The position numbers and the translations under genes were made by a program. From contig OZ020519.1 in the NCBI GenBank assembly GCA_963971425.1, forward strand, positions 12,106,028 to 12,170,027: a stretch of 64,000 nt of DNA, written 5' to 3'. The DNA comes from Bryoerythrophyllum caledonicum (lineage: Eukaryota > Streptophyta > Bryopsida > Pottiales > Pottiaceae). Below the pieces are notes generated by a model, which did no database searches, had not been told where the DNA came from, and saw only the letters and a program-made list of their open reading frames with translations. Shown one piece after another: positions 1-64,000 of the stretch. The stretch's first letter is position 1. Each line of letters starts with the position of its first letter.

Positions 1-563
1 AATGCCGCCATAGCCTCGCTTCAGGAGGACGGCGTGACAGAGCCCACGTCCTCGGAAGAACGTCCTCCATCGCCTCATGGCATGTGACCAATCTGCCCAG
101 CTTCCTCAAGAGGATGTCTACACAGAGACATCGAGCACTACTACATCACAAATAAATTCACATACTTGTGATGGGCGGCCATCGTAGTACTGAATGGTTC
201 CAAGCCCTAACGTGGAGCGAACTTCCGTCTGCGAGAAAGATGCGTGCCCATAAATCAACTTCCCACTAGTAAACTCACTCCTGTAGAGACCAAAAGAGAA
301 CTTGGAACATGACCCTTCACACACACAGCAGACATGACCGTAGAAAATGTTATAACGGAATTCACTGACGCTGCTGGATGCATCGTTGATGGCCGAACCG
401 ATTCTTCGCAACACAGCAGCGCAAGAAACCACGTGAGCTCATCTGTAACGGGTTCATGAGATCGACAGAGAAATAATATCGACACCATGCGCACATACCG
501 AATCTGCAACAGAAAGGGATACGTCTGCGTCTGTTCCATGACAGAGTCCGTTCTGGAAGACAT
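1..563 (-). other. Possible coding remnant, unrecognised
   Basis: On the minus strand a stretch ending at about 118 reads as plausible protein, Cys-rich (GHVCCVCEGSCSKFSFG) and followed by GTIQYYDGRPSQ. It meets a good donor (CAA|GTATGT) near 147. Past a possible acceptor near 117, one frame stays open to the window edge (about 38 residues, including LRKLGRLVTCHEAMEDV), but the intron phase does not match. Upstream, the plausible frame changes near 430. I do not recognise the family. It may be a broken mobile-element gene or the tail of a host gene whose other exons lie outside the window. Confidence 0.25.
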
Positions 564-879
564 GATGGAGAGGATGGAAACGTGAACACCATGATCACAG
601 CAGCAACTGACAACAAAAAGGAGCAGCCGCGACGTGATTTAGTGTACAAATGAATCGTCATTATTAGATACAGAAGAACTCTCTTCACCATGTGAAGCTT
701 CAAAATTGGTGTTGGTCTCAGGACGCAGCTCTGAGTCCTAATTTTTACACGTATGTACAGAATGAGCATCTGTAAGTAGGCACTAACCACACGAAATCCT
801 TGCCCTCACTTTTGTCACACAAACTATGAAAGAAAAGAAAATGCTAATCAACCGCATGTCATGAAGCTCATGATCGTCA

Positions 880-902
880 CACAGAGAGAGAGAGAGAGAT
901 GT
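880..902. repeat. (GA)n microsatellite
   Basis: A run of GA dinucleotides in the 3' flank of the EXORDIUM-like gene. The rest of 564-980 shows no gene that I can support. Confidence 0.8.
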
Positions 903-980
903 GAGAGATCAACCTCGAGAGGGGGAGGTGTCATCTCGCTCACACAGCGGCCAACAGTACTGTTGAGAGTGGCTGTTGGA

Positions 981-1979
981 TTACGAGACGGGCGTGCACG
1001 TGAGAGTGGCGGGATCCCAGAGCGCGGGGAGGAGGAACTTCCTGCTCCCGACGCCCTGCGCGTTGTAGCTGGCGCCGGAGATGGGGTCGACGAGTAGCTC
1101 CCCGGGGTAGCCAGGGTAGGCGCCCGCGCCGTAGATCCCCGTGCACGCGGTCGCAGCTTCGAGCGGCGCGTCCGCGTCGCCCTGGTAGTACCCGTTGTTG
1201 AAGGGGTTGGTGACGACGCCGGCCAGCATACTCGCGATGTTGATCACCATGCCGTCGATTCCAGCATCCGCGTTGGGCGCCACGAGCGCTTTCGCGCCCT
1301 GGGGCCCGTACTCGGGAAGCGCATACGGCCACGCGCATTGCCCCGGGCACTGCGTGGCGGAATCCCCCACCCACGCATACGGCAGCATCAGATTCCGGCT
1401 CGCCGCCGTGGGCGCCGTGAACGAGTGGCTCCCGCACGTGTTCATGCAGAACCCCTCCACCTCCACGTCCGCGGCGCTGAGCAGGAGGTACACCGACCCC
1501 GGGGACAACACGAACTCCTCCCTCACCGCGAGCAACCCGAGATCGCTCTCGCGCAGCACCTTCCCCTTGCTGTAGTTATCCTCCGCCTCCCCCGCGAGGC
1601 GCACCGCCCCGCCCGCGGACCTCCTCGCGCTGTCCTTGTACCCCGCCGTCACCCCCCACCAGCTCGCCACCGACGGCCGCTGCTCCCCCGACGCGGCGAA
1701 CGACGCGAACAGGTCCCGCACCACCTCCTTCTGCGCCGCCGAGAACGCCCCATACCACACCACGTACACCTCCAACGCGCCCGCCACCAGCAACGGCCCG
1801 TCGTGATACGGCAACACCACCGCGTCACTCACCAGCTTAAACAACCTCCTCCCCGTCTCCACCCCTCCCCCCCCATCGCCACGAATGGCCAACATCGGCC
1901 AACGCCCCCCCTCCACCACACCCACCATCAAAAAACACCACAACACACACAAAACTCTCGCCATGCTCGCAATTGCCAT
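981..1979 (-). CDS. EXORDIUM-like (PHI-1 family) secreted protein
   Basis: A single-exon frame of 332 residues matches the phosphate-induced protein 1 / EXORDIUM family, apoplastic proteins tied to cell expansion and brassinosteroid or carbon-status responses in land plants. It starts with a hydrophobic signal peptide (ASMARVLCVLWCFLMVGVVEG). Family landmarks follow in order: YHDGPLL, WYGAFSAAQKEVVRDLF, WWGVTAGYKD, YLLLSAADVEVEGFCMNTCG, YAWVGDSATQCPGQCAWPY, the GIDGMVINIASMLAGVVTNPF helix, then YPGELLVDPISGASYNAQG and a Cys near the C-terminus. The length is normal for the family and I see no break. I chose the Met just before the signal peptide; the frame is open far upstream only because the upstream repeats contain no stops. 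Coding GC is much higher than in the AT-rich surroundings. Family assignment is firm; the specific role is inferred from the family. Confidence 0.93.
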   Translation of the reverse strand: MAIASMARVLCVLWCFLMVGVVEGGRWPMLAIRGDGGGGVETGRRLFKLVSDAVVLPYHDGPLLVAGALEVYVVWYGAFSAAQKEVVRDLFASFAASGEQRPSVASWWGVTAGYKDSARRSAGGAVRLAGEAEDNYSKGKVLRESDLGLLAVREEFVLSPGSVYLLLSAADVEVEGFCMNTCGSHSFTAPTAASRNLMLPYAWVGDSATQCPGQCAWPYALPEYGPQGAKALVAPNADAGIDGMVINIASMLAGVVTNPFNNGYYQGDADAPLEAATACTGIYGAGAYPGYPGELLVDPISGASYNAQGVGSRKFLLPALWDPATLTCTPVS

Positions 1980-2000
1980 GAGAAAGTCAAGTGCCTCTCT

Positions 2001-2135
2001 CCGACCTCGTAAGCTGCTCCTCCTCCTACTCCGACCTCGTAAGCTGCTCCTACTTCTCCGACCTCGTAAGCTGCTCCTCCCACTCCGACCTCGTAAGCTG
2101 CTCCTCCCACTCCGACCTCGTAAGCTGCTCCTACT
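2001..2135. repeat. 27-30 bp minisatellite upstream of the EXORDIUM-like gene
   Basis: Five units share GACCTCGTAAGCTGCTCCT, starting at about 2003, 2033, 2060, 2087 and 2114 (spacing 30, 27, 27, 27). All spacings are multiples of three, so the minus-strand frame stays open as SSLRGRSGR-type repeats. It most likely lies in the 5' untranslated leader. Confidence 0.85.
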
Positions 2136-2227
2136 ACTACTGTACTTGTTATTGCCTCTAGAGTAGTATTTGTTATTGCCTCTATAGTACTTGGCTTCTA
2201 GATTGGAACCGTTGGAGGAATTATGAA

Positions 2228-2360
2228 AAACACACACAAAATGGGCGTTGATTGCTGCTACTGCTACTACTACTACAACTCTAGTACACACAAAATGGGC
2301 GTTGCTTGCTGCTGCTGCTGCTGCTGCTGCTACTACTACACACAAAATGGGCGTTGATTG

Positions 2361-2395
<35 letters not shown>

Positions 2396-2470
2396 ACTGT
2401 AGTGCGTACAAAATGGGCGTTGATCGATGCTGGTGCGGGTGCTGTAGTGGTTGCTGCTGCTGTAGTGAGC
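2228..2470. repeat. CTG/CTA trinucleotide runs with a repeated ACAAAATGGGCGTTG unit
   Basis: Four copies of ACAAAATGGGCGTTG, near 2236, 2290, 2342 and 2408, are each followed by runs of CTG or CTA triplets. On the gene strand these read as CAG/TAG runs. The arrangement looks like tandem growth of one unit whose triplet tail expanded separately in each copy. Confidence 0.8.
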
Positions 2471-2514
2471 GCTGGGAGGTGGGTGCGGTGAGAGTGGGGA
2501 GTGGAGAGGGGTGG

Positions 2515-2532
2515 GGGATATTATATAGTGAG
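2515..2532 (-). promoter_or_regulatory. TATA-like site, candidate EXORDIUM-like promoter
   Basis: Read on the minus strand, CACTATATAATATCC gives a TATA-box-like core about 540 bases upstream of the EXORDIUM-like start codon. If used, transcription would begin near 2490 and the leader would include both repeat arrays. This is inferred from the motif alone. Confidence 0.4.
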
Positions 2533-2733
2533 GGAGTTTGAGCTTCCGTTCCATTGCCAGCTGCAAATTTGAAGGGGAGCCTGGGTGGAAAGTTCAAGAA
2601 TGAAAGAAAGGGAGAGTGTGAGTGTTTTCTTAGCTGGCAGCAGAGGTTACAGAAATGCCAGCCTGCCCGCTGATTTTTATTATGAGGGGCTCTTTGGGTT
2701 TAGAGGAGCTTTCAAGTGGAGGGGGGTTTTATG

Positions 2734-3277
2734 TAAGGTAGAGGCACCCAATTCCGATCACTTAAGCCGGTTGGGGACTCAAATGATATTGTATGTGAAT
2801 TTTTGTAGAAAGATGCGGAATTAGGGATGAGACTCAACAAATATTTTTTCAAATTTATTCATAGAGATTTGGAATTGATATAGAATTTGAAAGCCCAGAA
2901 ACCACCGGAGCACATAATCAAATTATAGAGTAGGTGAGATTTAGTGCCCTCCTTTGCCCAATGCCAACAAGTGAGAGTGAGTAAAAGAGAGAATACATGC
3001 CATGGAAAACCAACTCATGGAGGGTACCCAATGTCGATCGGCCTTGTTGGACTTTCAAGGCAATGCCACCAATGAGAGCTCAATTGAGGTGGAGCAACCC
3101 AAAATTGCACACTTCATGACCCAATGCCGATGATGAGTGTTGTTTTCAGATTTTGAGTTATCCGTTTAGGGTCACTTCATGCACCATTTCATGCATTTGC
3201 CATTTTCATGCACCATGCCATGCATACTCTACTGATTGGAATTGGGTGGCCGATCGGAATTGTGTGCCTCTACCTTA
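2734..3277. mobile_element. MITE with TA target duplication
   Basis: Inverted ends AGGTAGAGGCACCCAATTCC and its reverse complement are flanked by TA on both sides, and the interior has no coding capacity. A second copy in opposite orientation lies at 30573-31122. TA duplication suggests the Tc1/mariner-like group. The interior repeats short motifs of the CCAATGCCGAT type. Confidence 0.75.
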
Positions 3278-3510
3278 ATACGGTTTCGTTTTTGAGGCTA
3301 TAATGTTGTTTGGAAGTACATGTCTTTTGTTTTGTGATCTAGATAGAGAATCTAGTATTTTTGCCCTGAAATGAAGGCGGGTTTTTCATGATACGGTTTA
3401 GATTTTGAGGCAAAAATGTAGCTCAAAAGTAGTGTCTTTTTTGTTTCTGTGTCCCAGAAAGAGAATCTGGTATTTATGCCTTAAAAAGAAGGTGGGTTGT
3501 ACATAATATT
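3278..3510. repeat. About 113-bp tandem duplication
   Basis: Two diverged copies, each starting ATACGGTTT, lie about 113 bp apart. Both contain a GAGAATCTRGTATTTNTGCC core. No coding capacity. Confidence 0.6.
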
Positions 3511-3554
3511 GTTCAATGTTACGTGGTTGTTTCGATACCAATCCATCGTGTTTG

Positions 3555-3912
3555 GAGTCAAGGAAAGAGCATCGCCAACAGCTCCCTAAAACATGGAGAA
3601 TCACTATAGCAAGCCGGGGATCATGGAAACAACTCCCCACCAATGCCTTTATACACTTTAAACGTTTCATGAGTCTCCATAGATATAGAGGTCCAATCCA
3701 TAGGGAGGCTTTTATAGAGTGCCCTTGTTCTTGCCGTCAATGTCATTGTTCACCCATTCTTGTCATTCATCGGCCCAAAGTGAATTTGAGCCCGGGATTT
3801 CAAGGACCGGTGGGGCGAGCACCAACAACTCCCTCCTGCGACCCAAAAACAGGCCCCCCTAAAAGACAATTTAGGGACCTCAAATCCACAACTCTTGGGC
3901 ATGCTCTAACCC
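3555..3912. mobile_element. Possible MITE with AGAGCATC ends
   Basis: It begins AAGAGCATCGCCAACAG and ends in TTGGGCATGCTCTAAC, so the ends are imperfect inverted repeats. The same AGAGCATCTCCA-type ends occur at 34606-35435. Such ends are common in plant MITEs. No coding capacity. Confidence 0.45.
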
Positions 3913-5260
3913 CCCCCCCCCTCCATAACCAATAACATAAGCAATATGCATATATGGAGAGGAGAAAGAATAATACATTTACTTTACAGTGATACTGTAG
4001 CCAATAGAATTACAATTTTGACCCAAGTGATTTCATTATTTTTTTATGAAATATAAATAAGTTATGAATTTCAAAATGTGTTGCCAAGTTTATGTCAATA
4101 GGTACTACCATATGCACCGACCAAACGTAAGGGTTCTTGACTAATAGCAGTCATCCATTTGGATGGGTAAATTGGTGGGAATGGGATGGAGGTGGATTGG
4201 ATATACCCCAATTTTATGAGTGTCACTTTTGGGTTTTGGAATCACCTTAACTTCATATGGATAATTGGGAACTTCTCATTTAGTGCTAATACTTGAGTTG
4301 ACCTGTCTAAATGCTAGTATTTAAAAAGAACATTCCTACTTCAAGGCGTGATAATATCTAATAATAGAGAAAAAAACATTGGAAATATTTGATTCACCTC
4401 CACATGTAAGTTGCAATAAGATAATTTTTGAACATGATGGATAGAAGTACTATTTGCTCACAAGACTGAATGAGAGATTTTGTACACAATGTCTTCTCAA
4501 CTCACCATTTTCAATGTCCTTAGCAAGGTTGTGGATGTCTAAAGGGTTAATCATTTAAAGCCTATGGAGGTGACCAAGCATGGGAGAATCTACAAGTGTA
4601 ATAGACCATGTAGAACATCATCTACACACTCGTCACAAAAATGTGGATACATTTCATCGTGACTGGTTGTCACAAAAATCACTACGTTCGCCCGATAGAC
4701 TCCTACGCACATTCTCACCCCATTCGCTCAAAGCGCATGGATCCTAAGAACTTAACCCAGGCCGCGGTTCAAACAAAGATGAAGTCTGCAGCTGGTCACT
4801 ACAAACATTAGTATTGTCAGACTCCGACGCACATTCTCACCGCATTCGTTGGAAGCACACAGATCCAAGGAACTCAACTTAGGCGGTGAATCAAACAAAG
4901 ATGAAGTATTAGTCCCCCAAATCCGCAAATCACTCCAAAAGTGACCACCTATGGGCCTCTCATCTTTAACCCTGTACCGACAATGGTGGAATTACTACAA
5001 CCTTGCTTTTGGTGTGCATCTCCAAAATGCGTAGAATCTACCCCGAGCATCTCCAAAATCCGTAGACTGTGACCCCCTAGAATCTACGATTGTAAGCAAT
5101 TTGGCGCAATTTGTAGCTCACTAAACAAAAATATCTCCGATTGGGCGTGAACATGAGAACTATTAAACTCACACGGCACTTGCTTCATACTCTCAGCTGC
5201 CGAGAATCTTTCAAACCGAGCAAAATAGCAACGACCGCATCCAGAAATGGCCGGGTCGTC
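3913..5260. other. Gene-free stretch with dispersed repeats
   Basis: No gene supported. At 4090-4240 there is a segment whose reverse complement recurs at about 7365-7490. At 4697-4940 a diverged tandem duplication of about 122 bp can be seen (units beginning AGACTCCTACGCAC and AGACTCCGACGCAC). 3935-4080 resembles 32455-32580. Confidence 0.5.
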
Positions 5261-6113
5261 GCTAAAGGCTTAAGATGGTGAACAACCGTTTTTGTAGCAG
5301 TTGACATGAATCATGGTAGGTTGTTTCAAGGTGAACGTTGTGACCCAGCATTGGTTGACGACATCATGTCTGAAATGAACAACTGTGGTACATGTGAACT
5401 GCTTGTCATCGTTCACAGTTTGTGGTGATGTTGTTGTATGGATGTATGCAGGCTGGCAGTGTAAGTTACTAATAATTATCTTAGCAATTGTCACTGTCTC
5501 TACCTCTTTCCGATCCTGACTGATGATCCGGTTCTTGCTGACTCGTATATATCACGTACAGTCTGCATGTACAGCATACATAGATTCCTGGATCTCCTCC
5601 AGGTTACTTTATTTTCTGGAAATTTTTCCGTTCGGAGGTTGCTAGGTTGTTTGTCGAATTATTGATAAAACTACTAAATATGAGACCCAGGTGATTTTCA
5701 AGGAGTGACTCTTCCGATAAATTTTCTTTTTACCTCTTCAAATACACTAAACTTGATGTTTAACCTCGATGCATCTCAGAGGATTCTCTACTCCATTGAT
5801 TAATAACTGCCAAGATGAACTTTTTGATAATATAACCATAGGTCATCTTCTAAACTTACATGAGATGATGTGGTAGGAATTCTGTAAATTTTGGTTGTAC
5901 AGATTGAAAGAAGTTTGTAGTCAAAGTGGGGACACTTGTCCCTTAGGAATTAATTTCATCAAGTATTACGTGTTACGATGAGTAATACTGTTTTTTTTTT
6001 TAATAATGCATCGAATTGGACGAATTGGTATTTTTTGTTGATTCCGAGTGGTTTCTGAGCAAGACAACCATAGTTTCTGACACTACATTCTAGCATTTTG
6101 AGTGTGGTACTCA
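5261..6113. other. Gene-free stretch with a TTAA-MITE relic
   Basis: No gene supported. About 5770-5890 matches the interior of the MITE at 14125-14602 (shared CTACTCC, CAAGATRAACTYTTTRATAAT and ACATGAGATGATGTGGTA), so it is an end-less relic of that family. Confidence 0.5.
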
Positions 6114-6706
6114 GGGGCGGTTTACACTATAGACCAAGAGCCATGACCAAGGAAAATGGATTAATTCCATGGTCACACTTCCATGGTCACACTTCAGAAA
6201 AATGTAATTTTTAAAGCCCTTGGGCCTTTCACTAAGTGTAAACCGAACTTGGACTAGGAGAAATGACCATGTACTAAAAAGTGGCGGTGCTGATTTTTTA
6301 AATGAATGCCTAAAAAGGGAAATTTTGCCTAAAAAAACAAAGAAAGAAAAACAAGCAAAAAGGACAAAAAGGGTGGCCGCCATTGTATCTACAGTAATGT
6401 TGGGCCCCCTCCAAAAAAAATCAATTTAAGAATAATAAAACGGCATTTCCGGCCCATGGTCTCATCGTTTAGCAATGAGAGAACCATTTTTGCCTCTCTC
6501 ACCGCTAAATCCGGGGGACCCTTCAACATTAACCACTAGGCCTATTTCTAGGCCTTTTTAGGACCTCAAATCCTTTGGTCACTTTTCTTTTTTCCTTGTA
6601 GTGTAAACCCAAGTCATCCCGGGACGAGTTGATGGAGCCAATCACAGATTTTAGAGGTGCATGGGACGAGTTCTTGGTCCGTAGTGTAAAAAGCCCTTTA
6701 AGGGAG
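6114..6706. mobile_element. MITE with TTTACACTA-type inverted ends
   Basis: The left end GGGCGGTTTACACTATAGAC and the reverse complement of the right end (GGGCTTTTTACACTACGGAC) match over about 30 positions. The interior is non-coding. I could not settle the target duplication or superfamily. Confidence 0.6.
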
Positions 6707-8540
6707 TGATAACAAAAAAGAATTCTTTCGATGAGAAATGCACTTCATTCAAAGTAAGAGTTACCTTGAATAAATTATCGTTCTCATTCTATTGTAACTT
6801 AGTCCATGAATTTAAAGTAACGTTGAAAGCTGTGATTCAGCTCGTGATAAATATTGGGAGTTCACCAAGTTACCGCCGTGTTTATGTATCACATGGAGTT
6901 GTGACATGGTGGCCTGTGTCCAAGTGTGGGCGAACCCAAACGAACCATAAATGGCCTTCATGTCCAAACCTCAAGTTCCTTCATTCCATCTATGCATCAG
7001 GTATAGTTATATTGTCTAGCTTTCATGATGTGCCGGCAATTCCTTCCAGACTTTCACTTAAACCATCTGCCTCCAAATACCATGTTTTCTTCAATTGGGC
7101 AATAAAGCGAAGATTCATCCCTAAAATATGGTTCACCTCAATCACCAAAATACAGTATTCCATACTAATGAAAATTTGGAGAGTTTTTCCAATCGACTGA
7201 AGTGTGCAAGTGAAACCACTTCGTTAGAAAGCTCAAAAAAATTACTCTAGATATTACTTGTATATAAATAAAAATTGGAGTTTTTTTTTGTTGAAGGTTA
7301 TTTCTTGATTTGAAAAGATGGTATGAGATGACCAACAAGTATTCTTTCTACTATAAACCCTTGGTAACCAACCAAAGGTCCAAAAGTGACCGACATATAT
7401 AAAATTGGGGTATATTCAACCTACTTCCATCCGATTACCACCCATTCAATTTCAAATGGAGGCTTGCTTTTAGTCAAGACCCCTTACTTTTGGTCAACAT
7501 TGCAGAGCCCAATGTGAGAGCCCATATAATTGCAATGTTATTTGAGCACATTGCAGAACTTGTTTGTTGGGGGGGGGGTCATACTAAACACCTTCATCAA
7601 ACTTTGACCACCTTCTATCGCAACTTTTTACACTACGGTCCGTGATTTTCTAATTTTAACTTTAAAAGGATCATGTTAGGCACATGTGCACCAAATTTTA
7701 GGAGTAGAAGAGGGGTAGAAGATGCTCTTAAAAATCCTGCAATGCAACTATGTGCTACGAAATTAACAATACACTTCAAGTTTTGCATATGTCATATCCA
7801 TCTCATATTTTTGAAATTCATAAATCCGTACAGTAGATGCAAAGATTTCCATTTCCTTTCCAAGAAGATTTTTTTTTTTTTTAAATGGACAAAAAACCCA
7901 ATTTCTATTGAATTTAGAATCAATCAAAGTTTTGCTACACTATTTGTTATGTGTCATACTAAACCGCTGCGCTATTTATAAATATTACTGGAAAAATGTA
8001 ACTTTTGAATTGTAAATCAAATTTCTACGAAAAATATGTCTACACGAAGCTAATAAAAAGTTGTTCATATAGTAAAGAATCTCATAAAATCATGCCTAAA
8101 TTTGAGAACATGGTACCCTATTCACACTCAAAATGTCCCCCAAGGGAACATTGGGCATGTAGGGGTTAACTATGGTATAGATTGTTGTTATTTGGTGTAC
8201 TCAATGGCCATCTCATACCATCTTTCTTGTAGCGATTCTGTAGGAATTATTGGTTTGTTTCGTTGGAAAAAGTACTCAGCTCATAATCCATTGAATTGGA
8301 CCAGTAAATGGACTGATCTCTGGATTGAAATTGCGGTACATTTGAAATGACATGAACCGCCGAGTCTGCCCTTTGTGAAACATTGAGGTCGCTAGCTTAT
8401 GGTGACACTCAAAACAAAAGATGGAGTCATGTGTACAACCCCAGGTCCCCAGGTCCCCAGCGTACATCCATAGTGTCTGTAGTGTGCTTTTTTCTATGAG
8501 AAAGACAAAGAGAATTATCTCCATTCAAAGAAATAAAATT
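6707..8540. other. Gene-free AT-rich stretch
   Basis: Only scattered short frames without family features. 7365-7490 is an inverted relative of 4090-4240. A G run at about 7571-7579 and A/T runs near 7870 are the only other structure I see. Confidence 0.5.
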
Positions 8541-8932
8541 AAAACTACATACTGGTAGTTTTTATACCATATAAATATTCCACGAAGATTGCCTTCTTGC
8601 AAAATGTAAATGATAAAAATCTGAACCCCCAGTTAATTAAAAAACTTGCCCTCCCCATTGTTTTGATCCTGAAATCCCAAAAGGTTTTGCATCTTTCGCA
8701 AGGATTTTTTCGACCCTTCAACGTCAATTGGGAATTGTATATATAGGCACGTATTTTACTCTGCAGAATACAAAGAATGTAATCATATTTACACCTTTGG
8801 ATTGAAGATTCTTCAACTAACATCTTTCATTTGGAGGCCATTGAAATATGTGAACCTTATCGAGTTCAAATACAACACCATACATGTAGAGTGATGTGAC
8901 CACCACTCACACCTTTAGACGGTTGATCCCTT
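8541..8932. repeat. Relic of the TTAACCCTTA MITE family
   Basis: Contains the family core TTGAAGATTCTTCAACTAAC, the downstream CATTTGGAGG block and the ACCATACATGTAGA block. The same blocks recur at 16.03-16.24, 18.43-18.84 and 21.1-22.09 kb. The ends are eroded. Confidence 0.6.
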
Positions 8933-9922
8933 TACCGTCCAAGAAGCCTGAAATGGGACTCCGGAGGTGCTAACACTCAATTTGCATGAAATCCATGAGG
9001 AATTAGGCCTTGAAATGCCACGTTTAGATTTGCGCACTTATTACATGAACACTCTCCAACAATCAGATCATGATTTGGATTTATAGAACTCTTGGAAGAG
9101 CTAGGAATACAACACACAATACATTAAAATACATTAAAATACAGTGAATACCATGCCACATAATATGTTGTATTTCACACACATGCACATTGATTTTGGT
9201 CTTCAATTGTTGATTGAATTTTGTCTTTAAGACATTCCTCATTGTTTTGTGATTATTGATCTCTCTCCTCACATACGAAACTTCCATTTTGATTTGTATA
9301 AGGTTGGAGCATTTTTGCAGACAATCAAGTAGAAAAAAGCAAAAAAATCACCAATAATTGTGTATAAATCTTTCTTCACATATGATATGTCAACGCGAAG
9401 CTACACCGTTCCCTGAATATAGTGTAGACTAGACTATTTGAAATTTCCTACACTATTTGAAAATTTACATGCAATTGTTGACTGACACACACTTCCTTGA
9501 GAACAAATACCCAATCAGAACTTGGCATGCACATGCTTTGATGGAAATTAGTGTGGGTGATCTACATCAATAATCCCTCTACACTATATTCAGTGTTTAG
9601 TGTACCAACCTAGTGCACATGTGAACCGCTCTTATTCATAGTAAAAAAATTCTTGCAAGAATCTATTGATGGTTAAAGTAGTACAACCTCCAAAATCCAC
9701 AGTTTTCACTACCAATATACGGTATTTTTTAACACTATAATCTATTCCATCAATCATCGGATGTTGTGCAAAACTTCCCAAAGGTTAGGTCATGGGTTAA
9801 GTTCAATTTTGTAAGGTAAGATATTAATATTAGGCATTGTATTTCCATAAAATCCGGTTCAAAGAAAAAAATCATGAGAAATCTTGGTTTTTCTAGAAAC
9901 ATACATGGGCAGTAAAGGATTA
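8933..9922 (+). mobile_element. TTAA-type (piggyBac-like) MITE, about 1 kb
   Basis: The left end is TTGATCCCTTTACCGTCCA and the right end TGGGCAGTAAAGGATTAA, inverted repeats next to TTAA or a one-base variant. The piggyBac superfamily uses a TTAA target and ends starting CCY, which fits. Related copies lie at 19916-20502 and, split, at 22821-22971 plus 29283-29930. No transposase inside. This copy carries a second, smaller element. Confidence 0.7.
9402..9604. mobile_element. Small MITE nested in the TTAA-type MITE
   Basis: Compared with the sister copy near 29611 (GCAAAGCT followed by ATCAACCTCGTGCAC), this copy has about 203 extra bases. The ends are inverted: CTGAATATAGTGTAGAC on the left and its approximate reverse complement CTACACTATATTCAGTG on the right, with TA at both junctions. 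Confidence 0.65.
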
Positions 9923-12362
9923 AGGACAACGACGTATACTCCCTTCCTGGGAAACGTCAATGGTTCAATGGAGGATTCCTCTGGAGGGTCACGAAAACTC
10001 ATCCACACATGGCATGCGGATGGCCTACCTACAAAATTCAACAACCACAAATTGGGAGAGCGCTTTTTGTATGGAAATACACTGGAGATACCACTCGGCT
10101 CACACCAAATCTCCTCTCTTGTCAATTTGTCAGACTGTGTAGCCTATTGCCTCGCTGCATTCCTCGGAAACGCATAGATCCAAGCAAGTTTCCGCAATTC
10201 GCGGATCATGCACTGATGACCTATCAGTAATGCTAGTCGCAAATTACTTCAATAGCGACCACCTATGGGCTTGTCCTCCTTAATGGGTTAATGACATTTT
10301 CTCACCTTTGACTTACAAGTACAAACTCGGTTCATACTTGGTTTACCGTCATTGAGCCCAAAGATATGCTGATCATGCGATCATTCATCAAAGTGACTGG
10401 AATGGAGTCATGTCACTGGTGGTACAGGTTTGGAGAGGATTGGTTGCTTGATGGGCTGTCATAACTTCCGGGATTCAAAGGGGGCTTCGTTGAATATTTG
10501 TGTTGCAGCTCTTTTTGTTCCATGCCGGAGTCAATCCAGGTGGGCCAACAAATTGCACTCACCAGGAGTTTTGGTTTCCACTGGCTTTATTATTTATTTA
10601 AAGGACTCACGCATGTTGAAAGGAAGAATATCTTTACGTATGAGTTGTGTGTAGTTCTATCAAAACCGTATCCGAGGGTCGGATTTGCCCAAAAAATTAA
10701 TAATAATAATAAAAATCTACAAATTGATGGCAAATCTTTGAATTATTTACTCAGTAAAAGGATGAATTTTCAAGAATATTCGTTTTGCCAAAGATCTACT
10801 TTCGGAAATAAATAATATTTAGCACTACAGTGCCTAATCCTACCCTCTTGGGTATGGTAGAAGAAAAAGAGGTTGGAAGTTCATGGAAAAGATTTTTTTT
10901 AATTTTCAAGGCAAGTAGGATTAGTTTAAAGTTCTTTTGGGAGATGCGTTAAATGAAAGATTTGTTATGTAACCAAGGATTAATCTTGTGGTAATTCAAT
11001 GCAACCATTAAAGTTCTCTTCACCATTTGTGAGTTTTCAAGATGTTCTTCCATTCCTTACTTTGTACCAGCTACACTATTCATCCAAAGCATTCATCCAA
11101 ATCATTCATCCAAAGTATGCATCTAACACTACTCAAAATTCATCTCTCTCGAACTAGATTTGATGATGATTCCAATTTAAGTATCAATTTTCTTTTCCCT
11201 TAGAGAATCTCTATAGAGGGCTCCATCCATCAAAATGGGTAAATAATGATGCTCAATACTCCATAATTTTTTATTAACATGGTTTGTTCATAAAATAGAA
11301 AGACAACACCAAAAATATTCTAAGTAGATATTATTTGGAGATTAATATCATCATGAGGTTGTTTGTATAGTAGTCAATAGGTGGGCTTAGCTTGTAAGTG
11401 GTTCACAAACTTATAGAATCAAATGTTGGCAAATTCAAGTTTTGTTCAATCACTGAAGCCTTGAGAAATACATGTATCTTTAGAATGTTTTTGTTGATGG
11501 TAAACATACCACTGGCACCACAAGAGCATTGGGATTTGGCCATTCATATAGATGAAAACCAGGGGTGCGCGAACTTTCTACGAACCAAATTTGCACCCTG
11601 ACGCTCAAACTTGCCTGGCTCAACAAGCTATTGGTTTAGCACCCCCAACGGTTTACAAGAGGAGTCAATTATCCCTAAAATTTACCCTTTGACCTTTTCC
11701 AACAAACTTTTCAAGGCAACCTTCGCCTTCTTCACGAGAATACTGCTCCAATATGCTAGACTTGGTCTCATTGCTAGAAATTGTTGTGTAAATGCCAACA
11801 CTACGATGCGCCAATGCCCTCTAACCATGTTGACATTGTGCAAATTTTTTATTCTTTACCCGGCCAATGAGACACCACACTAGCATTAGCACGCATGTGC
11901 AGTGTCCGGCGGGGTGCCTACAATGTTGCGGGTGGAGGAAAGGCACAAAGAATATTCTTCTTTTCTACATAAAACTTGGAGATCATTTTTATTTTTATTT
12001 TTTACTATTTATGTGGTGATAACCTTCTAATCGACCGTTCAGATTCTCATTCTAAAACATATTACGTTCACAAAAAGAATATAACTTGAATTGACAATTT
12101 TTGAACCTCCACTCCTTGCACAATTTTTTTGAATATGCCACACCCTTTCTCTCCCTCTAAAAATTGGTGTGCAAGGAACCAATATCATGCTTAACATAAA
12201 GGTTATGAATTTAGACATTTTGTAGTGCAAAAATTGGACACCAAGGGAAGTCAAAGTTTGTTGATCCACAAACAGTAAGGAAGAAATTGAACCCTTTTCT
12301 CTACTTCAAACACTATAATCTTTTAATCCGTGCAGTCCACAAATCTATATAAAGTATGATCC
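9923..12362. other. Gene-free stretch
   Basis: I support no gene here. 10120-10260 resembles the 4.7-4.9 kb repeats (CGCATAGATCCAAG and GCAAATTACTYC blocks). 11070-11130 repeats CATTCATCCAAA. 11960-12335 recurs in inverse at about 44850-45190 and partly at 49320-49540. Confidence 0.45.
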
Positions 12363-13738
12363 CACGCCAATATTGAGGGTAACCTACAAGCCGATAAACT
12401 AGCTAAAGACGTAGAGACAAAATACACATACGAACATGCCCACACAACACCATACTACTACCAAAGAAATGAATGGCCTTTTATGGAAGAAACCCTAGAC
12501 AAAGGCCCAATCGGATTACTATCCAAAGACCTTAAATGACATGACCTCCACAACAATCTAACGGGACTTCCCGAAAACCTCCCAAATATCAAAAAATGGA
12601 CGGGAAATAGAGACACTAACAACGAACTATCCAATGACTTATGGAGAAACTCGGTTATCACTGATTCACAAAAAACATGCCTCATAAAATTTTGGATGGG
12701 CCTATATATGGGCAATGCCCAAAAACAACTTTTTTTTGGAATTGGAAGATACCCCTCCATCACATGCCCCATCTGCAATTCCACTAACCGAGACACATGA
12801 CTACATGTATTACTTAAATGTCACCAACAACATATTTATGCACTCATTGTCAAAAGATATAACAAACCAGTTTAGGAAATTAGAAAACTACTAGAATTAT
12901 CCAGCAAATCTAGATGTTTTACCCTAATAAATGCGGGTATCTTCAACAACACGTCACCTAAGAACACAATGCCACCTTGGCTACTACCGTGTACATGTGA
13001 CACACAAATGCCAATATAATGCCCGATTTCAACCACATAGAGTATGTGTCTGGGGTCTACCATACAACACCTTCCCACCCATAGAATGTAATTCAGACCT
13101 TACCATACAATTCATAGAATTCACATATTGTAATGATAGATTCTCACCCAACACAATCACACAAAAGATAAATAAATACCAACCACTTCTTGACAAAATT
13201 AGCGCACAAGGTTGGAAAGCAGACCTTCTAAGAGTAATCACCGCTCGGCTCAAGCCTCAACACATATCCCCTCTATGAAAGCAATTGAAAACACATTTAA
13301 AATCCCAAAAGCCTCCATCAAAAACACATTAAAAACCATCAAAAACACATTAAAAAACATCAACACCATAGCTATCCAACATGCCGTGTCCATCCTCCTC
13401 CACAAACGAAGATTGGAAAACAACGAAGCTCTACCCAATTAAGATGATCCCCGTAATAAATCCTTAATTTCAAAATAGACCTTAACGGATAATCCCTCAC
13501 CTCTAACACATTAAAACCCCCCACCTTACCCCCCCTCTTTTCTTCAAAACTACTAAACTCCCATTGCACTATGAGCTCCTTCTCTTCTTTAGTGTCTACC
13601 ATCAAAAGGGGGAAGCAATCCCAAGCTACTAATCCTCTATTTGGTGGACATTCGATTTAGTGGTGGAACGAACAGACACTCTATTCACGCCGGCCTCTCC
13701 TGAGATACCAAAGTTCTTCTTCTTCTTTCGTGCCGTCA
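12363..13738 (+). mobile_element. LINE, 5'-truncated 3' fragment (copy B)
   Basis: The translation starts inside the RNase H domain (ANIEGNLQADKLAKD) and runs through the same C-terminal region as the 36-40.7 kb LINE: EHAHTTPYYYQ, DKGPIGLL, NNLTGLPENLPNIKKW, YPSITCPICNST, SRCFTLINAGIFNN, and INTIAIQHAVSILLHKRRLENN. Several in-frame stops and shifts make it dead. The 3' untranslated part shares GAACGAACAGACACTNTATT and ACGCCGGCC with the other copies and ends in a TTCTTCTTCTT tail. 5' truncation is usual for LINE insertions. Confidence 0.85.
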
Positions 13739-14124
13739 GAGTTTATGGAATTTTGTGAGTATATTACTTAATAAGTCTTAATTGAGGTCCTATGGTTCAA
13801 ACTAGAAGTAAGGGTTTGGTTTTTCTTCTTTACCCACTACACTAAAGTGAGTTGTTTTGAAGTGTTTTTTGTTGTGAAATTGTCAAAGAAATTTAGGGGT
13901 TAAAAATCTACTACGAATAGTTAACTACTACAAAGAGTACAAAAGATCCTCTTTTTTCCCTCAGTACTTCCTGATGTGATTTCCACTACCTTAATGTATG
14001 GGTAATAGTAGCATAATTTGTAAAGTACCAGGCTTTCTTTTAGACAAGCTTCTCAATGCTCAACTTTCTAGCTCTCTCTTTTCGAGGCATAGGCTCACTA
14101 ATGGAACAAACACACACTTCATTC
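13739..14124. other. Gene-free stretch
   Basis: I see nothing here beyond short A/T runs. Confidence 0.5.
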
Positions 14125-14602
14125 TTAACCCCTCAAGGACCAAGACATTGTAGAGGAAATCTCTACTCCGTTAAGTTGATCAAAAACTACCAAGATAAAC
14201 TCTTTAATAATGTTACTATAGAATCTCTTTCAAATTTACATGAGATGATGTGGTAATTTTCTTGTAAATTTTGACCAAACAAGTTGAAGTATACCATACA
14301 AAGTGGTCACTTTTGGACACTACCTGCCAAACAATTTTTTTTTGAGATCCTACTAGTTTGGACACAATGGGTATCACCTAGGCATTACATGTGTATCACC
14401 TAAATGTTACATGGATATCATATTGGCATTACATGTGTATCACCTAAATGTTACATGGATATCATATTGGCATTACATGGGTACCACCTAGACAAATCTC
14501 TTGAATTTTCCAAAAAATGTGGACATTCTCCATTCTGAATTAATTGTAATCAAAGTGAAATTTTTGTCCTACAAACGGACACTTGGTCCTTTACGGGTTA
14601 AC
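14125..14602. mobile_element. TTAA-type MITE with internal 44-bp array
   Basis: The ends TTAACCCCTCAAGGACCAAG and CACTTGGTCCTTTACGGGTTAA (last 20 bases inverted) lie at TTAA sites, as in the piggyBac group. At 14371-14490 GTATCACCTA.. units repeat at 22- or 44-bp spacing. No coding capacity. Relatives: 15313-15558, a relic at 5.77-5.89 kb, and 44693-45642. Confidence 0.72.
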
Positions 14603-15312
14603 TGGCATTCTGAATGGAATAAAAACCTCAAAAATCAACAATTGTTTGGCCAATCATTCGTGCTCACATCGGTCCCCTTGACTACACGAATTGGTGAATT
14701 TGATTGGTGATTTCAACCCAGTGTCCCATTGCTTCAATGAGAGAACATCAACCGTGCAACCTTGGAATTAAATGGAGCGAATTCATCTTCAAAGGATATG
14801 AATAGAAAAGGTGGTACTTGTGTGGCGACTCGGACTTCTTCCTCTGCAGCATTTCAGGCTACAAGTCACTTCACTTAGCTGTCGTTCATGTCATGGTTTA
14901 TGTGCTTGTCAAGATCAACGTACTTCTGTATACATTCTAAGATTGCCGTTACTTTACAGAGCCTGAGCTGATCCCCATAGCTTGTACACTTTGCAGATGC
15001 TTCAGAACTTCCTCCTGGCATTGTTTTCAAAATTATTCAGAAAGTGAGTGAATGAATCAGTTGTACTGTACACAGCCTGAAGATGCTCCTAGCCCAACAG
15101 AAAAGGAAAAAAAATCATTCTTTTCAGAATCAAATAAAAGTATCACTCATCAATTTGATGAGTGACAAGCTTTTATTTTTATTTTTATTTTTAGGGTGCA
15201 ACGGTAGCCAACTACAAAGAAAAGAACCCATGAATTGGCCCAGAATGAAAGGATATTCTCTTTTTGTACAATGAAACATAAATAATATTGCTGCTCCACT
15301 ACTTTTTTTTTT
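14603..15312. other. Gene-free stretch
   Basis: No supported gene. A short (TTTTTA)n run sits near 15173-15193. Confidence 0.5.
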
Positions 15313-15558
15313 AATAACCCCTAAAGGCCCAAGTTTACCTACGGGGTACAATTCTTTTCACTTTGGCTGTAATTATCTTTCAATCCGTATTGGCTGTAAT
15401 TATCTTTCAATCCGTATGGTCAATCCGTATGGTTAATATCTCACAAGATATTAACCACATCATCTCGTACAAGTTTAGAAGAAGACCCTAGAGTTATATT
15501 CTCAAAAAGTTTATCTTTATCAGATTCCTCTGAGAGGCCTTGGGTCTTTAGGGGTTAA
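15313..15558 (-). mobile_element. Short TTAA-type MITE
   Basis: The left end is ATAACCCCTAAAGGCCCAAG and the right end CTTGGGTCTTTAGGGGTTAA, inverted repeats of the same family as 14125-14602 but in opposite orientation. A 29-bp tandem duplication (GGCTGTAATTATC.. TCAATCCGTAT) lies at about 15365-15422. Confidence 0.65.
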
Positions 15559-15560
15559 AT

Positions 15561-16028
15561 TTGAAAAAATATCAACGTAAATCAATCTCTAGTGCTCTAC
15601 CTATGAGACGATACAGTTTTGATGTACAGGGTGCTCTACCGATGAGACGATACAGTTATGGTATCAATTCTACTTTTCAAAAGTTTTTTAGAAATGTTTT
15701 ATTGCACATTGATGTGATATTCTTATCCAAGAGTTGTGTACCCTATGATTCCCGTGTAATGACAAGCAACAAGCCAAATTCTATGTTAGTTGGTAGTGCT
15801 TTATGTGGATGGTTGATGAGTCCAAGTTTCACCACACTCAACCGCCGAATCATTCAAGCATATCCCCAAAATCATAGGCTCCTGAGAAGAACCATTCCCT
15901 TTGAATGTAGGCGTGGGCAATGGAAACATACTGAAGTTGACAACTTGATGATGAGGGATCAACACACGAAGAACAAGGCGTGGCTTCAATGTATTCAAGA
16001 CTTGGAAGACTTGGTCCTTCTCAGTTAA
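15561..16028 (+). other. Unrecognised 155-codon open frame between two TTAA sites
   Basis: Open over 155 codons, but it begins in a duplicated segment (ALPMRRYS twice, from a roughly 37-bp tandem duplication). I see no family motif. Both ends coincide with TTAA sites of adjacent MITEs. It may be chance or the stub of a mobile-element gene. Confidence 0.2.
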
Positions 16029-16240
16029 CCCTTAGACGTAAGTCGGGAACCATGTATACTGGCTTGTAATTTACTCTCTAGAATACAAAAAAACGTATTA
16101 CAGTATAGCAAGCACCTTCCATTTTTGGATTGATGGTTCTTCAACTATGATCTTTTCATTTGGAGGTCATTGCAATATCTCAACCTTATCATGTTCAAAT
16201 ATGACATTAGACATGTAGAATATTGTGTCCACCTGAGGCT
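16026..16240 (+). repeat. Relic of the TTAACCCTTA MITE family
   Basis: Starts TTAACCCTTAGACG and contains the GATTGATGGTTCTTCAACTA and CATTTGGAGGTCATT blocks of the family. The right end is not recognisable. Confidence 0.6.
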
Positions 16241-16357
16241 CCTTCTAACGTTGAACCCTTTAAGGAGGACCTATGCAACCACGCTTGGGAGACCCAAAGA
16301 TGCTATGAGTGGGTACATTTCACCGCGACTCGTCACTACAAACTTCAAGAAGAGAAG

Positions 16358-16765
16358 AAGAAGAAGAATGCTGGTCCCCGCGTAGGGGGCCCGGCATGAA
16401 TAAAGTGTCTCTTTGTTCCACCCCTAAGACCATGCCCACCAGGCAAGGAATTGGTAGTATGGAACTACTTCCTCCTCTTGAGGATAGACACCATGTAACA
16501 AGTAACCAAACACCCAAGAAACCGACCGAAACTAAAGATGTGTGGGGTGAGGTGTGGAGGTTTGATTTGATGGGGTGTCTTGTATGTTAGGGACGGCTTG
16601 GTTGTTTTCAAGTTTACGTTTATGTAGTAGTATGGACATAGCGTGTTGAATTGCAATGTTATTAATGTTTTTTGAAGGTATTTTTTTATTGGAGCCATAG
16701 GTATTTAAAAAAATTCTTCGAGAGTTTTCATAGATGGGATAAAATACAAACTTCACTATAGTTCA
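16358..16765 (-). mobile_element. LINE 3'-end fragment (copy C)
   Basis: Minus-strand frames carry the end of the LINE protein (FYPIYENSRRIF, NINNIAIQHAMSILLHKR, ENNQAVPNIQDTP), as in the 36-40.7 kb copy. The shared 3' untranslated segment follows (the inverse of AATAAAGTGTCTCTTTGTTC and CATGCCCACCAGGCAAGGAA), and a TTC-repeat tail at the lowest coordinates. Severely 5'-truncated and out of frame. Confidence 0.8.
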
Positions 16766-18429
16766 CCCGTCAGACTCTTGCACACATTCTCACCAGGTTG
16801 CACACATAATGGAACGCTTGTTATAGTGGACAAGGTTGAATATGGTTGTTACACACAATGGATGTCATGAGGGGTGACCTTTGGCTCGATGGATGTTGCT
16901 GTAATATTAAACAGATAACTCTTGTAGAGAGCATAGGATTTGCCTATTGACCCCGGTCGAGCGCCCAGCCACGCCACATGCTCGGGAGGGCTTGGGAGGG
17001 GTGGGACAAAACGTGCCCCCCCTATTCTTGTGTTGGAGTGGGCCCTTTTTGATCCAAAGAGAGTTCCCGAAGGGTAATTTGGGGACGCAAGCTCCAATAT
17101 TAGCCCAAAAAATCCCAAAAAGGCCTCTAGAATCCTAAAACGGGCCAGGCCAAAAAAATGGACCCACTGGAGGCTCAGGTTTGGTGCAACTCTCTACTGA
17201 GGTCAAAAAGGAGATCCGAGAGCATACATGGACCCAGCTGACTATCATAATGAAATGGCTATTGTAACACAAGCTCTTGTAAAGGGAGCTGCCTGTAGCA
17301 TCATAATGGTTGTTTTTAAATCTAAGAAACAAAAACGTACCAAACCTGAAATCCACAGTGACGGGAATCTTGAGAAATCCAAGTGCCAGCTATGTTGCGA
17401 AAGGAAGACCCAACCGTGCATCATTGGAAGCGGTGTGGTCATGGATATGTCCATAGCTGCAAATTAGGTGCGCTATGCAAACTGAATGAGTCAGTTGGTG
17501 GCTTTCATTCTCAAAAGGCATGCCTTGTCCTCACCCGACGTTGAGTCAGATGCCAGCCCAACTGTAGTATCGGCATTTTGGACATTCAATCAATGTGAAT
17601 GACGACATTACATTGTAATTTACTTGAATGCCCAGGCCTAATTTACCTCAACAACAATTTTTGCGCAATAGATAAAAGTCTTGCAGTAGATGAGTCCTAA
17701 TTTATGTGCAAAGTTCCACTTGTAACAAAAATAAATACAAAAATAAATAAATCATTATGCCCCAGTGTTAAGGGAATCATATATAACCTTGTTAAATTAT
17801 CTTATTCAGTGCAGTGATAACAAAATACTCAAACCAACAAGTCTAATAAATCTATGGTTTGGATGTAGGCTCGTCACTCCTCACACACTTTTCTTCATTC
17901 TCTCTAAAACAAAGTTCTTTTTTCACACAAGGACTAAAGATAGCATCAAATTGATCTACAAGTAAACACCTCAAAAATCACCCGTTCTCGCATACATGCT
18001 GACAACGTACGGTAATCATTCTAGTCCAGGTTGGAGCAGAAATAATGTGATGCCTAGAAGAACTAACGTGGCATTTGCATAGGCCATGGACGGTGGTGTG
18101 GTCGACGTGGTCGGTGAAGTGGAGCCATGGATAGCCATGCATGGAGATGATGAGGACGAGGTTCATATCCAAGTCCAGCTTGCATCTCGAGGAAATGGAT
18201 CTGCAGCAAGCCGCAATGGATCTGGCGAACTCATGACTGACTAACATACAGTCAGTTGCAGCTATGAGAGAATAAGGCACGTACATTGCAGGGGGATGGC
18301 ATCATGGAATACGGAAACCGAGAGCTAGCACCGTTCACACGCGCATTGCAATGAGTGTTGAAAGCAAGTCAAGGTGGAAAAAATATCATATTTATCTACA
18401 ATATACAGCAGTGAAGAAGGAAGTGAATG
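16766..18429. other. Mostly gene-free; two weak small frames
   Basis: 16945-17175 is a diverged relative of the MITE at 20772-21043 (CAAAAAGGCCTCTAGAATCC and GGGTAATTTGGGGAC blocks). A plus frame at 17228-17467 (79 codons, Cys-rich end SKCQLCCERKTQPC) and another at 18088-18258 (starting MDGGVVDVVGEVEPW) have some coding look but no family match. I would not call them genes. Confidence 0.3.
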
Positions 18430-18840
18430 CTACTGTAGTGAGGCATGGTCTGTGGGGGACGCTATATACGGTCACGTATTCTACACTTAGATTACCAAAA
18501 ATGTATTGAAATTTAGCACGACCGATGCACCCTTGGATTGAAGATTCTTCAACTAACATCTTTCATTTGGAGGACATTTTAATCGATCTGAACTGTATCA
18601 TGTTCAAATAAGACACCATACATGTAGGATGCGTGACCATTTTGCAACTTCTCAAACATGTGGTAAGTGCAATAATAATCTACATCTGAAATGCCATTGG
18701 TGGTGGTTGGATCGGGCTCAACGCGAATACAAACTTTTGTGACTATTGTATACATCAATTCTAACATCTTGTATGTCAAAAAACATCATGTTGCAACCCA
18801 AATGTGGCTTCATAGAGCATACATGAATCGTTTTGGGACA
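18430..18840 (+). repeat. TTAACCCTTA-family MITE, eroded
   Basis: Contains the core TTGAAGATTCTTCAACTAAC, then the ACCATACATGTAGG block and CTTCTCAAACATGTGGTA, then ATCATGTTGCAACCCAAATG. This is the same order as 21710-22070. End repeats are not clear here. Confidence 0.6.
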
Positions 18841-19601
18841 AAAACCTTTATTGAAAGTGCTACATGCCACCTCAAAGGAAAAAAATAAATCATTACTTAG
18901 AGGTGGAGGAAGTTGGGCATTTGTTGAGACCATTGCCACTATAACTGGTGCAATCATCTGCGAGTTACAGACCGCAATGATCATGTGCAAGTTACAGACT
19001 ACAGTGATTTCCATAAAAAAAAGTTTGTAGATTTTGGTGTTGAAATGTACCCACTGCATAAATGCCATTCTGCATGATTTGGAACATAAGTGAATCCTAA
19101 TGTGCTAAAAAAAGCCCAACGGCCTTACAAGGTTGAATACCAGAAGGTGCCATTGGTGGCCACAACATTCTACATGTATGTGTCGTATTTTATGGATCAA
19201 TATATGTGCATGTACATACAGTTCCCGACCAGCATTTCAGGGTTAAAGGTTAAATCATCTTGAACTAAAATTGATCTGTACAAGAAGGAGTGATTGGATG
19301 GAAATTATGGAATCCACAATTTAAACTTTTTCTTTGGAAGGGGCTTCTTGTGTTACCTAGTTTACTTCCCCACTACAGCAAAACTGGTATGTTGGCAATG
19401 GACATTAAATTCGTTCCTTCACTGGATATTGTCATGGTCATTGTGACGCAGCTTGAATCAAATTACTCCATATGATGTCGTGTTCTGACAACAAGTAGAT
19501 AAAATAATACTAATACCAGTACTGCTGGTCTTTCTAATTGCACAGCCAGTGATGCTCTCTCTTTCAAAGAATTCTTTCATTTCCTGTGTGAATGGTGACT
19601 A
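18841..19601. other. Gene-free stretch
   Basis: No supported gene. 18940-19020 repeats a GATCATGTGCAAGTTACAGA-type unit twice. Confidence 0.45.
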
Positions 19602-19822
19602 CACTACAGATGATATTTAGTGTAACCACACTAATGTTTTTGGTGATGCAATAACTTTTTACTTTTGAAGAAGATTTTTACCGAGGGCATAACTATCAAT
19701 ACTATCTAAAGAGAGTGACCATTGTTATCATAGTTGGTAAAAATATTCATCAAGAGTAAAAACTTATAGCACTTTTAAATAAATTAGTGTGGTTAACACT
19801 AAATATAATCTTTAGTGTAGTG
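19602..19822. mobile_element. Palindromic CACTA-ended MITE (copy 1)
   Basis: The outer 30-35 bases are inverted repeats: CACTACAGATGATATTTAGT then AACCACACTAAT, mirrored at the right end. Ends beginning CACTA are typical of the EnSpm/CACTA group, but I could not confirm a 3-bp duplication. Much of the element can pair with itself. The second copy is at 34143-34362. Confidence 0.6.
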
Positions 19823-19915
19823 GTATGACAAAAAAATTCGCATGGATAAGTATAGTACAGATTTACCCATCACATTTACAATCCACTCCACTGTAACCTA
19901 CTTCCATGCCATTGG

Positions 19916-20502
19916 TTAACCCTTTACTGCCCACGTATGTTTATGGAAAAATCGAGATTTCTACTGGTTTTTTTCTTTGAACTGGATTTTATGGAAATAC
20001 AATGCCTAATATTAATATCTTACCGTACAAAATTGAACTTAACCCATGACCTGAACTTTGGGGAACTTTTGCACAACATCCAATGGTTGATGGAATAGAC
20101 TATAGTGTTTAAAGTTACCGTATATTGGTAGTGAAAGCTGTGGATTTTGGAGGGTGTACTACTTTAACCATCAATAGATTCTTGCAAGACTTTCTATATG
20201 TTGAAATTAGAGCAATTTACATGTGCACTAGGTTGATAGCTTTGCATTGACATATCATATGTGAAGAAAAGATTTATACACAATTATTGGTGATTTTTTT
20301 GCTTTTTCCGACTTGATTGTGTGCAAAAATGTTCCAACCTTATACGAATCGAAACGGAAGTTTCATATGCAAGGAGAGAGATCAACAATCAAAAAACAAT
20401 GAAGAATGTCTTAAAGACAAAGTTCTCCATGGATTTCATGCAAGTTGAGTTTTAGCACCTCCGGAGTCCCATATCCGGGCTTCCTGGGCGGTACAGGGTT
20501 AA
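19916..20502 (-). mobile_element. TTAA-type (piggyBac-like) MITE, short copy
   Basis: Perfect TTAA at both ends: TTAACCCTTTACTGCCCA on the left and TGGGCGGTACAGGGTTAA on the right. The interior is the reverse of 8933-9922 and 29283-29930, including the AATGCCTAATATTAATATCT block. It lacks the small nested MITE. Confidence 0.78.
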
Positions 20503-20771
20503 TTTGTTGTGAAAATAACCAATCATTTTTGATGGGGTGAATTGGGTTTTTCACCTTCAAAATGATGATACTAGAGCAGTATTGAAGAGGATTCAGGACA
20601 GCCTTTGAAATTTGCACATGACTGCCATTCTTCAATCAGTGCACAAAATCTACCTTGTGTGCCAAAGAATGGAAGTTGTTAACTTACTCAGATTGACCCA
20701 TCTCGAGATTTGTTGGACAGTTTTTTGCACACAACCATTGAAATCAACTTGTACCCCAGAATGTTGAGGCC
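20503..20771. other. Short gene-free stretch
   Basis: I see nothing recognisable here. Confidence 0.45.
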
Positions 20772-21043
20772 AGGGAGAATTGACCCCTCGCTCGTCCTTA
20801 CCCGTAGGGGCCACGAGGTGGTGGGGCCAAACCTGGCCCCTATTTTGTTTTTGGATGGGGACCTATTTATAGCAAGAGAGGGACCTCCAGGGTAAACAAT
20901 GTCTGTAGGCCTCAAATTTGTCAAAAAAAATTCCAAAAAATGCCTCTGGACCCCCCAAAATAAGAAGGCCAGAGAAATGACCCCATGCAATTACGACGGG
21001 GGCCCACCTCGGGTAAGGACGAGCGAGGGGGTCAATTCTCCCT
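20772..21043. mobile_element. 272-bp MITE with near-perfect long inverted ends
   Basis: The left end AGGGAGAATTGACCCC plus TCGCTCGTCCTTACCCG is repeated in inverse at the right end with only one extra C, about 33 matching bases. Such close ends suggest recent insertion. The interior has no coding capacity. An older relative is at 16945-17175. The target duplication is unclear. Confidence 0.75.
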
Positions 21044-21099
21044 AGCCGAATGTTGATATCATTCACTGTATTGGATTGCCTTGAAGGCATGAGAGGTCA

Positions 21100-21480
21100 C
21101 ATTTGGGCTGCTGCAACATCGTGTTTGTTTTCTGTGTATTTGACATACAAGGTGTAAGAAGTGATGTATTCAATAGTTTCAAAAGCTTGCATTTACGTTG
21201 CGCCCAATCCAATGCGACCAATGGCATTATTAATGTAGATCATTACTGCACCTTCTACATGTTTGAGAAGTTGCAAAATGTAACTGTATGGTGTCGTGTT
21301 TGAACATGATAAGGTTCAGATTGATTGAAATGACCTCCAAATGACAGATGATGGTTAAAGAACCTTCAACCCAAAGGTATATGTCTTGCTAAATTCTAAT
21401 ACACTTTTTATATTCTAAGAGTAAATTATGTGAGAATATATACTTTCTTCCAGAGACCTTTAAGGGTTAACCCTTAAACA
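21100..21480 (-). mobile_element. TTAACCCTTA-family MITE, inverted copy
   Basis: The reverse complement carries the same blocks as 21477-22087 (the ATTTGGGCTGCTGCAACATC and AAGGTTCAGATTGATTGAAA areas, then AGACCTTTAAGGGTTAA at its right end). It abuts the next copy, sharing one TTAA. Confidence 0.6.
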
Positions 21481-22087
21481 TCGTTCAAGAACCGTATATA
21501 CAAGTACATATTTTATCCAATAGAATACCAAAAAATGTATTGAAGTTTAGAAAGAAATACACCTTTGGTTTGAAGATTCTTCAACCAACATCTTTTATTT
21601 GGAGGTCATTTCAATCAATTTGAACCTTGTCATGTTCAAATACGACACCATACATGTAGAATATTGCAGCCACGAGTGGGTCATTTTGAAGATTGAGGAT
21701 TAGCCCTTAAAGGTCAATAGGGGACCATATAAACGGTCACCTATTTTCCTCGTAATATACTAAAAATGTACTAAAACTTAGCAAGACATACACCTTAGAA
21801 TTCAAGATTCTTCAACTGACATCTTTCATTTGGAGGTCATTTCAAATATGAACCTTATCATGCTCAAATATGACACCATACATGTAGAATACATGACCAG
21901 TTTGCAACTTCTCAAGCATGTAGCAGGTGCAATAATGATCTAAATTTGAAATGCCATGTGTCAGTCTCAATACAAATACAAACTTTTGTAACTACTGTAT
22001 ACATAAATTCTTACACCTTGTATGTGAAATACACAAAAAACATCACATTGCAACCCAAATGTGGCTTCTCAGACCTTTAAGGGTTAA
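21477..22087 (+). mobile_element. TTAA-type MITE, TTAACCCTTA family
   Basis: Begins TTAACCCTTAAACATCG and ends AGACCTTTAAGGGTTAA, with TTAA at both ends. Inside, the TTGAAGATTCTTCAAC core appears twice (about 21580 and 21800) and an internal CCCTTAAAGGTC end-like motif lies near 21705, so this is probably two copies fused or nested. Confidence 0.65.
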
Positions 22088-22820
22088 AGTCATGCGGTGA
22101 AAAACAGGCCCATTTGTACTTGCGCTGGTGGAATCCAGTGAATCCATTTTCGAGGGATAAGTAGAGGTAGTACGCTTTCTTTGCTCACTGAATCCAAAAT
22201 TTCAGATATGTTGTGGCAGGACGGTTTCTGTAGGTGGACAAAGTTTGGAGATTGATCTATTGAACAAAGGACAGCCTTAGTTGATCGTTGACAAGGTGTC
22301 GCACGAGTACAGCATGTTTGGTGGAGTATTGTGAACCATCTAAACGCTACTGGCAGACAACACGCAGAGCGAGATAGTTATGAAGAAACAAAATTCAGTC
22401 CCTGTGGGTTTAAGCATGTGAACAGTACTTTTTCAGGTATATCGGAAAATGTGAAGCGGATTTATTCACATTGTTTTAAAAGCTTGACCTTATTTGAAGG
22501 ATGTAGTAAATGAGGATCGTTAACATGTAATTTGCAATTTTCAGTTGCATATAAAATTCCTATGTGCAAGATGAATTTTTCATCACGTTTTCAGTTTTTT
22601 TTCAAATTTCTATGTCCAAACCTTGGCCCACCTAGTTAGACTGGTTAAGGACAAGGGCCAAAACTACCAACTTGATAGCCTAAGTTCAGCCAATAATGAG
22701 ATGACCAACAAACAAATTAGCGCTTTGGAATCAATGTCACAACGTAAGTTTGGAGTCTCCCTACGGTGGTTTCAACGACAGTTGGAAAAAGGATCATGGA
22801 GTGAGTGTTGTTTTGACCCT
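22088..22820. other. Mostly gene-free; one exon-like frame
   Basis: On the plus strand 22622-22801 reads LAHLVRLVKDKGQNYQLDSL and continues to SMSQRKFGVSLRWFQRQLEKGSW just before a good donor (TGGA|GTGAGT). It looks coding but I cannot name it; a helix-turn-helix-like transposase exon is one guess. Nothing else supported. Confidence 0.25.
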
Positions 22821-23163
22821 TTAATCCCTTACCGCCCATGAAGCCCGAAATAGGACTCCGGAGGTGCTAAAGCTCAATTTGCATAAAATCCATGAGGAAT
22901 TAGGCTTCAAGATACTTGGTTCAGATTTGCGCATTGGTCACATGAACACTCTCCAACAATCAGATCATGATGAGGGTTGTTGTCGTACCACAAATTAATT
23001 TTTTTTGGTTAATTAGTGAGTGATCTTAAATATGACCAGTTAGATAGATACATGAGTTAGACCTAGACTAGTATTAACCCTTAAGGTAGATTAGAACTAG
23101 GAAAGTTAAAAGGTATTTTGAAAACCTTAAAGTAGCTAAAAGGTAGTCTAGGACCCGAATCCT

Positions 23164-23470
23164 AGCTGAAGTATACCAAGCCCGGGAAAAGAAATAGCCC
23201 GGACCTCAACATGAGGAGCTGGAATACAAGCCCGAAAAAGAAATAGCCCGGACCTCAACATGAGGAGCTAGAATATAAGCCCGGAAGAGGAAGAGCCCGG
23301 ACCTCAACAGGAGGAGCTGGAATACAAGCCCGGAAGAGGAAGAGCCCGGACCGCAATAGGAGGAGCTGGAATATAAGCCCGGAAGAGGAAGAGCCCGGAC
23401 CGCAACAGGAGGAGCTGGAGTACCAGCCCAGAAGAGGAAGAGCCCGGACCACAACAAGAGGAGCCGGAGG
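23164..23470. repeat. 49-bp tandem array, about six units
   Basis: GAGGAGCTGGAATAYAAGCC starts at 23213, 23262, 23311, 23360, 23409 and (varied) 23458, exactly 49 bp apart. The later units contain GGAAGAGGAAGAGCCCGGACC-like sequence. Since 49 is not a multiple of three, the array cannot keep one peptide frame, so it is not a protein repeat. Confidence 0.88.
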
Positions 23471-23629
23471 GAAAGTTCAAACAGCTCAAGTGCAAGTAGC
23501 CGGAGGGAAGCAATGTGGAGATACCCATTGAAACCTAAAGGCAACTTCTGAGGGTCTGAGCCGGAATATATAGGAAGCTGGAACTTGGGGAAGTAACCAG
23601 AATAGGAGGCGACATCCGCAGCACAGCCC

Positions 23630-23940
23630 GAAGGCACCAGCATCGACCAGACCGGAGGCACCAGCACCGACAGCCTAGAGGCACCAGCATCGACCAGCCC
23701 GGAGGCACCAACATCGACCAGCTCGGAGGCACCAACATCGACCAGCTCGGAGGCACCAACATCGACCAGCTCGGAGGCACCAACATCGACCAGCTCGGAG
23801 GCACCAACATCGACCAGTCCAGAGGCACCAACATCGATAGCCCGGAGGCACCAACACGGACAGCCCGGAGGCACCAACATCGACCAGCCCGGAGGCTCCA
23901 GCACCAATAGCCCGGAGGCACCAGCATCGACAACCTAGAG
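23630..23940. repeat. 24-bp tandem array
   Basis: Units of AACATCGACCAGCTCGGAGG plus CACC repeat with changes for about 12 copies. The middle five are almost identical. At 24 bp the unit keeps frame and gives eight-residue peptide repeats on either strand. I cannot tell whether it was ever translated. Confidence 0.85.
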
Positions 23941-24140
23941 GCGGAAACAGATAGAAGCCTAGAGGCTAGTACTACCAGGAACCCGAGGCGGACAAGCAAG
24001 AGGGAACTGAGAGAACAATCAACAGGAAGAGCAGGAGTATGGCCTCAACGAACCCGGTATTGTCCTCGGCGAAGGACATTTCCCCAATCATTTTGAAGGA
24101 CTCCTTGGAAATCACCGAGCTCTAGGAGGATGTCCTTCGT

Positions 24141-26031
24141 ATGGGATGTCTCTCCCTTCTTGACTTCGGTTGGAGTTTTTGTGTAGAGTCAACCGTACAA
24201 GAGTTGCGACATGATCCATTACCGGAACCCGAGGGAGATAACATCCGAGCTTGCCCAGATCGTTGGACAATGGGAAGGTGGCAGGAGGTGTACAATTTTC
24301 CACGACAAGGGGCGGGCTGGACGAGTTTGAAGAAGGAGGAGTACGTCAAGGGACGTTTCAGCACCAAGGATGCTAAGAATGGCTATGGGTTGAAGAAGTG
24401 CCTTCACCCTCGAGCCAAACGGGTCTTCTCATTCCTCGTACCTATTCTACACCCTAAAAAATCCACCCGAGTTACGGTCACCCTTGCTAACACCATGTAT
24501 GGATCCTATCTTGGAGAGAGGGTGGTGAATTGGGCCATCATAGTGAAGCACATGGTGCTCCGCTTAACGAAGAGTGTCAACAACGCTAAGCGATCGCCAC
24601 TCTGCCCTTTCTTGATTCACCTCTATCACTACTTCAAGGAGACCACTCCGTAGGAGACCATGGCATATGGGACTCATCTTATGATGAAGAAGTTCGGCGG
24701 ATCGGAATCGAAGTCCGAACCAAGATTGGAAGGAGGGAATAGCTCATTACAGTAAGAGGGGGAGGCTATCCACCCTTCCAAGCCCCAAAAACAGAGACAA
24801 GGAGGAGCACCATCCACCCGAGCTAGAGTTGCGGTCCGTGCAGCAGCTACAGGGCCAGCTCAACTTGGAGGTAAGACTTACCGTGCAACAAAGTTGGTAG
24901 ATGCCCTTCGATTGTGTGTGGATGACACGGAAAAGACTCTAGGACAGGTGAGCATCCTGGTAGACAATCCTACCAGCCAAGGACCGATCGCCGCGGTTAA
25001 AGAGAATATGGAGGAGCCAGTGACCTCTGCACCATGGAGCAAAAGATCAACCGGCTCACCTTCGATATGACGAAGATGAAGAGCCGAGCATTGGAAGGAG
25101 AGAAGAACCACAAGGAGCCTCTTCTCCAAGCCTGTGCTTCGGCATCAACATTAGAGCAGGTAGAGGAGGCATTACACTTACCTGCAGATGTAGTACTAAA
25201 GGCCAAGATGTTTGATGCATGATTGAAGAGGGATGACGACATTTCCAGCAAGAGGGTGATTGCCTTCATGATGGAGCAGACGGTGAAGGTTGAGGCGGCT
25301 TATGCCAACATGAGATTGTTGGTGAACAATCTCACTCACATCCTACCCAAATTTGTGAAGACTCCGACAACTCGGATAAAGATGGAGATTTGGGCTCGGA
25401 GACCAATTTGGAGGAGCGTAGGACAGGTGATCATGGCCCTCGGACAGAGAACGATGTGGTGGATCTTGACAACCCGGATATGCCCTCTCAACCCCCGAGC
25501 TTGAGAGTTTCTACAGGACCATCGCCTTCGAAGATCACCACACAGACACCTAGTGATTGGAAGGAAAGCCCGGGTGTTGCAATGGAGCTTCCATCCTCGG
25601 TCCATCCTCGTCAATTGCCACTCGGTGACCCCGTTCGCTCTACAACCGTTGTGGCCCCTTTGCAGAGCATGCTTCGACTCGGGAAGACCGCAAGTGAGAG
25701 TTCCACTTACTTGCACCCCCCGGTACGGACATCCGGATAAGATGTCATCATGGAAACTCTGAGCCAGGTATCGATCCTTCCAACACAGTCCGGGCTTCTT
25801 CCGGGCACGACTACCGTATCACTCACTCCGGACGGTTCGGATAGGTCCTTGCCTTCAAAGGAAACCTTGCTTAGGGCATTCGCTTCCCAACCAGAGCATT
25901 CTGTTGATAGGTTAGCGTCATTGGTAACGCTTGCGATGGCCGCACCCACCCCAACTTCAAGTCGGAGCACCAAGAAGCGGAAGAGAAGAGAAGAGAGGAA
26001 GAGACTCGAGGAGTTGGCCCGGAAGTAGGGT
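24141..26031 (+). pseudogene. Relic coding region of the 6.3 kb element
   Basis: Plus-strand stretches have clear coding character. The first contains RVTVTLANTMYGSYLGERVV then NWAIIVKHMVLRL and CPFLIHLYHYFKE, a pattern I associate with gag-like or unknown proteins of plant mobile elements. Later stretches are acidic and coiled-coil-like (MEQKINRLTFDMTKMKSRAL) and end in a Lys/Arg/Glu-rich tail. No polymerase, integrase or transposase core is visible. The region is broken in several places and I treat it as a fossil. Confidence 0.45.
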
Positions 26032-27387
26032 CAGAATCTTGGTTTGTAGGTCACTGTTCATTCCGGGATTTGGCCTCTGGTTTGACTTGGGTTTTGACTT
26101 GGTTTTGCCTTGGGATTTGTGTAATAAGATATCTTCTGATTGGGCATATGAAGTTAGTGGGGAATGGCGGCCACCGCCGTCAAGGGTAGTTAATGCCGTT
26201 GTTTTTAGTTAGAAGGCATCGTTTGCTTTTGGCGTTTTTGTGAGTTTTTGGCAGTATAAGTGAGGAGTCTCTTGGCACCTCTCTTCACTGCTTGATGTGT
26301 GTATTTGCTTTTAGTTTAATTCTAAACCTACGCTCTCAAAGCCTTCTATGGTTGGAGAGCTTGGATTCTATACATGACTATGAGTAACATTTTAAGTAGT
26401 CCGCTCCTTAGTTCAGTCTAACCTTCTCATTGTTGTTTCCTTGCTCTATTAATTAGAGTAGTTAGATACGGTGGGAATAACAGGTGAGACAACGGGAGGG
26501 TTGGAGAGGCGTGAATCTGAAATTATCCATATGTTGTTGTTTCCTTGTGCCATCACTTAGAACAAGTTAAAGTAAGATGGAAATAAGAGGTGAGGCAATA
26601 AATGTTTAACGAATGACGAGGTGGGAGTGACGGGTGAGGAAGGAGTCTTGATATGTATTGTGTAACCTATCGATGGCAGGATGTAGCCGGTTGTGAGGAT
26701 CAACCTTTGGTCGGATGGTTGATCCATAGGAGTGTGGCATTACTTTAGCGTCAAATCTGATTCTAGTCTTGTCCTTTGTGCGGATGTCTATTGGGGAGGA
26801 CTAAACCCAAGACTATGTGCTAAAGACGGAATAGGACTTGGTTTGATCCCTTATGCGGATGTCTATGCGACTATAACCAAAAACTACTCTAACAACTCAG
26901 ATTATCTTGAGAGAAGGAAGGAGATCCAACTAATCCCTTTGTGCTGATGTCTATTGGAGTAATAGGAGGAGGACTTTGTTCACTGAAGGAAAGGAGTAGA
27001 GTCGGTGGTCCCTTGTGCGGATGTCTATGTGGACCAGCTAGATAATACTCTTTTAGCCGTTCCGAGGTAAAGGAAAAACTAATTGCTCGGGTGGTAGGTA
27101 GGTAAACCACGTGCTTGCCACGAGAGTAGTGTTAGTCCTTAAGGCCTAAGGGCCTTATCCCCCTTACGGAGAAAAACACAGTGAAACCACAACCATTCCA
27201 AGTGAGAAGGTAGTAGTGGTCGGAAAGAAGGTGAGGAAGGATAGTCGTTACTTGTGTTGACACTAAAATCTTTGTGAGTCCACGGACCATCGGTCGTGGT
27301 GATATATCCTATCCGCGTGCTAACGTACACCGGACGTCTATAGTATACATATGTATAAAGCTATAAGAATAGACTAACTAAAACCGA
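26032..27387. other. Non-coding interior of the 6.3 kb element
   Basis: No gene supported. A loose repeat of TTGTGCGGATGTCTAT occurs near 26775, 26850, 26940 and 27015. Confidence 0.5.
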
Positions 27388-27540
27388 GCCAAGTAGGATC
27401 CTACCCAAGGATCCTTCTCCTACCCGGGCCAAGTAGGATCCTACCCAAGGATCCTTCTCTCATCCGGGCCAAGTAGGATCCTATCCAAGGATCCTTCTCC
27501 CATCCGGGCCAAATAGGCTCCTACCCGGGGAAGGCACTTG
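27388..27540. repeat. 40-bp tandem array, four units
   Basis: GCCAAGTAGGATCCTACCCA starts at 27388, 27428, 27468 and 27508. Each unit contains the small palindromes GGATCC and AAGGATCCTT. Confidence 0.85.
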
Positions 27541-28619
27541 TACAGAGAGCGGGGTGGTGGGTGTAATTAACGCTCAGACCTTGTGGTCTAGACCTTTCTT
27601 TTCTTTCCTTTGATGTATCTATTGTGGTATACTTAACATTGTACAGATCTAGGCTTGTTGTTAGTCGTAGTTCTCGAGGATTCTCTGTGGGAACGAATAC
27701 CTAAGGGTATCTTTTGTGTTAAGATGTAAATACTTGCCAACACGTAGTACGACAGTTGTCTACATTGATGAACAAGGACCCTAAGACAGTGAACAAACGG
27801 AGTGACGGACAACACTTTTTAGTGGACAATTGCGTGTAAAAAAAATGTATAACCTCTAAATCGAATTTACAACTTACCCCATGGTAAAACACGTGTGATG
27901 ACACATCATACCACTTTCCACGTCACTGTATAGGGCCGGGCGCGCGTCAAGCGCGTCAGGCGCGCACCTTGGTGCTGCGGGCCGCGTGCGCAGCATTTGA
28001 AAGCATTGGATTAAAAACAATAATCCAAGTTCTTGAATTGATTAGGATCATTAACATCTTGGGCTTAGTGTACAAAATAAAGAGAAGGGTAATGCACTCT
28101 ACAATTTAATTCTTTGGATCGTTTTATTTCCTTTGCTAATAAGTTTTCTTACACAGGTAGCAAAATTAGATATAAGATTGTAAAGAACTCAAGCCTTTTA
28201 TAAACAAAGTGCTAGTTGCATGATTCTCTAAGGCTATGATTTCAAAATGCTAAAAAATTAGAAAGAAAGATCTCCTCGGGACCCTAAATCCTAAGATGGC
28301 TTTGTAACCCTAAACCCTAAATCTGAAATCCTTGATTACTTGGAGCCCCATTACAAGTAGATCATAAAATTACAAAAAATATATTGAAAATAGACCAAAT
28401 TTTATGAAATTCCTCAAGAAAAAATGTGTATAAATGTTCCATTAATCTTATATTTTTGTTTTGTGATGATCTTGTGTTGGATTAATAAGTACTCTATATA
28501 TCATGCCTAAAAATAAATAATATATGGAATTAGTCAAAATGATGGAATTTGTGGATTTAAATTCTTCAAAAAAAATTTAGTCGTATTGGACTGGCATACA
28601 AGGGTCAGACATGCTTTTA

Positions 28620-29115
28620 GTGGTATGAAGTTCATGTCCACAATGAACCCAACTTCCAACCTGTACATGTGCGCGACCCTACAAGCGTGCGCGCCGAGCA
28701 CCCTATGCGCTCGCGCCCAACCCTTATTGGTATGCGCTTGCCCAATATAGATACTCGCTCGACTCTTTTATATACGCACCCGACGCATTTAGTGGTGTCA
28801 GTGGTGTGAAGTTCATGTCCAAAAGAAACCCAACTTCCAATCCGTGCACACGCACGACCTTATAGGTGTGCGCTCGATTCCTTTTGGTACGCGGCCAGCC
28901 CCCTAAGTGCGCGCGCCCTGATCCTTGTGCGCACACGCCTGATCTACGTACGTGCGCGCCCGACCCCTTTATACAGGTGCCTGACCACCTTGTGCGCCCG
29001 ACCCATTTTGGTATGCTCCCAAGCCTTCTTGGTACGCGTCCAGCCCTCTGAGCGCGCGCGCGCCCAACCCTTGTACACGCTCGCCCGACCCTTGTCTGCA
29101 CGCGCGCGACCCTCT
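28620..29115. repeat. GC-rich degenerate repeat with alternating GCGCGC blocks
   Basis: Many imperfect units of the form GYGCGCGCYCGACCC.. separated by TTGGTAYGC. A longer unit including AAGTTCATGTCCAMAANGAA appears twice (about 28627 and 28810). This is the low-complexity part of the right end of the 6.3 kb element and probably the cause of the gap beside its other copy. Confidence 0.7.
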
Positions 29116-29930
29116 AGTCTACGTGTCAACCACGTAGATGCCTTCGTGGTAGTGGGTAAATTGATTTACCTATTGTCATGGTCAAACCAGTATTGGCCCT
29201 TTTCGAACGGACAACAACCTCTATCAGACGGACAGTCGGATGGACGTATACAACTGAATGGACGGACGCCGGAACAACCCTCATCATGATTTGGATTTAT
29301 AGAACTCTTGGAAAAGCTAGGAATACAACACCCCTTACATCAAGTGCACTAAACTGTAGTGAATACCATGCCACATACTATGTTGTATTTCACACACATG
29401 CACATTGATTTTGGTCTTAAATTTTGATTGAACTTTGTCTTTAAGACATTCTTCACTGTTTTGTGATTGTTGATCTTTCTCCTTGCATATGAAACTTCCT
29501 TTTTTATTTGTGTAAGGTTGGAACATTTTTGTATACAATCAAGTAGAAATTTTTAAAAAAAAACACCAATGATTGTGTATAAATATTTTCTTCACATATG
29601 ATATGTGAATGCAAAGCTATCAACCTCGTGCACATGTGAACCGCTCTAATTCAAAGGTAAAAAAATTCTTGCAAGAATCTATTGATGGTAAAAGTAGTAC
29701 AACCTCCAAAATCCACTACAAATATACGGTACCTTTAAACACTATAATCTATTCCATCAACCGTTGGATGTTGTGCAAAAGCGACCTAAAGTTCAGGTCA
29801 TGGATTAAGTTCAATTTTGTAAGGTAAGATATTAATATTAGGCATTGTATTTCCATAAAATCCAGTTCAAAGAAAAAATTAGCTCAAATCTTGGTTTTTG
29901 TAGAAACATATCTGGGCGGTAATGGGTTAA

Positions 29931-30572
29931 GGTCTACAAGGCCTTGGGAGGGTTGATTTTGGTGTGTTGCTATGTTGTATGAAGGTTACTCTTGGTGCTC
30001 TTTTACCATGATTGGCCTTTATTGTCAGGGTCTTCAGAATGCACTTTGAGCTCCACGAGAGCTTTCCAACACCTCCTCTTGATGTGTAATCGATGCAGAC
30101 GTTGGCAAACTATAGTGATTTCACTGTAGCGGGGTAGCAATGAAATGTGTCCATTGTGTAGATGATACTCAACATAAGCTATTACCTTTAAATACAAAAA
30201 TTGAACTAAGTAAAAAACAAACATTACATTCATGCCAACCCTCTGAAAGAAACAAAGCTCTTCCTTGCATCTAATGAATCTCAATTGTGATGTCTAGAAA
30301 ATTGTAACAGAATCTGAAAGTGTTCACAAGTTTTTCCAACACCTTTTTGATATTTCACAAAAAAGTGTCAAATTTAAAGTGTAAACAATAGCATCATTTG
30401 TATTTCACTAAACATGTTTAAATTAGTGCCATCTGCTCTAATTAATTTTAAAACTGACACAACTTAATACTCTCAACGAATATTTTTTGAAATTTATTTT
30501 CAAATATACTCTAGCATCAATGCCTTTTTTAGTTGGAAAAGAAAATCACCTTCAGAAACAAGTTATGGCCTT
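29931..30572. other. Gene-free stretch
   Basis: No supported gene or repeat end. Confidence 0.45.
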
Positions 30573-31122
30573 TAAGGTAGAGGCAACCAATTCCAATCAG
30601 CCACCCAATTTCGATCAGTAGAGTATGCATGGCATGGTGCATGAAAATGGCAAATGCATGAAATGGCACATGAAGTGACCCAAAATAGATAATTCAAAAT
30701 ATGAAAACACCGGTCATTATCGGCATTGGATCATGAAGTGTGCAACTTTGGGTTGCTCCACCTCAATTGAGCTCTCATTGGTGGCCTTATCTCGAAAGTC
30801 AAACACATTGATCGGCATTGGGTACCCTCCATGAGTTGGTTATCCACGGCATGTCTTCTCTCTTTTTACTCACTCTCACTCATTGGCATTGGGCAAAGGA
30901 GGGCACCAAATCTCACCTACTCTAGAGTGTGATTTTGGGCTCCGGTGATTTCTGGGCTTCAAAATTCTATATCAATTGCAAATCTTTGTGATTAAACTTG
31001 AAAAAATATTTGTTGAGTTTCATTCCTAATTCCGCATCTTTCTACCTAAATGTTTTTTGACATACAATTTCATTTGAGTCCTGAAGTGGCTTAAGCGATC
31101 CAAATTGGGTGCCTCTACCTTA
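30573..31122. mobile_element. MITE with TA target duplication (second copy)
   Basis: Inverse of 2734-3277, flanked by TA, with ends AGGTAGAGGCAACCAATTCC and GGGTGCCTCTACCT. No coding capacity. Confidence 0.75.
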
Positions 31123-33015
31123 GTATTGGTGACACTACTGTAGTTATCATTTCTAGCCCTTTGGAAGTTGTGCGCGCACAGTTACACATTTTGATGATGA
31201 GGATGCAGGTTGAGGTCAACTTTTTAGAGAACATGCTTTCCAGACCGTAGCTGCTGATTGAGTAGAAAGATTCCCAGTTTTGGAACAAGAAGCTCAGATG
31301 ACAATAGTGTCTCAAGGAAACAGGGCCTCGTGCAGTTGAACAAAGCGATTACAGCGATTCTTCAGAAGCTGCTGCTGCTGTTGTTGGATTGAATGATCCA
31401 AGTTCACTCACTCAGGGCGTCTGTCCCCAAAAACTGGCATTGACTCCGCATTTCCCAAGGCAATGACGTGTCCAAGTGACTGTAGGGAGCAAATTATAGG
31501 CCCGCCTTTCAAGAGTACGATGTCCGCACCTTTTCCATCTATCTAGTGTCAGCCCAAAACCCTCAGACATGTTTGTAGTGTAACATCAGTGAGCTAGCTG
31601 TGAAAGCCCTTGTTTTATCATTCGCTTGTCCATGTGCATCATGTTCAACAGCCTCTGCGCCTCAATCATCAAATTGCAATGCCCGAGCTAGACTGACATC
31701 AAATTTGCAGTCATGAATCACGTTTTGAGCTTCATCCCAACGTAAAAAACCTCGCATCTACACACCTCTCAAGGTAACCAATCAGAGAAGAAGCCTGTTG
31801 CTTTCCAAGGCTACTCTATGTCATTGAATTGATGTGAACTTGATATTCTATTTGAGTCACAATTGTTGACATGAGAGAAATTGAAGGTAAATCTCTTTCC
31901 AGGTCAGAGGGCAATCAGACCTTACTGGCAGAGCTATCATTTGAAGCTACAGATGCTGTGGTTATTCACAGTGCCTTGAATCAATATTTAATTTTAAAAA
32001 AATTAGACGAACTTTACTTGCCAAGAAGCAACCAGAAAGAATCAATTGCTTTCAATTGCTCATACTTAAACCATCTAAAAGCTGAGATGACGCTTCAAAC
32101 CACGAAACACTTGACCTCTTCTCTAAAAACATTTGATGAGATATGAACACTTGAGGGTTAATTGAGTGTCACCTTATACAACTGCAAAAACTCCTTCCTA
32201 GGACGAGAGCAGGATGTATGCTGTTGCAGTTGTACGTGATTGACTGCGCTGACAGGAGAGAGGTACATGAATTTACCACAGATTGTAACTTGTTTTTGTG
32301 TTCTGTTGTTTTCCTTGCCATATCCTCGAAGTGAATGCGAGAGACGGTGTTGGAGGAAGACAATGAGATGGATCTTCAGAGTACACTTCCCACTGATGAG
32401 GTCCGTTTCAAGATACAAAATGCCATGTTAGTAGTTGCATGTCTTACCCATGGCCGACAACTTAAGCAATGTGCATATATGCAAAGCCCAAATAATGACA
32501 CATGTAATGATCAATAGAATTATAATTTCAACCCAAGTGGTTTCATATTTTTCAGATGGAATGTGAACTTAGTGCAAGTGGGTTGAATATGACATTGTCT
32601 ATGATCATGGAATGGTTACTTCGAGTCTTTGCTGTGAAGCAAAAGACATCTCTAGTCCACTATCCTTCGAGCTGGTTCACAGCCTAAACGTGTGGTCTGA
32701 ACCAATGGAAGCATCTCTCGAGGTGACGGAGAGGCAGTGCTGTGAATGTTCGGCAAAAGGTTTACAGAACTATCTCACATGGAGCTCCGTATCATTCTCT
32801 TAGGATTAACCTAAGTTCGGCATACCTATCTGTAGTTGAGATGTAGCTTTCCAGCTAGTCCTGTGGTTCAGGAATGTAACGTGATTTCTACAACGATTCA
32901 ACACTTGTTCTTCGAATTCCAATGAGCTGATAACAATCAATCTGAAAAAGAGTTTCTGGTTGGAGGTTTCTACCATTGCACACATTCATGATACTCAACG
33001 GGTCAATCAACGCCG
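31123..33015. other. No gene supported
   Basis: Frames on both strands look weakly coding (for example 31871-32146 plus, and 32335-32420 plus with EEDNEMDLQSTLPTDEVRFK), but none shows a family motif or a consistent splice chain. 32455-32580 is a relative of 3935-4080. A CTG run sits near 31370. Confidence 0.35.
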
Positions 33016-33630
33016 TCAAGCTTGCCCTGCTTTAGCCGCTTCACCGATGAAGAAAGGAACATGTTTGTCCACTTCAAATTCCCAAGGGTAGGGGTCCTCC
33101 CAGTCTTGCTCACGCCAGCTAGAATGTGTTTCAGCGTCGCCAATCTTAAAACATCTTCGGGGCTCAGCTATGGGAAGGAATTCGACTACAATTTCCATGT
33201 CAATGCTCTTGATGAGCCTGCCAGCCAACAAGTTGATGGGGAAGTGTATCTGATTCAAAACAAATTAGAACCAGAGTGACAAGTACCTTACTAAAGATTG
33301 ATGCATACTGTACAAGACACTACATTTTCTCCTCGCGTTGTGCATGAGTACCGCTAATCCGCTCTTTAGCCGCTCATGGAGGTAGGCTGGCCAACAAGCT
33401 GGGGAAAACCATTAATCAAGAAGCTATTTACCTATTTTCTTAAATTCCCAATCGTTACTGCCGGATGCAAATTGTACACGCGCGGAACCACGGTTGATGT
33501 TCTCGAGTGTTGTGTTTGGCGCCTCATGTGTCAACAATGCGCGCTGCAGATTGCGGCCGTCTGTAAGGATAAGCCGTACTTGATCTAGTTCTTCTTTCTC
33601 CTCATCGCGTCCCTTCCCTACGTCGAAAAC
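33016..33630 (-). CDS. Three 3' exons of an unrecognised spliced gene
   Basis: Three exons join with correct splice signals and phases: 33432-33630 (acceptor CTTAG, donor AATAG|GTAAAT), 33352-33398 (acceptor CCCCAG, donor TAGCG|GTACTC) and 33016-33249 (acceptor ATCAG, ending at a stop). Together they give about 159 residues. These include ELDQVRLILTDGRNLQRALL and RGSARVQFASGSNDWEFKKI, then CWPAYLHERLKSGLA, and finally IDMEIVVEFLPIAEPRRCF and WEDPYPWEFEVDKHVPFF. I do not recognise the family. Directly upstream in the same frame is MMLLLEVGSTHTA followed by a TAG. Either the true upstream exon is elsewhere, or a start exon has been lost to a stop and this is a decaying copy. The intact phases argue for a real host gene. 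Confidence 0.6.
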
Positions 33631-34142
33631 CTAAGCTGTGTGAGTACTACCGACCTCGAGGAGCAACATCATGGTCCGGAAAGTAAACTAAAAATATGTA
33701 TATCGGAACTGTTCCCCTGATTGTAAGGCTTCATCCAGCCAAAAATCCTTCTACGCATGATGAATGCACAATTTGCACAATGATTGTACATATCGCCAAC
33801 ATACGTTGAAAATCATCCAAAGAAGGACATGATCATTCACCGAAATACTCAAGGTGATCTCAGGACGTCCCATGCAGTCTAAACGTTCGATCGAAGGAAC
33901 TCTCAGACCTTTTCACAAAACACATGACGCAATACGGCGAGTGATCGCCGAGCGAAGGGCCGCTCGATCTCATCACCACACTTGCACACAAAACTTAAAC
34001 ATCACGCGAGTACTTCTTCACGATTGCATGCCCGAAACAAAGTCGCGAATATCTCTTGCACGGGATCAACTGTTTCACGGGATCAAGGAACATAATATTA
34101 TTAGCTTAATATTTACAGACTTGTGAGCTCGCACTAACTCGT
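33631..34142. other. No gene supported
   Basis: A 90-codon plus frame at 33854-34126 (Arg/His-rich, DAIRRVIAERRAARSHHH) is the only notable frame, and I cannot support it. The upstream exons of the neighbouring gene were not found here. Confidence 0.35.
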
Positions 34143-34362
34143 TACACTAAAGATGATATTTAGTGTTAACCACACTAATTTGTTTAAAAGTGCTATAAGT
34201 TTTTACTCTTGATGAATATTTTTACCAACTATGTCAGCAATGATCACTCTCTTTGGATAGTATTGATAGTTGTGCCCTGGGTAAAAATCTTCTTTGAAAG
34301 TAAAAAGTTATGGCATTACCAAAAACATTAGTGTGGTTACACTAAATATCATCTTTAGTGTA
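34143..34362. mobile_element. Palindromic CACTA-ended MITE (copy 2)
   Basis: Inverted ends ACACTAAAGATGATATTTAG and its mirror CTTTAGTGTA. The interior matches the reverse of 19602-19822 (TTTTTACTCTTGATGAATAT then ACCAACTATG). No coding capacity. Confidence 0.6.
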
Positions 34363-34605
34363 CTGAGACGCACGATTTGTATGGAGTGGACTTCGTTGCT
34401 GTTTTCTGCCCATCATTTTCCACTTTTGGTATTTCACCCAAACGAACAAGAGAAATAATATAGTAGGAAGTAGAATTTGCCTCACTGGTACTTTTGCCAT
34501 TTTTTTCTATATTGCTGCAGGGAAAAGATATTAGCAACATCACTAAATGAAGTTTTTCCTGAAGGTTCAAGAGGGTGATCCCGCATGTCACCTCAAAACT
34601 TAGGG

Positions 34606-35018
34606 TCTTAGAACATCTCCACCCCTGACGCCAATCCAACCACTCTGGGTCCGGTGACGCCAGGGTGGAGCGTGGCACGGAGCAAGCCTTGCGGGACAAA
34701 TTGCCCACCTACAACCTGGAAATGGGCATGGTGGGCCGGGATACAACTTTTCCGTGAAGAGGGGAGCATGTCTTGTTGTCATCAGAGAAGAGCAAGTCTA
34801 GTCATCACTACGTGGAAGGCCTTCACTGGTGAAATTGGAAAGGCAGATTGTGGTGTATGCACAAGAAATGGACGGAATTTGGTGTCCGGGACCTTGGTTG
34901 GTGCTAGCGCGGTGGACCGGGATGTTGTTTCGGGCCCCGCGGTGTGGGAAATTTGTGAACTTTGCATGCCATTCCGGGGCATGTGTTGGGGCCCCATGCC
35001 CCGGTGGAGATGCTCTTA
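34606..35018. mobile_element. MITE with AGAGCATCTCCA-type ends (first of two)
   Basis: The left end CTTAGAACATCTCCACCCC and the right end CGGTGGAGATGCTCTTAG are inverted repeats. The interior is GC-rich with no gene. It abuts a second element with similar ends. Confidence 0.6.
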
Positions 35019-35435
35019 GGGCATCGCTAGCAGTGGTGCTCAAAGTGAGCCGGGAAGAGAGATTTGAAGAGTCCAGATTTAGGCCGCAACCAAATTGTCG
35101 GGTTAGATGCTCGGTATCGCCCCATACGAATGGTTGTACCGCCCTCAGATCACGTCAGATCCTTGACCACGGCTAACCAAAGCGTACCATGTGGCACAAG
35201 GAATTCCGCCTCGGGGTACGCGAACCAAAAATAGGTGGAAAGGTCATACAATGAGATTTAGAGATGTCCGATGTATGACCTTGCATGTGGCGTGCCATTC
35301 TACTTTGGCAATGAGACATGGTGCTTTCCAACTTTTGGAGTGATGTTGTTGGTGAACCATTTTCAGCTTTTTTGACACTTTCACGGCATGTTTATTGTTG
35401 CAGTGACATGTTTGGAGACTGTTGGAGATGCTCTT
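35019..35435. mobile_element. MITE with AGAGCATCTCCA-type ends (second)
   Basis: The left end GGGCATCGCTAGCAGTGG and the right end GACTGTTGGAGATGCTCTTA are imperfect inverted repeats, related to the neighbour and to 3555-3912. Confidence 0.5.
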
Positions 35436-35949
35436 ATGTTAGTAACTGGGACCACATGCACATGGTGACTTGATTTGGGAAAGGTATGGGGAACCACCGG
35501 TCGACTTTTGGGGAACTAGGGTACTACAGGGGAGCTTTAGCTTGCATAGGGTAGAGCACAGGGCATTGATTCCCGTGCATCTCATTGGTGCAGGAAATGG
35601 AAATATGAGACTTTTGGAAGTCTATTCCTCTGCACAATTTTTTTTGGCCCTGTTTGGCATTACTTTCATATTGGCTTTCAAGAAAACTCTACTATCTTAT
35701 AGGTATGATATATTCAATACTTTGCACCATTGATTCATTTGTACTTGATTATTTGCAAAGGTTAGACCTCATTTTTGTTACACGAAAATTGATGGTGGAA
35801 AGTTGAAGAATTAAGAAAAAGGGGAGTGTGATTGTTTCTTAGCTGCCGGAGAATATAGAATTTGCCAACCATGTGAAGTGAGAGGGCTTGACTCACTAGC
35901 TCTTTCGTTTAGGTCTAAAATTTTATTCACAAGTAAATTCTTTTGTTTT
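35436..35949. other. Gene-free stretch
   Basis: I see no gene. Short plus frames lack features. Confidence 0.45.
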
Positions 35950-37099
35950 TGTAGAAGAAGAAGAACGCCGGGACAATACTCCGAAGGGGGGCCGGCGTGA
36001 ATAAAGTGTCTGTTCGTTCCACTACTAAGACCATGCCCACTGGACAAGGAATTAGTTAGCTGGAACTACTTCCCTCTCTCGAGGCTAGACACTATGCCAA
36101 AAGTAGCCAAAAGTAGCCAAAAGAACCACAAACCAACCAACCAGCCAACGATCCACTAACCAAGCAACTAGCCAACATAACAACTATTAACTAAGCAAGT
36201 AGTCCAAAACATCAAAACCAACTAAATCATAAAAACCAAGGCGGGAGAAGAATTTAAGGGGGGTCTTGTGTATCGGGGAGGGCTTGGTTGTTTTCGATTT
36301 TGCGTTTATGTAAAAGAATGGACATGGCATGTTGAATAGCTATGGTGTTAATGTTTTTAAAGGTGGTTTTAATTGTTTCAATGGATATTTTGAAAGCATC
36401 TTCTAGAGTTTTCATAGATGGGATAAAGGTGGTGGCATGAGCGCCGGCCGTGATTACAATGAGGGGGTCCACATTCCAACCAAGGGCGATGATGTCTTCA
36501 ATGAGGGGTTGGTATTTTTCTATTTTGTTTTGAATGGTTTCCAGGGAAAATCTGTCGTTGCAGTATGTAAATTCAATGAATTGAATAGTGTAGTCTTGGT
36601 TAATGTGTTTCGGTGGTGGGTCATTATATGGTAAACCTTTGACACAAAGAATGTCTGGTTTGAGTCTAGCATTGCAATGACATCTTTGAGTCTCACATGA
36701 GCATGGGAGTAGCCAAGGAGGGACCATATTTTCTTGTGGATTGTTGTTAAAGATGCCGGCGTTCATTAATATAAAACATCTTGATTTGTTGTAGAAGGTG
36801 ATTAGCTTTCGGACTTTCCATACCGCTTTATTATGTCTTTTAACAATTAGGGTGTGTATGCGGTGATTTTGGCATTTGAGTAGAACATGAAGCCATGTAT
36901 CAGGGTCCGTTGAAGGGCATATGGGGCATGTTATGGATGGGAATCTTTCTATTCCAAAGAAGAGTTGTTTGCGATTGTTCCCATATATTGACCAGTATGG
37001 AATTTGATGAGGCATGTTATTTGTGAATTTGAAATGATGGGGTTTTTCCAAAAATTTGTAGAGAGTTCATTGTCTTTGTCGTTATTGTTGGTCCATTTT

Positions 37100-37745
37100 T
37101 CTATGTTAGGAATATTTTCTGAGATTGTGTCAAGGTTGTTGTAGAGGTCTTGTTTTTTGAGGTATTTGCCCAAAAATCTTATTGGGCCTTTGTCGGGGGT
37201 ATCTTCTTTGGACGGCCAATCTTCTTTTTGGAAGTAGTATGGGGTAGCATGGGCATGTTCGTGTGGGTCTTTGGCATTTTTGTGTGTTTTTTCTCGGCCT
37301 TCTTTTGCTACTTTATCTGCCTCTTTGTTGCCATTAATATTGGCATGGGCTCGCACTTTGTGGAGGGTTGTCATTTGTGTTCGGTTTTGTAACATTCGGA
37401 CCATTGATATTAATATGGTTTGATCAGGGTTACTGTTGTGAAGAGTGGGGTGTGTTATTTGAGTGTTTAGTAGGTAAAGTGCGTTTATACAATCGGTGAA
37501 TATATGTGCGGGTTCATTATTGTATTTTATTGTGATGATTTGTAGTGTTTTGTGAATGGCCATGAGTTGTGCTCTAAGTATATTTTGTAGTCCATGGAGT
37601 CTTTTGGCAAGCTTGATTTCCTTGGTAGAGTTATAAATGCCATAGCCAGCTTTTTCTCTTTGCCAAGATCCTGGGCGAATTTGTTTGGGTGGTTTAAAGG
37701 AGCCATCAGTGTAATAACTATGTGCGGGGTTAAATTTTGGTGTGG
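37100..37745 (-). pseudogene. LINE RNase H domain (copy A)
   Basis: The acidic core can be followed: YYTDGSFKPPKQIRPGSWQR (first Asp), then LHGLQNILRAQLMAIHKTLQ (Glu position replaced around RAQLMA), IFTDCINALYLLNT (Asp), and VRAHANINGNKEADKVAKEG (His and Asp). It follows the linker in the same frame as the methyltransferase-like segment. Confidence 0.8.
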
Positions 37746-37749
37746 TATG

Positions 37750-38480
37750 GTTTGGATAGCTTGGGAGGGGGGGCGGTGTGATATGGTAGTTTAGTGTATT
37801 GTTAACATAGTTTAGTTTTGACCATTTTTTATTTCGGTTTATGGGGGTTTGTATAGGTGTTGGTGGGGTCAGTTTTGTATATAGTCTTTGTATGTTTAAA
37901 TTGTCCTTTATGGAGGTAAGTTCGGCAAGTTGTTGTAGGGAACCAAGGGTTTGATTTTGATGATGGACACATAGTATTTGTAATGTAGATGGTTCGATTC
38001 GAGGTTTTTTTAACTCGGGTGGAATATTAGGTTCTTTGTATGGTATTGAGTCTGCCTTGAATATTGCAATGATATGGGAATCTGGAAATGGGTCTGAGTG
38101 TTGGTTGTTGTTTTGGTACCACTTGTTGTTTAGTGTGATGATGATTGTACTTGTGTTATTTGGATCATGTTTGGCGGCAAGTCTAGCCCAATGTATTGCT
38201 TGTTCCATTTCCTTCTCGTTGTGGGGGTGAGCTATCCCCTTACCGGCCCATTTGTAGTCAAAGGCTTTTCCCAGGGATCCGAATATTTTGTCTCTTTCAA
38301 ATGGTGAGTAGAATTTTTTTAGTTTGGTAGAACATGTGACCGGGGAAGAAAAGTATGATTGTTCAATGTTAAAGGATGAGATTAGTGAGTCTAAGATGGG
38401 TGTGGATATTGTGTATTGCGCGTTTTTGAGGGGGTCATTTTTTGGTATTCGGTATTTATACCGTTGGTAAAGCTAGATTA
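37750..38480 (-). pseudogene. Methyltransferase-like segment between LINE RT and RNase H
   Basis: One frame, interrupted by a single TAG near 38475, reads FYSPFERDKIFGSLGKAFDY then KWAGKGIAHPHNEKEMEQAI, HWARLAAKHD, then STIIITLNNKWYQNN and SHIIAIFKADSIPY. The order (FGS-G, an NPPF-position motif, a helix, a strand ending in W/Y, a final strand) resembles PCIF1/CAPAM-type and Dam-like adenine methyltransferase modules. The NPPF position reads AHPHN, so activity is doubtful. Similarity is by eye only; a structural linker is the alternative. Confidence 0.4.
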
Positions 38481-39991
38481 ATTCGGTTTCAAAGGATTGG
38501 GTCACTGGTTCGATGTTTGTAGGAGTTTGTAGTTTTGTATTGTATTGATTCCATAACCATTGGAGTCGAGTGACGGGGATAGTGTGTAAATGTCGGCCAT
38601 TTTCTTCGTACAGATGTGCTTGAGTGTTATCCATTTTAATTGTGTTTGAGAATGCAAGGATATCATTTTCGGGGTTACATTCTGATGTATGGATTTTTAA
38701 GAGTGGAATAATTATGGGTGGTGTTACAGATCTTGAGTCTGGAAATTGTTCGTGGGGGTGGTCAGCTAGAATGATATCCGAGTAAATTTTGTTTTGGTAG
38801 TATTGTTTTAATTTTTCGATGTTGTGTGTGGAGGTGTTGGTGTCGTGTCGTGGAAAGAAGGCTCTTTGGGGAAGCCATTTATTGTATGTATTATCATTGT
38901 GTTGCCATTGGCATAGATATTTTGTGTAGGTATTTTGTATATTATTTGTGTTTGTGTGTTGGATGTGTTTGTGGTGTATGATGTTATTAATGGGGTATGT
39001 GGTAGGGCTTTTGGGGATGTATGTTTGGGGGCGAGGGTGTTGTGGATGTGGGGGGTTAGGGGGTAGACTGGTGGGGGGATGCTCCTTGAAGTGATGTTGC
39101 TGTTGGTGGTGGTGAATGAATCTTGAAGTATATAGAAGTATGGGTGTATGTTGCAAGGAGTATGACATGTGGTGGGGCATGTTGGGTAGCAAAATAGTTG
39201 TTTAGCAATGTTTAGAGCAGTTTTTAGTAATTTGGATGGGGTGAAGTGGTAGGTTTTGAAATCCTCATTGTTCATGATGTGTGTGCCGTTAGGTAAAATG
39301 ATTTGGCTTAGTTCAAAGATATTTTTTGAGAGGAGTTTTTGTAGGAGTTTTTGGGAGAGATGGGTATTGAGTGTGTTGTGATTTAATGTTTCTTGTCGCC
39401 ATAGCATTTCTAGTGATGTGGGATTAATGAGAAAGTTTGGGAGTGTACTTTTAAGGTGGATTTTAGCTATGTGTTTTAATAAGAAGAATGTTCGTGTTAT
39501 TGGTGATCTTATGCAACCACTTTTTTTAATTCTGGGTATGTTTTCGGCTCCTCCATATTGGGCGAGGACATAATGAGTTAGTCCATTATATATTTTTCCA
39601 AGTCTACCTTTATCGTTTAAGGCATTTTGGAGTTGCTCACCTATACATCGGAGATATGCGTTTTTAAGGGAGAAAGCTTCGAGCCCAAATAGGTTATGTG
39701 GGAGTTGGGTGATTGCATTTGACATACATTTTGGTAGTCCACATATGATTTTTTGTATGGCTAATATTTTCTTATCAAGTTTTTTGATAGCGGGCATAAA
39801 ATATGGTACACCGTAGAAACTGTATGCCACACCTGGACGTATTACGGTGTCAACCATTTTTATTTTTGTTTCATGGTGGCCGGACATGTTGTTAGTTCTT
39901 TGCATTGTTTGATGAATTTTGTTGTTGTAGCGTGGATTTGGATTTTCCATTTTAGTGATGAAACAAGATTTGTACCTAAATATATGTATGG

Positions 39992-40735
39992 TTAATTTTG
40001 GTGTAGTATAGGGATCGGTTGATTGCGGTAATTGATGTTGGAAGTTTGCATTAGGGCTTTGAAAGTGGTAGGGTTTAATTTGGATTTGTTGGGGCATCCG
40101 GTAGCGGCACATTTTGGGACACCTACGTCCATTCCGGTCCATTTGCAATATCTATCAATTTTATTGAGTTGTATTTGGATGGATTTAATTTTGTTAGTTA
40201 TTGCGGCGAGGTCATCCGTGTATGCGGCAAAGTTTATTGTGACTTGTGATGTGCCAAAAGTGTATCCATTGTTGCCTCGTTCTAGCCATCTGAGTAGTGG
40301 TTCTAAAAATATAATGAATAGGTATGGGCTGAGGGTATCTCCTTGAATAGTTCCCCTTTGGATGGGTATAGGTTTTGTTTTCCCGAAGTGTTCTCCGATA
40401 TAGCAAGTGGACAATTGAGAGTAAATGTTTCCAACAAGTGTAGTTGTATCTTTTGGGTAACTAAGGTTTGTCATTATTGCTAGTAGTCGGGCATGATCTA
40501 TTGAGCCACAGGCATTTTTAAAGCCAACGTATAGTATGTATATATCTTGGTTTGTAAATCTTGCGTCTTCTAGTGCGGCTATTATAGTTTGTATTTGTCT
40601 AGCGGTACTTCTTTCGGCTCTAAATCGTTCTTGACTATCATGTAGGATTCTAAATTTTTCACCATATGAGGATAGTATAGAGGTGAGTGTACTAGTGAAG
40701 AGTTTATATATTAACACGCAATTAAGCAATTATGC
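39992..40735 (-). pseudogene. LINE reverse transcriptase domain (copy A)
   Basis: The reading starts LLNCVLIYKLFTSTLTSIL, which aligns with the usual LLN-YK-FT block. It continues with QERFRAERSTARQIQTIIAA, LYVGFKNACGSIDHARLL, then QRGTIQGDTLSPYLFIIFLE and the catalytic AAYTDDLAAI. The usual box is FADD or YADD, so this YTDD carries a substitution. The fingers segment before LLN is lost at the truncation point. It is followed out of frame by the RT C-terminal part (VDTVIRPGVAYSFYGVPYF, then ILAIQKIICGLPK). Confidence 0.85.
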
Positions 40736-40738
40736 ACT

Positions 40739-41285
40739 TGGCCATATAAAAGTGCACTTGGGTACAACGGCGGCCATTGCGAACAATAGTGGCAAAATTG
40801 AAAAAAAAAAAATTTATCAAAGGAAACATATGTTTTCCAAAGGAAAAAAAAATTGAGCTTCTGCAACAATATTACGTACAATCATGGTTGTTCATATTGG
40901 AAGCGATTTTTTGGCATTTTCAACTAATTTGTGGTGGCCCCTCGTTAATACTAGATAAATATATATTTAATATAATTTCACAATATTTCAAAGATAGATT
41001 TGAAGGATTGTAGTATATAAACAGGCGTACTTACAAAAAAACATACTTTATGCAAGGGTTGGCAGTTGATTAAAAGATATTCTACGTAGTACATAATGCA
41101 TACAATGGTAGAAACTAAATATATGTGCTTCAACAATTGGATTTAGCTCCAATAGTAAACACAGCTTCACTCTAAAGGGTTAATGACATAACCTCTTACA
41201 TCACCCTTAGAATATACTACTCTTACACATACACTATATATCAATTACCATACACAACTAGTATACTCTCAAAAAGGCACACTAT
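40739..41285. other. Gene-free stretch between LINE and transposase-like gene
   Basis: AT-rich. GTGCACTTGG is repeated directly near 40733 and 40752 at the LINE truncation point. No gene. Confidence 0.45.
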
Positions 41286-41299
41286 CTACTCCATAGAAT

Positions 41300-44200
41300 T
41301 TAGGGCTGCTTGCAAACGGTCATCATCGATAGCTTCGGTTTGCATTGCAATATATTGTAGGATGTGAGCCTTTGCCGATTGAAGAATGCGAATCCTGCTT
41401 TCAACCTGCACTCCAAATACATTGCACTTTCTCCACCCGTTGGCTCCGGACATGGTTCTACCGGAGAGTCTATCCATGAAAAAATGCATGCATCTTTCTC
41501 TACCCAACTATGGCTCTCCCTAGATGGCTCCCAGATTGAGTCCATGCAATTTGCATACCGTTGTGCAGAAGACCCATGTCCATCAGCAACCCCCCTTTGG
41601 ATGATGGGCCAATACCAACAAACCTTTATCTTAAGTCTCCATCGGTTTTTTCCTTCCTCAATCACTTTCCCCACATAGAATGGTACACCGCCTTCTATCT
41701 CTGCTCGATCAACACTCAAGGCTACAAATTGTCCACAACGGATATCAGATTGTGGATTAAATGGTGGAAATGGGTCATGATTACCTTCATACATTGTTCC
41801 TTCTTCGGCCCGTTCCTCAACACAGTTGCGCTCTGTTTGTTGTGCCCTACGCACTGCTTGATTAGAGGGTCTTCGTCTACGAGGACCAAAGTATCTTCGA
41901 GCCTTGGCATTTGGAAGCATGGCCACTACCTGCTCTACGACATTTATCTCGCGATTTTCTTCACTTGCACCATCCATTACATCCAAAGATGCGCTCCCTG
42001 TAGGTCCGGTGTTGGAGAACTCTGAAGGCCAAAACGGTGTGGTACGATGCTCATTGCTACGGTCTTTGTGTGGAAATTGAGCTAAATAGAGTTTCAATCT
42101 TTCAGCCTCTACTTTTGTCTCACGATTCTTGTCCTCATGCTGCAACCTTTGAATGCACCTTTGTTTATATGCAATGAAGTCATCCAATGCCTTCAACTCC
42201 CGTTCGTCCGCTGCAAATACTTCCGCAAACGATGGTCGTTCATCCCTATTTGGCAACGACCTCAAAGTTTTCGTCCCTGCCTCCGGTCCCCATGGATCCT
42301 TGCAATAATGCTTGTGTTGTACTCAAACCTCACGAGCCCCTTCTCGATTGTCCATATAGAATCGCACGTGGTGCGGAAATGTTATGCCCACCAATGAATC
42401 CTGACCTGTCAGTAAGTGAGGAGTTATGAACAATTTCCAATCCCATACATTCTCTAGCAGCCGGGCGCTAACAAATGCCTCCGTAGGAGATGTTCCTCGT
42501 TCTCTAAGACCAATCATTTCCTTCAACGAGTCCACGTCCGACCTCTTCAACGTATTTGATATACAACTGAAGCGTTGATCAATATCTTCGTGGGTATGGC
42601 CCACTATAAGAAAAGATAGTTCCACCTCCTGAAAAAACCCCAATCCCACCAATGTAGCACATAGAGCAAACATATAAATGTTTTTGTTCTCACGGGTGCA
42701 GTTGTCGGCCTGAATTCGTAGTGTTGGTGGCAAAAAGCCCCTCCTCCGCAGCGCATCTCCAATCACGTACAACAATGTACTCACGACTTGATTGCTATCG
42801 TGTTTGTGGTGAGCCCCAAACCACACGTCGCAATATAAACCAATCCCATGTACAAGAGCGCCACACAAATGGGTCTTCACAAACCGGTGTTCAATGTTCT
42901 TCACAGTCTGCCGCATCCTCGGTACCATGGTCGTGTTCTGGTCCATGCCATCCACTATGATGCACATGTACAACTCAGGGCTAATATAACACGACCTCTT
43001 GAATATCCAATAATGCCTACGTTCTTCCATCTGGTTGCGCAGATGCAACATAAACAACTCCTTTATCTTTATCCTTGCATCCGCAGGGTGGTTCCCTCCA
43101 TAGCACATTTATACTCCCAACAATGATAACACTTTGAGAATCTCGAGAATGGAGGTACCTAAACGTGGGGATACTTGATGCGCCACATCCTCCGGAACGA
43201 ACTCATAGAAATGGTTTCTCCATTACAAATTCTCTTGACCTCCTCGTTCACGTAATTGAATACATCAAATTTGGCTGTATTCATAGGAAGGAGAATGAGA
43301 GGCACCACTTCGTTGTCACTCTTACGGCGAATACAACGATGAGGTTGGAACAACCAGCTTCATCGACAAACGATTTAAAGCAAGCCTCTGCTGCAGACAT
43401 TCTAGTGCTCTCTCTGATCGGATCTGAAAGGGTATTGCCGTGAATCGATGTCACTCTTCCATATATTAGACAGTCTTTCTTCAATTGCTTAAAGCGCCTC
43501 TGTGAATATCCAACCCCAAGAGCGTAGCAAGCATTGCAAACTTCTTTCCCATCTAACTTTGTTACAAACTTGTCTCGACGAGTTCCTTCCGTCCTTGTAT
43601 AAAAAGAAACCAGCATCTGTCTCATCCACGTACTTCGAACTGAAAACTCACTACCCCATGCATTGTATCGCATGTCCAATAGATACTTTGCTGGAACGTC
43701 CCTCAAACAATTGCGTTTGCATCCTCCTTGTGCCATTGCAATTTACACGCTTCTAAGCGATACCTTAGCTGGTGCAGCTTCTGTCAATGATGGCTCCCTT
43801 GAATCTCTCCTTCTCCTATTTTGCATAGAATATGGACGACGTTCTGGTCTAACATAAGCAAATCCATCTATATGGGGCAAATCTTGGATACTCGAGGGAG
43901 TAGATTGGGAAAACGGCGAATTTTCATCTATGGCGTTTGAAGCATGACTATTGCATCGAGACCTTTGGGTGGACCCTGGTGTGTTGATGAACTCAGAAAA
44001 ATCAAATTCTGGGGCCATCACTTGTGTAGGCGCTATCTGTGATCCAATGTCACCATGGACACCTGTGATATCGGGTTCTACAGCTACTACACGTAGCAAA
44101 GACCGATGCCAACGAATGATCAAGCCCACACACATGCCAAGGCGTTCTCCTATAATCTCTCCGGTCCAATGCAATGCATCATCTACCCTAGTGATACGCA

Positions 44201-44480
44201 CCGCCACCTCGAATGGGAACAACTTCGACCCATTCAACTCCATGCCACTTTTCAATGCATGCTCCCTGGTTGCTAAGCCCACCACATCTCCTCTTTGAGA
44301 AAGCAATTCTACTACCGTTTCTAATTCAGATGTCATGATATCAACAGATCTCTGTTGAATTTGCCTTGCACGTACTGCTCGTACTAATCGGGCCCCCACA
44401 GAGCTATTGGAAAGCATATTATTCCTTTGGATGTGTGGCCGTATCGAAGGAGTCTGAATTGTGCGGCTCTCCATTATCAC
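41300..44480 (-). pseudogene. Transposase-like gene of the DUF7869 type, broken
   Basis: Minus-strand frames read in order from 44480. An N-terminal region comes first, then Cys/His clusters (GGCKRNC; CNACYALGVGYSQRRFKQLK with a later Cys; FSKCYHCWEYKC), then the core with CIIVDGMDQN, RIQADNCTRENKN and VGHTHEDIDQRFS. The three Asp-bearing motifs look like an RNase H-fold DDD/E core, as in DUF7869 proteins often tied to mobile elements. A C-terminal module follows (CGQFVALSVDRAEIEGGVPFY then VGKVIEE and KVCWYWP). I count three in-frame stops (TAA at 43743-43745, TAG at 43159-43161, TGA at 42323-42325) and about two frameshifts (near 43350 and 43085). The CAA, CAG and CGA codons expected at the stops fit C-to-T decay. 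The family name rests on memory of its motifs. Confidence 0.65.
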
Positions 44481-44692
44481 TATTCAAAAAATAGGAACAT
44501 TATGGATGCACATTAGTCAAAATACATGTACTAATTGTTAACCTTTACAGCACCATTCATCTGATAAAAGATATGTTTCTAAACACATATTTACAGTTCA
44601 AAATATGATGATGATATTGGACCTTTTGATGAAACAACTTTGAAATAAAAAAATTAAGAATTTGTAGAGCATGAACTCCTTGCACAGAGTCT

Positions 44693-45642
44693 TTAACCCT
44701 GAAGATACAATGACAGTTTTACACCAAAAACACTTCAAAATTGTTGGATTCCAGCGCAATGAACAAAAAAGGAAACAAAAACTTTTATCTCTACTTTTGA
44801 TCGTAGAATCTCAATTAAGACTTATTCAATAACATACTTAAAAAAATTCATAAACTTTGACCGCACGGATTGAAAAATTATAGTGTTTGAAGTCAAGCAA
44901 ATGGTTCATTTTGTTCCCTGCATGCAGTGGATCAGCAGACTTTGACTTCACTTGGTGTCAATATTTTGCAGTACAGAAGGTCTAAATCCATAACCATCTT
45001 GTTAAGCATGATGTTAGTTCCTTAAACACCAATTTTCAAAGGTAGAGAATGGGTGTAGCATATTCAAAACAACTATGCAAGGAGTGGAAGTTTGGAAGTT
45101 GTTAATTCACAATGTCATTTTTTGTGAACTTAATATGTTTTAGATTGATAATCAAAATCGTCAATAAGAACATTTACACCACATAATGTTGTGGAAAAAT
45201 AAAAAGTGAAATATAAAAAGATATCACGGTTTTAATTGGAAAACAAGAAGTTTTTTTGGTACCTTGCCCAACACCGAGTGAAAATGTGTGAAATGTTTGA
45301 CATTGGTTGGTATGCTATTTTTCGCTAAAAACAAGAACTTATTTTGACAACATGAAGGGAAATTGTATTACTTGCAAGTACTGAAAATCTCACATTCAAT
45401 AGAGTATCCTAGCAAAAAAATTTGGACGTGCTCGACTTGTCTGCTCTCCCCATTTGAAATTTAAAACCCTAAATTGTTTTGATCAAATGTCCAATTTAGG
45501 TGAAAATTATTTTCCCACTAAAATCTTCGTAATGCGTTTCTATAGAAAAAATTTCAAAGAGAAATGGTGGAAATTGACACCATACGAACTTGACCGAACT
45601 TTCAAAAAGCCCATTTTGGACACTTGATCCTTTAGGGGTTAA
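44693..45642. mobile_element. TTAA-type MITE, about 950 bp, diverged
   Basis: The right end GGACACTTGATCCTTTAGGG followed by TTAA matches that of 14125-14602. The left end TTAACCCTGAAGATACAATG is a weaker match. The interior shares sequence in inverse with 11960-12335. No coding capacity. Confidence 0.5.
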
Positions 45643-46735
45643 ATATGCTACACCTCTTTTGCATTCCTAAACATTGGTGTAAATGGAACTTATATCATTT
45701 CTGACATGATGATAACGAATCTAGATCGTGTGTGATGCGATTTTTTGAATCCAAGTGAATTGAAACGAAGGGAATCCACTAAACTTAGGGAAGAAAATGA
45801 ACCATGTTGTCTACTTGCTATTACCGATACCATTGGAACTTATTACAATCGCTAATAAAAAAAAGGTTTGTACATCCACATAAAGTTTATTCTACAAACA
45901 ATATAGTATAGAAGATCAATCAACATTCAATCTTAAACTTGTATAAAAATAAATGTTTACCTCAAGATACGTTGCAGGTGTTAGCGGTATACGCACTGAT
46001 GCTTGATGGCGTTCGACATTTAATCACCATTCCGTTGTTGTTGAACATGTTTTTTAACCCTTCCCACTTTACCTGCACCACATGCACAAAATTTATACGG
46101 TAAACTATGCGATAAAACCTCCTAAGTATCATCGTATTACATATACCCCAAAATTTTAATATAATATGTAAAAAGTTTAAACATAAGGAGGAACAAAGCA
46201 AAAGGACCAGAGTTCAAAAGTCAAACTTTGACTCGTAAACTTGGGGCACAAGGTTCCAACATAGATATAAGGTTTCTATGCAAATTTGGAGGTCATTTCT
46301 CTTCCCAGTTTCTAAGGTGAGCTCTCTTGCATTCGAAACCTTAAGGCCATGTGCATTTTTACTCCATTCACTAATTTCTGTCAACTTTGTGTATTGTGTA
46401 GATTGAAGGAAATTTGCACATCGAGGAGATTTTAGCGAATTTGGTAAGCTTCTAACTTTGTTTCAATTCTGCATAGAGGGAACTCAGGGATAGGTACATG
46501 ATGATTGAAGTTCAGTCAGAGTTACTATAGGGTTAGGTGAATACCAATATCTGAATACACAAGTAAGGACACCAACTTCAGTATGTACAAAATTGCAAAG
46601 TTGAATGAATACACATATAGCAGTCAACAACTAGTAAGTTCAACCTTCGTTCAATTGAAATAATTACACCAACACCACAAAAATTGAAGTCAATGTGAAG
46701 TTAATAATATGGCACTAAATCCTCAGTACGGCACA
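45643..46735. other. Gene-free stretch
   Basis: AT-rich. 45655-45780 is distantly related to 12090-12260. No gene supported. Confidence 0.45.
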
Positions 46736-46737
46736 TC

Positions 46738-46849
46738 ACCGCACAACCTGAAACCCTAGCCGCCACACCCATGCACCCAAACCCTAGCCGCCGCACCGAA
46801 AACCTAGCTGCCGCAACTAAATCCTAGCTGCCGCAACTAAACCCTAGCT
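46738..46849. repeat. AACCCTAGCYGCCGCA minisatellite running into the gap
   Basis: About six units of 15-22 bp built on AACCCTAGCCGCCGCA. The array runs straight into the assembly gap, so its true length is unknown. Confidence 0.7.
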
Positions 46850-47049
46850 NNNNNNNNNNNNNNNNNNNNNNNNNNNNNNNNNNNNNNNNNNNNNNNNNNN
46901 NNNNNNNNNNNNNNNNNNNNNNNNNNNNNNNNNNNNNNNNNNNNNNNNNNNNNNNNNNNNNNNNNNNNNNNNNNNNNNNNNNNNNNNNNNNNNNNNNNNN
47001 NNNNNNNNNNNNNNNNNNNNNNNNNNNNNNNNNNNNNNNNNNNNNNNNN
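46850..47049. other. Assembly gap (200 N)
   Basis: Exactly 200 unknown bases, probably a placeholder length. It lies between the minisatellite and the right-end segment of the 6.3 kb element family. Confidence 0.99.
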
Positions 47050-47222
47050 CGACCCTGTTGACGACGTGTCAGCCACGTAATCGCCTTCGTGGCAGTGGGT
47101 AAATTGATTTACCTCGAGTCATGGTCAAACTAGGGTTGACCCTTATCGGACGGACAGCAGCCTCTACCGGACGGACAGCCGGACGGACGGACACTACCGG
47201 ACGGACGGACGGCCGAACAACC
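47050..47222. mobile_element. Right end of a second copy of the 6.3 kb element
   Basis: Matches 29105-29282: CACGTAGATGCCTTCGTGG-like start, GTGGGTAAATTGATTTACCT, CATGGTCAAAC, then CGGACGGACGG runs and the terminal GCCGAACAACCCT. It is joined directly to LINE endonuclease sequence, so this copy inserted into a LINE. Confidence 0.8.
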
Positions 47223-48345
47223 CTGAGTTTGTCTAGGGTGTGGCATGCTTCTTGCCATTGTATTTGTGATAGTTGGTTGTTGTTTTCAAGAGTGTTTGTG
47301 AGAGAATCTATTTGTATGGAGTTTTCTTCAAAGAATTTTGTGTTGAAATTTTCTATATTGTCTTTTGGTATAGGATTGAGTATGTGTAATGTGTCATTGT
47401 TTGGTGTTGTGGGAGTTCTATTAATTAATGTGTTGTGTGGAATGTGCAGTCGTATGGGTGAGTGGTCCGAGTTGAGAATATCATCTTTATTTGTTGTAGA
47501 GGTGTATTGTGTATTGTTGTTTGTATTTATAAAGAATCCATCTATTAGGCTCCAATCGCTGTAATTATAGCCACCTTGTCTAGAGAATTGTGTATCGGTT
47601 TTGATGTAAATGAAGTTTAAGTTTTCTGTGAAGCGGCGCCATTGGTAATCAATGTTTTGAGGGGGGGTGTTATGATTTCCATTTTGGCGACCTATTAGTG
47701 CTATGTCTTTGTTGAAGTCTCCACATAATAGGTATGTGTGATTGGGGTTATTATTAATTTGAGATGTTATAGTGTTTTGTATGTCTATGATATATCTAGT
47801 ATCTTCGGGATGGGATGGCATGTACATATGAAAGATTAACCATGGTTGTAGTGGGTGGATAGTGATTTTGATTATTTGAATGTAAGGTGATATATGCATT
47901 GGGGTGGGAATTTTGTTGATGTTGCCCGGAAAGGCATATTTTTTTTTGTATTAATGTAAAGAGGCCACCTCGGCCTGGTGTGTATGGTCTCCATTGTTGG
48001 ATGCATCTTGTAAGTGCATGTGTATTGTTAAATATGAGCTTATAGTCTTGAAATATGTTTTGTATATATCTTGTGGATTTTATGGCAGATAATTTTGTTT
48101 CTTGTATAACTATGAGGGCTCATGGCGTGGCTTTGTGTGTGACCAAATTTTTTAAGCTAGGTAGGGCAGTGTTTAGAGAGGAGGCATTCCATGTGATTAT
48201 GGATGTATCTTCTTGATTTAGTCGGATGTTTTGATTTTGTGGAGGGATGTAGGGAGGGGGAAAAGCTCGTATGTGAGCGGTGAGCGGTGAGCGGAGAGCG
48301 GTGAGCAGAAAAAGAGAGCAAAAAATCTTACATTTCATGTGCACA
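47223..48345 (-). mobile_element. LINE endonuclease region (fragment D)
   Basis: Minus-strand translation gives an apurinic-type endonuclease. It includes SIITWNASSLNTALPSLKNL, then ALIVIQETKLSA, YTPGRGGLFTLI, LLCGDFNKDIALIG, YNYSDWSLIDGFFI and NSDHSPIRLHIP (the N, E, D-N and D-H residues of the family). One stop and a frame shift are present. It may be the 5' part of the same LINE whose 3' part ends at 40738, or a separate copy; the connecting segment is missing. Repeats of GTGAGCG (48277-48307) mark its upstream edge. Confidence 0.82.
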
Positions 48346-48353
48346 TATTGCAT

Positions 48354-49700
48354 TAAAGGGGTCCTATACTGTGGTCTTTTTTTAGTAAAATTTAAAACTA
48401 AGGTAGATATTTGCTATTTTTGGTTTAGATAGATGGTTTTTCATTTCTTCACGAGAACTTTTTAAACTTTTGAACTTTTTGAAGGCCCTTATTACCGTGG
48501 ACTAGTATTCTTAGAAAAGTTCAAATGTAGCAACTTCAAATTTGTCAATTCATATTCATAGAATTAGGGCTGACATCAGCGTGTACAAATTTATTGAACA
48601 GTGACGTCATCATTATAACATAAAAATGATACTGGATTTTTCTTAACCCCTATATGATTAAACACTCAAGGTGGGCTTTTGCAAATCTCGGACATGTTTC
48701 CATGGTTGAAATTTATAATTACAATTCTTAAAATTAAGGGATTAAAGCTACTGTGGACCTTCATAACATATTTACCGCTCTTTATCCATATTTAGATAAA
48801 CTAAATTTAAATTAGTTGGTGCTTATGATGTACATAACATTATTACTGGCATTGGGCACAACAATGTTTGACTTGGATTAATATTATGTTGTTTTTCCCT
48901 AAAGACAAGAATTGTTTTTTCCATAATATCAAAGCAAATAACACTACTTCATGGTAGCATTACATTAAGTAGTAGTGATTATCCCTAAATGACCAAGTGT
49001 CCTTTGGAGAGACAATTTTGATTTTGGGCAGGTTTCTAAAATTGGGTAAAAAAACTTCTTCTTTTCTGAAATTTTTATCTAGATTGTCCCTAATAAGATA
49101 TTTCTGAATTTTAAAAAAAAAAAATGGTTTCGTGAAATGAAATTTATTAACCTTCAAAGTCAAAATGGAGACTTTGGGCAACTCCAAATTTTTTGCTAGA
49201 AGTTTCTATTCATATTGAGATTCTTCATACATATAGAGAATATTACCTTCTTTGAAGATGTTAATAAAAGATTCTTGAATTTAGTGCATTTTTTTTTGCC
49301 CAAGTCAACCATTTTCACATATTGTCGGGCAAGGTACTTGAAAAAGTTCTTATTTTCTATGTAAACCTAGAGATCTTCATATTATTTAACTTTTTATTCT
49401 TTTTACAACATCATGTGGTGGAAACCTTCTTATTGACCATCTGGATTATCAATCTTATACATATTAAGTTCACAATAAAATATCGAGTGAATTGTCAATT
49501 TTTTAACCTCCACATCTTGAAAACTTGTTTTCAATAGTGCAAAAGAGTAGTGGTATTATGTGGTGTGAGGTCAAATAGTAGGAGAGAAAATATAGATTAG
49601 TGAGAAGAAAAAATGGAAAAAATGTTAGAATTTAGGATTTAGAATTTAGAGTTTGGAATTTAGGATTTTAGATTTACAATTTATAATTTGAAAATGTGAA
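48354..49700. other. Gene-free AT-rich stretch
   Basis: 49320-49540 resembles 11960-12130 (inverse of 45.1-45.25 kb). 49625-49690 repeats GAATTTAGGATTT-like units. No gene. Confidence 0.45.
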
Positions 49701-49705
49701 ATTAG

Positions 49706-49950
49706 AATTAGAAAAAAAGAAGATGAAGAAGAAAAAGAAGAAGATGAAGAAGAAAAACGAGAAGAAGAAAATTAGAATTAGAAGAGGAAGAATAAAAAAA
49801 ATTAAATAAAAAATTAGAATTAGAAGAAGAAGAAGAAGAAAATGAAGGAAAAGAATGAAAAGAAAAAGAAAAAGAAAAAGAAAAAGAAAAAGAAGAAAAA
49901 GAAGAAAAAGAAAAAGAAAAAGAAAAAGAAAAAGAAGAATAGAAGAAGAA
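49706..49950. repeat. Long purine tract (GAA/AAAAG)n
   Basis: About 245 bases almost purely A and G on the plus strand. The frames across it (KRKRKRK; FSFSFSF on the other strand) are artefacts of the composition. Confidence 0.9.
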
Positions 49951-49984
49951 GAGTCGTTGAAGCAAGTGGCGAAGAAGCTAGGGA

Positions 49985-50072
49985 AGTCAGGGCGCGCAAC
50001 TCAGGAATGGGAGCGGGACTTGCGTGGAGGCACAAGCCGTGGAGTCACAGGGCGCGCAACTCAGGAATGGGC
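49985..50072. repeat. Duplicated CAGGGCGCGCAACTCAGGAA unit
   Basis: Two copies about 60 bp apart, each followed by TGGG. This is the start of the GC-rich segment that carries the kinase and LRR exons. Confidence 0.7.
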
Positions 50073-50302
50073 AGCTGAAGAGGCGCGGAAGCGAGGATCG
50101 CGTGGGAACGTGGGGCGCGGCGCGGCGGTGTTGGCAAATTAGAGTGTGTGTGTACGAAGGGCTTGGCTGAAGTGAGTATGGCGGAAGTGACGAGGGCTGT
50201 GTAGGCTCCTACAAAAAGACTTAGCAAGACGGGGTTTCGAAGGATGAGGAGGCACCGTACACGCTGGCGGCCGCCTTGGGAGCTCGAACGGTGTGGTGTG
50301 TA

Positions 50303-50694
50303 GTTCGATGGCGGAAGATTGAGCTGATCGGGGCACGTATATTCCGGTTGGCTTGAAATTTCGTGTCATCCTCTAGGCCGCCTCTCTCGGCACTGTGATT
50401 GGTGAGTGCCGCTGGTTTGTTTGCCTAACTCTTGGTCGTTGTTTCGGGATGGGAGAGAGCATGTTAGGGTTGCGTCTCATTCAGGTGCAGCTGCAGTGAA
50501 ATTCGATTGACGGGGTTGTTCGTGACGGGCGTGGTGTGGTGTGTAGGTGCGTACGGCGGATGTAGATGGGTTTGAACCTAGAATCAGGGGATCTGCTTGC
50601 GGTGAAGCAGGTGTGCAACGCGCAGAACAATGTGACGAAGGACTTTGAGGCGGTCTAGGAGGCGCACATTCGTGAGTTGGACGAGGAGGTGAAG
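50303..50694 (+). pseudogene. NPK1/ANP-like MAPKKK N-lobe fragment
   Basis: Two exon-like pieces. The first (about 50303-50345) reads VRWRKIELIGARIFR, close to the RWRKGELIG-GAFG start of plant ANP/NPK1 kinase domains but with the Gly-rich loop degraded. The second (50566-50694, acceptor GTAG, donor AAG|GTGAGA) reads MGLNLESGDLLAVKQV, which carries the ATP-binding Lys, then KDFEAV, a TAG, and EAHIRELDEEVK. These kinases activate MAPK cascades in cytokinesis and stress. Nothing after helix C is present, so no catalytic loop. This is a fragment, not a gene. Confidence 0.7.
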
Positions 50695-51018
50695 GTGAGA
50701 AATATCGAAAAGTAAAATGGACTATATTCGGTAGTACACTTGGGACTGGGTTGGAACTATCGTCTCGGTTGATGTTGTGAATAGATCCAGATGAATGTTA
50801 TTGTCTCGAGTAATGTTGTGAATAGATCCAGATGGTGATCAATGAAGCTTAAGTTCGGAGAACGTTTTTGCAGATGGTGATCAATGACGATCCAGATGGC
50901 GATCAATGACTATCTTTTGAATGTTTAACTCTTATCTTCAAACAATTTTTTTCTTTTAGACCCTTGATTACAAGTGTCAGAAATTGAATACTGGAGATGC
51001 TCGACGTTTTGGTTGCAG

Positions 51019-51587
51019 CTTCGCTTTGAACTATGACGGATGCATGGCGTGGGCTTCGAGATCTCAGGCTTGAAGACTGTCAGCATATTCTTACGGAGGA
51101 CGCTTTGCGGCGCTTGCTGACATCCTTCCAAGCGTTGGAAGTGCTCCACTTGCGTCACATTGTAATTCATTTTTCTGCTGTTGTTTTTCGTGAGAGGGAA
51201 AGACAAAATTCGCACCTGGCCTACTGATGTTTTATTGAACTCTTGTTCAGGGAAAGGTGCTGCCAGAAGACTTCATAGAGAAGGCTGCCAGCAAAGTATG
51301 ATTCTTTCTTTCCCTATTGTTTTTATTTCTTTTCAATTGGTCCATATATCTAGCAATGGAGGCAAACTAACAATGGATGGGAGATGTTTTGGCAGCTTCC
51401 CCTTCTGCAAAAACTTGCTATTGACATTTGCGACTCAAAGAATGGCCAGTTTTCGAGGCCTTATGGGGTAATTGCACTATAACTATCGGGACCTGAAACG
51501 TGCATGTACTGTGTTTGTAAGGTATCCATGTTATATCGAGTTTTGATATTTTTATCACTTCCTGTGCAGGACTGGAGCACGACATGA
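51019..51587 (+). pseudogene. F-box/LRR-like 3' exons (captured or decayed)
   Basis: Four exons keep phase 0: 51019-51161, 51251-51295, 51396-51467 and 51570-51587, all with GT-AG ends. They read MTDAWRGLRDLRLEDCQHIL then TEDALRRLLTSFQALEVLHL, RHI, GKVLPEDFIEKAASK, LPLLQKLAIDICDSKNGQFS, and end DWSTT. The leucine spacing (LRDLRLEDC, LEVLHLRHI, LPLLQKLAIDIC) is that of plant F-box/LRR proteins. A TGA lies just before the first Met and no F-box exon is seen. It could be a short gene from the Met, but the neighbouring kinase fragment makes gene-fragment capture more likely. Confidence 0.6.
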
Positions 51588-51599
51588 TGTGGCCATATC

Positions 51600-53600
51600 A
51601 CCATGAATCTCAAGGAGGCGAGTCTTCGTTTTTATTGGTGACGTCGTGATTTATATTGGAGGCGAGTCTTCGTTTTTATTGGACTCTGACATCGTGATTT
51701 TTCTTCAGCAGACATCACTGTAGCACAGATTCTAGGCCTGTTGCACCTACGCATTGTGTGACACGAACGTCGATCAAAGGGAGCTTCTTTTCTAGGTCCT
51801 GCAGTTACTTGATTATTGGAGTCTGTGATGAACCCATTTGGAACCCATGAACTTGGAAATGAAATGTCGCATCGAAACTTGGAACCCTGTACTCTGGGAC
51901 TGAAACGTGGAACTTTGGATCCTGGGACTAGAACATGGAACTCACGAACCTTTGAATTACGAAAACCTGTGGGAACATGGATCTTGGACCCTAGAACTGA
52001 AACGTGGAACCATGCAGCCTGGGACTAGAACATGTCTCACGAACCTTTGGCACTCAAAAACCTGTGGGACCTAAACCTGTGGGACTTTCGAAACCTTTCT
52101 TCAAACTCATGGAACTTGGGAACTTATATTGGGGCAATTTACCCGATCCTCAAATATGCCATCGTTGATAGGCCATTGAACCTGAAACACTCTCACTACT
52201 GTGCACATTTTTGTACTTGCTATTCTATGTGGTTTATCTTTAATATTTTTTTTTTCATGATTTATCACAAGTAGGAGAAAATGCTTACGAGTGTACTGTC
52301 CTGTTGAGTGTATTGTGATGTTGCTCATTGCGAACTTACTAATGATTTATGTATTGGCAAAGCTAATTTACTTCTCAAGTTACCAATGATATATGTAATT
52401 GCAAACCGAATATACTAATGATTTATGTAGACATGTCTTGCAGCATCGGAAAATGGAGAACAGCATGTACAACATTTCTTGTATGATATGTTCTTTAGCT
52501 AGATTTAATTAGCATGTGCATAGAGTCTTCTAGTTTCCGTCAACTCTGTTCATTAAAACCATGCCAATATTTTTCCTATTATTTCCCTCTTGCGATATAT
52601 TGCATAATTGATGACTTCTGCTTGTACATTGTGCAGATTGGAGACATACTCTTTTGGACATGGGATATTTCACTCATTTATATTTATAAATTGTAAAGCA
52701 TAATGCTTAAGTAACGTTTAACAATAAAATTTACTTTACTTGGTTGGTAGAATAGATATTGAACATCCGGTTCCACAGTGGTTAGTGGGTATTATGCAAT
52801 AATTTTTTGCACAATCTGCAATCTAGGAAACTCAGTGCGCCGATGGTACCTACGCTGGGCACAGTGGCAAATCAGTCTTCGGACGTGGGGTGAAGGCCTG
52901 AGTTTTCCTAGTGCGTCGTTTGTTGCATATTTCTTTGTAATTTGAGTTGGTTCAAAACCAACACCGGGTAATGGGGATACGGTTTTTACATTTCAAAAAA
53001 AAAACAAAAAACAAAAAACAAAATTAAAAAATTAAAAAATTAAATAAAAAATTAAATAAAATCAATATGATAAAAATTAAAAAAAACACCGGAAAGTAAA
53101 TAAAGAGGGTGAAACTACGCATGCCAAAAATCCTGCAAATAATGTGTGTGGAAAGATCCACGCCAAATTTTGAATTTTTTTTCACACAAAAAGTATAACT
53201 TTTTACACTGAATCAGAACGAACAGGTGGAATGGAAGATGAGGTAAAACACTTCGGAGCTTCAAAGATATCGTCTCATTACAAGACCCGATTTTGAGGGA
53301 ATTGTGGCATCAACTATCCGAATAGGCTTTTCACCTCTCGGTAACGAGAAGTGAAGAAGGCCAACGCTCATACTACATTCTATATTATATTGAAAACAAA
53401 AACAATCAACATAGAGAAGAATAGATACATAACTTTTATGGTCCTCAAGCTTGATCATGAATTATTTTCTTGCATCATCTTAAAGAAACAAGAATATAAT
53501 GTCAAGCTAAAATTATAAACTATATTCCAATATTTTGAAGGCTTCGTTAAGGGAACAATGGAGTTTAGATATTCAAAGTGGAGTTAAATGACGACTCTAA
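51600..53600. other. Gene-free stretch with local duplications
   Basis: 51605-51690 duplicates TTATATTGGAGGCGAGTCTT. 51885-52085 holds a 97-bp tandem duplication rich in GGAACYTGGGACT motifs. 52995-53090 is A-rich. At 53270 there is GTCTCATTACAAGACCCGAT, a stray match to the repeat in the big intron of the next gene. No gene supported. Confidence 0.5.
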
Positions 53601-56600
53601 TCACTTATCAAGGACGGCATCAATTTCAAAAAGGTTTATCAGTGCGGGATCATAGAGTTGTCGATCTTTTTGTCTTGGTGGAGGGGACTTCATTGCTGCA
53701 TATATGCTTGCCATTTGCAATGCGTATTCTGGCATATATGCAAATGGAGTAGGGCTGCGTTCTATTCTTCTGTTGCGTGATATAAAAACGATAAACATTG
53801 AGCTATGTCCATTACACAAACCGCGTTGTAAATTCCGAAAGCCCGAAAATATTACTATACGAGCGATACTACTTACTCGTTCACGCTGCGCTTACGCTTC
53901 TTCACACGTCTTGAAAGGTCGACGTCCATGAAGTCTTCTTTGTCAAACTGAACGAGTGCAGGCTTGATGGGCACCTCATCTTGATCAGTGGAGGAGCTTC
54001 CTTCATGGTCGCATTCAATTTCACTTTTTAACAACAACAAAAAGGCGTTGAAAAGCTCCATTTCGGCCTCTAAAGCCACAATATGTCTTCCATATTCCTT
54101 ACAGAGCCTCACCGAGGTACCTGCGAGAAGCCAACATCAGATTGGTTGAACATGATTCTCATTACCTCGAAACACATCAATCATACTTACCAACGCCTGT
54201 TGTGGCATCGAGAACAACACCCTCGACATCGGTGGCAGATAATATTAGCGATGTTAAGAAGTGAGTCCCACGCTTCTTTGGTCCGCGCCACACTCTACCG
54301 TTTGTCGTCGTTTGAGTATCATTCGTGGTGAAATTCCAGACTGCATCCCCCTGACAGATGTCTATTGAATTTCCAGCAAGCACAGGATGGGTCCAAAAAT
54401 GAGACCGGGAAATCCGGCGAATAGTAGCGGTTGAGTCGCGCACAATTAGTGCAATCTTGAAAAGCGCCGTCAAAGCAGTCCCTGTCATTGCATATGTGTA
54501 CATTTGATTCACACCGACCCATTCCTTCTGAATCCGAAATCCGAGGAGTGGGAAGTAATTGGAGAACATCTGTTTGGTAATGCCACCATCATCGATGTAG
54601 ATTAAGAACAATGCGCCATCGTCATGTAGAAACTTGTTTGTATATGCAAACAAGTTTTTCAAGCCAGTAGGGTCAACCACGTTCCATGCGGGAACCTTGT
54701 CCGATACGCCCGGCACTGCCATGCCGTCGGGGATCTCTGCAATGACAAGGTCTATCTTCGCTTCCTTGTCAACCATCTTTCCGTCCACAATGCATTTCTT
54801 TCCGTCATTGCAATCTGCAGTAAACTCAACAATCTCCTGCCATATATCTCGGGAGATAGAGGCATTCAGAAGCAGGTTGGAAACTACACGAGGTACACTC
54901 CCAAGGGTTGGCATGCCCGTGCGGTAAGGGGTGGGATCACCTAGTGAAGCTCCAGATGCAATTGAACGAGTTGGCTCCATTGACGCCGAGATGAGTGTGC
55001 CTAGAGACTTGACCAGTTGGCGCGTCTCTCTTCGCCGGACAGGCGCTGAACACTCGGGTATCAATTCATTCACCATAACCTCTTCCTCTTGTAAATCAAG
55101 GTCCTCATTCTCTCGTTCATCCTCTCCGCCGCCTTCATTGTTCTGAATGTGGACAACCTCTTGAGAAAATGCGGTATCAATCTCCGTGGGTTCGGGTTGG
55201 CACTCTTCTTCCTCAGGTAAAGGAGACTCGCCGCGTACTTTGCATACCTTGTTTTCCGCCGCTCTCTTCAACGCATTCTTCTTTGCAACTCTATGTTCCT
55301 TGGCCTTGGCATATTGTTTCTTCTTCTTTGATTCCGGACTCAGTGGTGGTAATCTTGGCTGCCGAGAACCACGGCCTCTTCCCGCGGGCGCTACTTGCAC
55401 CGCTTCAACTTCGGGTCCAGAAAGTGGACCGAGAAAATTCTTTGAATCCAGCTCTGTGTCATAGCAGTAGTTCTTGTTACACTCAACGTACCACAAACAT
55501 TCCTTCAGATGGTCGAGGGAAAACACGGACTTGTGATATGCATTATACATGCACGTGTCTGAGTTGGCTGGATACGCAGACTTCATCCGGTCGGGTACTC
55601 TGGCAATCGCCTTCTTGCCAAACAGCTCATGGCGAATGTAGCGGTAAATGAACCACTTGGCAATATCTTTCCGGCCCTTCACGTCTTCCCACTTTGTCAA
55701 TCGGTGGAACGGTGAAGTTCCACCAAAGACACCCGAGTATGCATGCGTTCATAGCCGACATTTCCAAGTTTCCAAGTACAATGTCCATTCTTCTACTTCG
55801 ACATCTGGATTTAGGTTGAGCTGCTCCAAAACATCGTCAATGTCCTCCGCGATTTCTTCTTGAAGCTGCATTAGCAACCAATAGATTTAGCACATTCAAC
55901 CTCACATCATCATCATCATCATCACATCACATCATCACTTACAAGTGCCCAGAATACTGCTCGATTGAGGTACAACTTCATTTGAGATTCTGAACATGGT
56001 TGAGGCCAGTGCTTCTCCTTTCGGTAAAAACTGGGACTATTCCAGATTTTCAGCCACTCCACTTTATACTTTGTAGGCACGGGCGATGTCGCAATAATTT
56101 GGAGCTTCTCCAACCCCATGTCAACCTTGTCAATGTGATACTTTCTGTAGTGTAGACGAACCTGACCAATACAACAACATGAATGATAAATGTGCAAATT
56201 TTACACTAATCATTCCTTTGAGCAAGTTTTTTCTACTTCTATGCATGATGCAACATATTGGTGCACTTCATATTGGAAAACCACTTAGAAATTTCCAAAA
56301 TCACCCCTTGACATGGATCCGCCATAGGCCCTGAAATCGGGTCTCGTCACGAGACCCGATTTCCGGGTCTACGGCGCATCAATGCCCAGCTTGCTAACGG
56401 CTACAATGGCAAGCCGGTCGTTGATGCCTAGGTCACCTAAAAAGCATGTCTCATTACGAGACTTGATATCAAGGCCACCGGGTGATCAATGCCAAATTTG
56501 CCATTTGGTTCCAAGGCAAGCGGGGCATTGATGCACCGGAGGCCCTGCAAGTGGGTCTCGTTACAAGACCTATAATCAAGGCCACCTTCCATCAAGGCCG

Positions 56601-58888
56601 GGCTTGCTAATGGCTACCACAGCAAGCCGGGCATTTATGCCCTAGACGTCCCTAAAACAGGTCTCGTAACGAGACTTGATAAAAGGGTCACCGAGGCATC
56701 TATTCCAAACTTGCTATTAGGTATCACAGGGAACTTGGTATTGATGAAATGGAGGCCCATATAATGGGTCTAGTTACGAGATCCAATTTCAAGGCCTCCG
56801 GCGCATCAATACAAAGAGTACTAAAGCTGACCAAGGCTCATTATAGACTAATGCCTTGATAACCATAAATATTGGTTCTCGTAACAAACGCGTGTTTTGG
56901 GCTTCTGAGGCATCACTCTATGGGGTGCTTGCTGAACTTTAATGCCCTGATGTTTCATGGCCTGGAGGCCTTGAAAACACGTCTCGTTACATCCTCGGAT
57001 TTCAGGCCCCTGACAACCATGAATCGAAAATCATAAAAAACATCATGGCATCCCATACCATCTGGACCATGATGGGGAAGAACAATGACATTACAAAAAG
57101 ATGACAAGAAAACCATGGTTGATTTAAACCTGATCAAGGAACTCACGCCCTAGCTCAGGGTTGGCCACAGCCGCGAGCTTCCCAAAGCGCTTTTGGAGTT
57201 TCATCTTCTTGGCGGATAGTCCCTCGTCGACAAACTTCCGTAACTCCACACCGCTCTGCTTTGCCTTTTCAATCTCTAATTTGTATGCAACTCGCTCGTT
57301 TGAGGCTGCCTCTTGTATCTCTTCCTACTCCAGCATATATCACCATTAGAAATATTGAAATACTTGTTTTGTAATAGTATATATATGACACCTTACCTGG
57401 AATAAGATTTTCACCATTTGACTTGCAGGAATTGGATTCCACGCATCCCTTTGTCTCTTGAGACACTTGTTATACGCCATCTCAGGAATCAAATCCTTGA
57501 AGTATAAAATGTCTCGTTGTCCAAATATGCTCACCCTGTCCAATTCGTGCATTGTATTCGTCTTTATGTGCGCCTTCTCTGTAGCACTGTTTATCATGCA
57601 CAAACTTTCAGTCTTGATTTCAAATCCAAAAATGTGCATAATATGTAATAGACTTACTTGTTCACAACAAGCATAGCCGCAAGTATCTTCGGAAATCCAT
57701 TCGGACCAACATCAAGGATGATGCTCTCTGGTTCACCATTCTTTTGCATGAACTCCATGTCACCAGCCTTTCTTTCCTCCAAGAACTCCCTCCAAGCTTC
57801 ATAGCGGTGGTTGCCGTCGTAGATATAGAACATCTTTCCACTCAGATGCTCAAGATCTGCATCTCCCTCCAACCGTTCTTCAAAGTCTTTGTTGATTATG
57901 ATCCACTCTTCCGACCACTGCTCGACCACTGCGCTTGACACTACCATCTCCTCTCCGTAACAACATGTTAGTGCAAGATAGAAGACGGCCGTCCCGGGTC
58001 AATAACCATGCTCAAACTGGTCCATCAATCTGTGTTTGTCAGTCTCTTGTACTCTACGAAGCTCCGGCATTGGCACCATGCGGCAAAGAGGCACGCGTAA
58101 CCTGTCAAACTTCTCCTGTGGCTGTCGACGCATGTAAGTGATGGCTGCAAAGGAATCAGGGTTGTAAAGTATTCCCATCCGCTTCTCAATCTCCTTCACA
58201 TCAATCTCTTCCTCCCTGCCAAGATTGTCACCGTCTTCCTCCACCATTGCCATCTTCCGTCCCCTCCCCTTCTTCCTCTTCCCTTCAATTGGTGGGCTAC
58301 CATCTGACCCTTCCATTGAGAGATCCAAGATGGCATCCGCAGCAGCCTTGGCGCCTTCAACATCGGCGTCTGAGGCGTAGGTATGTCCACCCTCTTCCGC
58401 ACTCATCTCTTCGTCATCACCCACGATCATTTCGGCATTTTTCTCATGGCCGTCGCCGCTACCGTTGGTGCAATAGCCCTCCTCGTCCACATTCTCCATA
58501 GCCTCGTCAGCCCTCTCCTCCTGGCCAGCCGCCTAAACCAATCACACAAGGACAAAATCCGGATTATACCTATAACAAACAAGTTTCACACCCAGAAATC
58601 CAGAAAGCCTTCAAAACCCTCAGAACGCACATATCCACAAACCCTAAAACTCAAAAACCAAGATAATTGTTCAAACCCACAAATTCCTCCAAGACCGCAA
58701 AACATTTCAAACACATATAATTTCAGACCTACAAACTATCCAATCTTTTGTGAACGGACCTGTTTTTGCGACTTCTTCTTGCGAATGTTCCTCTCAGACT
58801 TCCTCACACTCTTCCTTCCGAACTTTTTGGTGATTTTGTATGAATTGACTCCACAACCTTTTACCAATCTCACATGTGTTCCCCTCAT
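53601..58888 (-). CDS. ParB-like domain fused to N4/N6 DNA methyltransferase, 8 exons, two in-frame UGA
   Basis: Exons: 58760-58888, 57658-58532, 57397-57586, 57130-57324, 55943-56161, 54191-55865, 53877-54120, 53601-53769. All seven introns are GT-AG and in phase, giving about 1231 codons. The first Met follows an in-frame stop. Residues 1-43 are very basic, likely a nuclear signal. The ParB-like domain spans about 190-330 (VPLCRMVPMPELRRV; DGNHRYEAW near 281). After a helical region and an acidic/basic linker comes the methylase: KIDLVIAEIPDG near 908 (motif IV), LHDDGALFLIYIDDGG, WRGPKKRGTHFLTSL, LDATTGVGGTSVRL then CKEYGRHIVALEAEM near 1088 (motif I). Motif IV before I is the beta-class order. 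EIPD replaces the usual (D/N/S)PP(Y/F/W), so activity is doubtful. UGA codons at 57999-58001 and 55749-55751 suggest recent decay or read-through. Confidence 0.8.
56335..57000. repeat. 107-bp tandem array with embedded palindrome, inside an intron
   Basis: GTCTCGTTACGAGAC-type palindromes start at 56341, 56448, 56555, 56661, 56768, 56875 and 56981, at 106-107 bp spacing. Between them lie diverged copies of CAAGGCCACCGG.. GCATCAATGCC.. GCTTGCTAATGGCTAC. The array nearly fills the 967-bp intron (56162-57129) of the ParB-methylase gene. Confidence 0.9.
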
Positions 58889-59048
58889 GGCAATGCGCTC
58901 AACTTAATGACCAGCATACAAGCAACACTACAAAGTGATAGCACTAACTCGACCCAGAAATTCTATCCACCACATGAAAAGGAAAGGAGTTCAGTTTGGC
59001 CTCCACCCCTCTCTTTATTGTGAGAAATTGGTGACATGGCAACCGCGA
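58889..59048. other. Short spacer upstream of the ParB-methylase gene
   Basis: This 160-base spacer separates the 3' end of the small minus-strand ORF from the start codon of the methylase gene. I see no clear TATA box. Confidence 0.4.
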
Positions 59049-59461
59049 CTAATCATCATTATTTAACACCTTGACTTCTAGAAGGCGGCTTTTCATTTTC
59101 TACATCCTTGTAGCTCCAAATCAGAACCCACTAGAGGACACATTAGAAGAAAAAATACTTGAATGTCTGTTAAGCCGGATGGCTCGAAAGCTACTTCAGC
59201 CTCCCTAGCGACGCACTCTATTGTAAGTTCTCCAATCACTTCCAATGGCGACATGTCAACTAATACTAGTACCTCTTCTTCGAGGATGGGAGTTGTTGGT
59301 GAAATCCGTCTAGCCACTGTTGTTGCAGGTAACTTAGCAAACTCTCCACCTAGGCGCCTCTTCGTCACCCCAACGTCTGCGGGCATTTTGCAAATCTCCT
59401 TTCCCTTGCGCCCCCGTCTTGCACGCGTGATCGCATCGCATTCCTCCTCGCGCAGATCCAT
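59049..59461 (-). CDS. Small unrecognised protein between methylase and transposase
   Basis: From 59461 the frame reads MDLREEECDAITRARRGRKG then EFAKLPATTVARRI, EEEVLVLVDMSPLEVIGELT and IECVAREAEVAFEPSGLTDI. It can continue two ways. It may read straight to a stop at 59093 (122 residues). Or it may use a 59-bp GT-AG intron (59100-59158) to reach KMKSRLLEVKVLNNDD and a stop at 59049 (117 residues). Codon character is good and there is no internal stop. I know no family for it. Its place between a methylase and a transposase suggests an accessory protein of one mobile element, but that is inference. Confidence 0.5.
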
Positions 59462-60302
59462 TTGAAAGAGAGGCTACTTACGGTCTGATGTCCACCCTTT
59501 CTACTAATTCGATATATCTAGGGGCTATCTCATTCCATTCTACATTCAAACCTTGTTCCCTATAACATCCTCCATCTGCCTATGTACGCATCTATTTTAA
59601 GTCCAAAAGATCTGTCCACTGACCTTTCCACTGACGATTTGTTCTATCTTTACAATTAGCTTACTGTTGAGAATCCTACAAGGATTTTATATGAATTTAT
59701 AATTCTTGGTAGTATTATTTTCTTAACTAAGTAGAGACTTGCCCCGCTTCCCTACCTCATTTCAACCGATACTTCCCAAATATGAAAATCCGTCCAAGCA
59801 AGGACTGTCTAATTCTTGAATGCGGAAGGCTGCTTTGCACCTTCTTCATCAGCATTCTACTTAAGTCCAAAAGATTTGTTCACTAACCTTCCCACTGACG
59901 AATTGTTATATCTTTAAAATTAGGTGACTGCTGAGAATCCTACAAGGAGTGGAGATTTGCGCCGCTTTCCTCCCTCCTTTATAGCAAGACTTTCCAATTA
60001 TGAATATCCATCTGAGCAAGGACTGTCTAATTCTTAAATGCGGACGGCTACTTTACACCTCCCTAGGCATCCATTGAAAGAATAATGATTGTTTTGAATT
60101 ATATTCATGGTTACATTCCAAACTTCATTTTAGATCCCTTCTTCTAGCCCTCGCAAACGCTCTTTTTCAACGATCACCCTTTTAATATCCAATGGCTCCT
60201 TCTCTCTTAAAATATCTTAATGTAATACATATATTGACCTTCCATCTCCATATTCCAATACCCTTCTAGAGTTTAATCTCACTCACCTGTCTCGATATTC
60301 TC
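59462..60302. promoter_or_regulatory. Divergent spacer with about 274-bp tandem duplication
   Basis: Between the minus-strand small ORF and the plus-strand transposase. A segment starting TTAAGTCCAAAAGATYTGTYC (last base varied) occurs near 59598 and 59872. Both copies contain CTGAGAATCCTACAAGGA-like and AAGGACTGTCTAATTCTTRA blocks. As the only spacer between the two divergent frames it should hold both promoters. Confidence 0.6.
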
Positions 60303-63300
60303 ATGACTTCCTCCTCTCCGTCTACTTTTCCCGCCATGGTTATGCTCCGTGCTAATGGCATTGGCGATCCTGTTGCGTATCCTTTGAGTGATCAAGGGTT
60401 TGCAACAGTTACCAGTGCGGCCTTAAGTGTTCGATTTTCTTTTCAACAGCAGAGTATATGTGTCGAGGAGGAAGTCTACGATGATGACTGTTTGAAGCTG
60501 TTGTATACCACACCTCGACAAACGGTAGTGAATGAGAGTTTTGACAAAGAGTGGAAACTTGGAAAAGACCAATATAGGGTCTATGGTCGCCTAGATTCAC
60601 AGTTAAGTGCGTCCTCTATCGACCTTACTTCTCGTCTGTCCACAACATGTAGTATGCAGACATTGCTTCCTGCTCTCGTCAATGTTAAGATCGAACCAGA
60701 CACTGAGCCTATCATCGTACTCTCATCCGACAATGAAGACACCCCTCCTAAGACTTGCCCTCCAAAGCTAAGTGTTCCTAAGCCGTGTCGTCCTAGAGCC
60801 ACTTCTTTTACATCTACTCCACCGATATCATGTCCCCCCATGTCTTGCTCTCCGAAACAGGACAAGGTACTTGGTATCGTCAGTGTTATTGCAGGTCTCA
60901 AGCGGTTGTCTTCTCGTGTTGGCGGCAAGAATCCATTGAAGAAATTGGACTTTGACATCATACCACACGAGTAGGTCAACTGTCTTCCCGCCGATTTCAA
61001 TGGCAATGTGATATTCGAACTTCCACCCGCTCCACCATCAGCGTCATCTACACAGGCTCGTAACATGCATGGCATGGACAAGCGGTACGATGGTCACCTC
61101 TGGACTAAGACAATCACGACAAACATCATGAATGACGATGGCCTCCACTTTCGTACATCCAAATGCGTTGGGCACCTGCGTTGCAAGAACGTCGACTGCG
61201 CGGTCGTTCAACGAGATAATCGTATTTCGGAAGTGAACAAGCGGGAGTTTGATGGAATGACATCGATGACATGTGAGGTAGGTCAGAAAGCTCCCAAAAA
61301 CACGCTACTTTGCAAGATCTGTGGAGAGCCACCAATGTGTATTGCCACGTGTGATGCTGTAGTGTATTATGTCAGTGGTAAGCGCCACTGCACTTGCGCT
61401 TGTATCCACCTTGGTAGACATATGCATCCTGTTAAGACTGGTGCCTATCGTGAGGTGAAAGATAAGATCAATAGTCTAATAAGTGAGCAAGTAGAGAGAA
61501 CTCCATGAACGACTAAGAGTGCCATTGTGTTAGAAGCTAGCAAAGAACCCCTTGGAGAGTTCCTGTTGAGTGAAGAGGGTGAACCGCGGAAGATCCTCAG
61601 TGTCGATGAGTTAGCCCCAATGCTAGATAAATGCAAAGACATGGGATCCCCTGGCATTCGAAACAAGGTGGTAACGTTTCAGTACCTTAAGAGGTACGGT
61701 GTCATGGACGCTATCCTTAAACTTAGGTCAATGAGTAACTGGGCGTTTGTACAAAATAACAAATTCCCGAGTCAAGGTTTAGAAGCGGCTGTAGGAGGAG
61801 AAGCCAAAGTCTTTGTCTTCAAGATGTCCGAAGTTGGACCAGGCTCGGGCATTGACCTTGTAAAGCGGATGCAGCCGGGCTATGATCTGGAGAATGCATG
61901 GTTGATGTTCGACCACGTCAAACGCCTAATGGATTGGACAACCATGTTTGTCATGTTTATGACACAACATATTGCAGGGTGATGACCACTGCATGCTGCG
62001 ACATGATGTCAGAGGATAAAGACGCGCAGATACTATTCTAGGAAAACCTAAATGACGTGATGGGACGACATGGTGTGGCAAGTCTGACCTTCAAAGGATT
62101 CATGGCGGACAGTGCTCAGGCAAACTAGAATGCGGTGAGAGCTGTATATGGAGGCGGAGAAGCCATGGTGGACAAGGAGCGAACATGTCTTTTTCATTGG
62201 GCACAAAGTATGATCAAGTGTACAGAGAAGTGCATTGCCGAAGGATTTCAAGAGCAACATAAGAGACTGTGTAACCAATACAGGAAGGCAACCACCATGG
62301 AGGATGCCGATAGACTATACGACGCGCTTCAAGCATGGTATAGGATATCCGGAGCTGTTTCCGAAAAGGGTTTCGAAAAAATCACTAGTTGGCTTGGATT
62401 CTCGCACTTTCGTTACCATCAATGGGGTGGATTTATAACTACGGTACTGCTCATCTTTCGGATCTGTATGTTGTCTTGCGTCCCTATATGATGTGATTGA
62501 TACCCTAGGTCCATGAGGTTTAGCTTTTCATGTGTTGTTACAGACATGGGTTTTTCTGACTGGTCACCTGGCTTTTTAATTCTTGATTTCTCACATTGTT
62601 GTTGTTCTTTTGCAGAACATGACCGCCAATGAATTGGCCGAAGTGCCTTCATGCAATCTAGCCGAGACCATTGACAACAAATGGAAGCAAGCCTCAGGGA
62701 ATAGAAGTCCCGACTTATACGTCGCAACCGTCGACGACTATGTGCGTGCATTCCTGCAGGTTGTGAACTATTATCAATTCCTCAAGGGTAATGTAGGTGG
62801 AACGGGGCCTAGCAAGGAAGAGCTAAAGCTCCGGGAAGCTGAGAGAAGAGCTCAAAGGACTGGCGATCCTAGTGTGCTCAAGGAGTCTATGCTAGGTATG
62901 CCAGGGGCGGTAGAATTCTGTATCCGCACAACAAACAAGGCCGGCGAAGAGGTTTTTGGTTCACGCAAGCGCAAAGCAAACGTGCCATTTGGTGCCGAGG
63001 AGGAATCTCATCAACCGGATAAGGTCAACTTCTCTTATCCCCGCTATACTTCCAAAGGCGTGGGGACTACCCTAAACCCTCTTCCCATCATCGATGAAGA
63101 TAACGGCGTCCGTGTTGACCTAGGCATCTCTAATGATGATCTATCTCCGACACAACAAGCACAAGTGACACCATTGTTGTCTCTAATTCAAAGGATTGGA
63201 CTACGCCGTGTCACAGCAGTTCAAGAGACCCATGTTGCATTGACGGAGTGGCACATTGCTCGGTTGCCAAAGAACTCAGCAAAGGCTTGTTGGGCACAAC

Positions 63301-64000
63301 GGGCAGTTACAAAGAAGAAATGCGAGGAGAGGATTGTGAGACGTGGAATAGCAACTCCGGCACCAACATACAGTGGTTTTTATCGACACCCAAAGAAGAC
63401 TGTCTTGGAGCCCACTGAATTCTACTTCTGCAACGATGACATTGATAGGTGTGTGAAGGGTACAAGGGGTAGGTGGGTGGTTCAATATAAGAAGAATCAG
63501 GATAGGCCTCCTATCCCCAACGTATGGCCTGTTGTGGTGGGTACTAATCTTACACGTGGAGAGGTTGAGGATCTCGAGGTGGCTGGATTTCAACTCCCTC
63601 AAAGGCAGCACGTTCCTCCAAGTTGATTGTTTTCCAAGGATCGGCCACCAAAAGACTTGAGTTCGATCCCTGTGCCCCTTGACGCTGCCAAAGTTCCTTG
63701 CAAGAGGGATGGAAAGGGGGTGAAGCGCACCTCCAAGGCTGGCAACGAGAAACAAAGAAAGTCAATGGGGTCCGTTGACTCCCTCACGGCGTCCATTAAG
63801 TCCGTCAGAATGCTGCCATGTCCTGGGTTGGGGTGTCACATTTCCCTTGTTTCTCTTGGTATCCCACCCGAAATAGTAACCTATTCCGTTACAGTGAGTT
63901 CATTCCCCCATTGTTCATGTCCTTCGTACAAGAAGACGTCAAAGACATTTAGGGGGAGGAACCAATATTCTCATTGCAAACATCTCTATTTCATCCTCTT
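60303..64000 (+). pseudogene. MULE-type transposase with GCM-like Cys/His cluster and SWIM finger
   Basis: Reading runs 60303-62443, a 172-bp GT-AG intron, then 62616 to beyond the window. The N-terminal ~235 codons are Pro/Ser-rich. A Cys/His cluster follows (KCVGHLRCKNVDC, LCKICGEPPMC, HCTCACIHLGRHMHPV) like WRKY/GCM/FLYWCH-type fingers of transposases. The core has TTACCDMMSEDKDAQ (first Asp), FKGFMADSAQAN (second Asp), ERTCLFHWAQSMIKC and WLGFSHFRYHQWGGF. After the intron come CNLAETIDNKWKQASGNRSP and GTGPSKEELKLREAERRAQR. FPHCSCPSY and SHCKHLYFIL at 63906-63999 form a SWIM finger, as in MuDR-type transposases. Five in-frame stops (60972, 61506, 62039, 62126, 63624) and one single-base loss near 61981 break it. 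The lost codons look like CAG, CGA, TGG, TGG and CGA. The 3' end lies outside the window. Confidence 0.82.
62444..62615 (+). other. Phase-0 intron in the MULE transposase
   Basis: Donor ACG|GTACTG and acceptor TTTTGCAG|AACATG with a preceding T-rich tract. Removing it joins HQWGGFITT to NMTANELAEVPSCNLAE in frame. Without it the frames on the two sides do not agree. Confidence 0.75.

Follow-up and report, generated by a model that had tools for sequence, protein, structure and literature searches.

Genes that couple a ParB-like domain to a DNA methyltransferase have already been reported from transposons of brown, red and green algae (PMC12477816, in the sections consulted; for the green and red algal proteins it cites Iyer 2011 and Petroll 2025). 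The Ectocarpus representative, Sola1-1_Ec32, is a Sola-1 element of 21.5 kb, with an accessory gene of 1104 aa that joins a ParB-like domain to an N4/N6 methyltransferase predicted to make 4mC or 6mA (PMC12477816, same sections). So far, these algal genes have been read as possible modifiers of their own element. Bacterial ParB/parS systems combine a ParB domain protein, which binds parS and CTP, with clustered palindromes close to its gene.

The window analysed here is a stretch of 64,000 nucleotides from Bryoerythrophyllum caledonicum (contig OZ020519.1). It carries one member of a gene family that is a variant of the algal kind already in print; the variant itself is new, as is the array of palindromes in its fourth intron. 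By description only, the match to the algal accessory genes extends to the domain pair, the strand opposite the transposase and the large DNA transposon around them; Sola1-1_Ec32, compared in the same way, shares the ParB-like and methyltransferase pair (1104 aa vs. a predicted 1231 aa here). Set against what those sections say of Sola1-1_Ec32, the present element differs in its 10-bp target duplications and in a transposase without Pfam match and, in contrast to an algal enzyme whose predicted products are 4mC or 6mA, lacks the catalytic motif in all copies compared. The ParB-fold/N6_N4_Mtase fusions of PMC12704722 resemble it in domain pair and mobile-element setting but are phage or prokaryotic, and the sections consulted describe neither loss of motif IV nor palindromes within the gene. 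The likeness to bacterial ParB/parS is one of analogy – a ParB-like domain, and clustered palindromes near its own gene – and, in contrast to bacterial ParB, Pfam scans of the pieces examined gave no helix-turn-helix family. No homologue was found among ~5.8 billion proteins at E 1e-3 or E 1 (the ~8000 best word-sharing candidates being scored each time), nor among viral contigs.

The eight-exon gene (53601-58888, minus strand) is real: the exons join in phase with GT..AG at all introns, the two remaining reading frames of the spliced sequence contain 56 and 70 stops, and every exon keeps its length modulo 3 in ten of ten close relatives from the same genome, which is far beyond chance. A first-pass annotation had proposed the eight exons with consistent splice signals and phases, hence a gene with introns, and the motifs DGNHRYEAW, DLVIAEIPDG and LDATTGVG..GRHIVALEAE; all are present, but two in-frame TGA codons and the multi-copy transposon setting had escaped it. 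Because of these codons (residues 221 and 575) no full-length protein can come from the window copy: this copy is dead, and relatives with open frames exist. Over six clean copies pN/pS is 0.27 (0.16 for the ParB part, 0.26 for the methylase-like part); these are six of the ten near copies, G and I being left out for internal stops and B and J for one altered splice site. Judged by these ratios the gene family is under purifying selection. Between subfamilies synonymous sites are saturated.

Features of the gene, the palindromes and the surrounding element (window coordinates).
Feature	Position	Strand	Basis or remark
DNA transposon (16,494 bp in the window copy)	48258..64000, right end 751 bp past window edge (64751)	.	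near-copy alignment
Left terminal repeat	48258..48278	+	imperfect inverted match to right end
Outlying palindrome 3' of gene, 2 mismatches	53272..53286	.	0 mismatches in six other elements scanned
Exon 8 and stop	53601..53769	-	exon joining, near-copy comparison
Exon 7, remainder of motif I, GRHIVALEAE	53877..54120	-	exon joining, near copies
Exon 6, middle region; methylase-like domain, AEIPDG at motif IV place, first half of motif I	54191..55865	-	
In-frame TGA, exon 6, residue 575	55749..55751	-	absent in 10/10 near copies
Exon 5	55943..56161	-	exon joining, near-copy comparison
Intron 4, 968 bp, site of palindrome array	56162..57129	-	near copies, RNA folding
Palindrome 1, GTCTCGTCACGAGAC, 0 mismatches	56341..56355	.	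array in 10/10 near copies
Palindrome 2, 1 mismatch	56448..56462	.	
Palindrome 3, 1 mismatch	56555..56569	.	
Palindrome 4, 0 mismatches	56661..56675	.	
Palindrome 5, 2 mismatches	56768..56782	.	
Exon 4	57130..57324	-	exon joining, near-copy comparison
Exon 3	57397..57586	-	exon joining, near-copy comparison
Exon 2, charged N-terminus and ParB-like domain with DGNHRYEAW	57658..58532	-	exon joining, near copies, profiles
In-frame TGA, exon 2, residue 221	57999..58001	-	absent in 9/10 near copies, present in cpI
Exon 1	58760..58888	-	exon joining, near-copy comparison
Broken DDE-type transposase gene	60304..63626	+	head-to-head with ParB/methylase-like gene

The gene is the accessory (second) gene of a ~16-kb DNA transposon (here 16.5 kb) of the terminal-inverted-repeat type, as shared termini and target duplications show. 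Boundaries were set by aligning ten near copies, and the terminal repeats were recognised by comparing copies; they were not among the best 25 of 166 inverted repeats from a generic search of the window, outside which the right end lies. The left terminal repeat begins a run of 7-bp (T/A)GAGCGG repeats (48273-48306), and the left terminus has 143 matches genome-wide compared to 0 for a reversed control. Target duplications of 10 bp are perfect in seven of 11 copies compared, agree at 9/10 bases in one, and are absent in three (the window copy, cpF and cpG). Segments matching the gene number 86 in 437 Mb, of which a few are split pieces or sit on contigs that are probably duplicates (C361, C380). 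Of 82 gene segments, 44 have a left terminus in the correct orientation 3.7-12.4 kb downstream, compared to a mean of 0.15 and a maximum of 2 under random placement; this test took 82 of the 86 segments, a split match being represented by its first piece, and 100 of the 143 termini, with short contigs omitted from the random placement and the length of contig C9 assumed. Copies sampled were 10 of the 18 others at 88-92% identity plus 12 more distant segments, six of which have intron 4.

The C-terminal part of the protein is methylase-like. The N6_N4_Mtase profile (PF01555) matches six of six subfamily members (best E 2.4e-6); the bit score available, that of one member, is 26.0 against a cut-off of 26.7; the alignments used took part of the available subfamily sequences (six in A1, five in A2). 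Alignment with hhalign to five phage enzymes gave 95.3% in local mode (motif I half only) and 96.5% in global mode, vs. 0.1% for reversed and ParB controls. The global alignment gives the motif order IV...I, with DLIIAEVPDN on the phage DPPYG stretch and VVDxTAGVG on VLDFTMGSG; since the local alignment spans the motif I half alone, the placement of motif IV depends on the global mode. A profile alignment to CcrM (53-251) reached E 0.0089 (best domain 0.062), and three other chains of beta-class adenine methylases matched weakly (E 0.19-0.41, C-terminal part). Compared with CcrM, DpnA and MboIIA (PDB 6pbd, 5hek/5hfj, 1g60), the family has (E/Q)(I/V)xD for DPPY, and motif I is partly lost. The substitution, with P, S or R at x, is found in 23 of 23 copies compared: the first residue is always E or Q, the fourth (normally aromatic) always D, and a catalytic (D/N/S)PP(Y/F/W) stands at this place in none. 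Loss of DPPY usually means loss of methylase activity. Given that motif IV is absent from every copy compared and that the gene is under purifying selection, the DNA-modifying role claimed in the first-pass annotation is not supported; binding or scaffolding appears more likely.

Evidence for the N-terminal domain is weaker, and suggests rather than establishes a ParB-like character. A DGNHR box – of the DGxHR type that marks the ParB/sulfiredoxin fold – is present in 11 of 11 near copies and in all six divergent copies with exon 2 sequence, and the DUF1015 profile matches two of five members below threshold (best E 7.6e-4). Profile comparison to the PDB matched no ParB-type structure, the domain found no match in phages, and single-sequence structure models (mean pLDDT 30.6 and 34.5, the latter for this domain) were unusable for fold. 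Of the bacterial or phage-type domains first claimed, the methylase is matched by profile search in all six members, and support for the ParB-like domain is weaker.

Palindromes with the core TCTCG..CGAGA recur in intron 4 at a regular spacing of ~107 bp. Each of 11 near copies (the window included) has five of them, at up to three mismatches, and the exact near-family 17-mer occurs at five genomic places, all by position inside intron 4 of the gene. All six divergent copies examined likewise have the core in this intron, five of them as an array; the sixth (d30) has a single exact core, and its palindromes are not above shuffles. Counts of the core in these six copies come to 30 in 6.9 kb of intron 4, against none in the 30.9 kb analysed outside it. 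Genome-wide, of 25 loci that carry the palindrome of the divergent subfamily, seven are close neither to a gene segment nor to any of the termini listed (the check used the 50 of 151 palindrome places listed). Each unit is itself a long palindrome; in one subfamily 89% of its 45 pairs are formed, and the arms covary.

The algal precedents pose the question of which base is methylated. In a family with saturated silent sites between subfamilies, no catalytic signature in the copies compared and selection retained, the question moves to what is bound, and the intron palindromes offer a concrete candidate site: by analogy with parS, the array is a candidate for the place where the protein itself binds. 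We consider it probable that the gene encodes an accessory protein of the transposon with a non-catalytic methylase fold, whose ParB-like domain acts on the element's DNA with the palindromes as candidate sites. Such a protein would bind the element through the ParB-like domain, the methylase fold serving as a DNA- or cofactor-binding scaffold without catalysis, and would help the element to transpose, to be expressed or to evade silencing. Its sites could be the intron-4 palindromes together with the one flanking the 3' end of its gene, on which it might load as ParB loads on parS. If so, a partition-like site would here reside, unusually, within an intron. The fullest form of the idea – a self-contained ParB/parS-like module in a eukaryotic transposon, in which a ParB-like protein with a catalytically dead methylase loads on the intronic palindromes and builds a nucleoprotein complex that marks, clusters or shields the element without chemical modification – is speculative, and we hold it improbable as a whole.

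Palindromes of such length also allow an explanation of the array by hairpin RNA or by mutation that mends palindromes. Hairpins in the intron might affect splicing or feed small-RNA pathways, with no relation to the ParB-like domain; this is a possible, if somewhat unlikely, account. Intron 4 folds as RNA with a z of -12.8 (20 shuffles), and covariation across both arms of 11 units gives 33 both-side cells vs. 16.1 shuffled, a value reached in 0 of 500 shuffles; but the count of further pair types is not above shuffles (170 of 500), the near family has no covariation beyond shuffles, and the core also occurs singly 3' of the gene. Moreover, in six of six arrays the central 17 bp are more alike between units (0.81-0.99) than are the flanks (0.52-0.87). 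Quasi-palindromes are subject to template-switch mending, and this together with unequal crossing-over could maintain a mere intronic tandem repeat, for which the regular periods (106-140 bp among arrays) and the near homogeneity of the d36 array speak. We regard this as unlikely: intron and core are common to all six divergent copies despite saturated synonymous sites, and the core is constant while unit flanks differ between subfamilies.

Two readings concern the protein rather than its putative sites. That it is an active methyltransferase with an unusual motif IV, which binds the transposon encoding it and deposits 4mC or 6mA there, in line with the proposal for Sola1-1, would fit the profile matches, the purifying selection and the unvarying E of GR.IVALE and last G of motif I; DLPY or DLPF in two of five phage relatives also indicates that motif IV tolerates change at position 2. 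Against this stand the first and fourth residues of motif IV in all 23 copies, the absence of any [DNS]xP[YFW] tetrapeptide elsewhere in the translations available for them, and a motif I that reads GVG in three of the six A1 sequences, NVG in two and ATG in one, so that the first G of GxG is missing in three; activity is in our view quite improbable. The other reading is that of a single bacterial or phage methylase captured and kept for the plant's own use, and the introns and purifying selection would agree with it. It is barely tenable, and is rejected for the window locus on copy number and element structure: the paralogue search returned the 86 dispersed segments, and shared termini, target duplications and a linked transposase make this a transposon gene of a kind already reported in algae. 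Of the first-pass annotation, the capture of a lone gene is thereby not supported, whereas the suggested link to a mobile element holds.

The transposase of the window copy is interrupted by stops at 60972-60974 and 61506-61508 and by a frame change near 61.95 kb; a probable intron (~62444-62615) was read by eye. The corresponding stretch of the two copies examined (cpB and cpD) holds a 740-codon open frame and a second exon, and both divergent copies checked for a head-to-head transposase have one, at 76% and 53% identity. A DUF7869 gene at 41.3-44.5 kb was rejected as the transposase because it lies outside the left end of the element (48258). Pfam scans of both transposase exons gave no family at E 10 or below, and no transposase profile of the Mutator-like superfamily matched; pointers to that superfamily are limited to the 10-bp duplication and to D..D..CxxH..E residues read by eye.

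The eight-exon gene of the window, annotated at first pass as a fusion of a ParB-like domain with a DNA methyltransferase (the ParB/MTase-like gene), belongs to a multicopy transposon. A search of the 437 Mb assembly with the exon-6 frame gave 86 matches: 19 are 88–100% identical (the window on contig C7 included), followed by groups at 52–55% and 35–50%. Some of the matches, though few, are fragments of one split match or come from contigs that are probably duplicates, and counts for large families are lower bounds. Alignment of the window with its copies breaks off abruptly at 48258 (left) and at window coordinate 64751 (right), 751 bp beyond the window. At its ends the element has imperfect inverted repeats, GGGAAAAGCTCGTATGTGAGCGG and GAGGGAGGCTTGTTCATGAGCGG (reverse strand), that lead into 7-bp (T/A)GAGCGG repeats. 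End-to-end lengths of the five other copies sized are 16.1–16.5 kb. Among the 11 copies compared (the window plus ten near copies, cpA–cpJ), seven are flanked by perfect 10-bp target duplications (A, B, C, D, H, I and J) and copy E matches at 9 of 10 bases; none was found at F, G or the window.

The left-end 21-mer occurs 143 times in the genome at ≤2 mismatches (reversed control: 0). When 100 of these termini were set against 82 of the 86 gene segments, a correctly oriented terminus lay 3.7–12.4 kb downstream of 44 segments, compared to a mean of 0.15 and a maximum of 2 under random placement. Since roughly half of the 100 termini have no listed gene segment nearby, non-autonomous derivatives of the element probably exist. 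Copies A, C, E and I have 53239–64751 in common with the window and carry a different left arm (window 48258–53238) with a variant terminus, GAGAAATGCTCATTCGTGAGC: arms are swapped between subfamilies.

Joined, the eight exons form a single frame of 3,696 bp (1,231 codons plus stop) with GT..AG introns; the other two frames contain 56 and 70 stops. The window gene has in-frame TGA codons at 57999–58001 and 55749–55751, and therefore cannot produce the full protein. In all ten near copies fetched the eight exons are retained and their lengths agree modulo 3. Internal stops are absent from eight (the exceptions are cpG, at residue 43, and cpI, at residues 221 and 409), and cpB and cpJ each have one altered splice site. 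Because the exon chain is kept in the copies and identity is higher in exons than in introns (96.6% vs. 95.1%), the splice chain proposed at first pass is supported at the genomic level; the motifs named alongside it are all found in the window gene. Six clean copies show purifying selection on the gene, with pN/pS 0.27 overall; it is lowest from exon 5 to the middle (0.12) and in the ParB-like (0.16) and MTase-like (0.26) regions, and higher in the C-tail (0.42), middle linker (0.53) and charged N-terminus (0.69). The dN/dS of the window against clean copies (0.38–0.47) fits a recent inactivation of this copy. In comparisons between subfamilies, pS reaches 0.72–0.86, saturation at silent sites, with dN of 0.28–0.46 in the MTase-like part.

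Of the two domain assignments, the methylase one is the better supported: the N6_N4_Mtase profile matched 6/6 members (best E 2.4e-6), and a profile search of PDB retrieved CcrM with an E of 0.0089 (0.062 for the best domain; positions 35–242 of 252). Against five phage methylases hhalign gave 96.5% when run globally and 95.3% when run locally, the local match covering only ~59 columns around motif I; reversed-family and ParB controls scored 0.1%. The global alignment sets AEVPDN onto the DPPYG of the phage enzymes, that is, at the place of the catalytic tetrapeptide (motif IV). Here 11 near and 12 divergent copies carry (E/Q)(I/V)(P/S/R)D, and in none of the 23 is the fourth residue aromatic. 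Independently of alignment, [DNS]xP[YFW] is absent from the translations of these 23 copies, six of the divergent ones covering the C-terminal half only. Motif I, the AdoMet motif, retains its last glycine, while the first varies among copies. Because the domain has long been kept without the catalytic motif, its sequence is best read as that of a putative non-catalytic pseudo-enzyme.

Support for a ParB identity of the N-terminal domain is modest. The DGNHR box is present in all 17 copies for which exon 2 was available, and the stretch before it, RIPLCRMLPMQELR..., looks by eye like the ParB N-terminal box. The DUF1015 profile matched 2/5 members (best E 7.6e-4) and DndB 1/5 (E 0.085); the profile search of PDB found no ParB-type match, and a search against phages gave zero matches. 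Genes combining ParB with an N6_N4 methylase are already known: they are reported from brown, red and green algal transposons (PMC12477816), and ParB-fold/N6_N4 fusions from phages (PMC12704722). In the literature covered on such genes, with subscription papers mostly outside it, we found no report of motif IV loss or of palindromes in the gene.

Intron 4 (56162–57129) contains five palindromes, GTCTCGTNACGAGAC (≤2 mismatches), 106–107 bp apart, with a sixth on the 3' side of the gene, at 53272. At ≤3 mismatches the window holds these six, compared to 1.03 expected, and 0/100 shuffles reached six. The five are present with unchanged spacing in all ten near copies; genome-wide, the extended exact 17-mer was found just 5 times, and by its position each instance falls in a near-copy intron 4 (four of these five copies are among those compared here). 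In six divergent copies intron 4 is different in sequence, and palindromes with the TCTCG..CGAGA core are there again: 30 exact cores in 6.9 kb of intron 4 vs. 0 in the 30.9 kb of other sequence examined from these copies, with array periods of 106 to 140 bp. Copies d30 and d31 have just one exact core each; d31 has three further close variants 106 bp apart, and in d30 palindromes are not in excess over shuffles. The divergent form occurs at 151 places in the genome. Among the 50 listed, which make up 25 loci, 18 loci have a gene segment or left terminus nearby (mean under random placement, 0.25) and 7 have neither; 6 palindrome loci among the places listed are near left termini without a listed gene segment.

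We suggest that the gene encodes a transposon accessory protein that would bind its own element, the palindromes within and beside the gene being likely sites, perhaps recognized by a dimer. The methylase fold would serve as a non-catalytic module, and the protein may act in transposition or anti-silencing. Bases outside and inside the core vary symmetrically between subfamilies, and between-unit identity is 0.81–0.99 in the 17-bp centre vs. 0.52–0.87 in the flanks (six arrays, ungapped). The intron-4 array may instead be a plain repeat or a hairpin-RNA feature. As RNA, intron 4 folds far better than 20 shuffles (z -12.8), and the unit of the d37/d39 subfamily is a ~91-bp palindrome, 89% paired, in which both-side-changed cells number 33 vs. 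16.1 shuffled and the number of pair types is not above shuffles. Near-family units show 71% pairing, with covariation not above shuffles.

Features accompanying the ParB/MTase-like gene in the window
Feature	Position	Strand	Remarks
EXORDIUM-like gene	984-2393	-	Phi_1 (PF04674), E 2.1e-105
LINE-like ORF with RNase H	36952-38472	-	also matches PCIF1_WW (PF12237), E 3.6e-9
Reverse transcriptase	39995-40729		upstream of the LINE-like ORF
Three consecutive open frames	41303-44483	-	middle frame 42326-43108, DUF7869, E 4.6e-49
Broken partner gene	60304-63626	+	stops at 60972 and 61506; frame change near 61.95 kb

The partner gene, broken in the window, is open in the two copies inspected, cpB and cpD (740 codons plus a second exon). 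A Pfam search gave zero matches at E ≤10; by eye it shows a zinc-finger-like cysteine cluster plus the D, D, CxxH and E typical of DDE transposases, and together with the 10-bp duplications we infer a resemblance to Mutator-like elements. A relative (76% and 53% identical) stands head-to-head with the ParB/MTase-like gene in both divergent subfamily copies tested. Compared to the window family, the transposase of the 52–55% subfamily (L042/L053, contig C12) is 76% identical and the ParB/MTase-like protein only about 48–55%, which suggests faster evolution in the accessory protein than in the transposase.

Elsewhere in the window, the three consecutive frames are perhaps another mobile element adjoining the transposon. 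The PCIF1_WW match of the LINE-like ORF scores 36.9 bits (cut-off 31.1), the family being named from the mRNA-cap methyltransferase PCIF1. The EXORDIUM-like gene, which points to a streptophyte host and has trinucleotide and 54-bp repeats close to its start, is the sole host-type gene noticed.
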